DNA of 64,000 nucleotides from Rhodospirillaceae bacterium SYSU D60007 (GTDB taxonomy: Bacteria > Pseudomonadota > Alphaproteobacteria > Reyranellales > Reyranellaceae): NCBI GenBank assembly GCA_003574685.1, contig QOCQ01000006.1, forward strand, positions 1 through 64,000, read 5' to 3'. Positions 1 to 64,000 of this stretch are shown piece after piece (within the stretch, counting starts at the first letter, position 1; every line of letters begins with the position of its first letter). A program made the position numbers and the translations under genes. The notes beneath the pieces were generated by a model. It did not search any database and was not told the origin of the DNA. It worked only from the letters and a program-made list of their open reading frames with translations.

Positions 1-73
1 GTTTCCTAGCTTCGTTTCTTGTTAGTGGCGCGGCAAGGGAGCGGGGTTTGATGCGGGCTAGCATAGCATCGCT

Positions 74-904
74 GTGTCGAAACCGATGAGTGACGCTTCC
101 CACCGTTCCCCGCATCAGCCCGGCCGCGGCAAGACCGTGGCGCTGTTCGTCACCTGTCTGGTGGATCTGTTCCGGCCATCAATCGGTTTTGCTGCCGTGA
201 AGCTGCTGGAGGATGCCGGTTGCCGTGTCGTCGTACCGGAAGCGCAAACATGCTGCGGCCAGCCGGCCTACAATTCGGGTGATCGCCGCGATGCGCGGGC
301 GCTGGCAACGCAGGTGATCGCCGCGTTCGAGCGCTTTGACCACGTTGTCATTCCTTCCGGGTCATGCGGCGGTATGATCGCACATCACTTTCCGGCGCTG
401 TTCGATGACGATCCAGAGATGCGTGCCCGTGCCGAAGCGCTGGCCGGCAAGACTCACGAGCTGATCTCGTTCCTGGTCGATGTGCTGGGCCTCGAGCAGG
501 TGGCGGCGTGGTATGAGGGGACCGTGACCTATCACGATTCCTGCTCCGGCCTGCGCGAGCTCGGCATCAAAGCGCAGCCGCGCAAGCTGCTGGCGAGCGT
601 GGCCGGCCTGAAGCTGACGGAGATGCGCAATCCCGAAGTGTGCTGCGGCTTCGGCGGCACGTTCTGCGTCAAGTATCCGGCCATCTCCAACGCCATGCTG
701 GTCGACAAGACCGGCGACATTGCGACCACCGGCGCCGACACGCTGCTGGCCGGCGATCTTGGCTGCCTGATGAACATGGCGGGCAAGCTGCAGCGCGAGG
801 GCCGGACCGTGCAGGTGCGTCATGTCGCCGAAGTGCTGGCCGGCATGGGCGATATTCCCGCCATCGGCGAGGCCGCAGCGTCGCGCGCCCGGGCCGCGGA
901 GTAG
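74..904 (+). CDS. lutA: LutA, Fe-S subunit of L-lactate oxidation complex
   Basis: A 276-residue (Fe-S)-binding oxidoreductase subunit of the LutA/YkgE family. Two cysteine-rich CCG signatures are visible: CCGQPAYN near residue 60 and CCGFGGTFC near residue 190, the paired CCG-domain pattern of LutA, GlpC and heterodisulfide reductase relatives. LutABC oxidises L-lactate to pyruvate in the cytoplasm and feeds electrons to the respiratory chain. The first start is GTG at 74; an in-frame ATG at 86 is equally possible. lutB follows 7 bases after the stop, so the genes form one operon. No lactate permease or LutR-type regulator is visible in the window; sequence upstream is cut off after 73 bases. 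Confidence 0.9.
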   Translation: MSKPMSDASHRSPHQPGRGKTVALFVTCLVDLFRPSIGFAAVKLLEDAGCRVVVPEAQTCCGQPAYNSGDRRDARALATQVIAAFERFDHVVIPSGSCGGMIAHHFPALFDDDPEMRARAEALAGKTHELISFLVDVLGLEQVAAWYEGTVTYHDSCSGLRELGIKAQPRKLLASVAGLKLTEMRNPEVCCGFGGTFCVKYPAISNAMLVDKTGDIATTGADTLLAGDLGCLMNMAGKLQREGRTVQVRHVAEVLAGMGDIPAIGEAAASRARAAE

Positions 905-911
905 CACGGGC

Positions 912-2339
912 ATGCAGTCCACCGCCCACGCGTTCAAGGACAATGCCCGGCATGCGCTGGCCGACGGCAATCTCCAGCAGTCGCTGGCCATGCTCAAGGT
1001 CGGCTTCTCCGAGCGGCGGCGGCAGGCGGTCGAGCGGCTACCGGAATTCGAGGCGCTGCGCGACCGTGCGCGCGACATCAAGGATCATGCGCTGGCGAAC
1101 CTCGACTTCTATCTCGAGGCGTTCGAAGCGCGCGTGACCGCGCTCGGCGGCCAGGTGCACTGGGCGCCCGATGCCGCGGACGCGCGCCGCATCATCCTCG
1201 ACATTTGCCGGCGGGCCGGTGCGAAAACAGTCACCAAATCGAAGTCGATGATCGCCGAGGAGGTCGCGCTCAACGAGCATCTGGAGGCCAACGGTATCGA
1301 GCCGGTCGAGACGGATCTTGGCGAGTACATCATCCAGCTTCGCCACGAGCCGCCCAGCCACATCATCGCGCCGGCGGTGCATCTCACCAAGGACCAGGTC
1401 GCCGACACGTTCTTCGAGCATCATCGCAAGCTCGGGTTCAACCGGCGACTGACCGAGCGCAACGATCTCGTCGCCGAGGCGCGGCAGGTGCTGCGCCGGC
1501 GCTTCCAGGAAGCCGATGTCGGCATCACCGGCGCGAATTTCCTGATCGCGGAAACCGGCAGCTCGGTCCTGGTCACCAACGAGGGCAATGCCGATCTCAC
1601 CAACACGCTGCCGCGCGTGCATGTTGTCATCGCCAGCATCGAGAAGGTGATCCCTACGCTGGAAGATGCCGCCACGCTGCTGCGCGTGCTGGCACGCTCT
1701 GCCACCGGGCAGGAGTGGTCGAGCTACACCACCTTCAACACCGGCCCGCGGCGGGCGGACGACCCGGACGGACCCGTGGAATATCACGTGGTGCTGCTCG
1801 ACAACGGCCGCAGCAACGTGCTGGGAACCGAGATGCAGGCCATGCTGCGCTGTATCCGCTGCGGCGCCTGCATGAACCATTGCCCCGTCTATGGCGCGAT
1901 CGGCGGGCACGCCTATGGCTGGGTCTATCCGGGACCGATCGGCGCGGTGCTGACGCCGCAGCTCGTGGGTGTGGAAGAAGCGGGCAACCTCCCCAACGCC
2001 TCGACGTTCTGCGGTCGATGCGAGAGCGTGTGTCCTGTCCGCATTCCCTTGCCCGGCCTGATGCGTCACTGGCGCGAACGCGAGTTCGAGCGGCGCCTGA
2101 CGCCAGCGGCCGTGCGCCAAGGCCTGGCGCTCTGGGCCTTCCTTGCGCGCCGGCCATGGCTCTATCGGCTGGCGACTGGCCTTGCCAACCGCATGCTGGC
2201 GCTGCTGGGCCGTGGCGAGGGCCGCTACCGCTGGCTGCCGCTGGCCGGTGCCTGGACTCGCTACCGCGACTTTCCCGCACCGCAGCCGGGCGGCACGTTT
2301 CATGCCCAGTGGCGGGCACGCGGCGGGGCGCGGCAATGA
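912..2339 (+). CDS. lutB: LutB, iron-sulfur subunit of L-lactate oxidation complex
   Basis: A 475-residue LutB/YkgF protein. The N-terminal two thirds is the LUD domain; the C-terminal part carries two ferredoxin-like 4Fe-4S motifs, CIRCGACMNHCP near residue 315 and CGRCESVCP near residue 365. The open frame extends upstream to 822 inside lutA, but ATG at 912, after the lutA stop, fits family length and avoids a 90-base overlap. The stop overlaps the lutC start by four bases (ATGA), indicating translational coupling. The protein is expected to bridge electron flow between LutA and LutC. Confidence 0.92.
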   Translation: MQSTAHAFKDNARHALADGNLQQSLAMLKVGFSERRRQAVERLPEFEALRDRARDIKDHALANLDFYLEAFEARVTALGGQVHWAPDAADARRIILDICRRAGAKTVTKSKSMIAEEVALNEHLEANGIEPVETDLGEYIIQLRHEPPSHIIAPAVHLTKDQVADTFFEHHRKLGFNRRLTERNDLVAEARQVLRRRFQEADVGITGANFLIAETGSSVLVTNEGNADLTNTLPRVHVVIASIEKVIPTLEDAATLLRVLARSATGQEWSSYTTFNTGPRRADDPDGPVEYHVVLLDNGRSNVLGTEMQAMLRCIRCGACMNHCPVYGAIGGHAYGWVYPGPIGAVLTPQLVGVEEAGNLPNASTFCGRCESVCPVRIPLPGLMRHWREREFERRLTPAAVRQGLALWAFLARRPWLYRLATGLANRMLALLGRGEGRYRWLPLAGAWTRYRDFPAPQPGGTFHAQWRARGGARQ

Positions 2340-3007
2340 CCGCGCGCGCGCAGATGCTTGATGCGATCCGCCGCGCCAGCAAGCGCGGGCCGCTTGCCGG
2401 CGAAGCGCGCACCGCGCTCGAGGACCGCCTGCGGCAGCATCGTACAAACATCGTACCGGAGCGCACGGCGGGTTCGCAGGAGGATCGGATCCGGCAGTTC
2501 GAGCGCTGGGCCACGTTCAACCAGGCGAGCGTGGCGTGCATCTCCGCAAAGGAAGTGCCGGCCGCCGTCACGGACTATCTTGCGGCCAACAACCTGCCGG
2601 CGCGTGCGGTGATGGCGCCGGACAGCGCCCTGGACCGGTATGACTGGACGTCGCGCGGCATGCTGGAGCTGCGCCGCGGGCTGCCGCAGGATGCCGATCG
2701 CGTCGCAATTACCGGGGCGCTTGCCGGCGTTGCCGAAACCGGCACGCTGGTCTTCGTCTCGGGGCCGGAACATCCGACATCGCTCAACCTGCTGCCGGAG
2801 ACGCATATCGTCATCCTGCGCGAGCGCGATGTCGTGGGGCCGCTGGAAGACGTCTTCGCCCGCCTGCGGGCGCGTTACGGTGAGGGAGCCATGCCGCGCA
2901 CCGTCAATACCGTCACCGGACCGTCCCGTACCGGCGATATCGAGCAGCAGCTCGAGCTCGGCGCGCATGGTCCGCGCCGCATGCACATCCTGCTGGTCGG
3001 CGACTGA
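2336..3007 (+). CDS. lutC: LutC, LUD-domain subunit of L-lactate oxidation complex
   Basis: A 223-residue LutC/YkgG-type protein made of a single LUD domain (middle section with GALAGVAETGTLVF and a conserved TSLNLLPETHIVIL segment). It completes the LutABC set. The start ATG at 2336 overlaps the lutB stop (ATGA). The reading frame is open back to 1205, but that extension only shadows lutB in another frame. The following methyltransferase begins 9 bases after the stop and may be cotranscribed. Confidence 0.9.
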   Translation: MTARAQMLDAIRRASKRGPLAGEARTALEDRLRQHRTNIVPERTAGSQEDRIRQFERWATFNQASVACISAKEVPAAVTDYLAANNLPARAVMAPDSALDRYDWTSRGMLELRRGLPQDADRVAITGALAGVAETGTLVFVSGPEHPTSLNLLPETHIVILRERDVVGPLEDVFARLRARYGEGAMPRTVNTVTGPSRTGDIEQQLELGAHGPRRMHILLVGD

Positions 3008-3015
3008 GTGGCAGC

Positions 3016-3759
3016 GTGATGGACGAGCGGGCGCAAATCAGGGTCGTCGGGACCAGCGCCGCGCAGCAGATCGATGCGCTTCTGGAAACGGTCAGCCGCG
3101 CATGCGCAGGACGCCGGTCCGTGTCGGTGCTGCAGGTGGGCGCGCGTATCGCGCCGGTCAACAAGGCGGAGCGCAACTGGCGGCATCTGGCCGAAGGCAG
3201 GTTTGGTTCGCGCACGCGCTTCACCGGTCTTGACGTCGAGGCCGGCGACAATGTCGATCTGGTTTGCGACATCTGCGGTGATCCCGCGGCGCTGGGCCAG
3301 GCGCTGGGGCACAGCCGATTCGAGCTGATCGTCTGTGAGCATGTGCTTGAGCATGTTCGCGTGCCGTGGCGCGCCGCAGACGCGATGCGCTCGCTCCTGG
3401 CGCCAGGCGGCCATCTGTTCGTGGCCGTGCCATGGGCGTACCCCCATCATGCGCGTCCCGACGACTACTGGCGCATGTCGTTCGCGGGCGTGGCGCTCCT
3501 GCTCGAACCGCTGGAGATCGTGAACCTGTTCTATACCGGGACTGCTGCGGGACTCGACGTGGCCTATCGCGTCACGCGCGGCGATGCCGTGGAGCTGTCA
3601 CCGGCCATCGGCGCTGTCGAGCAGGGCCTGTTCCAGCTCACGCTCGACCATGCCGACAACAAGGACCTGCTGGAGCAGCAGCCCGGGCAGCGCCTGCCGC
3701 TGTCACGCGAATACATGCCGGCCATGCTGGTCAACGTCATCGCCCGCAAGCCCTATTAA
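3016..3759 (+). CDS. class I SAM-dependent methyltransferase
   Basis: A 247-residue protein with a class I methyltransferase fold: VLQVGAR near residue 40 as motif I, TGLDVEAG as the acidic second strand, FELIVCEHVLEHV as the post-II/motif III region typical of type 11 methyltransferases, and LAPGGHLFVAVPW as the final conserved strand. The substrate cannot be inferred. It starts at GTG 3016 or ATG 3019, 9 bases after lutC, so it may be the fourth gene of the lut transcript. A palindromic element follows the stop and could end transcription. Confidence 0.7.
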   Translation: MMDERAQIRVVGTSAAQQIDALLETVSRACAGRRSVSVLQVGARIAPVNKAERNWRHLAEGRFGSRTRFTGLDVEAGDNVDLVCDICGDPAALGQALGHSRFELIVCEHVLEHVRVPWRAADAMRSLLAPGGHLFVAVPWAYPHHARPDDYWRMSFAGVALLLEPLEIVNLFYTGTAAGLDVAYRVTRGDAVELSPAIGAVEQGLFQLTLDHADNKDLLEQQPGQRLPLSREYMPAMLVNVIARKPY

Positions 3760-3764
3760 CAAAA

Positions 3765-3785
3765 CCTTCCCCCTCCGGGGGAAGG
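3765..3785. repeat. short GC-rich palindrome, family A half-element
   Basis: A 21-base perfect hairpin, CCTTCCCCC-TCC-GGGGGAAGG, directly after the methyltransferase gene. The same arms border the two long family A elements at 11293 and 13088, and related hairpins occur at 28246 and 61730. It lies at a gene end and could act as a transcription terminator or a small REP-like element. Confidence 0.7.
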
Positions 3786-3834
3786 CCTATGAATGTCTTG
3801 ATTTCCACCGGGGGATCGTCGAATCCAAATCGCC

Positions 3835-4692
3835 ATGGCCGCCCGGTTTTCTATGCGTGCGATTCTGCTCGCCGTTCTCGCGGCGTTGCTGGCGCTGGCG
3901 CCTGCCGTTGTGGCGGCGCAGGCGCAGCAGCCGCGTCCACGCCCGGCCGCCAAGCCGAAGGCGGGACAGAAGCCGCCCGCCCCGCCGCCGGCGCCGAAGG
4001 TGACCGTGGTAACGGAGGGCAAGTTTCCCCCATTCAACATGCTCGATGCGCAGGGCAAGCCGGCCGGCTTCGAGGTCGATCTCGCAAGCGCCATCTGCCA
4101 GCGCGCCAAACTCGACTGTCGTATCGTGGTGGCGCCGTGGGACGACATCATCCCGGGCCTGCTCGACAAACGGTATGACATCGCGGTCGCCTCGCTGCAC
4201 ATGACGCGCGAGCGGCGCCGGCACATTGCCTTCAGCCGGCGCTACTACACGCCGCCGGCAGCGTTCGTGACGGTCAAGGGTGACTTGCCCGCTGACGGCG
4301 CCCCGGCCCTGCTGCGCGGGAAGACCGTGGGCGTGCAGAACGGCACCACGTTCACCGATTACCTGGAGCGCGCCTTCCGCAAGACCATCAAGATGCGCCG
4401 GTTCGGCACGGCGGAAGAGGCGCGTGCCGAGCTGGCGGGCGGCAAGATCGACGCCGTGCTGGGCGACAAGGTGGCGCTATGGCAGTGGCTCGAATCGCCC
4501 CAGGGCGCCTGCTGTGCCTTCTTCGGGCAGGACATCAAGGATACCCGCACCCTCGGGGAAGGCGTTGGCGCTGGCTTCCGCAAGGAGGACACGAAGCTGC
4601 GCCAGGCCTTCAACCAGGCGCTTGCCGACATGCTCACCGACGGCGCCTACCGCAAGATCGCCGAGCGCTACTTTCCGTTTCCCGTTTATTGA
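3835..4692 (+). CDS. periplasmic solute-binding protein, family 3
   Basis: A 285-residue extracellular solute-binding protein of the amino-acid type (SBP family 3). A hydrophobic signal peptide (about residues 7-28, ending near AQAQ) is followed by a proline/lysine-rich linker (about 30-54) and the bilobal domain, with the FPPFNMLDAQGKPAGFEVDLA signature near residue 64 and the DAVLGD hinge segment in the C-lobe. ATG at 3853 is an alternative start with a better-shaped signal peptide. No permease or ATPase lies next to it, so it is an orphan binding protein that may serve a transporter elsewhere or a sensor role. Confidence 0.85.
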   Translation: MAARFSMRAILLAVLAALLALAPAVVAAQAQQPRPRPAAKPKAGQKPPAPPPAPKVTVVTEGKFPPFNMLDAQGKPAGFEVDLASAICQRAKLDCRIVVAPWDDIIPGLLDKRYDIAVASLHMTRERRRHIAFSRRYYTPPAAFVTVKGDLPADGAPALLRGKTVGVQNGTTFTDYLERAFRKTIKMRRFGTAEEARAELAGGKIDAVLGDKVALWQWLESPQGACCAFFGQDIKDTRTLGEGVGAGFRKEDTKLRQAFNQALADMLTDGAYRKIAERYFPFPVY

Positions 4693-4804
4693 CCTGCCGT
4701 TACCCGGGGAACGTCGGATCGTGGCCGGCGTTGGACATATCAGCGTCACGATTGCGATCGAGCGTTGTCATTCCTGAGTTCAAGGCGCCAATCCGGAGGG
4801 CACC

Positions 4805-5167
4805 ATGAGGTTTGTCTGGTCAATCCCGCTGACGTTTGCGCTGGCGATCGCCGGCTCGAGCCTTGCGCAGGCCCAGCAGCGCTATCCGGCCCAGTTCGCC
4901 AATCAATGGAGCAATTCCTGCCAGGAATCGTGCAAGGGCAACACGCTCTACAAGGACCGTGCAGGTATCTGCCCTTCATATTGCACCTGTGTGCTGGAAG
5001 AGGTCCAGGCGAAGGTGCCGCTCGAAGTCGCCATACAGGCCGACAAGGATCTGGCTGCCAAGAAGAACGACACCGAAGCGGTGAAGAAGGTGAACGAGGC
5101 CACGCTTGCCTGTCAGTCCCGCTTCCAGGCGCAGAAGCCGGCCGGCCAGTCGAAAATGAAGCGCTAG
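4805..5167 (+). CDS. small cysteine-containing secreted protein
   Basis: A 120-residue protein not matched to any family I recognise. A clear signal peptide covers residues 1-23 (cleavage likely after AQA). The mature part holds six cysteines, five in two clusters (SCQESC and CPSYCTC) and one near the C-terminus, suggesting periplasmic disulfides. A good ribosome-binding site (GGAGG) precedes ATG 4805. It ends 4 bases before the convergent stop of the next gene. Confidence 0.65.
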   Translation: MRFVWSIPLTFALAIAGSSLAQAQQRYPAQFANQWSNSCQESCKGNTLYKDRAGICPSYCTCVLEEVQAKVPLEVAIQADKDLAAKKNDTEAVKKVNEATLACQSRFQAQKPAGQSKMKR

Positions 5168-5170
5168 GCG

Positions 5171-5833
5171 TCAGTACTTGGCCGCGCGCCGGGGATCGGG
5201 CGCGGCGTATTCCAGCATCTGCCCGGCCTTCACTTCCATCGCATCGCGCCGCCGCAGGCGGCGCGCCTGCATTGGCGTGATCAGACGATAGTGGCGGCAC
5301 TGGTCGACCATGTCCGCTACGTCGAAGCAATTGTCGTCGCGGCCGACCCATAGTTGGGGGTCCAGACGGCTGAGATCATAGGCGCGCGACCAGGTGCGCA
5401 GCGTCTTGCGATCCTTCAGCACGTACTCGTGGAAGTAGGTCAGCGCCAGCTCGCGCAGCGACCGGTGAATGGGATCGCGCCAGCGCAGCCAGACATGGTT
5501 GCTCTTGGAGATGGCGCCCCAGCAGCCGCCGCGCCGGAACAGCGCCACCACATGGTCGTCGTCGCGCGCATCAGCCTGCAGGTCCATCAGCAGCGGCGGT
5601 TCGCCCGCGATCCAGAGCGCGCAGGCCGCCACGAAGGCGCCCTCCAGGCAATGGGCGTGACCCTGCACCAGCGTCTGGCGCACCGACAGCGCCGTATCCC
5701 CCTGCAGCTCGAAGTTCGTCGGCAGCGCCGTCACGAAATCCTGGATGCGCTCCGGCGTGCGCAGCCTTTTCAGCGTCCGGTATTGCGAGGGGGAAAGGCC
5801 AAGCTGCCCGGCCGTCGGCACACGCACACGCAT
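5171..5833 (-). CDS. transglutaminase-like conserved hypothetical protein
   Basis: About 220 residues from ATG 5833; the frame is open to 5911, but that extension is unlike the rest. Segments GHAHCLEGAFVAACAL and DDHVVALF, followed by an Asn/His-containing KSNHVWLRW stretch, resemble the Cys-His-(Asp) layout of transglutaminase-like cysteine peptidase folds. The match is by eye and no specific family is claimed. There is no signal peptide, so it is likely cytoplasmic. It faces the small secreted protein gene (stops 4 bases apart). Upstream lies the boundary with the less GC-rich cassette. Confidence 0.5.
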   Translation of the reverse strand: MRVRVPTAGQLGLSPSQYRTLKRLRTPERIQDFVTALPTNFELQGDTALSVRQTLVQGHAHCLEGAFVAACALWIAGEPPLLMDLQADARDDDHVVALFRRGGCWGAISKSNHVWLRWRDPIHRSLRELALTYFHEYVLKDRKTLRTWSRAYDLSRLDPQLWVGRDDNCFDVADMVDQCRHYRLITPMQARRLRRRDAMEVKAGQMLEYAAPDPRRAAKY

Positions 5834-6041
5834 CCCGCCATCCTGCGGCGAATCCGGCCCGAACCCAATAGCGGGTTGCCCACAACCACCACCAGTCAGA
5901 GCTGGAATCATGATTCTGGGATGGAGGGGCTCAGGGGAAGGGAAGGCTGATCGAACACGACGTTCGTTTCTGACAATTTGGTGAGCTCTAAATCATCTGA
6001 AGTTGGCCACGTGATCGCCGCGTCAGGGACGAGACGTCGAC

Positions 6042-7895
6042 TCATGCGTCGTCGCTCATGAGTTTTCTCAGACGAGCCCAGCTTTCTTCCGGAAGTTGCT
6101 TGATGATCTTAACCAGCTTTTCATCACCGCTTGCGACGACAAGTCGGCGAACGGACTCGGCCATTTTTTCACCTTCTTGGACGTCCTGCTCGTCGATGTC
6201 CATGCCGCGGACAATTGCACCAGTCCTAAGGGCTTCGTCGAGGGTCAACACGAAGTCTGTACCAAACTTTTGGCCACAATGCTCACACGTGGTTGCGCTC
6301 ATTGGATTTAAACCACCGCACTTGGCGCACGGCTTGAAGCGTGCGGGAGACGTTGGGAATTCATGTCCGCAAACGTCACAAGTTTTGGCACCGAGGGGCG
6401 CCTCGGAGGTGCATATCGGGCATTTTTTGGTCTTCGGTGGCCCGCTATCCTGGCGAGCGTGAGGTGACATCTCTTCTTCGATTCGCCTTGCATAGGCTTC
6501 CAAGGTGTTAAACGAAGGCATAATGACATAAGCTCGTGTATCATCATCAGGACCATTCGTCCGCACAACGCGACCGATGGCCTGGCGGAATGCAAGCTCA
6601 GTAAGTGCATTCGGCAGGTAAATCAGCACGCGCAATCGGGCGATATCAACACCTTCTGAAATCATTGCGACCGAAACGATCCAGCGCTTGTCCGTATACC
6701 TAAAACTCTCGATTCGATTTTCGACATTGGGTAGCTGACTGTGAACAAGCGTTGGGCGCTCGCCTTCCATTTTCTCGATCAGGTCGACCATGTACTCTGC
6801 CATCTCGATCGAGGGCGCGATTACTAGCCCCCCGGCGTTCGGCATTCTGTGCCTTAGATCGTTGAGCTTGTTGGTCGCCCAATCCACCATTGTTCCTTGA
6901 TAGCCATCTGTTCGCGGCGTCGTCCTATCCGCTGCGTACTGTGGGGCACATGCCAGCCTATAGAAGTCTAGAGAACGCTGAAGTGCTGGCAGGCGGGCAA
7001 GTGCTGGCGAAAGTTTGGCGGGCTGTTTGCTTGTGACGACGACTTGCTCTCCGTCTTCTAAGTCGATTGTGAATTTGCCCTCATGACGGTGGAACGTAGC
7101 GGGTCGGCAATACGACAAGTCCACTGCTTCGCCGTAGGTGAGCGTATACGTTCCCTCCTCGGGATGATCGATGGCTCCTACATCATCATATGCAAGCCAA
7201 ACGGATTTTTTTCCGTCGGATCGTATTGGCGTTCCAGTCAAAACGATCACATACTTTGCCTCAGCAAATGCTGAACCGGCTCCGCTTCCCCACGCGGCTT
7301 CTACGGCGGCATGATGGTGCTCGTCACAAATTACCATCACGCGGGATGATCGACAGACGGCTTGGAATGCGTCCTGCAAACCTTGAACAGCGGCCCATGT
7401 TGCACAAACATCGTAGTCGATCTTATCGTCATCACCTCCCGTCACCTTTCCCATGAAACGCCCAGTGACCAGCTTGAAGTCCTTAGCCCATTGCCGCACC
7501 ACTTCCACCCTAGGCGCGATGACAATGACGCGGTCTATATGGCCCGCCGCGACAAGTTCCTTCGCGATTGAACAAGCGGCGATAGTCTTCCCTGCCCCTG
7601 GAGCTGCATTTATCAGGAAGTGCTTGTCCTTGGCTTCGTCGATGAGCCAAGACTTAGCCTTTTTGATTGCTTCCGCTTGCCACGGACGAAGCATCATGAT
7701 CTTTCCTCCTTTGGTCAGATTGCAAGTGCTGCACAGGGCTTGACCATTTAACAGAACGGTCGCTCGCGACCGATGGAACGGGACGATGTGGTCGGCGTGA
7801 AACGAGCGATTGAGACGCTCTCCGCAGATCGCACATCTTCCGCCGCTTACTAGCGCGAGAATGAGTCGCTGGCGCCACGAGAACGCTCGCCTCAC
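6042..7895 (-). CDS. HNH endonuclease-SF2 helicase fusion protein
   Basis: From a GTG at 7895 that overlaps the upstream stop (GTGA) this frame encodes 617 residues. Residues 18-65 form an HNH domain: zinc cysteines C21, C24, C55, C58, the H33-x-D35-H36 pair, N50 and N59. The rest is an SF2 helicase: Walker A APGAGKT at 98-104, DEHH box at 191-194, TGTP motif, and the motif VI arginine patch QAIGRVVRT. The C-terminus carries two CxxC zinc ribbons and a short helical tail. A near-perfect Shine-Dalgarno (7705-7712) precedes in-frame ATG 7697, so a 551-residue helicase-only product is likely too. The frame is open upstream to 8282, overlapping the HTH gene. Helicases of this layout are frequent in phages; role here unknown. 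Confidence 0.8.
   Translation of the reverse strand: MRRAFSWRQRLILALVSGGRCAICGERLNRSFHADHIVPFHRSRATVLLNGQALCSTCNLTKGGKIMMLRPWQAEAIKKAKSWLIDEAKDKHFLINAAPGAGKTIAACSIAKELVAAGHIDRVIVIAPRVEVVRQWAKDFKLVTGRFMGKVTGGDDDKIDYDVCATWAAVQGLQDAFQAVCRSSRVMVICDEHHHAAVEAAWGSGAGSAFAEAKYVIVLTGTPIRSDGKKSVWLAYDDVGAIDHPEEGTYTLTYGEAVDLSYCRPATFHRHEGKFTIDLEDGEQVVVTSKQPAKLSPALARLPALQRSLDFYRLACAPQYAADRTTPRTDGYQGTMVDWATNKLNDLRHRMPNAGGLVIAPSIEMAEYMVDLIEKMEGERPTLVHSQLPNVENRIESFRYTDKRWIVSVAMISEGVDIARLRVLIYLPNALTELAFRQAIGRVVRTNGPDDDTRAYVIMPSFNTLEAYARRIEEEMSPHARQDSGPPKTKKCPICTSEAPLGAKTCDVCGHEFPTSPARFKPCAKCGGLNPMSATTCEHCGQKFGTDFVLTLDEALRTGAIVRGMDIDEQDVQEGEKMAESVRRLVVASGDEKLVKIIKQLPEESWARLRKLMSDDA
7705..7712 (-). promoter_or_regulatory. 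strong internal Shine-Dalgarno before helicase ATG
   Basis: On the minus strand AAAGGAGG lies 7 bases before ATG ATG at 7697. It falls inside the HNH-helicase frame, where it encodes the Lys-Gly-Gly that closes the HNH domain. It would start translation exactly at the beginning of the helicase domain (MMLRPWQAEA). It is stronger than any site near the GTG at 7895. Confidence 0.7.
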
Positions 7896-8167
7896 CGGCT
7901 CACCCGATACTCCGTCAACATGATCTCCCGAATCGGCAAGTTCGGCGGAGGTTTCAGGACCGCATGCTGATTGACACGCACCATCGCGGCCGCGTACGGC
8001 ACCTTGCGTTGTTGCACACGCCAGCCTTGAGCACGTAATTCGTGGACCACGTCCGGAAGATTGGAAACGCCATACAGAACCAGGGCTTCCAATCGGGTCA
8101 ATGGACTCCCCGCTACAAGATGCTCCCGCGCTGCGATTGCAAGTCCAGTACTGTTCACACTTGGCAT
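7892..8167 (-). CDS. small helix-turn-helix protein (HTH_39-like)
   Basis: A 91-residue basic protein. Residues about 10-55 (LVAGSPLTRLEALVLYGVSN, then LPDVVHELRAQGWRVQQR) match the winged HTH layout of the small phage/prophage HTH family (Pfam HTH_39-like), in which a leucine-rich helix is followed by a recognition helix and a GW turn. Its ATG shares one base with the stop of the upstream gene (TAATG) and its TGA overlaps the GTG of the helicase gene, so all three are translationally coupled. It could be a repressor or replication accessory protein; the family call is from memory. Confidence 0.65.
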   Translation of the reverse strand: MPSVNSTGLAIAAREHLVAGSPLTRLEALVLYGVSNLPDVVHELRAQGWRVQQRKVPYAAAMVRVNQHAVLKPPPNLPIREIMLTEYRVSR

Positions 8168-8481
8168 TAGTGCCCCAACAAGCTTCTAAAGAAGATAGGG
8201 ACGGCTTCCGGCATGTCAGAGCCGAGTTCGTCAGAGTGATATCCTCGCCGCGTCTCATGGTCGAGGATGCGCCATCCCCCATCCGTCATCGCCCTGTCGA
8301 CTTCGAGAGAGGTAAAGGCCCGACTGGGACGTGGCCGGCCAAATTCAGCTAATTCATCGACCGGTGTTGTATATGCGCGGATAATGGCATGGGCGAGTTT
8401 CAGTAGCTCGCTCGATGACGCCTCAATCCCTGAGGCGCGAAGTTCGCGGAAGACCCTCCGAAATATGTCGCGTTTTGCCAT
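8167..8481 (-). CDS. hypothetical protein, first gene of helicase cassette
   Basis: A 104-residue protein of unknown function. The N-terminal 40 residues are charged and probably helical (RDIFRRVFRELRASGIEASS); the rest is mixed. No known motif is seen. It is retained because it abuts the HTH gene with a one-base overlap and shares its lower-GC base use. A second frame on the same strand (8423-8692) overlaps its start and is probably not a gene. Confidence 0.5.
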   Translation of the reverse strand: MAKRDIFRRVFRELRASGIEASSSELLKLAHAIIRAYTTPVDELAEFGRPRPSRAFTSLEVDRAMTDGGWRILDHETRRGYHSDELGSDMPEAVPIFFRSLLGH

Positions 8482-9220
8482 TGCCGGTCATTTCTTCGTC
8501 AGTGTCTAGGCGTGTATCGCCTCTGAAAGACTCATCCTCCACTTGCGGGCCCACAAGACTTTGAACTCTTCTGGCGTTACCGACAGCTTGGACAAACATT
8601 TCGCCTGCCCGGTGTGGCCAACAGCAAACGTTTGAAATTTGGCGCTCTCTGGCAAGACAATTACTATTTATGCATCTGTATGATGGATTCAAGGCTGGGA
8701 TTCAAAAAATGTGCCCAAGCAGAATGGCTTTAATTCCTGCGCTTCGTCTAGTGAGCGCCAGTGGCCCGCCAAGGAGCATGCTCGCCATATGGTAGCGGCG
8801 GGGGGTCGCGGGTACTGGAGCGACAACGGCAGGCGTGAGCCGCCGAGGGTCGTACCCGGCGTGGGTGGCGCAGTAGCCCGTTCGGAAGACCTGCTCGTTC
8901 CGAGCGCTGCGCCTCTAAGAGTCATCGTACTTGGTGCCGCCTTCATACGAGCCCGCGAGCGTCACCCTACGCAACTTGCTGAGGTCGTCGGGCAAGCCTT
9001 ACTTTCGGCTCGCGCCTACAGGGTCCCAACGTTTTGCATTAGCCTTGAGAGGGTCGGAACGGTGCGGCACCGTAGTGGCGAATATGCACCTAGCACCTGC
9101 TGCCCCGTCCACCGCTGGCCGCTGTTGCGGGTGGTTGTGCCTAGATCGCAGCAGCTTGATCCCTCCGTTTTCGGCCTGCCAGACGGAGAGCTAAGAGCTT
9201 GCAACGTCCGGCCTGAGGGT
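8482..9220. other. 739-base stretch with no supported gene
   Basis: Between the cassette and tRNA-Ala no convincing gene is seen. The open frames present (for example 8711-9232 plus, 8689-8946 minus, 9016-9204 minus) have no recognisable domain, poor codon use and no ribosome-binding sites. It sits immediately 3' of the tRNA, the side on which tRNA-targeting elements insert, so it may be the decayed end of an integrated element or hold an undetected RNA. I could not match it to ssrA, RNase P RNA or 6S RNA. Confidence 0.4.
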
Positions 9221-9296
9221 TGGTGGAGCTGAGGGGGATCGAACCCCTGACCTCCTCATTGCGAACGAGGCGCTCTCCCAGCTGAGCTACAGCCCC
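9221..9296 (-). tRNA. tRNA-Ala (anticodon CGC)
   Basis: A full 76-base cloverleaf on the minus strand. The acceptor arm GGGGCTG pairs with CAGCTCC and includes the G3:U70 wobble pair that identifies alanine tRNAs. TAGCTCAG begins the D-arm, the anticodon loop is TTCGCAA (anticodon CGC, reading GCG), the T-arm has TTCGATC, the discriminator is A, and the 3' CCA is encoded at 9221-9223. Its 3' end faces the gene-poor stretch and the HNH-helicase cassette. Confidence 0.95.
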
Positions 9297-9449
9297 CCGC
9301 CGAAAACGGCGCGGATAATGGTGACGGGGGGAGACGAAGTCAAGGAAGTCGCCGAATCCCGCATGCGGCGAAAACGCCGGTGCGGGCGAGCCGGCGCTTG
9401 CCTCGGAGCGTGTGCTCATGCCAGTTTCAGCGCTGCGTCGGGGGTCAGC

Positions 9450-9830
9450 ATGAGCAAAGAGCGAATCCAGTCCGAGTCGGCGCCGGCGGCGCTGGGCCCA
9501 TACTCCCAGGCGATCGTGGCCAATGGCCTGGTGTACTGTTCGGGCCAGGTCGGGCTCGACCCGAAGAGCGGCCAGTTCGCGGGCGAGGGCGTCGAGGCGC
9601 AGACCCATCAGGTGCTGAAGAACCTGCAGGCTGTGCTGCAGGCGGCCGGCAGCGATCTCGGGAAGGTGGTGAAGACCACGGTGTTCCTCGCCAACATGAA
9701 CGATTTTCAGGCCATGAACGGCGTCTATGCCGGCTATTTCCCCGAGCCGGCGCCGGCGCGCAGCACGGTGCAGGTGGCGCGGCTGCCCCGCTACGCGCGG
9801 GTCGAGATCGAGGTGGTGGCGACGCTGTAG
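9450..9830 (+). CDS. ridA: RidA family reactive imine deaminase
   Basis: A 126-residue YjgF/YER057c/UK114 protein. [13 protein letters not shown] near residue 25, the [14 protein letters not shown] segment, and [12 protein letters not shown] near residue 100, with the arginine that binds the substrate carboxylate, are all present. RidA hydrolyses reactive enamines and imines made by PLP enzymes such as threonine dehydratase. The frame is open upstream to 9318, but ATG 9450 matches family length. It is the first gene after tRNA-Ala and is followed by the membrane/FHA pair. Confidence 0.92.
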
Positions 9831-9861
9831 CGCAGGGCTGCGGCAGGGCCGGGAGGCAGGT

Positions 9862-10128
9862 ATGGGCGACATGGGCGGCGCAATGGCCGGTTTGGGGGCC
9901 TTGTTCTTCCTGTTCTATCTGATCGGCGTGGTGATCGTGGGCGTGCCCTTCTGGTTCATCCTGAAGCGCGCCGGCTTTTCACCGTACCTCACCTTCCTGA
10001 ATCTGATTTTGGGGCTGGGGACGCTGATCATCATGATCATTCTCGCCTTCTCGAAGTGGCCGGCGGGCGAATCGGGCCGCACCTCGACGGTGCAGGACCT
10101 GATGCGCCAGTTCCAGGGAGGCCGGTGA
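9862..10128 (+). CDS. small two-TM membrane protein
   Basis: An 88-residue protein with two hydrophobic segments (about residues 10-34 and 44-66) and a short polar C-terminal tail. The start ATG 9862 has a GGAGG site. It is coupled to the next gene (TGATG overlap), which also begins with two membrane segments of similar character, so the two may be paralogous halves of one membrane complex. No known family recognised. Confidence 0.6.
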   Translation: MGDMGGAMAGLGALFFLFYLIGVVIVGVPFWFILKRAGFSPYLTFLNLILGLGTLIIMIILAFSKWPAGESGRTSTVQDLMRQFQGGR

Positions 10129-11225
10129 TGGACGGCGGCGCGGCTTTCATCGGCGGGCTGTTCCTGTCGTTGATCTTTCTCGCCGTCGGCATCTGGCTGA
10201 CCTGGCGGATCATCGAGAAGGCGGGCTATCCCGGCTGGTATGCGCTGGCGATCGGCGTCATCGGCTTCATCCTGGGGCTCATCCCCTTCGTCGGCTTTCT
10301 TGTCCAGCTTGCGCAGCTCGGCCTGCTCTATGCCTTCGCCTTCGTGCGCTGGCCCAAGGACGGGGGCGCGCTGCCCTTCGGTGGGGCCATCCCCGGCGTC
10401 GGCGGCAAGGGCTTTGGCGGCGGTCCGGCCGGCTACCCGCCACAGGCAGGCTACCCGCCGCCGACGGGCTATCCGCCACAGCCGGGCGGCTATCCGCCCC
10501 CGGGCTATCCGCAGCAACCGGGAGGATACCCACCCCCTGCCGGCGGCTATCCGCCCGGGGGGTATCCGCCGCCGCAGCCGCCGGGCTATCCGCCGCAGCA
10601 GCCTTACGGCCAGCCGCCGGGCTATCCGCCGCAGGGCGGGCCGGGCGGCTACGGCCAGCCGCCAGTGCCACCGCCTTCAGGACCGGGCGGGTACCAACCG
10701 CCGGTGCCCCCGCCCTCGGGCTATGGCCAGCCGCCGGTGCCGCCTCCCGCCCCGGCGCCGTCACCCTCTTCTGCACCCTCGCAGCCCGCCGCTGGCGGCG
10801 ACGCGGAGGCCACCGTCATCGCCGGACGTAGCATGCCCTCGGCATCGGCGCCGGCCCCCACGCCGCCCTCGCCGGCGCCTGCTGCACCGCCGCCACCCGC
10901 GCCGGCATCGGGGGGTGGATGGACCCTGTCGACGCCCGGACCGGGCGGGCAGCCGTTCGTGCTCACCCTGACCGAGGGCAAGGCGAACTACCTTGTCAGC
11001 GGTCAGGGCGGCGGCGGCGATCTGATCGTGCCGGAGGCCTCGATCGGCAATCCGCATGCCCGCCTGCATCTGGCGCCGGGCCGGTTGGGCCTTGAGGATC
11101 TCGGCTCGCCGGGCGGCACAGCCATCGATGGCGCCCAGCTCCTGCCCAGCCACGGTATCCGCGAAGTCACCCAGTCGAAGAAGATCCGCTTCGGCGCGCT
11201 CGAGTTCTCCCTGTCGCGGCAATAA
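10128..11225 (+). CDS. membrane protein with Pro-rich linker and C-terminal FHA domain
   Basis: A 365-residue protein in three parts. Residues 1-75 hold two or three membrane helices. Residues about 100-280 are a low-complexity linker: first a series of GYPP-type repeats, then PPVPPPSG blocks, then alanine/proline stretches. The C-terminal ~85 residues look like a compact FHA-like domain (LIVPEASIGNPHARLHLAPGRL, with the RLGLEDLGSPGGTAIDG strand pattern). FHA domains bind phosphothreonine, but no Ser/Thr kinase is in the window. Start ATG 10128 overlaps the preceding stop by one base. Confidence 0.65.
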   Translation: MDGGAAFIGGLFLSLIFLAVGIWLTWRIIEKAGYPGWYALAIGVIGFILGLIPFVGFLVQLAQLGLLYAFAFVRWPKDGGALPFGGAIPGVGGKGFGGGPAGYPPQAGYPPPTGYPPQPGGYPPPGYPQQPGGYPPPAGGYPPGGYPPPQPPGYPPQQPYGQPPGYPPQGGPGGYGQPPVPPPSGPGGYQPPVPPPSGYGQPPVPPPAPAPSPSSAPSQPAAGGDAEATVIAGRSMPSASAPAPTPPSPAPAAPPPPAPASGGGWTLSTPGPGGQPFVLTLTEGKANYLVSGQGGGGDLIVPEASIGNPHARLHLAPGRLGLEDLGSPGGTAIDGAQLLPSHGIREVTQSKKIRFGALEFSLSRQ

Positions 11226-11292
11226 CCGCCACGCTGGCGCAACCTTGCCGGTCCGCCGGGCCCCGGGGTATGCCTCGGGCATTCGCTATGAT

Positions 11293-11437
11293 CCTTCCCC
11301 CGGAGGGGGAAGGTGCCCGCAGGTCGGAAGGGGGATGGTGCAACACGCTCGGCATCTCGTCTTTAACGCCAACACCGTGCTCGTTGAGGCATCCCCCTTC
11401 CGGCGCTGGCGCGCCACCTTCCCCCTCCGGGGGAAGG
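11293..11437. repeat. family A long inverted repeat, copy 1
   Basis: A 145-base element bounded on each side by a GGGGGAAGG-type hairpin. Between them a second pair of arms (CGGAAGGGGGATG on the left, CATCCCCCTTCCGGCG on the right) can pair across a variable centre. Copy 2 at 13088-13227 has nearly identical arms but a different centre, the pattern of a small non-autonomous palindromic element. It fills the gap between the FHA gene and yggT. Confidence 0.85.
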
Positions 11438-11519
11438 ATCAAGCCGTGCATGCGCTCCGTCGTATGCGAATGCCCTGGGGACATGCCTCGGGCGAACTTC
11501 CCCCGCATGGGAGAGGCCT

Positions 11520-11825
11520 GTGATCTCGACACTCGCCGAAGTGCTCTACTACCTGCTGGAGTTTTTCATCTGGCTGCTGATCGCGCAGGCGATCATGAGC
11601 TGGCTGCTGGCTTTCAACGTCGTGAACTACCGCAACCAGGTGGTGCGCACGATCTGGGAGTTCCTGGCCCGTATCACGGAGCCGTTGTTGCGGCCCATCC
11701 GGCGCTTCCTGCCCAGTTTCGGCGGGATCGACCTCTCGCCGCTGGTCCTGATCCTGATCATCTACTTCGTGCAGCGCGCCTTCCTGATTCCCCTGGCGAC
11801 ACATCGACCGATCACCCTGTGGTAG
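11520..11825 (+). CDS. YggT family membrane protein
   Basis: A 101-residue integral membrane protein of the YggT family: two hydrophobic halves (about 10-32 and 70-92) around the conserved loop [14 protein letters not shown], which is the family signature. Members are linked with osmotic shock resistance and, in other bacteria, cell-division membrane organisation; the exact job is unknown. It starts at GTG 11520 with a good GGGAGAGG site. The DUF167 gene overlaps its end by seven bases. Confidence 0.85.
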
Positions 11826-12136
11826 GTTTCTACCGCATTGCCGGTGACGGTCTGCGCTTGCGGCTGAAGGTGAAGCCGCAGGCCCGCCGCAACGCCATTG
11901 ACGGTATCGTGCCCGACGCCGAAGGCGAGGCACTGGCGGTTTCGGTCACGGCCGCACCCGAAGACGGCAAGGCCAATGCCGCCGTGGCGGCGCTTTTGGC
12001 GCAGGCCTGGAAGCTGCCCGCCTCATCCTTCTCGGTCGTGCAGGGCGCCACAGCTCGCCGCAAGCTGCTGCGGCTGGCTGGCGACTCCGTCGTGCTGGCG
12101 GCGGTCATCGAGGCATGGCGTTCAGCCAGCGCATGA
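11819..12136 (+). CDS. DUF167/YggU family protein
   Basis: A 105-residue YggU-type protein: [17 protein letters not shown] at the N-terminus and [16 protein letters not shown], then the V-Q-G-A-T-A-R-R-K segment, are the family hallmarks. Function is unknown but the family is widespread and often adjacent to yggT, as here. The start is GTG 11819, overlapping the yggT stop by seven bases. folD follows 41 bases downstream, so yggT-yggU-folD likely form an operon. Confidence 0.85.
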
Positions 12137-12177
12137 TCTATGTCGGCGCCGGGTCCGGTGCGCTGGAGTGACTTTGG

Positions 12178-13074
12178 ATGACGGCAAGCATTATCGACGG
12201 CAAGGCCTATGCCGCCGGGCTGCGGGAACGGGTGACGCGGGCGGTGGCCGCGCTGAAGGCGGAAAGAGGCCTCACCCCCGGGCTTGCCGTCGTGCTGGTG
12301 GGCGACGATCCGGCCAGCCAGGTCTATGTGCGCAGCAAGACGAAGCAGACCCGCGAGGCGGGCATGGCCGGCTTCGACCATGTGCTGCCGGCAAACACGT
12401 CAGAGGTGGCGCTGCTGGGCCTGATCGGCCGTCTCAATGCCGATCCCGCCGTGCACGGCATCCTCGTGCAGCTCCCATTGCCGGGGCACATCGCGTCCAG
12501 CCGCATCATCGCCGCGATTGATCCGGCAAAGGATGTCGATGGGCTGAGCGCCACCAATGCCGGCAGGCTGGTGCAGGCCGGCGCGGGACCGCTCGACTTT
12601 CCGGTGGCCTGCACGCCGCTGGGCTGCCTGATGCTGCTGAAGGACTCACTGGGCAGTCTTTCCGGCGCCGATGCGATCGTGGTCGGCCGCTCCACGCTGG
12701 TGGGCAAGCCGATGGCGCAGTTGCTAGTGCGGGAAGACTGCACGGTGACGATCGCGCATTCCCGCACGCGCGACCTGCCAGGACTCTGCCGGCGTGCTGA
12801 TATCCTCGTGGCGGCAACAGGGCGCGCCGAGATGATCAAGGGCGACTGGATAAAGCCGGGCGCCACCGTGATCGATGTCGGCATCACCCGCGTGACGCGC
12901 CCGGACGGCAAGCAGCGCCTGATCGGCGATGTCGATTTCGCCGCAGCAAGCGCAGTGGCACGCGCCATCACGCCAGTCCCCGGCGGCGTCGGCCCCATGA
13001 CCGTAGCCTGCCTGCTGCACAACACCGTGCAGGCCGCCCGCCGCAGCATCGGACTTCCGCCCGCCACCATCTGA
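12178..13074 (+). CDS. folD: FolD, methylenetetrahydrofolate dehydrogenase/cyclohydrolase
   Basis: A 298-residue FolD. Conserved features: YVRSKTKQ with the catalytic tyrosine and lysine near residue 50, GILVQLPLP near 98, the [11 protein letters not shown] nucleotide-binding signature near 165, and [10 protein letters not shown] near 270. It interconverts 5,10-methylene-, methenyl- and 10-formyl-tetrahydrofolate with NADP. Length is normal. A family A repeat follows the gene and separates it from the convergent porin gene. Confidence 0.96.
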
Positions 13075-13087
13075 CCTTGCTCGAATC

Positions 13088-13227
13088 CCTTCCCCCGGAG
13101 GGGGAAGGTGCCCGAAGGGCGGAAGGGGGATGGCGCACCACCTTCGGCTTCTCGCCTTTGAAGGCCGTGCTTGCCGCGGCATCCCCCTTCCGGCGCTGGC
13201 GCGCCACCTTCCCCCTCCGGGGGAAGG
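13088..13227. repeat. family A long inverted repeat, copy 2
   Basis: A 140-base element with the same outer hairpins and inner arms as copy 1 (11293-11437); arm sequence is nearly identical while the 45-base centre differs. It lies between folD and the convergent TorF-type porin gene and could serve as a two-way terminator. Confidence 0.85.
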
Positions 13228-13238
13228 TTTATTGTGCT

Positions 13239-14054
13239 TCAGAACGTCTTGCTGAGGCTGAACAGGACGCGGCCGGCGCAGTAGTTGAAACCGCCGCCAT
13301 TGCAGCGGCCCTTTGAGATATCGGTATCGACGTAGGTCACACCGAGATCGACGCCGTAGACGGTGGCCACCAGGCCGACCTGCCACTCCCAGTAGTCGGG
13401 GAAGAAGTAGCGCGCATTGCGCTGGACCGCCTGGTGGCCGATGCCGCCGAACACCTTGAACGATACCTTGTCGTGCACCTGGATGAAGCTCAGCGGCACG
13501 GTCAGCATTGCCTGCTTGTACCAGGCGTCGCCGCTGCGGGCGAAAAAGTTGGGGCTCCAGCGCACCTGTCCGGCCAGCGAGGCGAAGCCGAAATCATAAG
13601 TCAGCGATCCGCCGAACTCGTCAAAATCGAGATTGGCCGCGTCGAGCGCACCCGGATAGCGATAGCCGATCCAGCCGAGGTCGAGCACCAGCTTCTCGCT
13701 GAGAAACTTGAACTTCGCTCCCGCGAGGATGTCGATCTCGACCGACTCATCGACATCGGGCGAGAAGTTGATGCTGCTGCCCCAGAAGCCGCCATAGATC
13801 GACACCGGCACAGCTTCGATGAATTTCAGGGGCAGCTCGTAGGTCATCCCTGCCTGCAGCGCGGGGTCGTTCTTGCTTTGCGAAATGCCGCGGTAGCGGT
13901 AGTCGGAGGTCAGCGTCACGATGCCGGTGATGCTGCCGCCGAACGGCCCCGTCGTTTCTGGCTCCGGTGCCGGCGCCGGCGCGGTCTGCGCGGCAGCCGT
14001 TCCACCCAGCAAGGCGACCGCCACCACGGCCGCCGACAAACGCCTGATCAACAT
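13239..14054 (-). CDS. TorF family putative porin
   Basis: A 271-residue outer-membrane protein. A signal peptide (residues 1-23, ending AAAQ) and a short proline-rich stretch precede a beta-rich region starting with ITGIVTLTSDYRYRGISQSKNDPALQAG, the hallmark of the Gcw_chp/TorF family. The C-terminus ends in a phenylalanine (SLSKTF), as expected for a beta-barrel recognised by the BAM complex. The start ATG 14054 has a GGGGAAG site; the longer open frame to 14297 lacks a signal peptide. Substrate unknown. Confidence 0.85.
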   Translation of the reverse strand: MLIRRLSAAVVAVALLGGTAAAQTAPAPAPEPETTGPFGGSITGIVTLTSDYRYRGISQSKNDPALQAGMTYELPLKFIEAVPVSIYGGFWGSSINFSPDVDESVEIDILAGAKFKFLSEKLVLDLGWIGYRYPGALDAANLDFDEFGGSLTYDFGFASLAGQVRWSPNFFARSGDAWYKQAMLTVPLSFIQVHDKVSFKVFGGIGHQAVQRNARYFFPDYWEWQVGLVATVYGVDLGVTYVDTDISKGRCNGGGFNYCAGRVLFSLSKTF

Positions 14055-14193
14055 CTTCCCCTCACACGATACGTACAAAGAACTGGCGACCGCGTGACAA
14101 GCAGTTTCCGTACCAGTGGAGATGGAGCGCTTCGGCGAGAAGGATCGCCCAGTTGTCGGGCAGGGTGAACGGCCGCTGCCTAAAAAGAGGGCG

Positions 14194-15249
14194 CTATCCC
14201 GAATAGTGATGGCGACCGCCGCGATAGTCGCTGACCAGACGGTCCCCGCCCGGGTTGGGCTCCTGGAGATATGTCGGCCCGATCGGGCTCTTGCCATGGC
14301 CGCCTGGGATATCCAGCACGTAGGTCGGCTGGCACAGGCCGGAAAGCCGGCCGCGCAGGGCGCGCATCAGCGCCTGCCCCTCCTCGATCGAGAGGCGGAA
14401 ATGACCGGTGCCGCGCGCCATGTCGGGGTGATGCAGGTAATAGGGACGCACGCGGGCCGCGACCAGGGCACGGAACAATGCCTCAAGCGCCTCGACCGAG
14501 TCGTTTACGCCGCGCAGCAGCACGCTCTGGGAGAGCAGCGGGATACCGGCATCGGCCAGCCGCGCCATCGCAGCCCGGGCCTGTGGCGTAAGCTCACGGG
14601 CGTGGTTGCAGTGCACGCCGACATAGACGGTGGCCCGGCTGGCCTTCAGGGCGGCGAGAAGCTGCTCGTTCACCCGCCCTGAATCGGCGATCGGCACGCG
14701 GGTATGGAAGCGGATCACCGCGACATGGGCCACGGCGTCCAGCGCCGTCACGATTCGCGCCAGCCGTCGCGGCGAGAGCATGAAGGGATCGCCGCCGGTG
14801 ACGATCACCTCCCAGATTTCAGGATGGTTCGCGATATAGGCCAACGCCGCATCCAGTTCCTGGTCGTCGAGCGCCTCGCCGCCGGGGCCGACCTGCTCCC
14901 GGCGGAAGCAGAAGCGGCAATAGACCGGGCAGGCGTGCAGCGGCTTGAGCAGCACCCGGTCGGGATAGCGATGCACGATGCCCTTGATCGGCGCATGCAC
15001 CTCATCGCCGATGGGATCGGTGAGGTCTTCGGGTGCGGTTTCAGCCTCGCGGGCGGTTGGCAGGAATTGCCGCGCAATCGGATCCTGCTCCGGCGGTCCT
15101 TCCATCAGCGCCAGCAACTCGGGCGTCACGGCGATGGCATAGTCGCGCGCCACGTCGGCCAGCACCGGATCGTCCAGCGCGGCGGGCGGCAGGGCGCCGG
15201 CGGCAACGAGCTCGCCCAGGCTGCGGGCAGTGGCGGAGGTCCTCGACAT
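14194..15249 (-). CDS. KamA/EpmB-type radical SAM lysine 2,3-aminomutase-like protein
   Basis: A 351-residue radical SAM enzyme. The cluster motif CPVYCRFC (CX3CX2C) near residue 112 is followed by FRREQVG, and later by VTGGDPFML and LLRGVN segments that are typical of the lysine 2,3-aminomutase family, including PLP-binding conserved lysine context near GHGKSPIGP. The length fits EpmB-like proteins, which move the amino group of lysine before it is attached to elongation factor P. No efp or epmA gene is nearby, so the substrate is left open. Start ATG 15249 chosen over 15267. Confidence 0.85.
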   Translation of the reverse strand: MSRTSATARSLGELVAAGALPPAALDDPVLADVARDYAIAVTPELLALMEGPPEQDPIARQFLPTAREAETAPEDLTDPIGDEVHAPIKGIVHRYPDRVLLKPLHACPVYCRFCFRREQVGPGGEALDDQELDAALAYIANHPEIWEVIVTGGDPFMLSPRRLARIVTALDAVAHVAVIRFHTRVPIADSGRVNEQLLAALKASRATVYVGVHCNHARELTPQARAAMARLADAGIPLLSQSVLLRGVNDSVEALEALFRALVAARVRPYYLHHPDMARGTGHFRLSIEEGQALMRALRGRLSGLCQPTYVLDIPGGHGKSPIGPTYLQEPNPGGDRLVSDYRGGRHHYSG

Positions 15250-15373
15250 GGCTGCGCCGCGCTTCAACGCCGATTTGCCCGCAGCGTCAAGGGCCTGGGA
15301 TGCCGATTCAGGGGCTTTTCAGCCGCCCGGTGCGGCCCCATCTTGCCATGGCAAAGGCATGCGAGGATCACCC

Positions 15374-15790
15374 ATGGCCGTCACCGCGAAGTCCGGGACC
15401 TATCCCGTCGAGAAGTCAGACGCCGAGTGGCAGAAGGAGCTGTCGCGCGAAGCGTACACGGTGCTGCGCAAGCACGGCACCGAGCGGGCCGGCACCAGCC
15501 CGCTCAACAAGGAATACGGCAAGGGCGTCTATGTCTGTGCCGGTTGCGGGCACAAGCTGTTCGACAGCGCCACCAAATTCGACAGCGGTACCGGTTGGCC
15601 GAGCTTCTGGGACCCCAAGGAGGGCGGTATCGGCACCTCCGAAGACCGCGGCTTCTTCATGCGCCGCACCGAGGTGCACTGCGCGAATTGCGGCGGCCAC
15701 CTCGGCCACGTTTTCGAGGACGGCCCACCGCCGACCGGCTTGCGCTACTGCATGAACGGCGTGGCGATGAAGTTCGTGAAAGAGGGCTGA
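15374..15790 (+). CDS. msrB: MsrB, methionine-R-sulfoxide reductase
   Basis: A 138-residue MsrB. Zinc cysteines C55/C58 and C103/C106, the GWPSFWDP motif near residue 74 and the catalytic cysteine C126 in RYCMNG are all visible, so it is the Cys (not Sec) form. It repairs oxidised methionine in the cytoplasm using thioredoxin. ATG 15374 has a GAGG site. The frame is open to 15230 but the extension is not conserved in character. It ends 4 bases before the convergent hydrolase gene. Confidence 0.95.
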   Translation: MAVTAKSGTYPVEKSDAEWQKELSREAYTVLRKHGTERAGTSPLNKEYGKGVYVCAGCGHKLFDSATKFDSGTGWPSFWDPKEGGIGTSEDRGFFMRRTEVHCANCGGHLGHVFEDGPPPTGLRYCMNGVAMKFVKEG

Positions 15791-15794
15791 GCTC

Positions 15795-16499
15795 TCAGGC
15801 CAGCGCTTTGGCGAACAGCGCCTTCGTGCGGTCGTTGGCCAGCTTGCAGCTCGTGGCGTTGTAGTGCTTGCCGCCGACGCGGCAAAAGGCGTGATCGTCG
15901 TCCGGGTAGCCATGGATCGTCACGTGGGGGTTGCCCTTCAGCCCCTCGCGGATCTTGCGCTGCGCCTCGGGCGGCACGAAGCCGTCCTTCTCGGCGATGT
16001 GCAGGATAGTCGGGTTCCTGAGCCCCTTTGCATCGTCCAGCTTTGCATCGATGCCCACGCCGTAATAGGCGGCGCCGGCCTCGGCGTCGGAATGGCACAT
16101 CATCATGTATGTGAGAAACCCGCCCAGGCAGTAGCCGGTGACGCCGACCTTGCCGGTGCACCCGCTCGTGGCCCGAAGGAACGCCAGCGCCACCTTCAGA
16201 TCATCAAGCCCCTTCGCCTGGTCGTAACCCTTGTAGAGCGCGAATGCCTTGTCCCACTCGGCCTGGCTCTGGTCGGTGATGTCGACGCCCTCTTCCTGGC
16301 GCCAGAAGATGTCCGGGCACAGCGCGAAATAGCCCTGGGCTGCCCAGGCATCGCAAATCTCGCGCATCACCTGGTTGACGCCGAAGATCTCCTGGATCAC
16401 CAGCACGCCCGGCCCGGTGCCGCTGGCGGGCCTGGCCAGATAGCCGCCCATCTTGCCGTCGCGCAGCCGGATCGAAGCCTTGAGATGCGGGTTGGGCAT
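15795..16499 (-). CDS. dienelactone hydrolase family protein
   Basis: A 234-residue alpha/beta hydrolase of the DLH family. The triad is C124 (GYCLGG), D172 (EKDGFVPP) and H203 (DDDHAF), nearly the numbering of classical dienelactone hydrolase. ATG 16499 is preceded by GGAG at good spacing; an ATG four codons upstream is possible. No other ring-cleavage genes are present, so a general carboxymethylenebutenolidase-like activity is as specific as can be said. Confidence 0.88.
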   Translation of the reverse strand: MPNPHLKASIRLRDGKMGGYLARPASGTGPGVLVIQEIFGVNQVMREICDAWAAQGYFALCPDIFWRQEEGVDITDQSQAEWDKAFALYKGYDQAKGLDDLKVALAFLRATSGCTGKVGVTGYCLGGFLTYMMMCHSDAEAGAAYYGVGIDAKLDDAKGLRNPTILHIAEKDGFVPPEAQRKIREGLKGNPHVTIHGYPDDDHAFCRVGGKHYNATSCKLANDRTKALFAKALA

Positions 16500-16614
16500 C
16501 GGTTTCTCCATCTCGATTGTGAGGATCACCGACCGTAGCGCGCGCCGCGCGGGCTTGTCATCCGCCAGGCGCGCGATTGACCGGCCGGCCTGCGCGTGCC
16601 AACTGCGATGGCGC

Positions 16615-17784
16615 ATGCTGCGTTTTGCCTTCCATACGCCGCTCAAGCCGCTCGACCATCCCACGCCGTCCGGCGACCGGGCGATGGGACGGGCGCTGGC
16701 CGCGCTGCTGCAACGCCTCGGGCACGATGTCCTGCTGCTGGACCATCATGACGCTGCCGCGCCATCGCGCCCCATGAGCCCGGAGTTCCTGCCGGCGCTG
16801 TGCGAGGCCGCGCAGCACCGCGCGGAACAGCTGATCGGGCAATGGTCGCGGCTGGCCGCCGATGACCCGGCGCGCCCCACCGCATGGTTCACTTATCACG
16901 TCTGGTACAAGCGGCCCGACTGGCTGGGCCCGGCGGTGAGCCGCGCGCTCGGCATCCCGTATGTGATCGCCGAGGCGTCCTGGGCGCCCAAGCGGGCTGG
17001 CGGTCCGTGGGATATCGGCCATCGTGCAGCGGCGGCGGCCATTGGTGCGGCAGATCTGGTGCTGACGCTGAATCCCGACGATGCGCCGTGCCTCGTGCCG
17101 CTGCTGGCGTCTAGGGACGCAATGACGCTCGTGCCACCCTTTCTCGATGCAGCGCCCTTTGCGGCGGCTTATGCGGTGCGGGAGTATTACCGCAAGATAT
17201 TGTGCGCGCAGTTTGGCTGGCCACCGGACGCGCCGGTGCTGTTGGCCGTCGCCATGATGCGACCACCGGACAAGATCGCCTCGTACCGCCTGCTGGCCGA
17301 GGCCATGGCGATGCTGACAGCGCGTTCGTGGCGGCTTCTGCTGGTGGGCGATGGCGAGGGGCGCGGCGAGGTTGAACGCCTGTTCGCGCCGCTGGGCGAG
17401 CGTGTCGCATTCGCGGGCGCGCAGAGCGCCGAGGCATTGCCGCCGCTCTATGCCGGCGCCGACCTGCTGGTCTGGCCGGCGGTCAACGAGGCCTATGGCA
17501 TCAGCCTGCTGGAAGCACAGGCGGCAGGCCTGCCGGTGGTCGCCGGGCGCACCCGCGGTGTTCCCTCTGTTGTCGCCGACGGCGAGAGCGGGTCGTTGGC
17601 GCCGCTGGGCGATGTGGCGGCGTTCGCGTCCTGCGTGGGGACGCTGCTGGACGATCCGGTGCGGCGTGCCGCGATGGGACGTGCCGCGGTCGCCCGGATC
17701 ACGCGCGACCACGATGTGGCGGCCGCTGCCCGCCACATCGGCGCGGCGCTTGAGGCCATGCAGGCGCGGCGAAAGGCGTCATGA
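16615..17784 (+). CDS. GT-B glycosyltransferase, family 4-like
   Basis: A 389-residue GT-B glycosyltransferase. The C-terminal half has the group 1 pattern: LLLVGDGEGRGEVERL near residue 240, LYAGADLLVWPAVNEAYGISLLEAQAAGLPVVAG near 285 with the E-x7-E nucleotide-sugar motif. It is the first gene of a four-gene run in which every following start overlaps the previous stop as ATGA. Donor and acceptor are unknown. ATG 16615 is used; the open frame upstream overlaps the divergent hydrolase gene. Confidence 0.85.
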   Translation: MLRFAFHTPLKPLDHPTPSGDRAMGRALAALLQRLGHDVLLLDHHDAAAPSRPMSPEFLPALCEAAQHRAEQLIGQWSRLAADDPARPTAWFTYHVWYKRPDWLGPAVSRALGIPYVIAEASWAPKRAGGPWDIGHRAAAAAIGAADLVLTLNPDDAPCLVPLLASRDAMTLVPPFLDAAPFAAAYAVREYYRKILCAQFGWPPDAPVLLAVAMMRPPDKIASYRLLAEAMAMLTARSWRLLLVGDGEGRGEVERLFAPLGERVAFAGAQSAEALPPLYAGADLLVWPAVNEAYGISLLEAQAAGLPVVAGRTRGVPSVVADGESGSLAPLGDVAAFASCVGTLLDDPVRRAAMGRAAVARITRDHDVAAAARHIGAALEAMQARRKAS

Positions 17785-18371
17785 CCCTGGTGGCCTTCCT
17801 GCGGCATGGTCCGACGATCTGGAACGCCGAGAAGCGGCTTCAGGGCATGACCGACATTCCCCTGTCCGAAGCCGGCCGCGCGCTGGTCGCCACATGGCGG
17901 TTGCCTGAAAGCGTGGCGGGCTGGCGCTGGCAATCAAGCCCGCTGTCGCGGGCGCTGGAGACGGCGCGCCTGCTGCGGGCCTCGCAGGTCGAGCCGGTCG
18001 AGGCGCTGCGCGAGATGCGCTTCGGGGCATGGGAGGGTTCCCGTCTGGACGAGCTGCGCCTGCGCTTTGGCGCCGAAATGGGCGACAACGAGGCCAGGGG
18101 GCTTGACCTGGTGCCGCCGGACGGCGAAAGCCCGCGCCAGGTGATGGACCGGCTGCGGCCGTGGCTGGCGACACTGGTTGCCGAAGGCCGCCATACGGTG
18201 GCCGTCACCCACAAGGGCGTCATACGGGTGGCGCTGGCCATGGCCACGGGATGGGATATGAAGGAGCGCCAGCCGCTGCGACTACGCTGGCAACACCTCC
18301 ATATATTTCGTGCCAAGGCAGACGGTTCGCTCGCCGTCGAGCGGCTCAACGTACCATTGTCGGCATCATGA
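17781..18371 (+). CDS. histidine phosphatase family protein
   Basis: A 196-residue phosphoglycerate-mutase-like phosphatase. The catalytic R8-H9-G10 lies in FLRHGPTIWN; a second arginine pocket (SPLSRALETARLL), an acidic REMRFGAWEG segment and the second catalytic histidine (VTHKGVIR near residue 143) follow the family plan (CobC/GpmB-like). Start ATG 17781 overlaps the glycosyltransferase stop (ATGA). In this setting it might dephosphorylate a sugar or lipid phosphate intermediate; that is inference from context. Confidence 0.85.
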   Translation: MTLVAFLRHGPTIWNAEKRLQGMTDIPLSEAGRALVATWRLPESVAGWRWQSSPLSRALETARLLRASQVEPVEALREMRFGAWEGSRLDELRLRFGAEMGDNEARGLDLVPPDGESPRQVMDRLRPWLATLVAEGRHTVAVTHKGVIRVALAMATGWDMKERQPLRLRWQHLHIFRAKADGSLAVERLNVPLSAS

Positions 18372-19522
18372 GCGGTCGCATCTTCTTCCATGTCCAGCAT
18401 CTGCTCGGCATCGGCCATCTGCGCCGTGCCGTGACGCTGGCGCGGCATTTCGCGGCCGCCGGCTTCGATACGATGCTGGTCAGCGGCGGCATGCCGGTGC
18501 CCGGCCTCGATCCCGGCGGGGCGCGCATCGTGCAGCTACCGCCGGTGCGATCAACGGACAAGTTCTTCAAGGTGCTGGTTGACGAGCATGGCACCGTCAT
18601 CGACGAGGCGTTCCGCCAGCGCCGCACCGCCCTGCTGCTCGATGCATTGCGGCAACACTGGCCACATCTGGTGATCACGGAGCTGTTTCCCTTCGGCCGC
18701 CGCCAGTTGCGCTTCGAGCTGGTGCCGCTGGTCGAGGCGGCCCGTGCGCTGCCGCAGCGGCCCATGATCGTGTCCTCGGTCCGCGACATTCTGGTGCGCT
18801 CGCCCAAGCCGGAGCGCGTCGACGAGATGATCGATCTGTTCGGGCGCTACTACGATGCCACCATGGTGCATGGCGATCCGGCGTTCATACCATTTGCCCG
18901 CACCTTTCCGCGCTGGCGTGAGATCGAGGACCAGACCTTTCATACGGGTTATGTGATCGACGGGCTGTCCGACCCGGGGACGAGTGCCGCCGGGGTCGGT
19001 GAAGTCCTGGTATCGGCCGGCGGGGGCGCGGTGGGCGGACCGCTGATGCGCACGGCGATGGCGGCCCGCGCGCTCAGCAGTTTGCGCGACCGCCCATGGC
19101 GCTTTCTGTGCGGACATGCCATGCCTGCCCAGGATGTGCGGGCGCTATGCGCGGAGGCACAACAGATCGGCGAAGGCGTTGTGGTTGAACCGGCGCGGCC
19201 CGATTTCACGAGCCTGCTGCGCAACTCAGTGCTCAGCATCTCGCAGGGTGGCTACAACACCATGATCGAAACCCTCTCGGTTGCCGACCGCGCCGTCATC
19301 GTCCCTTATGCCGGCGGCCTGGAAACCGAACAGGACCTGCGCGCCGAGTTGCTGGCCGAGCGCGGCGTGTTCCAGATGGTGACGGAGGCGGATCTCTCCC
19401 CGGTATCGCTGGCTGCGGCTATTGATCGCGCGATGGCGGCGCCCTCGATCCGCGCCTTTCCAAGAGTCGATGCCGGCGGCGTCGCCAAAACCCTGGAGCT
19501 GGTCCGCAACTGGCTGACATGA
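18368..19522 (+). CDS. MurG-like glycosyltransferase
   Basis: A 384-residue GT-B protein related to family 28 transferases. The N-terminal FFHVQHLLGIGHLRRAVTLAR is a glycine/histidine nucleotide-sugar-type loop, and the C-terminal half has SAGGGAVGG and SISQGGYNTMIETL, the latter like the MurG/UDP-sugar binding loop. Start ATG 18368 overlaps the upstream stop and its own stop overlaps the deacetylase start. The open frame upstream to 18161 is a shadow of the phosphatase gene. Confidence 0.75.
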   Translation: MSGRIFFHVQHLLGIGHLRRAVTLARHFAAAGFDTMLVSGGMPVPGLDPGGARIVQLPPVRSTDKFFKVLVDEHGTVIDEAFRQRRTALLLDALRQHWPHLVITELFPFGRRQLRFELVPLVEAARALPQRPMIVSSVRDILVRSPKPERVDEMIDLFGRYYDATMVHGDPAFIPFARTFPRWREIEDQTFHTGYVIDGLSDPGTSAAGVGEVLVSAGGGAVGGPLMRTAMAARALSSLRDRPWRFLCGHAMPAQDVRALCAEAQQIGEGVVVEPARPDFTSLLRNSVLSISQGGYNTMIETLSVADRAVIVPYAGGLETEQDLRAELLAERGVFQMVTEADLSPVSLAAAIDRAMAAPSIRAFPRVDAGGVAKTLELVRNWLT

Positions 19523-20292
19523 GCGCGTGGACGGACCTCGATACGGAGCTGGCGCAGTGGGCTGATGCTGCGCGTGTCGCGACGATCTGGTGGCGCGACG
19601 ACGATGCCGCGGCTGTCACGCCCTCACTGGAACGATTGCTGTTGCTGCGGCGCGCCCATGAGATCGGCTTGGGGCTCGCCGTTATTCCCGCAGCGCTTCA
19701 GCCCGCGTTGCGGCAGCGCCTGCACGAGGAGCCGCAGGACGTCGCGGTGCTGCAGCACGGCTACGCGCACCAGAACCACGCGTCGCCTTCCGAAAAGAAG
19801 ATCGAGCTCGGCCTGCACCGCCCGCTGCCGATCGTGATCGGAGAGCTGGCCACAGGGCTGATGGCGTTGACGCAGGCATTTGGCGTCCGCTTCCTGCCGG
19901 CCATGGTGCCGCCCTGGAACCGCATCGCGCCACGCCTCGTCCCGGTATTGCCGGAGATCGGCCTGCGCGGCTTGTCTGCATTCGGCATGCGGGCACGTGC
20001 TATGCCGGTGCGCGGACTGCACCAGGTTAATACCCACGTCGATCTCATCGACTGGCGTGGCGGTCGTGGGTTCGTGGGCGTCGAGGCGGCGCTGGCGGCC
20101 CTTACCGGCCATCTCGGTGCGCGCCGTCTGTCGGACCCTGCTGCCGCAAACGCGGCGGAGCCGACCGGTATCCTGAGCCACCATGGCGTTCACGATGAAG
20201 AAGCCTGGGCGTTCCTGGACCGTCTATGGAATCGATTGCGCACTCATCCGGCGGTCCGCATAGTGCGGCCAAAGGAGATTTTCGGAACCTGA
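19519..20292 (+). CDS. polysaccharide deacetylase-like protein
   Basis: A 257-residue protein with NodB-homology features: WWRDDDA near residue 25 (acidic metal-binding motif), HGYAHQNH near 79 (H-x4-H metal pair), PPWNR near 131 and a late HHGVHDEEAW near 215. It lacks a signal peptide, so it likely acts in the cytoplasm or on a membrane-linked precursor. It closes the four-gene glycan run; a hypothetical gene follows after 68 bases. The deacetylated substrate is unknown. Confidence 0.75.
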   Translation: MSAWTDLDTELAQWADAARVATIWWRDDDAAAVTPSLERLLLLRRAHEIGLGLAVIPAALQPALRQRLHEEPQDVAVLQHGYAHQNHASPSEKKIELGLHRPLPIVIGELATGLMALTQAFGVRFLPAMVPPWNRIAPRLVPVLPEIGLRGLSAFGMRARAMPVRGLHQVNTHVDLIDWRGGRGFVGVEAALAALTGHLGARRLSDPAAANAAEPTGILSHHGVHDEEAWAFLDRLWNRLRTHPAVRIVRPKEIFGT

Positions 20293-20360
20293 CGATGAGA
20301 CTGCCCTTCACACGCGTGACGTACCGTCCGGCGGCGGTCTGATTTGGTGGCAGTCGGCCC

Positions 20361-20861
20361 ATGAACGTGACATTGCGCTACGCACGTCCTGCCCTCTATG
20401 CCGACTATGCACGCGCCGGGGCAGGGGTGGCCGTCTGTGTCCTGCCGCTGTTGTTCGTCACCACCAACGCTGTCACAGTGGCGCTGGCTGCTCTGGGAAT
20501 CCTGTTCCTGCTGTTTGGCGTCCGGACCGCGGCCCGGCATGCAACGGAGATTGTGGCCGACGATGCCGGCATTGTGGCCCGCGGCCCGTTCGGTGGCAGG
20601 ATTGCCTGGGACGAACTCTCCCGGCTGAAACTGGCATACTATGCGACGCGGCGGGACCGCAAAGGGGGGTGGATGCACATGACGCTGTCGGGTGGGGGCC
20701 GGACGTTGCGGCTCGATTCATCTCTCGACGGCTTCAATGACATCGCCCGCGTGGCTGCACGCGCCGGTATCGCGCGGAATATCGACGTGAGCGACGCCAC
20801 GCGCGCCAACTTCGCCGCTCTCGACATTGCCTATCCGGCGGCAGAGAGGGCAGCGGCATGA
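20361..20861 (+). CDS. two-TM membrane protein with PH-like C-terminus
   Basis: A 166-residue protein with two adjacent hydrophobic segments (about residues 20-58) and a soluble C-terminal region of alternating strands (ATEIVADDAGIVARGPFGGRIAWDELSRLKL) that resembles bacterial PH-like domains of the YcxB/YdbT type. Its stop overlaps the ATG of the ABC ATPase gene (ATGA), so it may be an accessory subunit of the transporter operon. No firm family assignment. Confidence 0.55.
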   Translation: MNVTLRYARPALYADYARAGAGVAVCVLPLLFVTTNAVTVALAALGILFLLFGVRTAARHATEIVADDAGIVARGPFGGRIAWDELSRLKLAYYATRRDRKGGWMHMTLSGGGRTLRLDSSLDGFNDIARVAARAGIARNIDVSDATRANFAALDIAYPAAERAAA

Positions 20862-22873
20862 GCCCTTTGCTGCAAGTCAACGACCTGCGTGTCAGCTTCC
20901 GGGTTCATGACGGCATTCTCAAGGCGGTCGACGGGGTGACGTTCTCGATCAATCCCGGGGCCACGGTCGCACTGGTCGGAGAGTCGGGCTCCGGCAAATC
21001 GGTATGCAGCCAGGCGATCATGGGGCTGCTGCCCAAGGCCGCCACGATCGCCGGTGGCGAGATCCTTTTCCAGGAGCCGCACCTCGAAGGCGCGCCGCCG
21101 ATTGACATTGCGAAGCTCGACCGCAACGGGCCGGAGATGCGCCGCATTCGCGGCGGACGCATTTCGATCATCTTCCAGGAACCGATGACGTCGCTGTCGG
21201 CCCTGCACACAGTCGGCGACCAGATCGGCGAGGCAGTGCAGCTTCACGGCGGACGGCTGTCAGAGATTCACTCGATCGGCGACCAGATGGGCGATGCCGC
21301 CGAACGGTTGCTGACGCCCGGCGGCAAGAAGCTCAGCCGCAAGCAGGCCGAGGAAATCACCGAAGACATGCTGCGCATGGTCGGCTTTCCCGACCCGAAG
21401 CGCGCGCTGCGTACCTTTCCTTTCGAGCTGTCGGGCGGCTTGCGCCAGCGTGCCATGATCGCCATGGCGCTGGTCTGCCGGCCGGCGCTACTGATTGCCG
21501 ACGAACCGACGACCGCGCTGGACGTCACGATCCAGGCGCAGATCCTCAAACTGATGAAGGACCTGCAGGCCGAGCTCGGCATGGCGATGCTGATGATCAC
21601 CCATGATCTGGGCGTGGTCGCGAACGTCGCCGAGGAGGTCGTGGTGATGTATCGCGGCCGTGTTGTCGAGAGCGGCAGCATCGACGACATCTTCCGGCAC
21701 GCCGAGCACCCCTATCTCAAAGCCCTGCTGCATGCCGTGCCGCGCTTCGACATGGCCGAGGACGAGCGTCTTGTGCCGATCCGCGAGATCAAGCCGGCGA
21801 CCGGCCATCTTCTGGCAGAGAAGAAGCCTGCCGAACCGGCCTCCGGCTATGACCCCGCCGCGCCGGTGCTCACCGTGCGTCATCTGCACAAGACGTACAC
21901 GATCAAGAAGGCTGACACCGTGTTCGAGGCGCTGTGGGGCGGCGGACGCACCCGCAGCGTCCACGCTGTCAATGACGTGAGCTTCGATGTGCGCCGCGGC
22001 GAATGCCTGGGCCTGGTCGGCGAGAGCGGCTGCGGCAAGACAACCCTCAGCAAGATTCTCATGCGGGCCATAGCCGCCGATCAGACCACATCAGGCGCGG
22101 GCGGTGGCGTGATCTACGACGATTGGGGGCGCAAGATCGACGTGCTGGGCTTGAGGGGACAGGAGCTGGTCGAGTTCCGCCGCAAGCTGCAGTTCATCTT
22201 CCAGGACCCCTACAGCTCGCTGAACCCGCGCATGACCGTGTTCGACATCATCAGCGAGCCGCTGATCATTCACGAGGTGGGCAACGCGGCGCATCGCCGC
22301 GAGATGGTTGGCGAGCTGATGGAGTTGGTCGGTCTGGATCGCCGGCATCTCAACCGCTATCCGCACTCGTTTTCCGGCGGCCAGCGTCAGCGCCTGGGCA
22401 TTGCACGCGCGCTGGCGCTGCGTCCCGACATGGTGATCTGCGACGAGCCGGTATCTGCGCTCGACGTGTCGATCCAGGCACAGATCCTGAACCTGCTGAA
22501 GGACCTGCAGGAGAGGCTGGGCCTGACCTATCTCTTCATCTCGCACAATCTGGCGGTGGTGGACTACATCGCCGACCGCATCGCGGTGATGTGCGCCGGC
22601 CGTCTGGTGGAGCTGGCGCCGGGCAAGGAGCTGTTCCGCAACCCGGTGCATCCCTATACGCGCGCGCTCGTGTCGGCCGTGCCCGAGCCGGATCCGTCGC
22701 GCAAGCTCGACCTGACGGCGCTGATGGAAGGCAAGGCGTCGATCCCGGCCGAATGGCCCGCGCCTTTCCGGGATAGCGGTCGCGAACCGCTCGAATGGAT
22801 CGACCTTGGCGAAGGTCATTTCGTGCGCGCGACGGGCGAGCTGCTCGGCAGGCGAGCGGAGAAAGCCGCATGA
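20858..22873 (+). CDS. fused double-ATPase of an oligopeptide-type ABC transporter
   Basis: A 671-residue protein with two nucleotide-binding domains, the DppD-DppF/YejF arrangement. NBD1: Walker A GESGSGKS at 41-48, signature LSGGLRQR (L in place of the usual Q), Walker [16 protein letters not shown]2: Walker A GESGCGKT near 388, FSGGQRQR, Walker [13 protein letters not shown]. Each domain ends with the oligopeptide-transporter C-terminal extension ([16 protein letters not shown]). It energises the binding protein and permeases encoded next. Start overlaps the preceding stop, its own stop overlaps the binding-protein start. Confidence 0.92.
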
Positions 22874-25047
22874 CGGGCGGCGGCATGCAGGGCATTCACG
22901 TTTTCACATGGAGCGCGGGCGTCCCGCCCGCATCGCCCGCAGCGCAAGCAAAGGGCGAAAACCCCTCGGCGCTTGCGCGCCGATGCGGGCGAGACGCCCG
23001 CGCTCCCAGTGAGTCATCAACGAATCGCGGGACCCTGTCGCATATCAGGCGGTGGGGTGCAGCGCTGGCATCTCTTGCCGTTTGCCTCGCGATGCTGCCG
23101 CCGGTTGCGGTCGGTGCCGGCGATGCCTGTCCGCCGGTCAGGGAGATGACGCATGGCAACGGCCGTACGCTGACGCTGAAGGAAGTCCCATTCCTCGCCG
23201 AGCAGGTGAAGACGGGAAGGCTGCCGCCCGTTGCAGAACGTGCACCGCGCGAGCCGCTGGTGATCGAGCGTTTTGCCGGACAGGACGGCCCCGGCCGGTC
23301 CGGCGGCGAAATGATCATGCTGATGGCCATCCCGCGCGAGGTGCGCATGATGGTCGTATACGGCTACGCGCGGCTGGTGGGTTTCGACGATCGCCGGCAG
23401 CTCGTGCCTGACCTGCTGCAGGATATCGAGGTCGAGGAGGGCCGCATCTTCACGCTGAAGCTGCGCGCCGGCCACAAATGGTCGGATGGCAAGCCGTTCA
23501 CGACCGAGGATTTCCGCTACTTCTGGGAAGATGTCGCCAACAATCCGGAGCTCTCGCCCAGCGGCCCGCCGCTGGAGATGCTTGTGGACGGCAAGCCGCC
23601 GAAGGTCGAGATCATTGACGAAACCACGATCCGGTATAGCTGGGATCTGCCCAATCCCTACTTCCTGCCGGCCCAGGCGCGGCCGTCGCCGCTGTTCATC
23701 TACCGGCCGGCGCACTACCTGAAGCAGTTCCACAAGAAATATGCCGACCCGGCCGCGCTCGCGAAGCTGGTCGATCGCTATCGTCAGCGGACATGGGCAT
23801 CCCTGCACAACCGCATGGACGACATGTATCGCAACGAGAATCCCGACCTGCCGTCGCTGCATCCCTGGATTCTGGAATCGCGGCCGCCGTACCAGCAGCG
23901 TATCGCTTTCGTGCGCAATCCCTACTTCCACCGCGTCGATGCCAACGGTGTGCAGCTCCCCTACATCGACCGCGTCTATATGAACCTCGTATCGCCCAGC
24001 CTGATTCCCCTGAAGGCGGGTTCCGGCGAAAGCGACTTGCAGGCGCGCTACCTGCGTTTCGACAACTATACGTTCCTGCGCCAGGGCGCGAAGCAGTTCG
24101 GCTTCGATGTGCGTCTGTGGGAGACCGGGCTGGGCGCGCATCTGGCGCTCTATCCCAACCTCAACTACGAGGAGCCGGTCTGGCAGGCCGTGCTGCGCGA
24201 GCCCAATGTCAGGCGCGCGCTGTCGATGGCCATCGACCGCGACGAGATCAACGAGATTCTCTACATCGGGCTGGCTTCGCCCTCGAACAACACGGTACGG
24301 CCGGCCTCGCCGCTCTTCCGCGAGGAATATCGCCACAAATACGCGACCTTCAATCCCAAGGAAGCCAATCGCGTGCTCGACAAGGTGCAGATCACCATGC
24401 CTGACGGCACGCAGGGCAATCTGCGCAAGCGCAACAGCCGCGGCGTACGTCTGCTGCCGGACGGCCGGCCGATGGTGATCGTGCTGGAGACGGCCGGCGA
24501 GAGCACCGAGGAGACGGATGTCCTGCGGCTGGTCTCTGATAGCTGGAAGCGCATCGGCGTCGAGCTGGTCACGCGTCCGCAGACCCGCGAGATCCTGCGT
24601 GGCCGCATCTATAGCGGCGAGGCCATGATGACCATCTGGGGCGGGCTGGAGAACGGCGTCCCCGACGCCCGCTCCAATCCCGCCGAGCTCGCGTGCCTGT
24701 CGCAGTCAGTGCTCTGGTGCCCCAAGTTCGGCCAGTACCGCGAAACCGGCGGCAAGTCTGGCGAGCCGATCCCGGAGAGCCTGGCCGTGGTGCGTGAGCT
24801 GTCGGAACTGGCCAAGCGCTGGGGCCGTACGGCGGATTGCCGGGAACAGGAACGCATCTGGCACCGCATGCTGCAGATCCATGCCGATTTTCAGTACACC
24901 ATCGGCCTTGTCGCGGGCGTCAAGCAGCCGGTCGTGGTGTCGGCGAGGCTGAAGAACGTGCCGGAGAAGGGCGTCTATAGCTGGGAACCCTACGCCTTCT
25001 TCGGCGCCTACCGCCCCGACACCTTCTGGATGGAGGGCAAGCGGTGA
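22870..25047 (+). CDS. ABC transporter substrate-binding protein, family 5
   Basis: A 725-residue oligopeptide/nickel-type binding protein (SBP family 5), long for the family. ATG 22870 overlaps the ATPase stop (ATGA). Only about 14 residues later a ~100 bp family B repeat (22910-23009) is present in frame, coding for about 33 residues; the hydrophobic signal peptide (ASLAVCLAMLPPVAVGAG) therefore sits near residues 65-85 instead of the N-terminus. Beyond it the mature protein is intact: KLRAGHKWSDGKPFTTEDF, NPDLPSLHPW and RRALSMAIDRDEINE are typical of the family. No canonical start exists between the repeat and the signal peptide. Whether it is exported is doubtful. Confidence 0.88.
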   Translation: MTGGGMQGIHVFTWSAGVPPASPAAQAKGENPSALARRCGRDARAPSESSTNRGTLSHIRRWGAALASLAVCLAMLPPVAVGAGDACPPVREMTHGNGRTLTLKEVPFLAEQVKTGRLPPVAERAPREPLVIERFAGQDGPGRSGGEMIMLMAIPREVRMMVVYGYARLVGFDDRRQLVPDLLQDIEVEEGRIFTLKLRAGHKWSDGKPFTTEDFRYFWEDVANNPELSPSGPPLEMLVDGKPPKVEIIDETTIRYSWDLPNPYFLPAQARPSPLFIYRPAHYLKQFHKKYADPAALAKLVDRYRQRTWASLHNRMDDMYRNENPDLPSLHPWILESRPPYQQRIAFVRNPYFHRVDANGVQLPYIDRVYMNLVSPSLIPLKAGSGESDLQARYLRFDNYTFLRQGAKQFGFDVRLWETGLGAHLALYPNLNYEEPVWQAVLREPNVRRALSMAIDRDEINEILYIGLASPSNNTVRPASPLFREEYRHKYATFNPKEANRVLDKVQITMPDGTQGNLRKRNSRGVRLLPDGRPMVIVLETAGESTEETDVLRLVSDSWKRIGVELVTRPQTREILRGRIYSGEAMMTIWGGLENGVPDARSNPAELACLSQSVLWCPKFGQYRETGGKSGEPIPESLAVVRELSELAKRWGRTADCREQERIWHRMLQIHADFQYTIGLVAGVKQPVVVSARLKNVPEKGVYSWEPYAFFGAYRPDTFWMEGKR
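22910..23009. repeat. family B palindromic repeat, copy 1 (inside a reading frame)
   Basis: An imperfect inverted repeat of about 100 bases beginning GGAGCGCGGGCGTCCCGCC and ending with the complementary GACGCCCGCGCTCCCA. Copies lie at 25055 and 55314. This copy is between the start codon and the signal peptide of the binding-protein gene and keeps the frame. Confidence 0.9.
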
Positions 25048-25054
25048 GGGCCCG

Positions 25055-25153
25055 CTGGGAGCGCGGGCATCCCGCCCGCATCGCCGGCAGCGCAAGCGGA
25101 GGGCGAAATCTCCTCGGCGCTCGCGCGCCGATGCGGGCGGGACGCCCGCGCTT
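25055..25153. repeat. family B palindromic repeat, copy 2
   Basis: About 100 bases between the binding-protein stop and the permease start, closely similar to copy 1 (ends TGGGAGCGCGGGCATCCCGC and GGGACGCCCGCGCTTC). Copies 1 and 2 flank the binding-protein gene in direct orientation, so recombination between them could delete it. Confidence 0.9.
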
Positions 25154-25201
25154 CGAGTGGAAGGATCTCGGTGCGGCTGTCGCGGCGAGGGGGGCACGGT
25201 A

Positions 25202-26200
25202 GTGCTGCGCTACGTCGCCAAGCGTTTGCTGATCATGGTGCCGACGCTGGTGATCATCAGCCTGCTGGTATTCTTCATCATCACCCTGCCGCCCGGGAAC
25301 TGCGTCACGGCGCAGATCGACGAGATCCTCTCCAGTGGTGGCCCGAACGCCATCGAGAAGGTCCGGCAGCTCGAGCAGCTCTATGACCTCGACAAATCCT
25401 GGTGGGAGCGCTACGCGATCTGGGCCAGTGGCGCGCTGACCTGGGATTTCGGCCTGTCGTGCCAGGACAACCAGCCGGTGTCGCAGCTCATCGGCGAACG
25501 CATCGCGCTGACAATGGTGATGGAGATCTCCACCATCATCTTCATCTGGGTGGTTTCGTTCATCATTGGAGTCTACGCCGCCACGCACCAGTACCGGCCG
25601 GGCGACTATATCGCCTCCTTCATCGGCTTCGTTGGCCTTGCGACTCCCAACTTCCTGCTGGCGCTGGTCCTGCTCTATGTCGGAAAACGGTATTTCGGCG
25701 TGTCGGTGGGCGGGCTGATGGATCCGCAATATATCGACCAGCCGTGGAGCTGGGAAAAAATCCACTCCATCCTTCAGCACCTGATCATTCCGGTGGTCGT
25801 GATCGGTACCGCCGGTACCGCCGGCATGATCCGCCGCCTTCGCGCGAATCTGCTGGACGAGCTGCAGAAGCAATACGTCACCACCGGGCGCGCCAAGGGC
25901 CTGCCGCCGCTGAAGCTGCTGGTGAAATACCCGCTGCGCCATGCGCTCAATCCGTTTGTCGCCGACATCGGCCACATCCTGCCCGAGGTGATCTCCGGCT
26001 CGGTCATCGTCTCCGTCGTGTTGTCGCTGCCGACGACGGGGCCGATGCTGCTGAGCGCGCTGAAGACCCAGGACACCAACCTCGCCGCGACCTTCCTGCT
26101 GTTCGTGGCGGTGCTGACGGTGATCGGCACCCTGATTTCCGACCTCCTGCTGGCCGCGCTCGATCCGCGCATCCGCCTGCAAGGTGGCACGGAGAAGTGA
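25202..26200 (+). CDS. ABC transporter permease, DppB/OppB type
   Basis: A 332-residue inner-membrane permease. The first helix (LLIMVPTLVIISLLVFFII) lies at the N-terminus, followed by a periplasmic loop and five further helices. The conserved cytoplasmic EAA-type loop is seen as ...YVTTGRAKGLPPLKLLVKYPLRHALNP near residue 235, and it ends ISDLLLAALDPRIR. GTG 25202 fits the family N-terminus; an upstream ATG at 25157 lies in the repeat border. Confidence 0.92.
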   Translation: MLRYVAKRLLIMVPTLVIISLLVFFIITLPPGNCVTAQIDEILSSGGPNAIEKVRQLEQLYDLDKSWWERYAIWASGALTWDFGLSCQDNQPVSQLIGERIALTMVMEISTIIFIWVVSFIIGVYAATHQYRPGDYIASFIGFVGLATPNFLLALVLLYVGKRYFGVSVGGLMDPQYIDQPWSWEKIHSILQHLIIPVVVIGTAGTAGMIRRLRANLLDELQKQYVTTGRAKGLPPLKLLVKYPLRHALNPFVADIGHILPEVISGSVIVSVVLSLPTTGPMLLSALKTQDTNLAATFLLFVAVLTVIGTLISDLLLAALDPRIRLQGGTEK

Positions 26201-26225
26201 CGGCCATGTACGTCGCGAGGGTTCC

Positions 26226-27428
26226 TTGACCGCGCCCCGTCAGCCCGTGCCGCATGCGCCGGCCGAAGCGGCCGCGCGTGCCGCCCCGCCGCATTTCGTG
26301 TCGAAGGAGCCGTGGGATCCCTATGTCTCGGAAACCCTGACCGCCGAGCAGGAACGCTTCTACATGGCCGGTCAGTGGAAGCTGATGTGGTGGCGCCTGC
26401 GGCGGCACCGGCCGGCCGTGGTCTGCGGCGCGTTCCTGGTCTTCATGTATCTCACCACGCTGGTCAGCGAGATCATCGCGCCCTACGACCAGCATACCCG
26501 GCACATCAAACACATTTTCGCGCCGCCCCAGGGCATTCACCTGTTCCACGAGGGTCAGTTCATCGGGCCGTTCACCTACGGCTACCGCATGGAGCGGGAT
26601 CCCGACACGCTGCAGCGGGTCTACAGGCCCGACCCCACGCAGGTGCATCCCATCCGCTTCTTCTGTCAGGGCGAGAGCTACGAGTTCTGGGGCCTGTTCG
26701 AGGCGAGCTTCCACCTCGTCTGCCCGGGCAAGGACGGCACGCTGTTCCTCTTCGGTACCGACCGGCTGGGGCGCGACATGTTCTCGCGCATCGTCTATGC
26801 GGCGCGCATTTCGCTTACTGTCGGCCTGTTCGGCATCGCGCTCAGCTTCGTGCTGGGCCTGGTGATCGGCGGTATCGCGGGCTATTACGGCGGATGGATC
26901 GACAATCTGATCCAGCGCATCATCGAGATCATCAAGAGCTTCCCGCATTTGCCGCTGTGGCTGGCGCTGTCCGCGGCTCTGCCCGTGACCTGGTCACCGC
27001 TGCTGGTCTATTTCGGCATCACCATCATTCTCGCGCTGCTCGACTGGCCCGGCCTCGCGCGGGCGGTGCGGTCCAAGCTGCTGTCGCTGCGTGAGGAGGA
27101 TTTCGCCACGGCCGCCGCACTGATGGGTGCCTCTCCGAAGCGCATCATAGGCCGCCACCTCATCCCCAGCTTCATGAGCCATCTGATCGCGTCGGCGACG
27201 CTTTCGATCCCGTCCATGATCCTGGCGGAGACGGCGCTGTCATTCCTCGGGCTGGGCTTGCGGCCGCCCATGACGTCCTGGGGCGTGCTGCTGAACGAGG
27301 CCACGGACATCAATGTCGTGGCCGTGAACTGGTGGCTGATGCTGCCGGTCGTGCCGGTGATTCTGGTGATCCTGTCGTTCCAGTTTTTCGGCGACGGCCT
27401 GCGCGATGCGGCCGATCCCTACCACTGA
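26226..27428 (+). CDS. ABC transporter permease, DppC/YejE type
   Basis: A 400-residue permease, longer than typical DppC because of an N-terminal cytoplasmic arm and a ~150-residue periplasmic insert between helices 1 and 2, as in YejE. It has the FGTDRLGRDMFSR signature, an EAA loop (FATAAALMGASPKRIIGRHLIPS) and the ETALSFLGLGLRPP motif. TTG 26226 is chosen because GAGGG lies just upstream; ATG 26184 overlaps the upstream gene. With the fused ATPase and large binding protein this makes a complete importer of the microcin C/oligopeptide (Yej) type. The stop is 9 bases from the convergent lolA. Confidence 0.9.
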   Translation: MTAPRQPVPHAPAEAAARAAPPHFVSKEPWDPYVSETLTAEQERFYMAGQWKLMWWRLRRHRPAVVCGAFLVFMYLTTLVSEIIAPYDQHTRHIKHIFAPPQGIHLFHEGQFIGPFTYGYRMERDPDTLQRVYRPDPTQVHPIRFFCQGESYEFWGLFEASFHLVCPGKDGTLFLFGTDRLGRDMFSRIVYAARISLTVGLFGIALSFVLGLVIGGIAGYYGGWIDNLIQRIIEIIKSFPHLPLWLALSAALPVTWSPLLVYFGITIILALLDWPGLARAVRSKLLSLREEDFATAAALMGASPKRIIGRHLIPSFMSHLIASATLSIPSMILAETALSFLGLGLRPPMTSWGVLLNEATDINVVAVNWWLMLPVVPVILVILSFQFFGDGLRDAADPYH

Positions 27429-27437
27429 ACGCGCGCA

Positions 27438-28172
27438 CTACTGGAAGCGGTCGCGCCTGAGTTTCGACTCATCGAAGCGGAAGAGGTCGCGCGACAGCGT
27501 CACGCCGGTATGAAGATTGTTGAGCGTGATGCTGACCGGGACGTTCCGCGAATCCCACACGGTCCAGCCCTTCAGCAGCAGGGGCTCATCCGCCAAGACC
27601 AGCTCGACCCGGCCTTCCTGCGGGCGCTTCGTCTGAACCAGCGTGATGCGCAGCTCGCCCGCCGCCCGCGTCACGCCGGTGGCGGTCAGATCACCGCTGA
27701 GCCTGACCCGGTCCGCGGCCAGAAAGCTGGCTGCCGTCCAGCCGATCGGCCACTGGCTCATGCTGCGGTCCTTGAAATCGGCCATCGTGACCTGCGAGCC
27801 GTCTGCCACGATAAGGATGGTGGCGGGTGGATCGTATTCGAAGCGCATGCGGCCGGGCCGCTGCAATGACAGTGTGCCATGCGCCACGCGGCCATCGCTG
27901 CCGGTCTGTGTGAAGCGCGCCTGCAGCGTCTGGATACTGTTGAGGTACTGCTCGACGCGCTGAATCTCGGCCTGCGCGTCGGTTGGCACGACAGGCGCCG
28001 GCGTGGTTTCCTCTGTGCGCCGTCGCGGCTTGCGCGGAGTCTGGCTCGGCGGTGTCTGCGCCTGCGCTTCGGAAATCCCCGGCGCCAGCGTCCTCCCCGT
28101 GCCGGTCGGCGCCAGCAGCCACATCGACCCAGCCGCAGCCAGCATACCCAGAGCAAGAACCCATCGGTTCAT
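27438..28172 (-). CDS. lolA: LolA-family outer-membrane lipoprotein carrier
   Basis: A 244-residue periplasmic protein with a signal peptide (residues 1-38, ending AQAQ), a basic proline-rich stretch and a LolA domain: VEQYLNSIQTLQARFTQT near residue 78, GTLSLQRPGRMRFEYDPP near 100 and the C-terminal strand pair FRFDESKLRRDRF. LolA shuttles lipoproteins from the LolCDE transporter to LolB. It lies directly downstream of ftsK, a common alphaproteobacterial arrangement. The frame is open to 28532 inside ftsK but ATG 28172 gives the signal peptide. Confidence 0.88.
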   Translation of the reverse strand: MNRWVLALGMLAAAGSMWLLAPTGTGRTLAPGISEAQAQTPPSQTPRKPRRRTEETTPAPVVPTDAQAEIQRVEQYLNSIQTLQARFTQTGSDGRVAHGTLSLQRPGRMRFEYDPPATILIVADGSQVTMADFKDRSMSQWPIGWTAASFLAADRVRLSGDLTATGVTRAAGELRITLVQTKRPQEGRVELVLADEPLLLKGWTVWDSRNVPVSITLNNLHTGVTLSRDLFRFDESKLRRDRFQ

Positions 28173-28245
28173 CGCAAATCCTCGCAGTCCCTTCCGGCCA
28201 CATGGGAACCGATCACGGCAGAATCGCGGCATCGAACAGGTACAA

Positions 28246-28266
28246 CCTTTGCCCCGAAGGGGAAGG
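28246..28266. repeat. family A-like single hairpin
   Basis: CCTTTGCCCCGAAGGGGAAGG between lolA and ftsK, an imperfect version of the family A outer hairpin. It lies a few bases after the ftsK stop. Confidence 0.5.
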
Positions 28267-28272
28267 CAACGA

Positions 28273-31074
28273 CTACGCCGCGTCGCCGTCGATGTCGCGG
28301 GCCAGGACCTCACGCTTGCCGACGGAGTTGGCGGGGCTGACCACGCCCTCGCGTTCCATGCGCTCGACGATGCGGGCGGCACGGTTGTAGCCGATCTGGA
28401 GATGGCGCTGGATGAAGCTGGTGGAGCATTTGCGCTCGCGCGCCACGATCGCCACGGCGCGGTCGTAGAGCTCGTCGGCCTCGCCCTCTTCCGTGCCGCC
28501 GCCCTCGCCCTCGCCGCCGCCCGCACCGCCATCGACCTCCTCGACGATGGCGTCGAGGTATTCCGGCCGGCCCTGCGTGCGCAGGTGCCGCACCACCTTC
28601 TCGACCTCGCTGTCGCTCACGAACGGGCCGTGCACGCGCACGATGCGTCCGCCGCCGGCCATATAGAGCATGTCGCCCTGGCCCAGAAGCTGCTCGCCGC
28701 CCTGCTCGCCGAGGATCGTGCGGCTGTCGATCTTGGACGTCACCTGGAAGGAGATGCGGGTCGGGAAGTTGGCCTTGATCGTGCCGGTGATGACATCGAC
28801 GGACGGGCGCTGCGTGGCCATGATCACGTGGATGCCGGCGGCGCGCGCCATCTGCGCCAGGCGCTGCACGGCGATCTCGATATCCTTGCCGGCCACCATC
28901 ATCAGGTCGGCCATCTCGTCGATGATCACCACGATGAAGGGCAGCGACTCCAGACTCATGGGCTGGTCTTCGAAGACCGGCTTGCGCGTCTCGGGATCGA
29001 CGCCGATCTGCACCGGCCGCAGGATCTCCTCGCCCGCCTCGCGCGCTTCGGTGACGCGCTCGTTGTAGCCCGCAATGTTGCGCACGCCGAGCTGGCTCAT
29101 GGCGCGATAGCGGCTTTCCATCTCGCGCACGGTCCACTTCAGCGCCACCACCGCCTTGCGCGGCTCGGTCACGACCGGGGTCAGCAGGTGCGGGATGTCC
29201 TGATAGACGCTGAGTTCCAGCATCTTCGGGTCGATCATGATGAACTTGCAGCGGTCGGGCGGCATCCGGTAGAGCAGCGACAGGATCATGGTGTTGATCC
29301 CGACCGACTTGCCTGACCCGGTGGTGCCACCGATCAGCAGATGCGGCATGCGCGCGAGATCGGCGATCACCGGCCCGCCGCCGATATCCTTGCCCAGCAC
29401 CAGCGGCAATTGCAGGCGCGAGTCCTCATAGTCGCGCGCCGACAGCAGCTCGCGCAGATAGACCATCTCGCGCCTGCCGTTGGGCAGCTCGATACCGATG
29501 ACGTTACGGCCCGGCACCGTCGCCACGCGTACGCTCACGGCGCTCATCGAGCGGGCGATGTCGTCCGCCAGCCCGATCACGCGGCTCGACTTGGTACCCG
29601 GTGCGGGTTCCAGCTCATAGAGTGTTACGACCGGGCCGGGCCGCACCTTCACAATCTCGCCCTTGACGCCGAAATCTTCCAGCACGCTCTCCAGCAGCCG
29701 CGCGTTCTGGGCCAGCGCCTCCTCGTCAATCTGTGCTGCCACCGGCGAACGCGGCGGGGCGGTTAGAATATCGAGCGCCGGGAGCTGGAATTCCTGGTCC
29801 AGCGCCAGCCGCGGCTGGCGTTCCGCCTCGGCGCGCCGGCCCGGTTGCGGCGCTGCGCGCTTCATCACCCTTGCCGTGGAGGCAGGCGCTGCCGCCGGGG
29901 CAGCCGCAGCCACAGGTTCGGCTGCCGGCGTGCGCCGCTGGAGATGGAGGATTCGCGCGCCCGCGGCTGGGGTTGCTGCGGTTTCGGAAGTGGCGGCAGG
30001 CTGAGCCGCTGGCGACGGGGCCTCCGCCTCGGGCTGCGGCATGGGCGAGGGTTGCCCGAACACCGGCTCGACCCGGCCGGCAGAATCCGGCCGGCCGGCC
30101 AGGCGCGCGAGGAAGGCTGCCAAGGCCGACAGCTTCGATGGCCGCGGGCGAGCGGGCGCCTTCAGCGGCGGAATGTCCAGCGAAGGCGGCTCGGGCGGAA
30201 TCGCCTCGACCGGCTTCAGGTTCGCAATGGGCGACAGCGGCGCATCGACCATCAGCGAATTGCGCGGCGGCAAGGGTGTGCCGACTTCCGGGATGCCGGT
30301 GAAGCGCGCGGGATCGTATTGGGACGCATCGATTTCGCCGGGAACCTCGGCATAGCCGATCATGGGCTGGGGCGCCTCGTTGACCGGAACATCGCGCTCG
30401 GCGCGGCCGCGCCAGATGGCAATGCCGGTGCGCAGCAGCATGCGGGCCAGCGACAGCGGCAGCATCACCGCGCGCAGCAGGATCGGCAGATGGCCGCGCT
30501 TCATGCCCATCACGGGAATCATGATGACCAGCGCCAGGAGCGCCGCCAGCGGCGCCAGCAGATCAAGCGGCCAGCCATCGGAATAGGTCAGCGTCAGCTC
30601 GCGCAGGCGCGCCGCCAGCGCCGCACCCGTAACGCCGCCGGGGCCGGCATGTGGCGTCCACTGGCCGATGCTGCCCAGCGCCGCGGCGGCACTGGCGCCC
30701 AGCAGCGTGGCCAGCAGCAGCAGCGCCAGCCGCAGTCCGAAGAACGGCAGGGCGTGGCGCCGCATCAGCAGCACGCCCCATGAAATCAGCGCCACCGACA
30801 CCAGCAGCGAGCCGAGGCCCAGGCTCTGCATCATCAGATCGGCGAAGGTGGCGCCGGCGACGCCGAAGAGATTGCGCGGCGGGAAGCCCGTGGCGCGGTT
30901 CAGCGAAGGGTCGGTGGAATGGTAGGTGATCAGCGCCATCAGCGCGGCCATGCCGATCAGCGTAACCGCCAGCCCGACAATCTCCATCGCGCGACGGCGC
31001 AGGAACAGGGCGGCGCCGCCGGGCAGGAAGCGGCCGGCCGAACCGGCGGACTGCTTCAGGGTTGCCAACGCCAT
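28273..31074 (-). CDS. ftsK: FtsK DNA translocase
   Basis: A 933-residue SpoIIIE/FtsK protein. Four to five membrane helices fill residues 1-210, followed by a proline/alanine-rich linker (about 230-430). The motor has Walker [10 protein letters not shown] near residue 585 and Walker [12 protein letters not shown] near 715. The C-terminal gamma winged helix ([23 protein letters not shown]) recognises KOPS sites and activates XerCD. It pumps chromosome ends through the closing septum and works at the divisome. lolA follows on the same strand; an aminotransferase gene ends 3 bases upstream of its start. Confidence 0.95.
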
Positions 31075-31077
31075 GAT

Positions 31078-32277
31078 CTACAGAAGCTCCGCAATGCGTG
31101 TCAGCGCCGTGCGCGTGGTCTCCAGATCCTGCACCAGCGCCACGCGGATGTAGCGCCGGCCCGGATTCACACCATCGGTCTCGCGCGCCAGATAGGCGCC
31201 GGGCAGCACCTTGATTCCGCCTTCAGCCCACAGCTTGCGTGTGACGGCCTCGCCGTCGCCAACGTTCAGCCACAGGAAGAAGCCGCCATCAGGCGTGAAA
31301 TAGCCGCCCTTGTTGTGAAGGATCGATTTGGCAAGCTGGAAACGGGCGCGGTAGCCGTCGCGGATGGCTACCGCGTGGGGTTCATCGCGCCACAGTGCCG
31401 CCGAGGCGTTCTGGATGGGCAGCGGGATCTGCATGCCGCCATAGGTCTTCCAGCGCAGCATCATGGCGACGATGTGCGGGTCGCCGGCGACGAAGCCACT
31501 GCGCAGGCCAGCGGCATTCGAGCGCTTGGAAAGAGAATGGAAGACCACGACATTGGCGAAGGGATTGCGCCCGCCGCTCTCGTCCATCGCCAGCGCCGCC
31601 TGCAGGCCGCCGGCCGGGGCCGTCTCGTTGTAGATTTCGGCGTAGCACTCGTCGATCGCCAGCACCGCGCCGTGGCGCCGGCACTGCTCGATCAGCTTCT
31701 GCAAATAGGGAAGCCTGGCCATGGCGCCTTGCGGATTGCCGGGCGAGCACAGATAGACGAGCGCAGTGCGGCGCCAGACGTCGGCAGGCACTGAGTCGAA
31801 GTCCGGCAGGAAGCCGTTGCCCGCGTCGGCGTTCATGAACATCGGTGCGCCGCCCGACAGCACCGCGGCGCCGAGATACACCTGGTAAAAGGGGTTGGGG
31901 ATCATCACCACCGGCTGCTCGCCGTGGCGGGCAGGCGGCACGGCGACCGTGCCGATGGCGTAGACGCCCTCCTTGCTGCCGGCCAGCGGCAGAACGTGCC
32001 GCGCCGGATCCAGCACGCCCGAGCCGATCGCGTAGCGGCGCTGCAGCCACTCGACGATGGCGGCGCACAAATCGGGGGTGCCCTGGTTGGGCGGATAGCG
32101 ATTCGCCAAGGCGAGATCGCGAGTGACGATGTCCCGCGCGAATTGCGGCACCGGCCCCTGCGGCTCGCCCACCGACATGATAATGGGCTGCGCCGGTGCC
32201 GGCAGATCGGCAATGAGTGCATTCAGCCGCGCAAACGGATAATCGTTGAGGTCGGATTCGAGGCGGGGATTCATCAT
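31078..32277 (-). CDS. dapC: PLP aminotransferase, DapC-like
   Basis: A 399-residue fold type I aminotransferase. The PLP lysine is K251 in SLSKRSN; the SPGNPQG loop near 178, AIDECYAEI near 208 and the C-terminal arginine in RRYIRVAL are present. The SLSKRSNAAGLRSGF segment and sequence flavour match succinyldiaminopimelate aminotransferase (DapC) of the lysine/peptidoglycan pathway, but related aminotransferases cannot be excluded. ATG 32277 or the adjacent ATG 32274 is the start. It is followed by ftsK on the same strand. Confidence 0.78.
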   Translation of the reverse strand: MMNPRLESDLNDYPFARLNALIADLPAPAQPIIMSVGEPQGPVPQFARDIVTRDLALANRYPPNQGTPDLCAAIVEWLQRRYAIGSGVLDPARHVLPLAGSKEGVYAIGTVAVPPARHGEQPVVMIPNPFYQVYLGAAVLSGGAPMFMNADAGNGFLPDFDSVPADVWRRTALVYLCSPGNPQGAMARLPYLQKLIEQCRRHGAVLAIDECYAEIYNETAPAGGLQAALAMDESGGRNPFANVVVFHSLSKRSNAAGLRSGFVAGDPHIVAMMLRWKTYGGMQIPLPIQNASAALWRDEPHAVAIRDGYRARFQLAKSILHNKGGYFTPDGGFFLWLNVGDGEAVTRKLWAEGGIKVLPGAYLARETDGVNPGRRYIRVALVQDLETTRTALTRIAELL

Positions 32278-32299
32278 TTCGCCCCAATCCTAAACGACA

Positions 32300-32305
32300 A
32301 TTATA
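32300..32305 (-). promoter_or_regulatory. candidate -10 box before the aminotransferase gene
   Basis: A perfect TATAAT on the minus strand about 23 bases upstream of the aminotransferase ATG, within an unusually AT-rich 80-base gap. No good -35 box is seen at normal spacing. Confidence 0.35.
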
Positions 32306-32361
32306 TCAATAACAAGAACAGGATAGACGACGTTTTTAACATGCAATTCAATGGCTTGCGG

Positions 32362-32796
32362 TCAAGCTCCACAGGCGCCGCTGCGGCGGGTCCAGGTGAC
32401 GTCCCGTACTGATACCTGGCCCTGCGCCGTGCGGTCGAGCTGAGCGCTGATTTCCCCGCAGGAAGGCTGCTCGCCGAGCGGCTTGCCACGGCTGTCGACA
32501 TGCACCAGCGCCAGCCTGTGGGTGCAGCTTCCGCTCGGTGCACAGCCCGCTTTTTGCCGTGTGACCGGGTACTGCTCCAGGAATGCTGCCGTACGGACAT
32601 GGCCGGCGAGGGCGGACTGCACCTCTGCTTCCGGCGTGGGTCGCCCGAACGCGGCGGCCAGCGCGCTGCCCGTAGGATCGAACGCCTCGACGAAACGCCC
32701 GCCGCCCCCGGAACCCGACGACGTCACGCAGCCGGCCACACCGGTCATCGCCATTGCAACAGCCACGCAACGCAGTGCAGTCATCGAACGCACCAT
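32362..32796 (-). CDS. small putative lipoprotein
   Basis: A 144-residue protein with a basic N-terminus, a hydrophobic stretch and a lipobox ending GVAGC at residue 23, followed by a Ser/Gly-rich linker. The rest contains four more cysteines and no recognised domain. It is likely lipidated and membrane-anchored. Start 32796 or the ATG at 32784. It lies alone between the NADH dehydrogenase and the aminotransferase. Confidence 0.6.
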   Translation of the reverse strand: MVRSMTALRCVAVAMAMTGVAGCVTSSGSGGGGRFVEAFDPTGSALAAAFGRPTPEAEVQSALAGHVRTAAFLEQYPVTRQKAGCAPSGSCTHRLALVHVDSRGKPLGEQPSCGEISAQLDRTAQGQVSVRDVTWTRRSGACGA

Positions 32797-32881
32797 GGTT
32801 CGCTACCTTTCGACGATTGTCGTTTCACGACGATCATCAGAGAGTTTGGCAGGGTGATGGCAGCCGTGGCGGGGCCGCGGA

Positions 32882-34153
32882 CTACATATCGGAACTGCCG
32901 GTGATCAAACGGGCGCCGGACTGGAACGTGATGTACGACCACGTCCAGTCCATGAGCACGATCAGCCGGTTGCGGAAGCCGGCCAGGAACATGATGTGCA
33001 CCAGTCCCCACAGCAGCCACGCAAACATGCCGCCAAAGCGGAAACGCGAGAAGAGATGCGCTACGGCGTGATTGCGCCCAATGGTAGCCATGGCGCCCCA
33101 GTCCCGATAGACGAAGCGCGGCGCCGGCGAGGACCCTCTTATCCGGGCGCCGATCACATCCGCAACGTAGCGGCCCTGTTGTTTGGCGACGGGAGCCAAC
33201 CCCGGATAAGGGTGGCCCGCAGGGTCCAGCGCCAGCGCGGTGTCGCCAACTACAAAAATTTCCGGATGGCCGGGGAGGGACAGATCGGGCCCGACCTTCA
33301 CACGGCCAGCGCGATCGGCCTCTGCTTTCAGCCACTTCGCTGCGGACGAAGCCCGCACACCCGCAGCCCAGATGGTGGTGGCGGCCGGGACACGTTCATC
33401 GCCGACGATGACGCCTTCGGCATCGACCGCGGAAACCGGGGTGCCAAGGCGGACCTCGACACCAAGACGCTGCAGCGAGCGGAACGCACGCGCGGAGAGC
33501 GATTCGGGAAAGCTCGGCAGCACGCGGGGCCCCGCCTCGACCAGCAGGATGCGTGCAGCCCGCGGATCAATCTCGCGAAAATCGCGCACCAGGGCCCGGC
33601 GCGCCAACTCGGCGATCGCCCCGGCCATTTCGACTCCGGTAGGACCGCCACCGACGATCACGAAGTTCAGCAGGCGGCGGCGCCTGGCGGGATCGGCTTC
33701 CGTCTCGGCCAGCTCGAAGGCGGTCAGGATGCGGCGGCGAATTGCCGTTGCATCATCAATCTTCTTCAGGCCGGGCGCCCAAGGTTCCCAGTCGTCATGG
33801 CCGAAGTAGGAATGCCGGACACCGGTCGCGATGATCAGGAAGTCGTACGGTATCTCGTGCTCATCTGCCACGACAACGCGCCGCTCGCGGTCCACACCAG
33901 TAACGCGGCCCATCAGCACGCGCGTATTGGCGGCGTTGCGCAGAATGCTGCGGATGGGCATGGCGATCTGCGCTGGCGACAGCCCGGCGGTGGCCACCTG
34001 GTACAGCAGAGGCTGGAACAGATGGTAGTTACGGCGGTCGATCACCGTTACATCCACCGGCAAACGTGCCAGCCGCTGCGCCGCGGTCAGCCCGCCGAAG
34101 CCGGCACCGATGATGACGATGCGCGGCCGGCGCGCTGATGCCTGATCCGTCAG
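32882..34153 (-). CDS. ndh: type II NADH dehydrogenase (NDH-2), CTG start
   Basis: A 423-residue FAD-dependent NADH:quinone oxidoreductase. The first dinucleotide fold is IVIIGAGFGGLTAAQRLA, the second IVGGGPTGVEMAGAIAEL near residue 173; the C-terminal WLLWGLVHIMFLAGFRNR helix anchors it in the membrane. The in-frame sequence back to the last stop contains no ATG, GTG or TTG before the FAD motif. The only plausible start is CTG 34153, whose last bases overlap the amtB stop (CTGA), with GGAG 10 bases upstream. A TTG at 34063 would remove the FAD-binding motif. Linkage to glnK-amtB is unusual. Confidence 0.88.
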   Translation of the reverse strand: MTDQASARRPRIVIIGAGFGGLTAAQRLARLPVDVTVIDRRNYHLFQPLLYQVATAGLSPAQIAMPIRSILRNAANTRVLMGRVTGVDRERRVVVADEHEIPYDFLIIATGVRHSYFGHDDWEPWAPGLKKIDDATAIRRRILTAFELAETEADPARRRRLLNFVIVGGGPTGVEMAGAIAELARRALVRDFREIDPRAARILLVEAGPRVLPSFPESLSARAFRSLQRLGVEVRLGTPVSAVDAEGVIVGDERVPAATTIWAAGVRASSAAKWLKAEADRAGRVKVGPDLSLPGHPEIFVVGDTALALDPAGHPYPGLAPVAKQQGRYVADVIGARIRGSSPAPRFVYRDWGAMATIGRNHAVAHLFSRFRFGGMFAWLLWGLVHIMFLAGFRNRLIVLMDWTWSYITFQSGARLITGSSDM

Positions 34154-35463
34154 TGGACGGTTTCTCCGTGCAGGTTGATGTCGAGGCCTTCGATCTCCTG
34201 CTCTGGTGTGACACGCAGGCCGATGGTGACGTCAATGATCTTGAGGATGACCCAGGTGCCCGCGGCGCAGAGCAGCACGGTGCAGGCGATGCCGTAAAGC
34301 TGTGTCAGCACCTGCTGGCCATTGCCTTCCAGCAATCCGCGGATGTCGGGACCGGCAATGGCGCTGCTGGCAAAGATGCCGGCCGCCACGGTGCCGATGA
34401 ACCCGCCGACGCCGTGCACGCCAAAGACATCGAGCGAATCGTCGTAGCCCATGCGCCGCTTGAAGGTCGTGGAGGCGTAGAAGCACGCCAGGCCGGCCAC
34501 GGCACCGATGATCAAGGCGGCACTGATGTCGACGTAGCCGGATGCCGGGGTGATCGATCCCAAACCGGCCACCGCGCCGGAGACGAAACCAAGCACGCTC
34601 GGCTTGCCCACCACCATCCACTCGGCGAACATCCATGCCAGCGCCGCCGTCGCCGCCGCAATGTGTGTGACCGCGATGGCCATGCCGGCGCGCCCGTCCG
34701 CGGCCACGGCTGACCCGCCGTTGAAGCCGAACCAGCCGACCCATAGCAGCGATACGCCGATGACGGTCAGCACGAGGTTGTGCGGCGCCATGTTCTCGGT
34801 GGGGTAGCCACGCCGGGGGCCCAGCACCAGCGCCAGCACCAGCGCGGCGACGCCGGCATTGATGTGCACCACGATCCCACCGGCGAAGTCGAGCACCCCC
34901 TCTTTCTGCAGAAAGCCGCCGCCCCAGACCCAGTGCGCGATGGGGCAATAGATCAGCAGCAGCCACAGCGCCATGAACCAGAGGGTGGCGGAGAACTTGA
35001 TGCGGTCGGCGGCCGCGCCGATGACCAGGGCCGGCGTGATGGCGGCAAAGGTGAGCTGGAACATCATGAACACGTTCTCGGGCACCGTCTTCGCCGCATC
35101 GTGCACGCCATCAAGCGCCAGGCCGGCCATGAAGAAGCGCGAGAGGTCGCCGATGATGCCGCTGCCCGGCGTGAAGGCGAGGCTGTAGCCGATGACGACC
35201 CACAGCACTGATACCAGCGCCACCGTCGCGAGGGTTTGCGCCGTCGTCGCCAGCACGTTCTTCTTGCGCACCATGCCGGCATAGAAGAGCGCCAGGCCCG
35301 GAATTGACATCAGCAGCACAAGCGCTGTCGCCACGATCATCCAGGCCGTATCGCCGCTGTTGATGGCGGGCTTGCCATCGGCGGCGAGCGCAGCGGAAGG
35401 CAGGATCGCCAGCAGGCACGCGGCCGGGGCCGGCCGCCGGGCATGCGACAGGAATGCGGTCAT
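34150..35463 (-). CDS. amtB: AmtB ammonium transporter, copy 2
   Basis: A 437-residue ammonium channel with a signal peptide (ending LAADGKP) and eleven membrane helices. GDTAWM at the start of the mature part, FYAGMVRKKNVL, the ITPALVIGAAADRI and DDSLDVFGVHGVGGFIGT (pore histidine) motifs and the C-terminal GLDINLHGETVH tail, which contacts GlnK, are present. ATG 35463 is used; the frame is open upstream into glnK. It follows glnK by 25 bases and its stop overlaps the start of the NADH dehydrogenase. Confidence 0.93.
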   Translation of the reverse strand: MTAFLSHARRPAPAACLLAILPSAALAADGKPAINSGDTAWMIVATALVLLMSIPGLALFYAGMVRKKNVLATTAQTLATVALVSVLWVVIGYSLAFTPGSGIIGDLSRFFMAGLALDGVHDAAKTVPENVFMMFQLTFAAITPALVIGAAADRIKFSATLWFMALWLLLIYCPIAHWVWGGGFLQKEGVLDFAGGIVVHINAGVAALVLALVLGPRRGYPTENMAPHNLVLTVIGVSLLWVGWFGFNGGSAVAADGRAGMAIAVTHIAAATAALAWMFAEWMVVGKPSVLGFVSGAVAGLGSITPASGYVDISAALIIGAVAGLACFYASTTFKRRMGYDDSLDVFGVHGVGGFIGTVAAGIFASSAIAGPDIRGLLEGNGQQVLTQLYGIACTVLLCAAGTWVILKIIDVTIGLRVTPEQEIEGLDINLHGETVH

Positions 35464-35488
35464 CGCGGAAATCTCCCCCCGGATTCGT

Positions 35489-35932
<444 letters not shown>

Positions 35933-35973
35933 TCAGGTGCCCGGTTTTCAGGCAATCAGCCGCCAATCCGTAC

Positions 35974-36007
35974 AAAAAGGCCCGGTACCAGAAGCGGTAC
36001 CGGGCCT
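35974..36007 (-). terminator. strong rho-independent terminator after amtB copy 1
   Basis: A perfect 12-bp stem (AGGCCCGGTACC with GGTACCGGGCCT) around a 6-base loop, followed on the minus strand by five T residues. It lies 130 bases after the stop of the upstream amtB (36141), separating the two glnK-amtB units so that each needs its own promoter. Confidence 0.85.
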
Positions 36008-36140
36008 CGTGAGGTGCCGCCGGACGTGCGAGGGCCGGCGGCGGAGGGAACTCTTGAATCTTTCGGCCCCCTCCGCCCCTCCCGGCAGATGCCGGTGAGG
36101 GGCGGATGCCGCAGGCGGCGGCCAGGGGCGGCGGTGGGCC

Positions 36141-37478
36141 TCAGTGCACGGTTTCGCCGTGCAGGTTGATGTCGAGACCCTCGATCTCCTGCTCCTGGTC
36201 AACGCGCAGGCCGATGACCACGTCGATGATTTTCAGGAGCACGAAGGTGGCGATGGCGCACCAGGCGATGGTGGCGAGCGTTCCCCAGATCTGGGTCAGC
36301 ACCTGGCCGGAGTTGCCGTCGATCAGGCCGACCGCGTCCTCGCCGCCCTTGATCGCCCTGGTCGCGAACACGCCGGTGAGAATGGCGCCGACGAACCCGC
36401 CGACACCATGGATGCCGAAGACATCCAGCGAGTCGTCATAGCCCATCATGTTCTTCAGCGACGTCGCCGCCCAGAAGCACACCAGCCCGGCAACGAGGCC
36501 GATGATCAGCGCGCCTGTGGGGTTCACGAAACCAGCCGCCGGCGTGATCGCGACGAGGCCGGCCACGGCGCCCGAAATGATGCCCAGCACGGACGGCTTG
36601 GCGCGGGTCGCCCATTCGGCAAACATCCAGGCCAGCGCTGCCCCCGCCGTGGCGATCTGCGTCACCGCCATCGCCATGCCGGCATTGGCCGAGGCGGCAA
36701 CCGCCGAGCCGGCGTTGAAGCCGAACCAGCCCACCCACAGCAGCGAGGCGCCGATCACGCTGTAGACGAGGTTGTGCGGCGAGAGGTTTTCCGCGCCGTA
36801 ACCCTTGCGCTTGCCCAGCACCAGCGCACACACGAGGCCCGCGACACCGGAATTGATGTGCACCACGGTGCCGCCGGCGAAATCGAGCACGCCGAGCCCG
36901 CCGAGGAAGCCGCCACCCCATACCCAGTGGGCGATCGGCGCATAGACCACCAGCAGCCACAGCCCCATGAACCACATCATCGCCGAGAACTTCATGCGCT
37001 CGGCGAAGGCGCCGCAAATCAGCGCCGGCGTGATGATGGCGAAGGTCATCTGGAAAGTGACGAAGACCGATTCGGGGATCGTCTTCGCCAGATCGCTGAT
37101 GCTCTCGAGCGTAACGTTGCGCAGGAAAAAGTTGGACAGATCGCCGATCACCTGGTTGCCGGCGCCGAACGCGAGGCTGTAGCCCGCGACCATCCACAGT
37201 ACTGTCATGAGGCAGCAGACCGCAAAGCTCTGCATGACGGTCGCCAGCACGTTCTTGCGGCGTACCATGCCGCCATAGAACAGCGCCAGGCCGGGGATGG
37301 TCATCATCAGCACCAGCGCGGTCGAGGTCAGCATCCAGGCCGTGTCCCCCGTGTCGAGCTTCGGTGCCGGCGGCGCTGCAGGCGGTGTCTGCTGTGCGAA
37401 GGCTGTCGCCGAACAGAGCGCGGTGAACGCAACTCCGGACGCGGCCAGCGCCAGGCCACGAATCTTTTGCATGGTCAT
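36141..37478 (-). CDS. amtB: AmtB ammonium transporter, copy 1
   Basis: A 445-residue ammonium channel, about two thirds identical by eye to copy 2, with the same signal peptide type (ending AFAQQ), GDTAWML, FYGGMVRRKNVL, DDSLDVFGIHGVGGFVGA and GLDINLHGETVH tail. It lies 21 bases after glnK copy 1. ATG 37478 or 37472. A strong terminator ends the unit downstream. Confidence 0.94.
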   Translation of the reverse strand: MTMQKIRGLALAASGVAFTALCSATAFAQQTPPAAPPAPKLDTGDTAWMLTSTALVLMMTIPGLALFYGGMVRRKNVLATVMQSFAVCCLMTVLWMVAGYSLAFGAGNQVIGDLSNFFLRNVTLESISDLAKTIPESVFVTFQMTFAIITPALICGAFAERMKFSAMMWFMGLWLLVVYAPIAHWVWGGGFLGGLGVLDFAGGTVVHINSGVAGLVCALVLGKRKGYGAENLSPHNLVYSVIGASLLWVGWFGFNAGSAVAASANAGMAMAVTQIATAGAALAWMFAEWATRAKPSVLGIISGAVAGLVAITPAAGFVNPTGALIIGLVAGLVCFWAATSLKNMMGYDDSLDVFGIHGVGGFVGAILTGVFATRAIKGGEDAVGLIDGNSGQVLTQIWGTLATIAWCAIATFVLLKIIDVVIGLRVDQEQEIEGLDINLHGETVH

Positions 37479-37499
37479 CCTTGTTGTCCCCTGTTTTCC

Positions 37500-37841
<342 letters not shown>

Positions 37842-37900
37842 CTATTCCCCATGCACGCGTCGGCAAGCAGTTTCGACCGCTGACCTTCCGCAAAGGCCCC

Positions 37901-37918
37901 GATCAAGAAGCGTGCCAA
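37901..37918 (-). promoter_or_regulatory. candidate sigma54 promoter of glnK copy 1
   Basis: On the minus strand TTGGCACGCTTCTTGATC matches the -24 box TTGGCACG exactly; with the correct spacing the -12 box is TTGAT against consensus TTGCW (one mismatch, in the GC pair). It lies 63-80 bases before the glnK start. No equally good element was found before glnK copy 2. Confidence 0.55.
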
Positions 37919-37997
37919 CGGTCCTTGGCCTCCGGAACCTTGGCGAGCGTTGTGAAAAGGCGCACCAATGCCGAGCCCGGCAGCAAGGAGGATTTGC

Positions 37998-39308
37998 ATG
38001 AGCGGTGAGCAAACCGCACAGGACGAGACGAAGGCCGCGCATATGGCGGACGTGGCCATTGTCGGCGCCGGGCTGATCGGCGCGAGCCTTGCGGCCGCGT
38101 TGGGATCGGCCGGGCTGGGCGTTGTTCTGATCGACCGGCTGCCGGTGTCAGCGCAGCTCGCGGCAACGTTCGATGGACGTACGACGGCGGTGGCCCGCAG
38201 TTCCCGCCAGGCGCTGGAGGCCATCGGCGTCTGGGGCCGGATCGCCGCTCACGCCGCACCCATCCTCGACATCCGCATTTCCGATGCACGGCTTGATCCG
38301 TCGGGCGGGCCAGCGCCCACATCCCGGCTGCACCTGCATTTCGACCATCGCGAGGCACAGCGGCGCGGCGGGCCGGCGGCGCCCATGGGCCATATCGTAG
38401 AGAACCGTCATCTCCGGGCCGCCCTGTTCGAGGCGCTGGAAACACTGCCGGCGGTAAAGATATTCGCGCCAGCCGAGGCTGTGGAGGCGGTACGCGACGA
38501 GGGCGGCGTGCGGATCAGGCTTGCCGACGGGCGCATCATCAGGGCGGCATTGCTGGTGTCGGCCGAAGGCCGCGGCGGTCGCCTCCATGAAGAGGCTGGT
38601 ATCCGGATTCGGCGCACGGGCTATGGCCAGACCGCGATTGTGGTCACGGCGGAGCACGCACTGCCGCATCTCGGCGTGGCGCAGGAGAAGTTTCTGCCGA
38701 CCGGTCCCTTTGCCATTCTGCCGATGACCGATGATCCCCTGTCCGGTGCGCATCGCTCCTCGATCGTCTGGACCGAACGGGACGACCTCGTTCCGGCGCT
38801 GCTGCGTCTTCCCGACTCCGACTTCCAGGCCGAGTTCGCCCGGCGGTTCGGCGAACATCTCGGGGCCGTGAAGGCGATAGGCCCGCGGTTCTCCTACCCC
38901 TTGTCGGTTCAGACGGCCGAGCGGCTCGCGGCGCTGCGTCTGGCGCTGGTGGGCGACGCCGCGCATGGCATTCACCCGATTGCCGGGCAAGGCTGGAATC
39001 TGGGCCTTCGGGACGCCGCAGCGCTGGCCGAGGTTCTGGTCGACAGCCACCGGCTTGGCCTCGATATCGGCCATGCATCGGTGCTGGCACAGTACGAACG
39101 CTGGCGACGGGTGGACAGCCTGTCGATGATCGCGGTCACCGACGGGCTCAACCGCCTGTTCTCCAACGACCTTGCGCCGGTGCGTCTGGTCCGCGATCTC
39201 GGCCTGGCGGCGGTCAACCGCATGCCGCCGCTGCGCCGGTTCTTCATCCAGCACGCCATGGGCCTGCTGGGCGACCTGCCGCGTCTTCTCCGGGGTGAAC
39301 CGCTTTAG
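37998..39308 (+). CDS. UbiH/VisC-type FAD monooxygenase
   Basis: A 436-residue flavoprotein hydroxylase. The FAD fold is VAIVGAGLIGASLAAALG near residue 18; the C-terminal GDAAHGIHPIAGQGWNLGLRDAAALAE is the aromatic hydroxylase signature of UbiH/UbiF/VisC. ATG 37998 has an ideal AAGGAGG site. Ubiquinone ring hydroxylation is the default role. However it lies 5 bases from, and convergent with, a methyltransferase that ends a type III PKS operon, and a flavin hydroxylase, a methyltransferase and a type III PKS are exactly the SrsCBA set for phenolic lipids in Streptomyces, so a role in tailoring a PKS product is possible. Confidence 0.85.
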   Translation: MSGEQTAQDETKAAHMADVAIVGAGLIGASLAAALGSAGLGVVLIDRLPVSAQLAATFDGRTTAVARSSRQALEAIGVWGRIAAHAAPILDIRISDARLDPSGGPAPTSRLHLHFDHREAQRRGGPAAPMGHIVENRHLRAALFEALETLPAVKIFAPAEAVEAVRDEGGVRIRLADGRIIRAALLVSAEGRGGRLHEEAGIRIRRTGYGQTAIVVTAEHALPHLGVAQEKFLPTGPFAILPMTDDPLSGAHRSSIVWTERDDLVPALLRLPDSDFQAEFARRFGEHLGAVKAIGPRFSYPLSVQTAERLAALRLALVGDAAHGIHPIAGQGWNLGLRDAAALAEVLVDSHRLGLDIGHASVLAQYERWRRVDSLSMIAVTDGLNRLFSNDLAPVRLVRDLGLAAVNRMPPLRRFFIQHAMGLLGDLPRLLRGEPL

Positions 39309-39313
39309 TCTCG

Positions 39314-39817
39314 CTATCGTAACCGTGCGCCCAGGGCTGCATTCTCAAGGCGGATCCGGTGGCGGAGCAGCAGCGCATTCAGCACGGACCAGATGAGTGC
39401 CACGTGCCAGGCGCCGAAGGCGAGTGGCAGGAGGGCGATCTCACCGACTACGATCCAGTAGTTGGGATGACGCATCCAGCGATAGGCCCCGCGGCGCACC
39501 AGCGGCGCACCATCCAGGGTGATGATGCGGGTCGTCCAGAAAGACCCGAGACTGGCCATGACCCAGAGCCTCAGAACCTGAAGCACCGCGAAGATGGCAA
39601 GAAGCCCCCACGACGGCTCGGTTGATCGCGGGACAGTGAGCAGGATGGCTGCGAGCCACGAGGCGTGCAGCACGACGAACAGCGGATAATGGCTGGCGCC
39701 GATTTCACGTCCGCCTCTTGAAAGCAGCCGGCGCGTATTACGAGCCGCGATGGCAAGTTCCGCGAGGCGTTGCAGCGCTACCAGCCCGAGCGTCCATTCA
39801 AGAGGTGTCACAGCCAT
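39314..39817 (-). CDS. isoprenylcysteine carboxyl methyltransferase-like protein
   Basis: A 167-residue integral membrane methyltransferase of the ICMT/PEMT-like family: four to five helices and the C-terminal signature RGAYRWMRHPNYWIVVGEIALLPL, with NALLLRHRIRLENAAL at the end. In Bacillus and Streptomyces, small proteins of this family (BpsB, SrsB) sit beside type III PKS genes and O-methylate alkylpyrones or alkylresorcinols. Here it is third after PKS and a TPR gene on the same strand, which supports that role. Confidence 0.8.
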   Translation of the reverse strand: MAVTPLEWTLGLVALQRLAELAIAARNTRRLLSRGGREIGASHYPLFVVLHASWLAAILLTVPRSTEPSWGLLAIFAVLQVLRLWVMASLGSFWTTRIITLDGAPLVRRGAYRWMRHPNYWIVVGEIALLPLAFGAWHVALIWSVLNALLLRHRIRLENAALGARLR

Positions 39818-39843
39818 GACAACGGCAAGCAGCGGTTGATGGT

Positions 39844-40359
39844 TCAGTTCGATGCGCGGGGCTTGATTCCGCGTTTGTAGTTGGCGATGGCTGCCTTCAG
39901 CTCGCGATGTTCCTTGCAGCCGAAGGTGCAGAGCTGGTCGAGCCGCGAGAGATGCTCCTCGGCCCGCTGCGGCTGGTCGAGCATCAGGTAGGCCTCGCCA
40001 ATGTATTCGTGCGCGCCCAGATGCCTGGGATCCAGTGACAACGCCTTCTGGTAATGCTGCAGCGAGCCGGCGGGATCGCCCGATTTGCGCGTCGCGTATC
40101 CCAGCAGGTTCCAGGCTTCCGGGTTGTTAGGCTCGGCGGCGATCACGCGGTTCAGCCAGCCGATCGCGTTGGCGTACTGATTGTGATGGAGCGCTGCCTT
40201 GGCGTTCTCGAAGTCGGGGTTTGCCGGCCGTGCCGGCACCGAGCGCGTCGATGGCTGGTCCGATGAACCGCCGGCAGCCATGGCCGGCGCGGTTGCCAGC
40301 GCAGAAACCGTCGCCAACAGAGCCATTGCTGACAGGCCGGACTTGATGATGCAAGACAT
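39844..40359 (-). CDS. periplasmic TPR-repeat protein
   Basis: A 171-residue protein with a signal peptide (residues 1-29, ending AMAAG) and two to three tetratricopeptide repeats: NAIGWLNRVIAAEPNNPEAWNLLG and SLQHYQKALSLDPRHLGAHEYIGEAYL. Two cysteines (LCTFGC) near the C-terminus could form a disulfide or bind a cofactor. ATG 40359 chosen (40371 also possible). It lies between the PKS and methyltransferase genes on the same strand, suggesting an adaptor or unrelated passenger. Confidence 0.7.
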   Translation of the reverse strand: MSCIIKSGLSAMALLATVSALATAPAMAAGGSSDQPSTRSVPARPANPDFENAKAALHHNQYANAIGWLNRVIAAEPNNPEAWNLLGYATRKSGDPAGSLQHYQKALSLDPRHLGAHEYIGEAYLMLDQPQRAEEHLSRLDQLCTFGCKEHRELKAAIANYKRGIKPRASN

Positions 40360-40389
40360 GTGTCCCTCCATACCCAGAAGAATTGGTTG

Positions 40390-41445
40390 TTATGCGGCCT
40401 GCAGCGTCAGGAACGATCCGGTGAAGCCCGGTCCCAGCGCTGACATGAGATGATGGCCGCGAAGGCCCCGCTGCAGCGCCCTATCGAGCACGAACATCAC
40501 GGTCGCGGCTGACATGTTGCCGTAGTCGCGCAGCACGGCGCGGGCGTCGACCATGCCGCCGGTCTGAAGCCCGAAGACATCCTCCAGCGCGTCGAGCACC
40601 TTGGCGCCGCCGGGATGGGCAATGAAGCCGTCGATATCGGCCAGCCGAAGGCCGCGGGGTTCCAGATATGCCTCGGCTGCCGGGCGCAGCCTCTCGCGCA
40701 CCAGCGTGGGGATATCGCGCGAGAAGAGTACGGAAAGCCCGTCCTCGGCGACATCCCATCCCATGACATCCAGCGTACCCGGCCAGCGTCGCTCGCCGGC
40801 ATGCAGAATGGCGGGATTGTCGTTTGCCGCCTCCTGGGCGCGCACCACCGCAGCGGCGGCGCCATCGCCAAACAAGGCCGTGGCAATGATGTTGGCCTTG
40901 CGCCGATCACCGCTGCGGAAGGTCAGTGTGCAGAGCTCGACGACGAGAAACAGGACGTTCGTTCCCGGTTCGGCGCGCGCCAGCCTGGAGGCGGCACCGA
41001 GACCGGTCACGCCACCGGCGCATCCCAGGCCGAAAATGGGCAGACGCCCGACATCACTGCGGAACGGCAGGCGTTCCATCAGCAGCGCGTCGAGGCTGGG
41101 TGTGGCGATGCCGGTCGAGCACACCGTGACGATCTGGTCGATTTCCGCAATGGTGAGGCCGGCATCGGCGACGGCACGCAGCGCGGCCGTCTCCAGCAGC
41201 GCCGGTGCGTGCCTCAGAAAGGCATCGTTGCGCAGCTTCCAGTCGATCGGCCGCTGATACCACTCGAGCGGTTCGCAGAGATAGCGGCTTTCAATGCCGG
41301 TGTTCAGGAATGCCGGCAGCAGGCGCTCGACATCAACGCCATTGGAGCCGAAATAGGCTCCGGCTGCCTTCATCAGCTCATGCTGCGGCAGGATATGCGC
41401 GGGAGTCGCGGTGGCCAGCGACAGAAGGCGGACGAGGGCGGTCAT
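40390..41445 (-). CDS. type III polyketide synthase
   Basis: A 351-residue chalcone/stilbene synthase-like enzyme. The catalytic triad is C142 (GLGCAGG), H277 (IAHPGG) and N310 (RDYGNMSAAT), all in the expected places. Type III PKSs extend an acyl-CoA starter with malonyl-CoA and cyclise it to a resorcinol or pyrone. ATG 41445 is used over 41469. Its likely partners are the TPR protein and the membrane methyltransferase downstream; the SARP-hydrolase regulator starts 248 bases away in the opposite direction. Confidence 0.9.
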   Translation of the reverse strand: MTALVRLLSLATATPAHILPQHELMKAAGAYFGSNGVDVERLLPAFLNTGIESRYLCEPLEWYQRPIDWKLRNDAFLRHAPALLETAALRAVADAGLTIAEIDQIVTVCSTGIATPSLDALLMERLPFRSDVGRLPIFGLGCAGGVTGLGAASRLARAEPGTNVLFLVVELCTLTFRSGDRRKANIIATALFGDGAAAAVVRAQEAANDNPAILHAGERRWPGTLDVMGWDVAEDGLSVLFSRDIPTLVRERLRPAAEAYLEPRGLRLADIDGFIAHPGGAKVLDALEDVFGLQTGGMVDARAVLRDYGNMSAATVMFVLDRALQRGLRGHHLMSALGPGFTGSFLTLQAA

Positions 41446-41693
41446 GGCGATCCAACGGCTGCGGGCCATTGTATCGCGCGGGATGCGGCGGTCGGGCGTT
41501 CACGTTGTCGGGAAACCACAGCTCCTCCTCTCACCGCCTGCCCGGCGGGGTGCACCCCACGATAACCAACACAGCGCAACCTTGTTTCTTCCTTCGCCTC
41601 TCGCCGGGAGGCCCCGCGGCGTGCAACAAAGTTCTGGCAGCAGCAGCGTACCTTCACATAATGGCCCACGGCGCCGGAGCGCGGAGCTTGGTG

Positions 41694-43307
41694 ATGCTGG
41701 CGATACGGCTTCTGGGCGACATGGAGGTGCTGCGGGGTTCCGAGCGGCTGGAGCTGCCGCGTTCGCGCAAGACGCGGGCCCTGCTGGCATATCTTGTGAC
41801 GACGGGGCGGCCGCATCGCCGCGAACGGCTGTGCGAGCTGTTGTGGGATGTGCCGGACGACCCGCGCGGGGCGCTGCGCTGGAGTCTGAGCCGCATCCGG
41901 GCCCTGACCCACGATCCGGAACGGCCAATCTTCATCACCGAGCGCAATACGATCCAGTTCGACCCGGAAAGCGCCAGCGTTGATCTGGTGTCGCTGCGGG
42001 CTGGTCTTGGCAAGCTGGACAGTGCTCCCGTGGAGCACCTCATCAAGGCGACCGCTGCGTTCCGGGGCACCTTCCTGGAGGGTCTTGAGCTGCCGGAGTG
42101 TCACGAGTTCCGGTCATGGTATGTGGCCGAACGGGAGGACGCGCGAGTCCTGCACGCGCGCATTCTGACGGCGCTGGTTGATCGCCTTGCGACGACACCC
42201 GAAGCGGCACTGCCACATGCGCGCAAGCTGGCCCAGGTGGATCCACAAAACGAACTGGCCTGGAGCCGCCTCGTACGGCTGTTGGCCGCGGCTGGCCGTA
42301 TGAGGGAGGCACGCGAGCAGTACGAAACTGCCGCCGATGCGATGAAGGCCGCAGGTGGACCCAGGGGGCCGTTGCTGGCCGCATGGCGCGAGGTCAGCAG
42401 TGCGGGGGAGGCCAAGGCCGTGACGCCGGTGGCTGCCGCGCCATCGCCGCCGGCACACTCGCCCATACGGCAGGAGATCCGATTCTGCGTCGCGGATGAC
42501 GGCGTGCGGATTGCTTACGCAACAGCCGGGGAAGGGTCCCCGCTGGTGAAGCCCGCCAACTGGATGACCCATCTGGAATACGACTGGGAAAGCCCGGTGT
42601 GGCGCCACTGGATTCGCGAGATGGCGCGCGGCCACCGGCTGATCCGCTATGACGAGCGCGCCAACGGGCTTTCCGACTGGGATGCGCCGAACCTCACCTT
42701 CGAGACATTCGTGCGCGATCTGGAAGCGGTGGTCGATGCCGCGGGTCTCGAACGCTTTGCCATGCTCGGCGTGTCGCAGGGCTGCGCCATCGCCATCGCC
42801 TACGCCACGCGGCATCCGGAGCGGGTCAGCCGTCTGGTGCTCTATGGCGGCTACGCCCAGGGCTGGGCCCTTCGCGCGCCCGACGACGTGGCGCGACGTC
42901 GCGCGCTTGGCGTGCTGATGGAACTCGGCTGGGGGCAGGACAATCCGGCCTTTCGCCAGGTCTTCACCTCGCTGTTCATTCCCGACGGCAGCGCCGAACA
43001 GATCCAGTGGTTCAACGATCTTCAGCGCATGACCATATCGCCGCGTAACGCGGTGCGCCTGAACGAGGTGTTCGGCGGCATCGACATTCGGGAGCTGCTG
43101 CCGCAGGTTCGGACGCCAACGCTGGTATTGCATTGCCGCAACGACAACGTGGTGCCGTTCGACCAGGGCCGGCTGCTGGCAACGACCATTCCCGGCGCCC
43201 GCTTCGTTCCGCTGGAAAGCCGCAACCACATCCTGCTCGAAAGCGAGCCGGCATGGGAACGCTTCGTCAGCGAACTGAGCGCCTTCCTCGCCGCCGACGA
43301 AGCCTGA
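41694..43307 (+). CDS. SARP/BTAD regulator fused to alpha/beta hydrolase
   Basis: A 537-residue fusion. Residues 1-100 are an OmpR-like winged helix (IRLLGDMEVLRG, then SRKTRALLAYLV and WSLSRIR), residues ~105-225 a bacterial transcriptional activation domain of helical repeats, the SARP/AfsR N-terminal layout. After a proline/alanine linker (~235-255) a full alpha/beta hydrolase follows, with nucleophile S361 (GVSQG), acid D484 (RNDN) and H512 (RNHI), so it looks catalytically intact. GGAG lies 7 bases before ATG 41694; ATG 41661 is possible, longer extension is unlikely. It is divergent from the type III PKS and overlaps the MFS gene, so it may sense or process the PKS product. Confidence 0.85.
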   Translation: MLAIRLLGDMEVLRGSERLELPRSRKTRALLAYLVTTGRPHRRERLCELLWDVPDDPRGALRWSLSRIRALTHDPERPIFITERNTIQFDPESASVDLVSLRAGLGKLDSAPVEHLIKATAAFRGTFLEGLELPECHEFRSWYVAEREDARVLHARILTALVDRLATTPEAALPHARKLAQVDPQNELAWSRLVRLLAAAGRMREAREQYETAADAMKAAGGPRGPLLAAWREVSSAGEAKAVTPVAAAPSPPAHSPIRQEIRFCVADDGVRIAYATAGEGSPLVKPANWMTHLEYDWESPVWRHWIREMARGHRLIRYDERANGLSDWDAPNLTFETFVRDLEAVVDAAGLERFAMLGVSQGCAIAIAYATRHPERVSRLVLYGGYAQGWALRAPDDVARRRALGVLMELGWGQDNPAFRQVFTSLFIPDGSAEQIQWFNDLQRMTISPRNAVRLNEVFGGIDIRELLPQVRTPTLVLHCRNDNVVPFDQGRLLATTIPGARFVPLESRNHILLESEPAWERFVSELSAFLAADEA

Positions 43308-44884
43308 TGGCGGAATACCCGGATGGTCTTCATAGAGAAATGACAGTTCCGCTTGCCACGAGCCGGTCCGCGCGGTTCGCGACGTGGTGCGGGTTTGCGG
43401 CGATGTGTCTGGGCATGTTCATGGCGATCCTGGACATTCAGGTCGTCGCGACATCCCTGCCCGCCATCCAGGCGGCGCTCGGCATCGCGCCGGAGCAGAT
43501 GAGCTGGATCCAGACCGCCTATCTGATTGCCGAGGTGATCGCGATCCCCCTTACGGGATGGTTCACGCGCGTGCTGGGGATGCGGGGCCTGTTCATCGCC
43601 GCCGTGTCGATATTCACGCTGGCATCGGTCGGCTGCGCGTGGAGCGACGACTTTACCGCCCTGATCGCCTGGCGTGTGGTGCAGGGTTTTGCCGGCGGCA
43701 CGCTGATCCCGGCGGTGTTCTCGGCCGTATTCCTGCTCTTTCCCGCGCGCGGCCAGGCGCTGGCGACGACCATCGCGGGGGCGATCGCGGTCCTGGCGCC
43801 CACGCTTGGTCCGGTAGTCGGTGGCTGGATCACGCAGACCTGGTCCTGGCACTGGCTGTTTCTGATCAATGTTGCGCCCGGCATTGCGGCTGCCGCGGTC
43901 GGCGCACGCTTGCTGGTGCGCGACCGGAGCGATTTCCGTCATGTGCGCGTGCTGGACTGGCTCTCGCTGCTGCTGCTGGCGACTGCTCTGGGCACGCTGG
44001 AGGTTGCCCTCAAGGAAGCCCCCGGGCGCGGATGGGCGTCGCCGCTGACGCTGGGTCTGTTGCTGCTGTGCAGCTCCGCAGGTCTGGCGTTTGTGTTGCG
44101 CACGTTGCGGGCGGCGTGGCCGGTGGTCGAGCTGCGCGCACTGGCTGACCGCGACTTCGCGATCGGCTGCTGGCTCAGCTTTGTGCTGGGTACGGGGTTG
44201 TATGGCTCGGTTTATCTGATGCCCGTGTTCCTGGGATATGTGCGCGAGCATGGGCCGCTGCGCATCGGCGAGATCATGCTGGTGACCGGCGTCATGCAGC
44301 TTCTGACCTCACCGCTCGCCGTGCTTCTGGAACGCCGTACTGACGCGCGCTGGCTGACGGCGGCGGGTTTCACGCTCTTCGCCGCCGGTCTGGGATTGAG
44401 CTGGTTCCAGACATGGGAAACCGATTTCGACGAGATGTTCTGGCCGCAGGTGATCCGCGGCAGCGCCATCATGTTCTGCCTGCTGCCGCCGACGCGGCTG
44501 GCGCTCGGCCACCTGCCGCCCGCCCGTGTGCCTGACGCCAGCGGGCTCTTCAACCTGATGCGCAATCTCGGCGGCGCGATCGGCCTGGCGCTGATTGATA
44601 CCGTGATCTATGGCCGCGCCGCCAGGCATGCAAAGGACCTGGCGAGCAGGCTCGCGTCAGGTGATGTCGAGGCCGCCCGCTTCATCGGGCTGCCGCCAGA
44701 ACTGCTTGCGGCTGGGATGTCGGGGAGGATGGATGCCACTGCCGATACGCTAGTGCGGTCGCTTCTGGAACGCGCCGGCTTCGTTGTTGCCGTCAATGAG
44801 GCGTGGGCCATGCTGGCGGCATTTACCCTGACCGGACTTCTCGTCCTGCCGTTCGTGACCCGGCGACACGCGACGGACCGCTAG
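43307..44884 (+). CDS. DHA2-family MFS efflux transporter
   Basis: A 525-residue major facilitator with about 14 membrane helices. Motif C-like GPVVGGW and the MFMAILDIQVVATSLPAIQ opening and IQTAYLIAEVIAIPLTGW segment are typical of the DHA2 (EmrB/QacA) group of drug/proton antiporters. ATG 43307 overlaps the regulator stop by one base (TGATG), so it is cotranslated with it; ATG 43340 is an alternative. In context it could export the PKS product or a toxic intermediate. Confidence 0.9.
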   Translation: MAEYPDGLHREMTVPLATSRSARFATWCGFAAMCLGMFMAILDIQVVATSLPAIQAALGIAPEQMSWIQTAYLIAEVIAIPLTGWFTRVLGMRGLFIAAVSIFTLASVGCAWSDDFTALIAWRVVQGFAGGTLIPAVFSAVFLLFPARGQALATTIAGAIAVLAPTLGPVVGGWITQTWSWHWLFLINVAPGIAAAAVGARLLVRDRSDFRHVRVLDWLSLLLLATALGTLEVALKEAPGRGWASPLTLGLLLLCSSAGLAFVLRTLRAAWPVVELRALADRDFAIGCWLSFVLGTGLYGSVYLMPVFLGYVREHGPLRIGEIMLVTGVMQLLTSPLAVLLERRTDARWLTAAGFTLFAAGLGLSWFQTWETDFDEMFWPQVIRGSAIMFCLLPPTRLALGHLPPARVPDASGLFNLMRNLGGAIGLALIDTVIYGRAARHAKDLASRLASGDVEAARFIGLPPELLAAGMSGRMDATADTLVRSLLERAGFVVAVNEAWAMLAAFTLTGLLVLPFVTRRHATDR

Positions 44885-44890
44885 GATGAG

Positions 44891-45391
44891 CTACGCCTTC
44901 AGCGCCAGCGACGGCGGGTTCTTCAATGTCTGATAGATCACGCAATAGCGTTCGGTGAGCTTGTAGAGCGTGGCAAGCTGCTCGGGCGTTGCATCGGTAT
45001 CGAGATCAAACGAAAGACGGATGTCGCGGAAGCCGACTGGCGCCGCCTTGTCGACCGCAAGCGTGCCGCGGAAGTCGAGATCGCCCTCGGCGTGCACCGT
45101 GCCCTTGCGGATGGCGATACCCAGCGACGTCGCAACGGCTTTCAGCGTCACGCCGGCACAGGCCGCAAGTGCCTCCAGTAGCATGTCGCCCGAACACGCT
45201 TGTGTGCCGTTGCCGCCTGTTGCCGGATGTAGCCCGGCCTCCACCAGGGCCCGCCCGGTATCGACCTTGCAGACGATGGCCGCGGAATCGAGCTCGCCTG
45301 TGGCATGCAGGGTGATGACGGCTGCCCCCGGCTGCTGCCGGTATTTCTCCTTCAGCGGCGCCTGCAGGGCACGGAGCTGGTCGGCGTTCAT
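44891..45391 (-). CDS. OsmC family protein
   Basis: A 166-residue OsmC/Ohr-like protein. The two redox-type cysteines are in QACSGDMLLEALAACAGVTL near residue 68 and ERYCVIYQTL near 149. The family reduces organic hydroperoxides through these cysteines; the length and the long N-terminal part suggest the OsmC subgroup rather than Ohr. ATG 45391 is used; the open frame reaches 45613 over the divergent hydrolase. Confidence 0.82.
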   Translation of the reverse strand: MNADQLRALQAPLKEKYRQQPGAAVITLHATGELDSAAIVCKVDTGRALVEAGLHPATGGNGTQACSGDMLLEALAACAGVTLKAVATSLGIAIRKGTVHAEGDLDFRGTLAVDKAAPVGFRDIRLSFDLDTDATPEQLATLYKLTERYCVIYQTLKNPPSLALKA

Positions 45392-45466
45392 TCGGGGTCC
45401 TCCGGCTCTTTCGCCCCAGCATGGCGCGCTTTGCGCTAGAGTGGAACCGCCATTGAAGGAGTTACC

Positions 45467-46450
45467 GTGAGCCTGTTCGACTCGCCCATCCCCGGCATTG
45501 CGCTGAAATCCGTCACGGCCAACGGCATCGCCATGCGCTATGCCGAGACCGGCCAGGGTCCCCTGGTGCTGTTCTGTCACGGTTGGCCCGAGAGCTGGTA
45601 TTCGTGGCGCCACCAGTTACTGGCGCTGGGCACGGCCGGATTCCGCTGCGTGGCCCCTGATATGCGCGGCTATGGCGGCACCGACGCCCCGGCGGACATC
45701 GAGCAGTACACGATGCTGCACATCGTGGGCGACATGGTCGAGCTGGTGAAGCAGCTCGGTGAAAGGACGGCTGTCATCGTCGGCCACGACTGGGGTGCCC
45801 CGGCGGCATGGAACAGCGCCCTGCTGCGCCCCGACATTTTCCGCGCCGTGGTGGGCATGAGCGTGCCGTGGACGCCGTCCGGCTACACCGACTTCCTCTC
45901 GGCTCTGGCGAAGCGCGGCATCCGCAATTTCTATATCCAGTATTTCCAGACTCCGGGCGTGGCCGAGGCGGAGCTGGAACGCGACGTGCGCACCGCGCTG
46001 CGCCGCCTCTATTACACTGCCGGCGGCGAGATGAAGGAGCGCGGCAAGGGCTTCGCCCAGTTGCCCGAAGGCGCCGGCCTGCTGGACAACACCGTCGATC
46101 CGCCGGCCCTGCCGCCCTGGCTGAGCGAGGCCGACCTCGATTACTACACGGCGCAGTTCGCGCGCACGGGCTTCCGCGGCGGCCTGAACTGGTATCGCAA
46201 CCTGACGCGGAGCTGGTCGCTGTTCGGCCCCTGGCGCGGGCTGCCGATCCGCCAGCCCTCGCTGTTCATTGCCGGCAGCCGCGACGGCGTGCTGCGCTTC
46301 CCGGCCGCGCAGTCGCAGATCGACGCCTTCCCCACCACACTGCCCGGCCTGCGCGGCAGCCATATCCTCGAGGGCGCGGGCCACTGGATCCAGGGGGAGC
46401 GGCCCGAAGAGGTAAACCGCCTGCTGCTCGAATTCCTGAGAGGCCTTTGA
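45467..46450 (+). CDS. alpha/beta hydrolase, epoxide hydrolase-like
   Basis: A 327-residue hydrolase. HGWPESWYSWRHQL near residue 38 (oxyanion loop), GHDWGAPAAW near 105 with the Asp nucleophile expected of epoxide hydrolases, the AGSRDGV acid loop near 272 and GHWIQGERP histidine near 308 are all present. Soluble epoxide hydrolases convert epoxides to diols; haloalkane dehalogenase-like activity is the main alternative. GTG 45467 follows a GGAG site. Confidence 0.88.
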   Translation: MSLFDSPIPGIALKSVTANGIAMRYAETGQGPLVLFCHGWPESWYSWRHQLLALGTAGFRCVAPDMRGYGGTDAPADIEQYTMLHIVGDMVELVKQLGERTAVIVGHDWGAPAAWNSALLRPDIFRAVVGMSVPWTPSGYTDFLSALAKRGIRNFYIQYFQTPGVAEAELERDVRTALRRLYYTAGGEMKERGKGFAQLPEGAGLLDNTVDPPALPPWLSEADLDYYTAQFARTGFRGGLNWYRNLTRSWSLFGPWRGLPIRQPSLFIAGSRDGVLRFPAAQSQIDAFPTTLPGLRGSHILEGAGHWIQGERPEEVNRLLLEFLRGL

Positions 46451-46458
46451 CGCGGCCT

Positions 46459-49400
46459 CTAGGCAGCGACCTCGTTCGCGAGGCTGGCGCGGATGGAGGC
46501 CAGCGATGGCGGGCGGGCGATGGGCTGCAGCAGCTCCTTTCTCGCCTGCCACTCGGTCGCGGGGTCGAGCGCGGTGAGGAAACGGACTTCGCCGCCCGAC
46601 AGCAGGGCAACGGGAATACCATCGCGATAGAGCAGCCTGTTTCCCGTCAGCGCCGCGAGTTTCGGGCCGGGCGTCAGAATGCCCACGAGATTGAGCGGAT
46701 CGGCCCCGGAGACGGCGAGCCACTCCCCGGATGCCGCGCGCCGGCGTACGTCGCGCAAGGCGCCGATCGCCTCGGGCAGCGCAAACTGCTCGCCCGCGAA
46801 ACCTGCCACGAACCGCCCGCCGCGGATTTCGCCGCGGCTCTCCAGCCGGCGGTAGACGCGCAACAGGTCGCGCCACGGCGGCAGGAAGTCGGCCTCGCGT
46901 TCCAGCAGCCGCCAGAACACCGCGCCATAGCGGCGCAGCAATGTACGGGCCACATGCTCGACGTTGCCAGCTTCAGCGCTGGACCGGGCTTCCGCTGGCG
47001 GCTGCCGGCGGACCAGCGCCCAGCGGCCTGCGTCCTCGATGGCAAATGCGCCCCGCCGGCGCCGCCGTCCGCCGCTGCGGCGCTCGCTGGAGGGCACCAG
47101 CAGGGCGCGCAAGCCGCCAAAGCTGTCCGAGGTGACGAGGCCCAGGGCAACCAGCTCGCCCAGCGCCTCTTCGACCTGGGTCCGCAGCAGCCCGGTGCCG
47201 CTCACCAGCTCGTCGAGGAATGAAGCACCGTACGACCGGATGTGATCCAGCACCGCACGCGAGCGCGCGCCCGGCTGCACCTCATCGTCTTGCGGCGACA
47301 GCGATGTCCAGAGCGGCACATGGCGACGTTCAAGCAGCGTGATCGGCGTGGTGCGCACAGGCGACGCGCGCCCTTCGCCGCCGGCACGGCCGTTGCGCGG
47401 CCGCAGGCGGATCCAGGCGAGCTGGCCGGCAAGGCAGCGCTCGTCCAGCCACGCGGTCCTGTAGTCGGCAAGGCGCGCCGGCAGGATCTCGCTCTCCCAT
47501 GCCCCTGCGGCGGCCTCGAAGCCCTCGAGCTGGGCCACAATCGTGTCCAGCGCGCGCGGACCCTGCATGCGGGCATTGGCCGACACGCGCTGCCAGTCGA
47601 AGAGAAAGCGCAGGAAGTCCCGCGCCGCGACCGGCTCGATCTCGGCGCGCAGGCGGCGGATCGTGTAGCGATGAATGCGGCCCAGCAGCCGGCGCTCGCA
47701 CCACTGATCGGCATTGGCGCCCGGCATGAAGCGGCCGCGCATGGCGAAGCCTTCCATCTCCAGCGCCGCCAGCGCCGCAGCGATATCGGGCGGCGCGAGC
47801 CCCAGCGGCGCCGCCAGTGCCTCCTCGCTCACGGGGCCCAGCCCTTCGAGCCGGCCGCGGATGATCTCTACGAGCGCCTCATCGCATGACCAGGAATGCT
47901 CGCCCTGCCGCGCCGGTGCGCGGATCGCTGGCTGCGTCTCGATGCCCGGCCAGAGCGCCTCGAACTGGGCCACCCTTTCGGCCGCGACCCAGAGCGTGTC
48001 GCTGCCCACCGTCAGACGGCCCGCGCGTTTTTGCGCGGCGAGGTCGTTCAGCCAAGCCTGCCAGCCGGGCCCGGCCTGAGCTTCCGCGTCGGTCAGGAAG
48101 CCCAGCCACACCAGCGCATCGTGCAGCTCGTCAGCGTTGATGGCTTCGGGCCAGGCTTCCGCACGCACCCGCGCCACGGCATCGGCATCGAGGCGCCCGA
48201 GATCGGCGGCGTCTTCGGGCGACAGCCAGCGCCGCGCCATGACCGCCTGCGTGCGGCGCTCTTCCAGTGGCGCATCATCGAGGAAGGCGTAGGGCCGCGC
48301 GGACAGCACTTCGAGGGCAAGGGGTGAGGGCTGGGTCAGCTCGCACGTCACCACCTGGATCCTACCCTCTTGCAGCCCGGCAAGAAGACGTTCCAGTCCG
48401 TCGACGTCCATCCCTTCGGTGAGGCAATCGCGCAGCGCCTGTTGCACAAGGGGGTGATCCGGGATCTCGCGTTCTCCCGGCAGGTTCTCGGCGCAGGCAT
48501 TCTGGTCCGGGAACACGGCCCCCATGAGATCCTCGGCGCCCATGCGCGCAAGTTGCGGCGCCACCTTCTTGCCGCCGCGGAAGCGCGGCAGCGCCAGCGA
48601 AACACCGATGACCCAGCGCCAGCGCGTGGTGAACATGGGCGCGTCGAGTACGGCCTGCGTCAGCACCGTCCGCACGGAAGCCGGATGCAGATATCGCGCG
48701 ACCTCGTCCAGAGGGAAGCTGTGCGCCTCGGTCAGCGAGATGACGATATTGTCCTCGGTGGCTGCCGCCTGGAGCTCGAAATTGAACGTGCGGCAGAAGC
48801 GCTTGCGCAGCGCCAGCCCCCAGGCCCTGTTAAGCCGGCTGCCATAGGGAGAGTGCACGACAAGCTGCATGCCGCCGGCTTCGTCGAAGAAGCGTTCCAG
48901 CACGATGGTGTCCTGCGTCGGCAGGCAACCCAGCGCCGCGCGGCCGGCCTTGAGGTATTCAACAAGCTGCGCGGCGGCGGCGTGCACGATGCCGACTTCG
49001 TCGGCCAGCCACCGCAGGGCGCTTTCGCCGCCGGCGTCGCGCCGCAAGTGGCGCTCGATTTCGGTGCGCAGCCGCGAAACCGAGGCGGAGAGCTCGTCGC
49101 TGCGGCCCGGCGCCTCGCCCAGCCAGAACGGGATATTGGGCGCCTGTCCCTGCGCATCCTCGACCCGCACCACGCCGCGCTCGACCCGCTGGATGCGGTA
49201 GCTGTGGTTGCCGAGCTGGAAGACGTCGCCGGCCATGCTCTCGACGGCAAAATCCTCGTTGACCGAACCGATGACGTGGTTCTCCGGCTCCAGCAGCACC
49301 TGGTAATCGGCGTTGTCGGGAATGGTGCCGCCGGCGGTGAGCGCGGTCAGCCGCGCGCCGCGCCGCCCGCGCAGCAGCCGGTTCACCGCGTCATGGTGGA

Positions 49401-50820
49401 TCAGCGCGCCGCGGCGTCCGCGCCGCGTGCTGAAGCCCTCGGCCAGCATGTCAATGGCGGCATCGAAATCGGCGTGCGCGAGATTGCGATACGGCCAGGC
49501 GCGCCGCACCAGCCCATAGAGCGCATCCTCGTGCCATTCGCGTGCCGACACCTCGGCCACGATCTGCTGCGCCAGCACGTCGAGCGGCTGTTCGGGCACC
49601 GACAGGCGGTCAAGCTCGCCACGCCGCACGCTGTCGAGCAGCGCGGCGCATTCGACCAGCTCGTCGCGCGACAGCGGGAACAGGCGGCCCTTCGGTGTGC
49701 CGTCGACGGCATGGCCGGAACGGCCGACGCGCTGCAGGAAACTTGCGATCGATCGGGGCGAGCCCAGCTGGCAGACGAGATCGACATCGCCGATATCGAT
49801 GCCCAGTTCCAGCGAGGCGGTGGCGACCAGCGCCTTCAGCCTGCCATGCTTGAGCCGCTGTTCGGCATCGAAGCGCTGCTCCTTCGCGAGGCTGCCGTGA
49901 TGGGCCGTGACATGGCTTTCGCCCAGCAGCTCCGACAGCCGGCGCGTCACGCGCTCCGCGAGGCGCCGCGTATTGACGAAGATCAGCGTGGTGCGGTGCT
50001 GCTCGACCAGCGCCACCAGCCGGCGGTAGATCTGCTCCCACACCTCCATTGACATGACCGGCTCGAGCGGCGAGTCGGGCACTTCCAGCGCCAGGTCACG
50101 CGCGCGGTCGTGGCCCAGATCGACAATCTCGCAGTCGGGCGCGCCGAGAAACTGCGCCACCTTCTCGACCGGCCTTTGCGTCGCCGACAAGCCGATGCGC
50201 AGCAGGTGTCGGCCGCACAGCGCATCCAGCCGCTCCAGCGACAGCGCCAGATGGCTGCCGCGCTTGTTGGGCGCCAGCGCATGGATCTCATCGACGATGA
50301 CGGTGCGCGTCGTCGCCAGCATGCGCCGGCCGGACTCGGAGCCCAGCAGGATGTAAAGCGATTCCGGCGTCGTCACCACGATATGAGGCGGCCGGCGGCC
50401 CATGCTCTGGCGCTCGCCGGCGGGCGTGTCGCCGGTGCGCACCCAGGTGCGGATCGCGACTTCCGGCAGCCCGCGCGCTTTCAGCGCATCTGCGATGCCG
50501 GCCAGCGGGATCTCCAGATTGGCGTGGATGTCGTTGCTGAGCGCCTTGAGCGGCGACACATAGACGATCTGGGTTTCGTCCCGGAGTTCGCCCTCAAGGC
50601 GCTGCCGCACCAGATCATCAATGGCCGCCATGAACGCGGCCAGCGTCTTGCCTGACCCGGTCGGCGCCGCCACCAGCACCGGGCGGCCAGCCTTGATCGC
50701 CGGCCAGGCTTTCGCCTGCGCGACAGTCGGTGCCCGGAAACGGCCGGCGAACCAGGCGGCAACCGCGGGATGAAACAGCGAGCTCAAGGTCACGGCCGCG
50801 AAGATATGGGCGCCTTCCAC
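46459..50820 (-). CDS. lhr: Lhr-type SF2 DNA helicase
   Basis: A 1453-residue large helicase-related protein, full length. Walker A APTGSGKT at 52-59, DEIH box at 177-180, TTPESL near 150 and the motif VI arginines in QRVGRSGH are visible, followed by the winged-helix/Lhr core and the long C-terminal DUF/DNA-glycosylase-like half typical of the long Lhr form. Lhr unwinds 3'-tailed DNA and RNA-DNA hybrids and is linked to DNA repair. The usual ligase and phosphoesterase partners are not adjacent. Start 50820 assumed. Confidence 0.92.
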
Positions 50821-50897
50821 GCCCGAATCAACATGCGAACCCGATTACCCGGCTCCTACCGGCTCGCTTTGCTGATGGAATCTGGTTTCAGAGAATC

Positions 50898-50987
50898 GCT
50901 TCATGGTGAGCCTGTCGAACCATGAAGCGAACCGCACTTGGCATGGTGCGACGCCTTCATGGTTCGACAAAGCTCACCATGAAGGCT
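50898..50987. repeat. family C palindromic repeat, copy 1
   Basis: Two arms, CTTCATGGTGAGCCTGTCGA and its near-complement TTCGACAAAGCTCACCATGAAG, each itself containing the inverted pair TTCATGGT/ACCATGAA, around a 35-base centre. The second copy is at 59460. It lies between lhr and the dehydrogenase gene. Confidence 0.85.
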
Positions 50988-51016
50988 ATCTCCGATGTTG
51001 TGCGGATGCCGTGCGG

Positions 51017-52111
51017 TCATACCCCCGACAACGCGCGGATTTCGGCGTCGGTCAGGCCGACCAGGCGGGCGGTGTCGGAGAGCTGGTTCCAGGTGGTGTC
51101 GTCGATGGCGATGCCCTTGCCCAGGCGCTGGGCGCGGCGCATCCGTTCGGGCTCGCCCGGCACCAGCACCGCCTCGACGCCGGGCTGCGGGCGGGACGAT
51201 TTCACCCAGGCGATGAAATCCTGCGTGTCCTGCTGCCAGACCTCGCTGCCGCCCAGCTTCGCGGGGTCGATGACGATCGACAGCATGTTGTTCACGATGT
51301 CGCCGGAGTTGGCCTTGATGGTCTTGGGCGAATGCGTCAGGCCGCCGGTCAGCGCGCCGGCAAGGATGTCGCAGATCACCGCCAGCCCGCCGCCCTTGTG
51401 CAGGCCGAAGGGCAGGATGGCGCCGAACGGACCATTGCCCCACATCACCCCCGGATCGGTCGTGGGATTGCCTTCGTGGTCGATCAGCAGGCCGGCTTCC
51501 ATTGCCTCGCGCTTGTTGTAGGCCACGCGCACCTTGCCCATCGCCACCTGGCTGGTGGCGAAGTCGAGCACGATGTGCTCGCCGCCCGGCGGGCCCGGGA
51601 TAGTGCAGCAATAGGGATTGGTGGTGAACCGCGGCTCGGCGCCCCCGAAGGGCGCCACCAGCGATTTGTGACCGTGCACGTTAACATAGTGGGTCGAGAT
51701 CATGCCGGCATCGGCGCATTGCTCGCCCCACGCGCCGATACGCCCGATATGGTGACAGTTGCGCAGACCGACGACGCAGACCCCGTGCTCTCGTGCGCGT
51801 TCGATGCCGAACTGCATGGCCTCGCGCGCCACCACCTGGCCATAGCCCTTGTTGCCATCGACCGTGATCACCGGCCCATGATCGAGCACGATCGTGGCGT
51901 GCCCGTTGCGGTGGCAGTTCCCCGCGCGGGTATTCTCGATGTAGCGCGGAATCATGCCGACGCCGTGGCTGTCATGTCCGAACAAATTGGCCAGCACGAG
52001 GTTCTCGGCGACGAGCGCCGCCTCGGCCGGATCGCTGCCATCGCGCTCGCAGATCGCCTTGACGAAGTCGGCAAGCCGATCCGCCCGCACGATCACTTCA
52101 CCGACTGCCAT
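51017..52111 (-). CDS. Ldh family malate/L-lactate dehydrogenase-like oxidoreductase
   Basis: A 364-residue NAD(P)-dependent enzyme of the Ldh2/YbiC/ComC superfamily (not the classical LDH fold). Recognised from FGHDSHGVGMIPRYIE near residue 48, the substrate histidine context RNCHHIGRIGAWGEQCA near 118 and HKSLVAPFGGAEPRFTTNP near 150. Members use malate, L-lactate, sulfolactate, ureidoglycolate and other 2-hydroxyacids; the substrate is open. ATG 52111 is used. The enoyl-CoA hydratase gene ends 19 bases before its start. Confidence 0.88.
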   Translation of the reverse strand: MAVGEVIVRADRLADFVKAICERDGSDPAEAALVAENLVLANLFGHDSHGVGMIPRYIENTRAGNCHRNGHATIVLDHGPVITVDGNKGYGQVVAREAMQFGIERAREHGVCVVGLRNCHHIGRIGAWGEQCADAGMISTHYVNVHGHKSLVAPFGGAEPRFTTNPYCCTIPGPPGGEHIVLDFATSQVAMGKVRVAYNKREAMEAGLLIDHEGNPTTDPGVMWGNGPFGAILPFGLHKGGGLAVICDILAGALTGGLTHSPKTIKANSGDIVNNMLSIVIDPAKLGGSEVWQQDTQDFIAWVKSSRPQPGVEAVLVPGEPERMRRAQRLGKGIAIDDTTWNQLSDTARLVGLTDAEIRALSGV

Positions 52112-52130
52112 CTGAAACTCCCTTCCTTGC

Positions 52131-52928
52131 TCATCCCGGATACCAGCGCGGCGGACGCCGCTCGCGGAAGCTTTCCAGCCCCTCGGCCGCCTCCGCCGAG
52201 CGCCGCTGGGCGGCATGCTGGCGCACCAGCCCGTCATAGGCGACATCGCCGACATCGAGCCCGGCATAGGCGCGCGCCACTGCCTTGGTTTGGGCGCAGG
52301 CATCGCGGGCGCTCATCAGCAGCATGTCGACGAACCGCGCCGCCACCGTTTCCAGCTCGGTGGCGGGGCAGACCTCATGCACCAGCCCCAGCCGTTGCGC
52401 CTGGGCCGCACCGAAGCGCTCGCAGGTAAGCGCATAGCGCCGGACCTGCCGCACGCCCATGGCGGCGTTGAGCTGCGGCACGATGATGCCCGGCATCAGC
52501 CCCCAGCGTGCCTCGGAGATCGAGAACATCGCATCCTCGGCGGCGATCACCAGATCGCAGGCGGCGATGATCCCCGTGCCGCCGCCGAAGCAGCCACCCT
52601 GCACCAGGGCAATTGTCGGTACGGCGGCCGCGTCCAGCCGGCGGATGGCGTCGGCCGTGGCGCGCGAAACGCGCAAATTTTCCGCCTCCGAGTCGGCCGC
52701 GACCCGGTGAATCCAGGCGAGATCGGCGCCCGCCTGGAAATGCCGTCCGTTGCCGCGCAGCACGATGGCGCGCAGCGTTACCACTTTCTCCAGTGCGTCC
52801 ATCGCTTCGTGCAGGCCGGCGATCATGCCGTCATCATAGGCGTTGTTCACCTGCGGCCGGTTGAGCGTCACGCTGGCAACGCCGCGGGCATCGGTGGCCC
52901 ACAGCACGGGCTTGTCGCTGGCGCTCAT
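52131..52928 (-). CDS. enoyl-CoA hydratase/isomerase family protein
   Basis: A 265-residue crotonase-fold enzyme. The oxyanion segments GRHFQAGADLAWI near residue 62 and GGCFGGGTGIIAACDLVIA near 110 are typical, and the ISEARWGLMPG loop gives the expected active-site glutamate. Sequence flavour is close to methylglutaconyl-CoA hydratase-type members but substrate cannot be fixed. It is part of a minus-strand run with the dehydrogenase gene. Confidence 0.88.
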   Translation of the reverse strand: MSASDKPVLWATDARGVASVTLNRPQVNNAYDDGMIAGLHEAMDALEKVVTLRAIVLRGNGRHFQAGADLAWIHRVAADSEAENLRVSRATADAIRRLDAAAVPTIALVQGGCFGGGTGIIAACDLVIAAEDAMFSISEARWGLMPGIIVPQLNAAMGVRQVRRYALTCERFGAAQAQRLGLVHEVCPATELETVAARFVDMLLMSARDACAQTKAVARAYAGLDVGDVAYDGLVRQHAAQRRSAEAAEGLESFRERRPPRWYPG

Positions 52929-52938
52929 CGCATCCTCC

Positions 52939-53730
52939 TCAGGGCAGCCGGTTCTCGATGACGATGAACCAGGGTCGCTCGATGGTGCGCACCGGATGGC
53001 CGCGCGCGTCGATCGGCACCAGCGATTTCGTCACCGTGTCCTGCACATTGCCACCAATGGCCGTGAGCGTACGGCGTTTCACGTCAACCGCCACGACGAA
53101 GTCGCAATGGCCGTATTGCATATCATCCAGCGCTGCGTCCCAGGCCGCGAGCGCCTGCCTTCCGGCTGGCAGAAAGATCACCTTCAGAACCGCCTCGCGC
53201 GCGCCCCGGCGGTTGGCGCAGATCAGATCGCCCGGCCTGGGTGCGCGCGTCTCCAGCGGATGCGGCACGAACAGCGGCTGCTCGCGCCGCTTCGGCGCCG
53301 CCTGCCAGGCGCGGTGGCGATGCAGGATGTCCCTGAGATAGGCCGAGTGCAGCGGATCGAACCGGAAGTCGTAGGGCTGTATGCCGACGGCGCGCAGCGC
53401 ACCGGAGACGAACACCGCCGACCAGGCATTGTCGCAGACCGGCGGCTTCGACGGATCGGTTGCACCGGAGAGCTCCGATTTTTCCGTGGCACCGGCCGCG
53501 GCCCAGTAGAGGGCGCGGATGTGGGTGCAGAACCGCTGCTCTGGCGACACGCCGTCGGGCCAGCGGGCGGGGTCAGGCGGGCCCACGCGGCGAAGATCCA
53601 CGACGTGGCCGCGCCGTTCGTCGCCGAAGAAGCGCCATTCGCGGTCAAGCCAGGCCAGCAGCGCCTGGCGCGTTCCCGGCATGTAGCGGTCGCGCGCATC
53701 GCCGGTGCGCTCCGGGGCGGGTGGAACCAC
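52939..53730 (-). CDS. DUF2272 family lipoprotein, start uncertain
   Basis: 263 residues from GTG 53730. The domain (DNAWSAVFVSGALRAVGI, later ETRAPRPGDLICANR and FVVAVDVKRRTLTAIGGN) fits DUF2272, a CHAP/NlpC-like fold with a conserved cysteine and histidines. In frame directly upstream the sequence encodes a hydrophobic stretch and a lipobox ending LAAC (codons 53734-53769), so the true protein is probably a lipoprotein starting earlier. However no ATG, GTG or TTG lies in frame before it; only CTG or ATC codons are available after the LysR stop. A sequencing error or a rare start codon are the options. Confidence 0.75.
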   Translation of the reverse strand: MVPPAPERTGDARDRYMPGTRQALLAWLDREWRFFGDERRGHVVDLRRVGPPDPARWPDGVSPEQRFCTHIRALYWAAAGATEKSELSGATDPSKPPVCDNAWSAVFVSGALRAVGIQPYDFRFDPLHSAYLRDILHRHRAWQAAPKRREQPLFVPHPLETRAPRPGDLICANRRGAREAVLKVIFLPAGRQALAAWDAALDDMQYGHCDFVVAVDVKRRTLTAIGGNVQDTVTKSLVPIDARGHPVRTIERPWFIVIENRLP

Positions 53731-53788
53731 CGTGCAGGCGGCGAGTGCCAGTATCAGGGCCAGGCACAGGTACTGAAACGGCCGGATG

Positions 53789-54697
53789 TCACATCTCCCA
53801 CGGCGGCGGATCGAACTTGGCCGACAGGTAGTCGACGAACGCCGTCACCTTGGGCGGCAGCAGGCGGCGATGCGGATAGACGGCGTGTATCGGCACGGCG
53901 TCGTCAGGCGTGAACGGGCCCAGGATCTGCTTCAGCCGCCCCTCGCGGATCGCCCGCGCCACGGTCAGCCGCGTCAGGCGCACGATGCCGACGCCGGCCT
54001 CGGCCAGATGATAGAGCATGTCGCCGTCGTCGGCCCGGCAATTGCCGCGCACCGACACCTCGCGCAGCTCGCCGTTGATGACGAACGGCCAGCGGTTCAT
54101 GTGCATGCGATCGCGGAAGCCCAGGCAGTTGTGCTGCGGCAGCTCGTCGGGATGCGTGGGCTCGCCGTGCTGCGCCAGATAGGAAGGCGCGGCCACCACC
54201 ACGCGCCGGTCCTCGCCGATCTTGCGCGCCACGAAGCTGGAGTCGGCCAGCGCGCCGATGCGGAAGGCGACGTCGAAGCCCTCCTGCACCAGATCGACGA
54301 CGCGGTCGGTGAAGGACAGGTCGAGCTCGATCGCGGGATGCGTCTTCAGGAACTCCGGCACCAGCGGCAGGATCTGGTGCGAGCCGAAGGCCAGCGACGT
54401 GGTGACTTTCAGCAGTCCGCGTGCCTTGCCGCCCTGCTGGCCTATGGCCGCTTCCGCCGCCTCGACATCGGCGATGATGCGCGCCGCGTCGCGGTAGAAC
54501 GCTTCGCCCGCTTCGGTCAGCGCCAGCTTGCGCGTGGTGCGGTTGAACAGCCGCACACCCAGCCGCTCCTCCAGCCGGGTGACGAGCTTGCTGATGGCCG
54601 ACGGTGTGAGCCCAAGCTGCGGCGCGGCGGCGGAGAAGCCGTTGGCCTCGACCACCTTCACAAAGGCCGCCATGTCGCCGATCCGGTCCATTCCCAC
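53789..54697 (-). CDS. LysR family transcriptional regulator
   Basis: A 302-residue LysR-type regulator. The winged helix is at residues 5-65 (GFSAAAPQLGLTPSAISKLVTRLEERLG, with VRLFNRTTRKLALTEAG), followed by a periplasmic-binding-protein-like effector domain. It is divergent from the DinB gene, its likely target in the usual LysR pattern. Downstream the DUF2272 reading frame runs out of its 3' end. ATG 54697 or 54691. Confidence 0.9.
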   Translation of the reverse strand: MGMDRIGDMAAFVKVVEANGFSAAAPQLGLTPSAISKLVTRLEERLGVRLFNRTTRKLALTEAGEAFYRDAARIIADVEAAEAAIGQQGGKARGLLKVTTSLAFGSHQILPLVPEFLKTHPAIELDLSFTDRVVDLVQEGFDVAFRIGALADSSFVARKIGEDRRVVVAAPSYLAQHGEPTHPDELPQHNCLGFRDRMHMNRWPFVINGELREVSVRGNCRADDGDMLYHLAEAGVGIVRLTRLTVARAIREGRLKQILGPFTPDDAVPIHAVYPHRRLLPPKVTAFVDYLSAKFDPPPWEM

Positions 54698-54784
54698 GCG
54701 ATTATTGAACGCAATTCACCATGGACCGGATTTTGACCGGTATTATAGGCGAATCAATCCTGAACTACGCTGAACGGGTGGGAG

Positions 54785-55294
54785 ATGACCAGTCCGGAAG
54801 TCTGGCGGCAGTATGCCCGCTACAACACGCTGGCGAACGGGCGTCTGTATGACGCCTGTGCGACGCTCGACGACGCGGCGCGCCAGCGCGATGTCGGCGC
54901 GTTCTTCGGCAGCCTCCACGGCACGCTGAACCACCTCCTGCTGGGCGACCGCATCTGGATGGCGCGCTTCGAGGGCAACAGCCATCCCTCCACCGGCCTC
55001 GACGCCATTCTTTACGACGATTTCGCTGCGCTGCGCGCCGCGCGCGAAGCCATGGACGGGCGCATCGAGGCGTTCTTCGCCGCGCCGCCCGAAGGGTTCT
55101 GGAACCAGCCGATCCGGTACCTCAACAACGAAGGCCGCGCGTTCGAGGACCCGCCGCAGCTCCTGGTGCCACATTTCTTCAATCACCAGACCCACCACCG
55201 CGGCCAGGCCCACGGTCTTTTGTCGCTGCTCAGCCTGGGTCGCCGCACCCCCGTCCTCGACCTCCACCGCGTCCTCAAGCCCGATCCGTGCTGA
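54785..55294 (+). CDS. DinB family protein
   Basis: A 169-residue DinB/YfiT-type four-helix bundle. Metal-binding histidines are in HGTLNHLLLGDRIWM near residue 45 and HFFNHQTHHRGQ near 135. Members include thiol-dependent enzymes and DNA-damage-induced proteins; no specific activity can be given. It starts 88 bases from the divergent LysR gene. Confidence 0.85.
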   Translation: MTSPEVWRQYARYNTLANGRLYDACATLDDAARQRDVGAFFGSLHGTLNHLLLGDRIWMARFEGNSHPSTGLDAILYDDFAALRAAREAMDGRIEAFFAAPPEGFWNQPIRYLNNEGRAFEDPPQLLVPHFFNHQTHHRGQAHGLLSLLSLGRRTPVLDLHRVLKPDPC

Positions 55295-55313
55295 GCGCCA
55301 TAGTTGAAGCCTG

Positions 55314-55413
55314 CTGGGAGCGCGGGCATCCTGCCCGCATCGCCCGTAGCGCAAGCGAAGGGCGAGAACACCTCGGCGCTGCGCGCCGATGCGGGCAAGA
55401 TGCCCGCGCTCCC
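55314..55413. repeat. family B palindromic repeat, copy 3
   Basis: About 100 bases with ends TGGGAGCGCGGGCATCCTGC and GATGCCCGCGCTCCCA, clearly the same family as 22910 and 25055, with one internal small deletion. It lies 20 bases after the DinB gene at the start of the accessory stretch. Confidence 0.9.
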
Positions 55414-55495
55414 AGCGGAACGACAGATCTGGGCCATTAAAGTTTTCGGTGCCGAAAGTCACAACGGACGGAAGACTCCTGAAGGAGACCGCGCG

Positions 55496-55690
55496 ATGAG
55501 CCGGACGACAAGCACGCGCGTCTGAAGGCTTTGGCTAGGCGGCGTGGCACCAGCGTCAACAGACTGATGGAAGAGATGGCCACGGTGATCCTGGCCGAGT
55601 TCGATGCAGAAACCCGCTTTCTGGCACGGGCGGCGCGCGGCCGTGGGAAGACGGCACGGGGGCTTGCGCTCCTCGAAAAAGGCTGGCGGC
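55496..55690 (+). pseudogene. degenerate RHH antitoxin gene (HicB/CopG-like)
   Basis: Codons 55498-55690 spell the core of a ribbon-helix-helix antitoxin: DDKHARLKALARRRGTSVNR, then LMEEMATVILAEFDAETRF and an arginine-rich tail. The ribosome-binding site AAGGAG (55482-55487) and ATG 55496 survive, but reading from that ATG goes out of frame at once and stops after 9 codons. The first beta-strand that should follow the start is missing, so a small deletion with frameshift has destroyed the gene. The tail runs into a family D repeat, and no toxin gene remains. Confidence 0.65.
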
Positions 55691-55709
55691 TCGTAGTGTT
55701 GTGCTCTCC

Positions 55710-55813
55710 GGTCATCCAGAGCGCCAGCGAGGGATCTCCCGCGGATGACGCACGGTGCATCTGGCCGCGGAGATCGCGCACTGGCGCTCGGGATGATGGG
55801 ATGCAGTTCAGAC
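55710..55813. repeat. family D repeat, copy 1
   Basis: A degenerate palindromic stretch beginning GTCATCCAGAGCGCCAGCGA and ending CGCTCGGGATGATGGGATGC, with CACGGTGCATCTGG in the middle. A related stretch at 58087-58180 shares the GCGAGGGATCT / CACGGTGTGTCTGG core. Confidence 0.6.
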
Positions 55814-55888
55814 CACTCCCTGCCGCAACAAGCGCCTGCTGTGGCAGGCCTTCAATCAGGAGAACGGACCTATGAGCATGAAATCCCA

Positions 55889-56677
55889 TCACGGCGCTGG
55901 CGCGGTCGAGCCTGGCCTCCCGCTTCGGTGTGCCGCGCTAGGAGCCAACGTTTGCACCTGCCCGACCGCCCGATGCAGATGGACAGAATGGGCTGCCCAT
56001 CGTTGGCAGAACGATGCCGCGCGATGTCGAGCCACTTGATCAGGGTTCAGAATAAAGAACGTTCGACAACTATAGCTGTTAGCCCTGATGGCAATGGCGC
56101 TGTTACCAAGCTGCTTCAGCCAGTGGTCCACCTCGGCATCGTGTCCACCCTTACGTCGAGTATTGTGATGATAGATCACTGCCACTCTGCCTTCAGCCAA
56201 AGCCTTGGCTTCTGACAGGGGAATCTGCTTACCAAAGGCCTTTCGACGTCGACGTCTGGGATCATCATCCACGAGACCATTGTCGGGATCCGCGAAGACA
56301 ATCTCCGCATCAGCGATGGCTGAACGAACTCGTTCGAACCAGCCAGCCCTCCAGCTTTCACGGCATCTCCAGGGCAATGTTGCCGACTGCAGCAATTCCC
56401 CGGAAAAGCTTCCATTTATCAGGCCGGTTTCTTGTAGGGCGCGAACCGAACGTATGCCCTTGATCACGCTGCGCATGCCGTCGAACAGATCAGGATCGAG
56501 ATGACGCCACTGAGAGGGGGCCTGTAGATAGGTAGTATGTTTTCCGTCGCCGTTGTGGTCTTCATTGGGATACAAATACCAAGCCACTCCCAGTTTCCGT
56601 CCCGCTGAGAGATGCCGAAGCAGAGCCAATTTGACGTAGTCGCCTATGTCGCCAGCGTATCTGTCCTGCAAGTCCAT
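55889..56677 (-). CDS. conserved hypothetical protein of accessory type
   Basis: About 262 residues from ATG 56677 (open to 56728). The N-terminus MDLQDRYAGDIGDYVKLALL and GVAWYLYPNEDHNGDGKHTTYL, then FADPDNGLVDDD and VAVIYHHNTRRKGGH, look like a conserved enzyme family seen scattered in bacterial genomes, possibly a Rossmann-type or methyltransferase-related fold. I cannot name it. Base composition is lower in GC than its neighbours, consistent with transfer. The gene ends close to a family D repeat. Confidence 0.6.
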   Translation of the reverse strand: MDLQDRYAGDIGDYVKLALLRHLSAGRKLGVAWYLYPNEDHNGDGKHTTYLQAPSQWRHLDPDLFDGMRSVIKGIRSVRALQETGLINGSFSGELLQSATLPWRCRESWRAGWFERVRSAIADAEIVFADPDNGLVDDDPRRRRRKAFGKQIPLSEAKALAEGRVAVIYHHNTRRKGGHDAEVDHWLKQLGNSAIAIRANSYSCRTFFILNPDQVARHRAASFCQRWAAHSVHLHRAVGQVQTLAPSAAHRSGRPGSTAPAP

Positions 56678-56774
56678 CTCCCTACCGCTTCTCATGAACG
56701 CGGCCAGCATTTGCCGGGGTCGCCGCACTCGCGAAAGTCAAAAGTATAGCGACAATCGTAATGGCGACGTTCGG

Positions 56775-57083
56775 TCAAGGCGTTAAGCGTACCGTCCTGA
56801 AATCGCTTTCAGGAACGTAAGCCCTTAAATCAATCTTGAACGTCCCTTGTGAACTGATCGTGACGCGGCCTGCCGTCGCGACACTGTTCCGTAGCACAAG
56901 TTCAAGGGTACGCCCATCGACCTTGAAGCCGTACACCCCTTCCGGGCAGTGCTCGCCTTCGTATTTGGGCAGCGGCTTCAGCATCAACACACTCTGAACG
57001 ATCTGCGGGTGTTGCGCTTGCACTGGTGCCACCGCAAACATGCCAGTCAGCAGAAGCGCAGCGCGGCGCTCAACCTTGGTCAT
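56775..57083 (-). CDS. small secreted protein of unknown function
   Basis: A 102-residue protein with a signal peptide (residues 1-23, ending VQAQ) and a short beta-rich mature part with one cysteine. No family recognised. It sits between two orphan genes in the accessory stretch; transcription direction is the same. Confidence 0.5.
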   Translation of the reverse strand: MTKVERRAALLLTGMFAVAPVQAQHPQIVQSVLMLKPLPKYEGEHCPEGVYGFKVDGRTLELVLRNSVATAGRVTISSQGTFKIDLRAYVPESDFRTVRLTP

Positions 57084-57105
57084 CGACGCTCCCCCTTACC
57101 GCCGT

Positions 57106-57801
57106 CTACCTCCCCTCGCGGCGCCACCAGTCGGCAATCCAATTCCGAATTGCAATTCTGGCATCGTTCGTCATGCCGAAGCTGCTTTGAACGTTCAGGT
57201 TAAAGCCAAGAACGAACACCTCGGACATGAAACGGATGCCGCAAAGGCTTTGCGTTCGCCCGACATATGAGCGGCCGCGTACCCTTGGGAGCGACCATTC
57301 CGACCTCTCCTGCTCTTCAAATTTTATGAACTGCTTCATCTCCCTGACAACTGAAGCTCCGTTCAGAACGACGAGCCGCACTGACGAGTCGCGAAGCAAC
57401 ATGGCCAATGGTTCGCCACCAACGGCCAACAGCGATCGCCTCGCAGTGGTCGGCACTTTGGCCCACTTGTTCAACGTTGCGTAGGGAACCAAATCGAGGT
57501 GACAAGCTCCAGCACCGTAGGATGTGCCTGTGCCAGAGAGGACGTTGTCCAACTGGTCAAACCACTGTCGGTATGGGCTTCTAGCGAAGTAACGGCGACA
57601 ATAGTCGATAACTGCGTCGTAATGTCTGGTTTTGGCTTCCGACCATCGAGAGAGGCCTAGGGAGCTGAGTGTATGGAAACGACGAGCGGGACCGACAAGC
57701 TCGTTGCCAAGCCTGTCTACGAACTCTCGATTGCTCGGGTTAAGCCCTAGCGTTGCCACCTTAGATACTGATGGTTGCCGAACGCGGGGACTGGCGCCCA
57801 A
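57106..57801 (-). CDS. hypothetical protein, uracil-DNA-glycosylase-like fold possible
   Basis: About 231 residues from TTG 57801; a stop codon lies five codons upstream and GTG further in (57759) is an alternative. The segments ATLGLNPSNREF near residue 17, HLDLVPYATLNKW near 100 and LVVLNGASVV near 143 recall the layout of the uracil-DNA glycosylase-like superfamily (catalytic G-x-N-P-S-type loop, later N-G loop). The resemblance is by eye. The palindrome at 57861 lies upstream. Confidence 0.5.
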   Translation of the reverse strand: MGASPRVRQPSVSKVATLGLNPSNREFVDRLGNELVGPARRFHTLSSLGLSRWSEAKTRHYDAVIDYCRRYFARSPYRQWFDQLDNVLSGTGTSYGAGACHLDLVPYATLNKWAKVPTTARRSLLAVGGEPLAMLLRDSSVRLVVLNGASVVREMKQFIKFEEQERSEWSLPRVRGRSYVGRTQSLCGIRFMSEVFVLGFNLNVQSSFGMTNDARIAIRNWIADWWRREGR

Positions 57802-58178
57802 GTTGATGCGGGCCTGTCAAGGCACGTCGGAAATCGAGCGAGCAGCATCTCCAATACTTCCTGCATAGCTTATGCAGTATGCCGCCGGAAGCTGGGAGAG
57901 TCACGTGGATATACCCGATGCCAAAGTGGCGCCGCGATAGGTGATGCGATTAGTTCCACTCCCACGGCGCGAGAAAAAACAGCCCGATGGTAGCACAGGG
58001 CCCCATGTGGGTGACGCGCGAGACCCGTGCACCTCTTGCGTCCGGCGCTGTCGGCGCGCGACCCATCACCATACTGGGCGTTCGTAACGTCTTTCCTGAC
58101 GGCAGCGAAGGATCTGCCGGGAATGATTGCACGGTGTGTCTGGGGTGAGATCCACTGAGGCTTGGGATGACGAACAGT
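57802..58178. other. gap with palindrome and repeat, no gene seen
   Basis: No supported open frame. It holds the 17-base palindrome at 57861 and a family D repeat at 58087-58180. The rest (57880-58086) shows no recognised feature. Confidence 0.4.
57861..57877. promoter_or_regulatory. perfect 17-base palindrome upstream of orphan gene
   Basis: CTGCATA-GCT-TATGCAG lies about 60 bases upstream of the start of the 57106-57801 gene. The arms fit a dimeric regulator's operator. The regulator is unknown. Confidence 0.3.
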
Positions 58179-58180
58179 TC
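58087..58180. repeat. family D repeat, copy 2
   Basis: CTGACGGCAGCGAAGGATCT, then CACGGTGTGTCTGG and GGGATGACGAACAGTTCAG: a diverged copy of the element at 55710. Its right end touches the stop of the CoA-transferase gene. Confidence 0.55.
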
Positions 58181-59336
58181 AGATCACGCCGTCGTTTCGC
58201 AGCCGCTGGATTTCTTCCTCGCTGTAACCTAGGTCGCGCAGGATTTCGGGACCGTGCTGGCCCAACGCGGGGCAGGCGAAGTTGATGCGGCCGGGCTCGT
58301 CGCGGAGCTTGATCGGGATGCCGAGGTGCTTCAGCCCCTGGTCGTCGGTCACCACCATGCGGCGGTGCCGCGCGTGCGGATCGTTGATGGCCTCGAGGAG
58401 GTTCTTCACCGGCGAGAAGGCGATGTCGCGGCCGATGAACCAGTCCTGCCATTCCGCCAGCGTCTTCTGCCGGAAGGTCTGGCGTAGGAATTCGCGCACC
58501 GGCTCCTCGACCGGCCCGGGTCCCTGCTTGCACAATTCGATGAGATCGGGCCGGCCCAGATCCGTCAGCAGGTTGCGGGTGAATTTCAGCTCCGAGCCGC
58601 CCAGCACGAAGTGGCGGCCATCGCGGGTTTCGTAGATGTTGTACATCGCGTGTCCGCCCCAGATGCGTTCCTCGCGCGGATTGGGCATGCGGTTCTCGCC
58701 GAACACCGGGCCCATCGAGTTGGGCATCCACGCCATCAGCGAATCCATCATGGCGATGTCGAGAAAATCGCCGCGCCCGGTCTGGCTCCGCCGCAGCAGC
58801 GCCATCAGGATGCCGGAGAATGCCATCAGCGAGGCCGTGGCGTCCGCACTGGGTACGGCGGGTATGGTCGGCTTGCCGTCCGCGCCGATATTCGCCGACA
58901 ACAATCCGACTTCGGCCTGGATACCGAGATCATGCGTCGGCCGGTCGCGCGAGGGTCCGTCCTGGCCATAGGCCGAGATCGAGCAATAGATGACGCGCGG
59001 CGCGCGTGCCTTCACGGCCGCGTAGCCGACGCCCAGACGATCGACCACGCCGGGCCGGAACGACTCGACGATGACGTCGGCGCGCTCCGCCAGCTTCATG
59101 AAGATCTCGACCGCCTCGGGCCGCTTCAGATCAAGCATCAGGCTGCGCTTGCCGCGCTGGGTGTTGCGGAAATAAACGGTGGTTCCGCCCTGCCGCACGC
59201 CGATCTCGCGCGTCGGCTCGCCGCTCGGCGGCTCGATGCGGATTACGTCGGCGCCGTGATCGGCCATCATCATCGTCATGTGAGGGCCGGGCAGGAAGGA
59301 CGAAAGGTCCAGGACCCGGATGCCGTCGAGCTTCAT
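58179..59336 (-). CDS. CaiB/BaiF family CoA-transferase
   Basis: A 385-residue family III CoA-transferase. MKLDGIRVLDLSSFLPGPHMTMMMADHGADVIRIEPP at the N-terminus and SISAYGQDGPSRDRPTHDLGIQAEVGL near residue 125, with the catalytic aspartate in HDLG, are family features. These enzymes move CoA between organic acids by a ternary-complex route. ATG 59336 is used. The acid substrate is unknown; the aldolase gene beside it is divergent. Confidence 0.9.
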   Translation of the reverse strand: MKLDGIRVLDLSSFLPGPHMTMMMADHGADVIRIEPPSGEPTREIGVRQGGTTVYFRNTQRGKRSLMLDLKRPEAVEIFMKLAERADVIVESFRPGVVDRLGVGYAAVKARAPRVIYCSISAYGQDGPSRDRPTHDLGIQAEVGLLSANIGADGKPTIPAVPSADATASLMAFSGILMALLRRSQTGRGDFLDIAMMDSLMAWMPNSMGPVFGENRMPNPREERIWGGHAMYNIYETRDGRHFVLGGSELKFTRNLLTDLGRPDLIELCKQGPGPVEEPVREFLRQTFRQKTLAEWQDWFIGRDIAFSPVKNLLEAINDPHARHRRMVVTDDQGLKHLGIPIKLRDEPGRINFACPALGQHGPEILRDLGYSEEEIQRLRNDGVI

Positions 59337-59459
59337 GAGCGTTTCCCTGGTTACTGCCGGCGAAAATGCAGCCTGGGCCATGTCGCCGCAAGCGGCGGCC
59401 TGTCGGGCAGGCCATTACTCGCCTCACTCCGCCGTGCGGCGCTCAGTGCCAGAGATCCG

Positions 59460-59547
59460 CTTCATGGTGAGCCTGTCGAACCATGAAGCGCCCCGCTCCG
59501 CGGCTCTGCGACGCCTTCATGGTTCGACAGGCTCACCATGAAGGCTA
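59460..59547. repeat. family C palindromic repeat, copy 2
   Basis: Arms TTCATGGTGAGCCTGTCGAA and TTCGACAGGCTCACCATGAA are perfect complements over 20 bases. It is the same element as at 50898, here between the CoA-transferase and aldolase promoters. Confidence 0.88.
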
Positions 59548-59628
59548 TTTCGAATGCCCTGCGGCCTCGCGGGATGCGCCCGACTGCTATACGTTCTCCC
59601 ACGGGCCGGACGGGTCACGGGATCAGCA

Positions 59629-61713
59629 ATGGACAGTCTGTGGTCGAGTGCGGAGGCAGCTGCCTGCGTGGCGCATTATGCCGCCAGGGGCGTCAGCGAG
59701 GACCTCGCGCTGCGCACCTATAGCGCGCGCCTGCTGGGCGGGGTGCCCAGCCTGGTGATGCATGGCGGCGGCAATACTTCGGTGAAGACCACGGCCGTCG
59801 ATGTCTATGGCGATCGCGTGCCGGTGCTGTGCGTCAAGGGAAGCGGCTGGGATCTCGCCACCATCGAGCCGCAGGGCCATCCCGCGGTACGCCTCGATCC
59901 GCTTTGCCGGCTGCGCGCGCTCGATATGCTCTCCGATGAGGACATGGTGAATGTCCTGCGCCTGAACCTGCTGGATTCGGCGGCGCCCAATCCCTCGGTC
60001 GAAACGCTGCTGCACGCCTTCCTGCCGCACAAGTTCATCGATCACACGCATTCGGTGGCCGTGTGTGCCGTGGTGGACCAGCCCGACGCCGAAGCGATCT
60101 GCGTGCAGATCTGGGGCAAGCGCGTGGCCTGCGTTCCCTACATCATGCCCGGCTTTCAGCTCGCCCGCGCGGCCGGTGCCATTTACGAGCAGAATCCCGA
60201 TGTCGAAGGGCTGATCCTGCTGAAGCACGGAATCTTCAGTTTCGGAGCGAGCGCGCAGCAGAGCTACGAGCGCATGATCGATCTCGTCTCGGCGGCCGAA
60301 CGCTACATCGAGGCGCGGCAGCAAGGGCTGCGAGCGATCGCGATACCGGCCGGCCGGACCGCGGTTTCCGGCGCGGACCAGCGCACGGCGGCGCGCGCCC
60401 TGTCGCTGGCGCGCGGTGCCATCGGGCGACTGGCGGCCGCGGAAGGCGCGCCCGGCTGCTGGATCCTCGACCTGCGCAATGGCGACGAAGTGCGGCGGCT
60501 GGTCGATGACGCGCGGCTTGCCGAGTTGGCGCGGCGCGGCCTTTCAACGCCGGATCACATCATCCGCGCCAAGGACGGCCCGGCCGTCCTGCCGGCGGTG
60601 CAGCCGGCGATGGACGAGTCCGCGTGGCTGGCGGGCGTGGAGCGTTCGCTTGCGGCCTTTGCCAGCGACTACAAGGCGTATTTCGCGCGCAACAACGCGC
60701 GTGTCGGCGGCATCAAGCGGCCGCTCGATCCGCTGCCGCGGCTGCTGGCCATGCCGGGGCTGGGGCTCGCGGGCATTGGCAAGTCGGCCGCCGATGCCGC
60801 CATCGTCGCCGATCTGGGCGAGGCCTGGGTGGCCACGCTGCTGCGCGCGGAGGCGATCGGGCGCTTCGAGCCGGTCGGCGAAGCGGACGAGTTCGACATC
60901 GAATACTGGTCGCTGGAGCAGGCCAAGCTCGGCAAGGCAGCAGAGGCCCGTTTCGCGCGGCATGTGGTGGCCATCACCGGCGCGGCCGGTGCGATCGGCG
61001 CGGCAACCGCGCGCGCCTTTGCCGCGGAAGGCGCCGAGGTGGCGCTGCTGGACCTCGACGAAGCCGGCTTGCGCGAAGCCGCCGGCCGTACCCCCGGCGG
61101 CGGGTCGCTGGTGCTGCCCTGCGACGTCACGGATGCGCAGGCGGTGCGCACGGCGTTCGATCGTATCGCGGCGCATTTCGGCGGGCTGGATATCGTGATC
61201 TCGAACGCCGGCGCGGCGTGGACCGGCATGATCGCCGAGCTGCCCGACGAGACGCTGCGCCGCAGCTTCGAGCTGAACTTCTTCAGCCATCAGCATGTGG
61301 CGCAGGCGGCGGTGCGCATCATGCGCGCACAGCGGCTGGGCGGCACGCTGCTGTTCAACGTGTCGAAGCAGGCGATCAATCCGGGTGCCGATTTCGGTGC
61401 CTACGGCACGGCCAAGGCGGCACTGCTGGCGCTGGTGCGGCAATACGCGCTGGAGCACGGCGCGGACGGCATCCGCGCCAACGCCATCAATCCCGACCGC
61501 ATCCGCTCGGGGCTGCTGACCCAGGACATGATCGCGGCGCGGGCGCGGGCGCGCGGCGTTTCGCTGGAGGTCTACATGGCCGGCAACCTGCTGGGCCAGG
61601 AGGTGCTGGCCGAGGACGTCGCCCGCGCCTTCGTGGCCTCAGCCACTCTGACCAAGACCACTGGCGACGTCACCACCGTCGACGGTGGCAACGTCGCCGC
61701 CATGCTCCGCTGA
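59629..61713 (+). CDS. bifunctional class II aldolase/short-chain dehydrogenase
   Basis: A 694-residue fusion. The N-terminal ~420 residues are a class II aldolase (HGGGNTSVK near 44, zinc histidines in HAFLPHKFIDHTHS near 125, LLKHGIFSFG near 200). The C-terminal ~250 are an SDR: VAITGAAGAIGAATARAF near 447, and S-Y-K catalytic set in FNVSKQ and YGTAKAALL. The layout equals RhaD-like bifunctional rhamnulose-phosphate aldolase/lactaldehyde dehydrogenase; no other rhamnose genes are near, so the sugar is uncertain. ATG 59629 chosen. Confidence 0.9.
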   Translation: MDSLWSSAEAAACVAHYAARGVSEDLALRTYSARLLGGVPSLVMHGGGNTSVKTTAVDVYGDRVPVLCVKGSGWDLATIEPQGHPAVRLDPLCRLRALDMLSDEDMVNVLRLNLLDSAAPNPSVETLLHAFLPHKFIDHTHSVAVCAVVDQPDAEAICVQIWGKRVACVPYIMPGFQLARAAGAIYEQNPDVEGLILLKHGIFSFGASAQQSYERMIDLVSAAERYIEARQQGLRAIAIPAGRTAVSGADQRTAARALSLARGAIGRLAAAEGAPGCWILDLRNGDEVRRLVDDARLAELARRGLSTPDHIIRAKDGPAVLPAVQPAMDESAWLAGVERSLAAFASDYKAYFARNNARVGGIKRPLDPLPRLLAMPGLGLAGIGKSAADAAIVADLGEAWVATLLRAEAIGRFEPVGEADEFDIEYWSLEQAKLGKAAEARFARHVVAITGAAGAIGAATARAFAAEGAEVALLDLDEAGLREAAGRTPGGGSLVLPCDVTDAQAVRTAFDRIAAHFGGLDIVISNAGAAWTGMIAELPDETLRRSFELNFFSHQHVAQAAVRIMRAQRLGGTLLFNVSKQAINPGADFGAYGTAKAALLALVRQYALEHGADGIRANAINPDRIRSGLLTQDMIAARARARGVSLEVYMAGNLLGQEVLAEDVARAFVASATLTKTTGDVTTVDGGNVAAMLR

Positions 61714-61729
61714 CCTCTTTCAGAGAATC

Positions 61730-61748
61730 TTTCCCCTCCAGGGGAAGG
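61730..61748. terminator. family A-like hairpin between convergent genes
   Basis: CTTTCCCCTCCAGGGGAAGG, an imperfect family A outer hairpin, lies between the stops of the aldolase gene and the convergent GST gene and is well placed to end both transcripts. Terminator role is inferred from position. Confidence 0.45.
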
Positions 61749-61755
61749 AAATGTG

Positions 61756-62370
61756 TTACGCGCTGGCGCTGGGACGCGCCTTCACGCGGGCGTGCCAGGC
61801 GGTGATGTTCTTCAGCTCGGGATTGATCGGCTGGCCGACGCCGGCGAAGAAGTCCACGAAGCAGAAGAGCAGCACGTCGGCCAGCGTGAAGCGGTCGCCG
61901 GCGATGAACTGCTTGCCCTCCATCAGCTTGTCGAGCCAGGACAGCTTGTCCTGCGCGGTGGCCTTCAGCCCGGCCGCCGCTTCGGGCAGGCAGCGGATGC
62001 GCTTCTCGAACAGCTTCAGGCCTTCGGCGAAGCGGAAGCCATTGGCCATCGGCTCGCAAATGTTGAGATCGACGCGCCGCGTCCACATGTGCGTCTCGGC
62101 ACGCTCTTTCGGTGTGTTGCCGATCAGCGAGGCGCCATTCTTGTGCGTGTCGTCGAGGTATTCGCAGATGGCTGTGATCTCGGCGATGATCGTGCCGTCG
62201 TCCAGCTCCAGCGCCGGACACTGGCCCGACGGGTTCACCGACAGATAGGGCTCGCGCCGGTTCTCGCCGCCGCGCAGGTCCACCTCGACCATCGGCAGCT
62301 CGATACCTTTCTCCTTCATGAACATGCGGACCACTTTCGGGTTCGGTCCGATCGAGTTGTACAGGCGCAT
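61756..62370 (-). CDS. glutathione S-transferase family protein
   Basis: A 204-residue GST. N-terminal thioredoxin-like domain (MRLYNSIGPNPKVVRMFMKE, NPSGQCPALELDDGTIIAE with the cis-proline, ITAICEYLDDT) and an all-helical C-terminal domain (FIAGDRFTLADVLLF). ATG 62370. The glutathione-dependent substrate is unknown. Confidence 0.88.
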   Translation of the reverse strand: MRLYNSIGPNPKVVRMFMKEKGIELPMVEVDLRGGENRREPYLSVNPSGQCPALELDDGTIIAEITAICEYLDDTHKNGASLIGNTPKERAETHMWTRRVDLNICEPMANGFRFAEGLKLFEKRIRCLPEAAAGLKATAQDKLSWLDKLMEGKQFIAGDRFTLADVLLFCFVDFFAGVGQPINPELKNITAWHARVKARPSASA

Positions 62371-62565
62371 GGCGTCTCCTCAGGGGCTGGATCACGGGCC
62401 GCAGTCTAGCGGATGCGGCAAGGCGGGGTACCCGTGACCGCAACACTGCGCGATTGCGACTGACTCGCACTCGCGCTAGGGTGCCCCGTTGGCCGCGCCC
62501 CGGGCCCGCACGGGCGACGCGAGCGATTCCGCGCCTTGCGCCCATCCGTCGTTTGAGAGTTCCCC

Positions 62566-63426
62566 ATGGATTTTGCTGCCGCCATGCCATTTCAGCTCGT
62601 CAAACGGATGCGGGGGCTCGCGGGCGGGATCGTATCCACCCTGATCGCATGGCCAGCCTGGGCGCAGAACGCGCCGGACGCTCCACCGGCGATCCCGCCG
62701 GTGCCGCCATCGGAGCCGCTGCCGTCGATTGCCGCCAACCTGCCGGTCGATCTGTCGCCCTGGGGGATGTTCCAGAGCGCCGATATGGTCGTGAAAGCGG
62801 TGATGATCGGGCTGGCCGCGGCGTCGGTGGTGACGTGGACGGTGTGGCTGGCCAAGACGGTCGAGCTGGCCGCGGCGCGCCGGCGCGTGCGCCGTGCGCT
62901 GGAAACCCTGGAAGGGGCCGACAGCCTCAGCGTGGCGGCGCTGCGGTTGGGCGGCGAAGCGGCGACGGTGCCGGCGCTGGTGCGCGCGGCCGTCGGCGAG
63001 GTCAGGCATTCGGCGGAGCTGCCCGGCGAGGGCATCAAGGAGCGCGTCGTCTCGCGGCTGGAGCGGCTCGAGGCGGCCGCGGGACGCGCCATGACGCGCG
63101 GCACCGGCCTTCTTGCCACGATCGGCGCCACGGCCCCCTTCATCGGCCTGTTCGGCACCGTCTGGGGCATCATGAACAGCTTCATCGGCATTTCGAAGGC
63201 GCAGACGACGAACCTGGCGGTGGTGGCGCCGGGCATCGCCGAGGCGCTGCTGGCGACGGCGCTGGGTCTGGTGGCGGCGATCCCGGCGGTGGTGATCTAC
63301 AACGTCTTCGCGCGCTCCATTGCCGGCTACCGCCTGCAGCTCGGCGATGCCTCATCGGCGATCCTGCGGCTGCTCAGCCGCGAGCTTGATGGCGGCGGGC
63401 TGGCGCTGCGCAAGGCGGCGGAGTAG
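62566..63426 (+). CDS. exbB: ExbB proton channel subunit
   Basis: A 286-residue MotA/TolQ/ExbB-family protein with an N-terminal hydrophobic segment, a proline-rich periplasmic stretch (about residues 35-65) and three membrane helices. The TRGTGLLATIGATAPFIGLFGTVWGIMNSF signature near residue 180 and GIAEALLATALGLVAAIPAVVIYN near 220 are typical. With ExbD and TonB it couples the proton gradient to outer-membrane receptors. Confidence 0.9.
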   Translation: MDFAAAMPFQLVKRMRGLAGGIVSTLIAWPAWAQNAPDAPPAIPPVPPSEPLPSIAANLPVDLSPWGMFQSADMVVKAVMIGLAAASVVTWTVWLAKTVELAAARRRVRRALETLEGADSLSVAALRLGGEAATVPALVRAAVGEVRHSAELPGEGIKERVVSRLERLEAAAGRAMTRGTGLLATIGATAPFIGLFGTVWGIMNSFIGISKAQTTNLAVVAPGIAEALLATALGLVAAIPAVVIYNVFARSIAGYRLQLGDASSAILRLLSRELDGGGLALRKAAE

Positions 63427-63430
63427 CGCT

Positions 63431-63856
63431 ATGGCTGTCCGGCTGCATCATGGCGAGGATGATCTGGCGGAAAGCCACGAGATCAACGTCACGCCCTTCA
63501 TCGACGTGATGCTGGTGCTACTGATCATCTTCATGGTCGCGGCCCCGCTGGCCACGGTGGACGTGCCGGTGGACCTGCCGGCATCGACGGCGCCGCGCCA
63601 GCCGCGGCCGGACAAGCCGGTGTACCTCACGGTGAAGGCGGATCTCGGCCTGACGCTGGGCGAGACATCCGTGGCGCGCGAGGGGCTGGCACCGGCACTG
63701 CAGGCCGCGACCGGCGGCGACAAAGAGAAGCGCATTTTCCTGCGCGCCGCCAAAACCGTCGACTACGGCGCGCTCATGGAAGTGATGAACGCCCTGCGCG
63801 CCGCCGGCTACCTGAAGGTGGGGCTGGTCGGCCTTGAGAGCAGCGAAGCGAAATGA
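63431..63856 (+). CDS. exbD: ExbD biopolymer transport protein
   Basis: A 141-residue ExbD/TolR protein. The single membrane helix near residues 20-42 contains the proton-carrying aspartate in NVTPFIDVMLVLLIIFM. The periplasmic part follows. ATG 63431 is 4 bases after the exbB stop; its stop overlaps the tonB start (ATGA). Confidence 0.92.
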   Translation: MAVRLHHGEDDLAESHEINVTPFIDVMLVLLIIFMVAAPLATVDVPVDLPASTAPRQPRPDKPVYLTVKADLGLTLGETSVAREGLAPALQAATGGDKEKRIFLRAAKTVDYGALMEVMNALRAAGYLKVGLVGLESSEAK

Positions 63857-64000
63857 CGGAAAGTTCCGGCAGCGGCGTCCACGCCACGCTCCGCTGGGGG
63901 CTGAGCCTGCTGGCCGTGCTGGTCGTGCATCTGGGCGGGGCGGCGGCGCTGCTGGCTTGGCGCATTCCGCAGGACCCGCCCGCCTCGCTGCCGGCGGTGA
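63853..64000 (+). CDS. tonB: TonB energy transducer, cut by window end
   Basis: Only the first 49 residues are in the window: a short cytoplasmic N-terminus and one membrane helix (LLAVLVVHLGGAAALLAW), then the start of the proline-rich periplasmic region. With exbB and exbD it forms a TonB operon. The histidine in the helix fits the TonB signature. The gene continues beyond 64000. Confidence 0.8.
   Translation, partial: MTESSGSGVHATLRWGLSLLAVLVVHLGGAAALLAWRIPQDPPASLPAV

What the first reader, a model, noticed from the sequence alone, without database searches (positions are those of the whole stretch)
37998..44884. Candidate phenolic-lipid or alkylpyrone locus with type III PKS
A type III PKS (intact Cys142-His277-Asn310) shares a strand with a TPR protein and a membrane ICMT-like methyltransferase; a UbiH-type flavin hydroxylase gene converges 5 bases from that methyltransferase, and a SARP-like regulator plus MFS exporter are divergent from the PKS. 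PKS + ICMT-like methyltransferase + flavin hydroxylase is the same enzyme set as Streptomyces SrsABC and, in part, Bacillus BpsAB, but here it comes with an added TPR protein, a hydrolase-fused regulator and an exporter. The product and the grouping itself are inference.
Basis: partly seen in the sequence, partly recalled or inferred. Interest (0 to 1): 0.75.

Follow-up and report, generated by a model that had tools for sequence, protein, structure and literature searches.

The report
Methylated polyketide-lipid genes with exporter

Summary
The core is a two-gene unit, type III PKS then ICMT-like membrane methyltransferase: same strand, PKS first, in 109 of 109 related loci, median gap 0 bases. 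This is the BpsA-BpsB kind of operon. The DHA2/EmrB-type MFS gene looks like a genuine though optional partner: its close relatives lie beside the PKS in 26 of 27 family genomes, and in a 387-genome class sample all 14 genomes with one also have the PKS, 9 of them adjacent. The 'UbiH' gene is not a partner: it is the only Ubi-hydroxylase over the family cut-off in its genome, with one COQ7 elsewhere, is present in 26 of 30 PKS-less relatives, and is beside the PKS only in the window's genus. A UbiL+Coq7 ubiquinone pathway explains it. The TPR gene belongs to a family-wide protein and sits in the operon only in this genus; the SARP-hydrolase regulator is also genus-local. Likely product: an O-methylated alkylpyrone or alkylresorcinol, exported. 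Product, methylation and export are inferred, not shown.

The parts
   Evidence: Pfam Chal_sti_synt_N/C; nearest solved relative by sequence PKS11 of M. tuberculosis, E 3.9e-50; triad invariant in 106 of 106; only PF00195 match in its genome
39314..39817 (-). ICMT-like membrane methyltransferase, core enzyme, probable O-methylation of the PKS product
   Evidence: Pfam ICMT 96.7 bits; far below the protein-S-isoprenylcysteine O-methyltransferase equivalog (19.3 of 160 bits); same strand and behind PKS in 109 of 109 loci
43307..44884 (+). DHA2/EmrB-type MFS transporter, probable dedicated exporter
   Evidence: TIGR00711 369.9 bits, cut-off 230.2; 26 of 27 close relatives in family genomes lie beside PKS-ICMT; in one clade with PKS-linked transporters
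41694..43307 (+). SARP-like regulator fused to an alpha/beta hydrolase; probable local regulator, stop overlaps the probable MFS start (TGATG)
   Evidence: Pfam BTAD + Abhydrolase_1; beside PKS in 3 of 4 genomes of the genus; full-length paralogues unlinked to PKS; GVSQG and candidate Asp/His kept in 3 of 3 aligned
39844..40371 (-). TPR protein (N-terminus looks like a signal peptide, by eye) sitting between PKS and ICMT, genus-specific position; probably not a pathway enzyme
   Evidence: TPR repeats; homologues in 68 of 75 family genomes; among 109 PKS loci found only in the genus and in L086
37968..39308 (+). UbiL-type ubiquinone hydroxylase: neighbour, NOT part of the PKS unit
   Evidence: TIGR01988 over cut-off, only one in genome; one COQ7 elsewhere; homologue in 68 of 75 family genomes
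34150..37883 (-). two ammonium transporter genes and a P-II (glnK-type) gene: left flank of ubiL, also near ubiL in G004 and G012 where no PKS lies there
   Evidence: Pfam Ammonium_transp twice and P-II; G004 (L160) and G012 (L161)
44912..45391 (-). OsmC-like gene, right flank of the block
   Evidence: Pfam OsmC; in G004 it lies about 6 kb after ubiL without PKS between

Best explanation
The locus is an alphaproteobacterial PKS-ICMT lipid operon with its exporter, placed in the window's genus between ubiL and osmC. The PKS takes a medium- or long-chain fatty acyl starter, extends it two or three times with malonyl (possibly methylmalonyl) units and closes the ring, most likely as an alkylpyrone and possibly as an alkylresorcinol or resorcylic acid. 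The membrane ICMT-like enzyme then methylates a ring hydroxyl, and the DHA2-type MFS protein moves the amphiphilic product out of the inner membrane. The SARP-hydrolase, whose stop overlaps the exporter's start, probably controls the divergent promoters. Shown here: gene content, order, conservation, co-occurrence, clade structure. Inferred: substrates, product, methylation site, export and regulation. The neighbouring flavin hydroxylase makes ubiquinone (inferred from distribution), and the TPR protein is a resident of another origin.
For: PKS and ICMT on the same strand, PKS first, in 109 of 109 loci (at least 3 of the 109 are second copies of a record). PKS nearest by sequence to the long-chain alkylpyrone synthase PKS11; triad and the Glu-x-Cys stretch invariant in 106 of 106. 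MFS: beside PKS in 26 of 27 family genomes that have it; all 14 class genomes with it, own included, have the PKS against 79 of 387 overall, 9 of 14 within 2 kb; one clade (99*) of 50 rows, 44 of them linked. The two-gene type III PKS operon bpsA-bpsB gives alkylpyrones in Bacillus (PMC5686519, passages). RpsA of the alphaproteobacterium Rhodospirillum centenum makes alkyl-dimethylpyrones/resorcylic acids (PMC6274091, passages). The hydroxylase is accounted for by UbiL+Coq7 (PMC5069965, passages).
Against: No product, expression or phenotype data. 19 of 45 PKS-bearing family genomes have no such MFS beside the PKS (some of these matches end at a contig end), so the exporter is optional. Five of the 14 class genomes carry the MFS away from the PKS, and G056 carries one without a PKS match. 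The best NCBIfam model for the PKS is DpgA (156.6 bits, cut-off 425), so another product class is not excluded. The ICMT's substrate is by analogy only.
Confidence: 0.68

Rival explanations
1. One reading: a five- or six-gene SrsABC-like pathway in which the UbiH-type flavin hydroxylase oxidises the methylated resorcinol and the TPR protein is an added component.
For: Physical adjacency, 5 bases between the stops, and hydroxylase-ICMT-TPR-PKS order in all four genomes of the genus (in G073 the PKS is split over two contigs).
Against: The hydroxylase is the only gene over the TIGR01988 cut-off in a 99.8% complete genome, is present in 26 of 30 PKS-less family genomes, is convergent rather than co-directional, and is found near PKS in only the five loci of this genus (three genomes) among 109. 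TPR homologues are family-wide and unlinked outside the genus.
Confidence: 0.04
2. PKS-ICMT is the lipid pair, but the MFS is an unrelated drug pump that sits nearby by chance or shares regulation only.
For: DHA2/EmrB pumps are common (five over the cut-off in this genome, this one included); 19 of 45 PKS-bearing family genomes lack it beside the PKS.
Against: One clade of transporters tracks the PKS in several families and in both orientations; 14 of 14 co-occurrence in the class sample.
Confidence: 0.2
3. The PKS makes a non-lipid aromatic (DpgA-like dihydroxyphenylacetyl, chalcone-like or short-chain pyrone) product.
For: Best NCBIfam model is DpgA, well under cut-off.
Against: PKS11 is the nearest solved relative by sequence; the constant partner is a membrane methyltransferase, which suits a lipophilic substrate (inference). 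Partner genes of DpgA were not searched for.
Confidence: 0.12

Closest known systems
bpsA-bpsB operon of Bacillus (alkylpyrone synthase + methyltransferase; PMC5686519, passages read)
   Same: Two-gene type III PKS operon with a methyltransferase; that BpsB is ICMT-like is recalled, not tested
   Different: Other phylum; here an MFS exporter and, in this genus, a TPR gene between the two and a SARP-hydrolase regulator
RpsA of Rhodospirillum centenum (PMC6274091, passages read)
   Same: Alphaproteobacterial type III PKS; alkylpyrone/resorcylic acid chemistry is what one would expect here
   Different: Its sequence and neighbourhood were not available here, so identity and linkage to an ICMT are untested
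SrsABC of Streptomyces griseus (mentions in PMC8086630 and PMC5916927, passages; original papers not seen)
   Same: Type III PKS plus methyltransferase
   Different: The third enzyme, a stand-alone hydroxylase, is missing: the neighbouring hydroxylase is UbiL-type and unlinked elsewhere
Hierridin-type operons, methyltransferase + FAD-dependent oxidoreductase + type III PKS, of cyanobacteria and Planctomycetota (PMC8086630, PMC10896814, passages)
   Same: PKS operon with methyltransferase and a lipid product
   Different: No FAD oxidoreductase belongs to the unit here; gene order differs
Cyanobacterial type III PKS clusters with MFS, RND or ABC transporters (PMC8086630, passages)
   Same: Transporter genes beside a type III PKS, read there as a sign of an extracellular role
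   Different: Different cluster content; no PKS-ICMT pair described in the passages seen
PKS11 of Mycobacterium tuberculosis (4JAO/4JAP)
   Same: Nearest solved sequence, E 3.9e-50; same Val-Glu-Leu-Cys stretch
   Different: No transporter in the M. tuberculosis cluster compared in PMC8086630 (passage)
UbiL + Coq7 ubiquinone pathway of Rhodospirillum rubrum (PMC5069965, passages read)
   Same: One Ubi-type flavin hydroxylase over cut-off and one COQ7 in the genome
   Different: Explains only the neighbouring hydroxylase

Membership tests
Type III PKS (chalcone synthase superfamily) | Both Pfam domains and Cys-His-Asn triad | tested here: met
BpsA-BpsB-type operon | type III PKS followed by an ICMT-like membrane methyltransferase | tested here: met
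   109 of 109 loci, median gap 0; in the window a TPR gene lies between (576 bases)
BpsA-BpsB-type operon | orthology of the proteins to BpsA/BpsB | not tested
   no Bacillus sequence was fetched
BpsA-BpsB-type operon | alkylpyrone product and its O-methylation | not testable with these tools
   needs enzyme assay or lipid analysis
SrsABC | dedicated flavin hydroxylase linked to the PKS | tested here: not met
Ubiquinone flavin hydroxylase (UbiL type) | Ubi-OHase subfamily score over cut-off | tested here: met
   TIGR01988 401 bits, cut-off 224.65; below the UbiH equivalog (354.2 of 392.2) and NF005599 (405 of 549) cut-offs
Ubiquinone flavin hydroxylase (UbiL type) | sole Ubi-OHase with a COQ7 in an alphaproteobacterial genome, as in R. 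rubrum | tested here: met
Ubiquinone flavin hydroxylase (UbiL type) | falls in the UbiL clade of a tree | not tested
Ubiquinone flavin hydroxylase (UbiL type) | ubiquinone defect on loss | not testable with these tools
   needs a mutant
DHA2 (EmrB) MFS exporters | TIGR00711 score over cut-off | tested here: met
   369.9 bits, cut-off 230.2
SARP regulators | winged-helix DNA-binding domain plus BTAD domain | tested here: inconclusive
   BTAD 25.6 bits over 22.1; no Pfam hit for a DNA-binding domain at 1e-3, N-terminal resemblance is by eye

The most novel reading that the evidence does not exclude
PKS-ICMT-MFS is a portable make-methylate-export module for a secreted polyketide lipid. A transporter subfamily has become specialised for it and has travelled with it between alphaproteobacterial lineages, so the lipid acts outside the inner membrane (signal, outer-envelope or cyst lipid) rather than as an inner-membrane component.
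Probability: 0.35. Interest if true: 0.5.

Novelty: new variant of a known kind. Interest (0 to 1): 0.36.

Why it matters
It removes a misleading SrsABC parallel and replaces it with a testable unit: one PKS, one methyltransferase, one exporter. The exporter clade gives a sequence handle for finding secreted polyketide lipids in Alphaproteobacteria. Transporters beside type III PKSs are in print for cyanobacteria (PMC8086630, passages); for PKS-ICMT operons of Alphaproteobacteria I found none in searches, which cover only an openly licensed library.

Tried and rejected
Rejected: SrsABC-like set (hydroxylase unlinked elsewhere and explained by ubiquinone); TPR as a conserved pathway member (family-wide, unlinked outside the genus, though L086 has a 112-bit TPR homologue upstream of its PKS); SARP-hydrolase as conserved partner (3 of 4 genus genomes; in G073 only about 360 bases separate MFS and PKS; full-length paralogues elsewhere in G072, G074, G058, the G058 one with one in-frame stop).

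Led nowhere: a first neighbour clustering was blurred by shadow reading frames and was redone (which still recognised ICMT in only 58 of 80 loci); a GC-based gene caller missed ICMT in several loci and tblastn was used for the counts instead. The ArsB Trp281/ArsC Gly284 rule for resorcinol against pyrone (PMC6274091 passage) was not applied because no Azotobacter sequence was at hand. An RHPNY count of 69 of 109 ICMTs was too strict: the HPNY core is seen in all but L022 and L053, whose ICMT is cut by the contig end. AU tests for g1+g3 and g1+g4 did not finish. A promoter scan gave one weak site between the divergent units, near chance. PMC12224551 concerns another BpsA (indigoidine) and PMC6159551 gave nothing on this pathway (passages). 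Structure prediction was not run; no tree of the hydroxylase was built.

Trees are 'quick' with SH-aLRT only, long branches flagged. L061 (170-bit MFS, 2.5 kb from the PKS) was called unlinked in the first MFS tree and left out of the second, as were L082 and the four own-genome paralogues; other duplicates (L032, L039, L220) were left out of both. In some searches only the best 3 and 5 candidates per genome were scored. The 480-bit line between transporter tiers was drawn after seeing the scores. Counts that combine searches were made by reading the tables.

Full report
Where it lies. The window is on a 5.3 Mb genome in 58 contigs, 99.8% complete. The nearest named relatives of its PKS are in Vineibacter terrae CC-CFT640 (84%) and Reyranella sp. 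CPCC 100927 (86%). So the organism is probably a Vineibacter-like member of the Reyranella group; the name is inference.

The genes. All six genes are open and carry the expected domains. On the minus strand PKS, TPR and ICMT follow each other with short gaps. On the plus strand the regulator and MFS probably share TGATG. The two units are divergent from about 41.47-41.69 kb.

Core pair. In 109 loci with a full PKS match (L002-L111 without L008; at least three are second copies of a record) ICMT is present in 109 of 109 and lies on the same strand downstream in 109 of 109, quartiles of the gap -6 and 11 bases, median 0. Only the window's genus has a large gap (559-674 bases, holding the TPR gene); L111 has 139. 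The loci include Acidobacteriota and Eremiobacterota MAGs. The rest of the neighbourhood varies: among the 80 named loci the commonest further clusters were a divergent membrane protein (22 loci), a helicase-like protein (20, label by eye) and the MFS (14, of which 11 co-oriented). The Cys-His-Asn triad is invariant in 106 of 106. Sequence search of the PDB puts PKS11, a long-chain alkylpyrone synthase, first (function from PMC6274091, passages). These facts make a BpsAB-type alkylpyrone or resorcinol operon the best reading; the product itself is inferred.

The hydroxylase. The gene scores 401 bits against TIGR01988 (cut-off 224.65), although it stays below the narrower UbiH and NF005599 cut-offs. 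In its own genome 14 stretches match TIGR01988 at E up to 0.001 but only this one is over the cut-off. One COQ7 gene is present. Pelosi et al. (PMC5069965, passages) concluded that R. rubrum uses just UbiL and Coq7 hydroxylases for ubiquinone; the same complement is found here. A homologue at E up to 1e-30 is found in 68 of 75 family genomes. Thirty of the 75 have no PKS match at E up to 1e-40 (one, G036, has a 33-residue fragment at a contig end), and 26 of these 30 have the hydroxylase; so do 42 of the 45 with PKS. Of these 42, the four of the window's genus have it beside the PKS block; in 37 of the other 38 the two are on different contigs and in one (G011) about 0.7 Mb apart. Draft contigs could hide some adjacency, but among the 109 PKS loci (many short or ending at a contig end) the hydroxylase appears only in the five of this genus. 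In G004 the ammonium transporter and P-II genes, one further gene, ubiL, and about 6 kb later osmC and the hydrolase after it keep the window's order, while PKS-ICMT-MFS is on another contig. In G012, which has no PKS match at that level, ubiL again lies one gene from the P-II and ammonium transporter genes. The PKS block therefore sits at a pre-existing ubiL-osmC site in the window's genus. The 6 kb that fill the interval in G004 have no match in the window, so the exact event is not resolved.

The TPR protein. Homologues at E up to 1e-12 are found in 68 of 75 family genomes and, outside the genus, on other contigs than the PKS or 1.4 Mb away (G011). G072 and G074 have two copies, one in the PKS operon and one elsewhere (58% and 60% identical to the window's). 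The window's genome has only the operon copy at that level (31.4 bits for the next). It may therefore do its family-wide job from inside the operon; that job is unknown.

The regulator. The SARP-hydrolase lies beside the PKS in G000, G072 and G074, not in G073, where MFS and PKS are about 360 bases apart. Paralogues of 53-60% identity over the full length lie elsewhere in G072 (two), G074 and G058. So it is one of a family of such fusions, recruited locally. The Ser of GVSQG and the candidate Asp/His are kept in the three aligned, so the hydrolase domain may be active or ligand-sensing (inference).

The exporter. Of 27 family genomes with a transporter scoring at least 437 bits, 26 have it beside the PKS; the exception, G056, has no PKS match at E up to 1e-40 and is 85% complete. 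Of the 45 PKS-bearing family genomes 19 do not show it beside the PKS. In a class sample of 387 genomes of at least 90% completeness, 14 have a transporter of at least 480 bits; all 14, own included, also have the PKS (79 of 387 overall), nine within 2 kb and five elsewhere. Leaving out the window's own, the naive hypergeometric chance is 4e-10; the 14 come from eight families, so it overstates independence. No listed transporter of the next tier (340-434 bits) lies within 30 kb of a listed PKS. In the tree of 69 transporters the PKS-linked ones fall in one clade of 50 rows (99*), 44 linked and six not, five of those six in PKS-bearing genomes. The own-genome DHA2 paralogues lie outside in the first tree.

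History. In the PKS tree the copies of the window's genus, of g3 and of g4, all one family, lie in different clades; holding them together is rejected (AU p 0.00027). So the PKS was not simply inherited within the family; transfer or loss of ancient copies are both possible.

Judgement. The finding is a sound observation with a wrong member and two local ones. The pathway is of a known kind; the exporter linkage is the modestly new part. Type III PKS clusters with MFS, RND or ABC transporters are described in cyanobacteria (PMC8086630, passages). I found no paper on an exporter for PKS-ICMT operons of Alphaproteobacteria in the searches made, in a library of openly licensed papers only. Acetobacteraceae type III PKSs have been noted before and guessed to make pyrones or resorcinols (PMC8776678, passages).

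Noticed in passing
window 6042-8282 (-): 746-aa protein with HNH endonuclease, ResIII/DEAD helicase and Helicase_C domains in a GC dip (0.549 in 6001-8000), about 1 kb from tRNA-Ala 9221-9296: possible mobile or defence gene.
   Followed up: no
window 56001-58000: Second GC dip (0.558); the 279-aa ORF 55889-56728 (-) has no Pfam match at 1e-6.
   Followed up: no
window 46459-50820 (-): 1453-aa Lhr-type large helicase.
   Followed up: no
G073:C491:4840-5946: A second, distant type III PKS match (35% identity) in a genome of the same genus.
   Followed up: no
L032-L111, about 1 kb upstream of PKS, opposite strand: A membrane protein family (looks like DUF502, from memory) is found in 22 of 80 loci, 21 of them within 3 kb of the PKS, always on the opposite strand.
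   Followed up: no
window 39844-40371: The PKS-operon TPR gene is the only close copy in this genome, while sister genomes G072 and G074 keep a second unlinked copy: possible replacement of a housekeeping gene by its operon-borne duplicate.
   Followed up: partly
L086:1898-2443: A TPR protein with about 110 bits to the window's TPR lies upstream of PKS-ICMT in a Rhodospirillales MAG.
   Followed up: no
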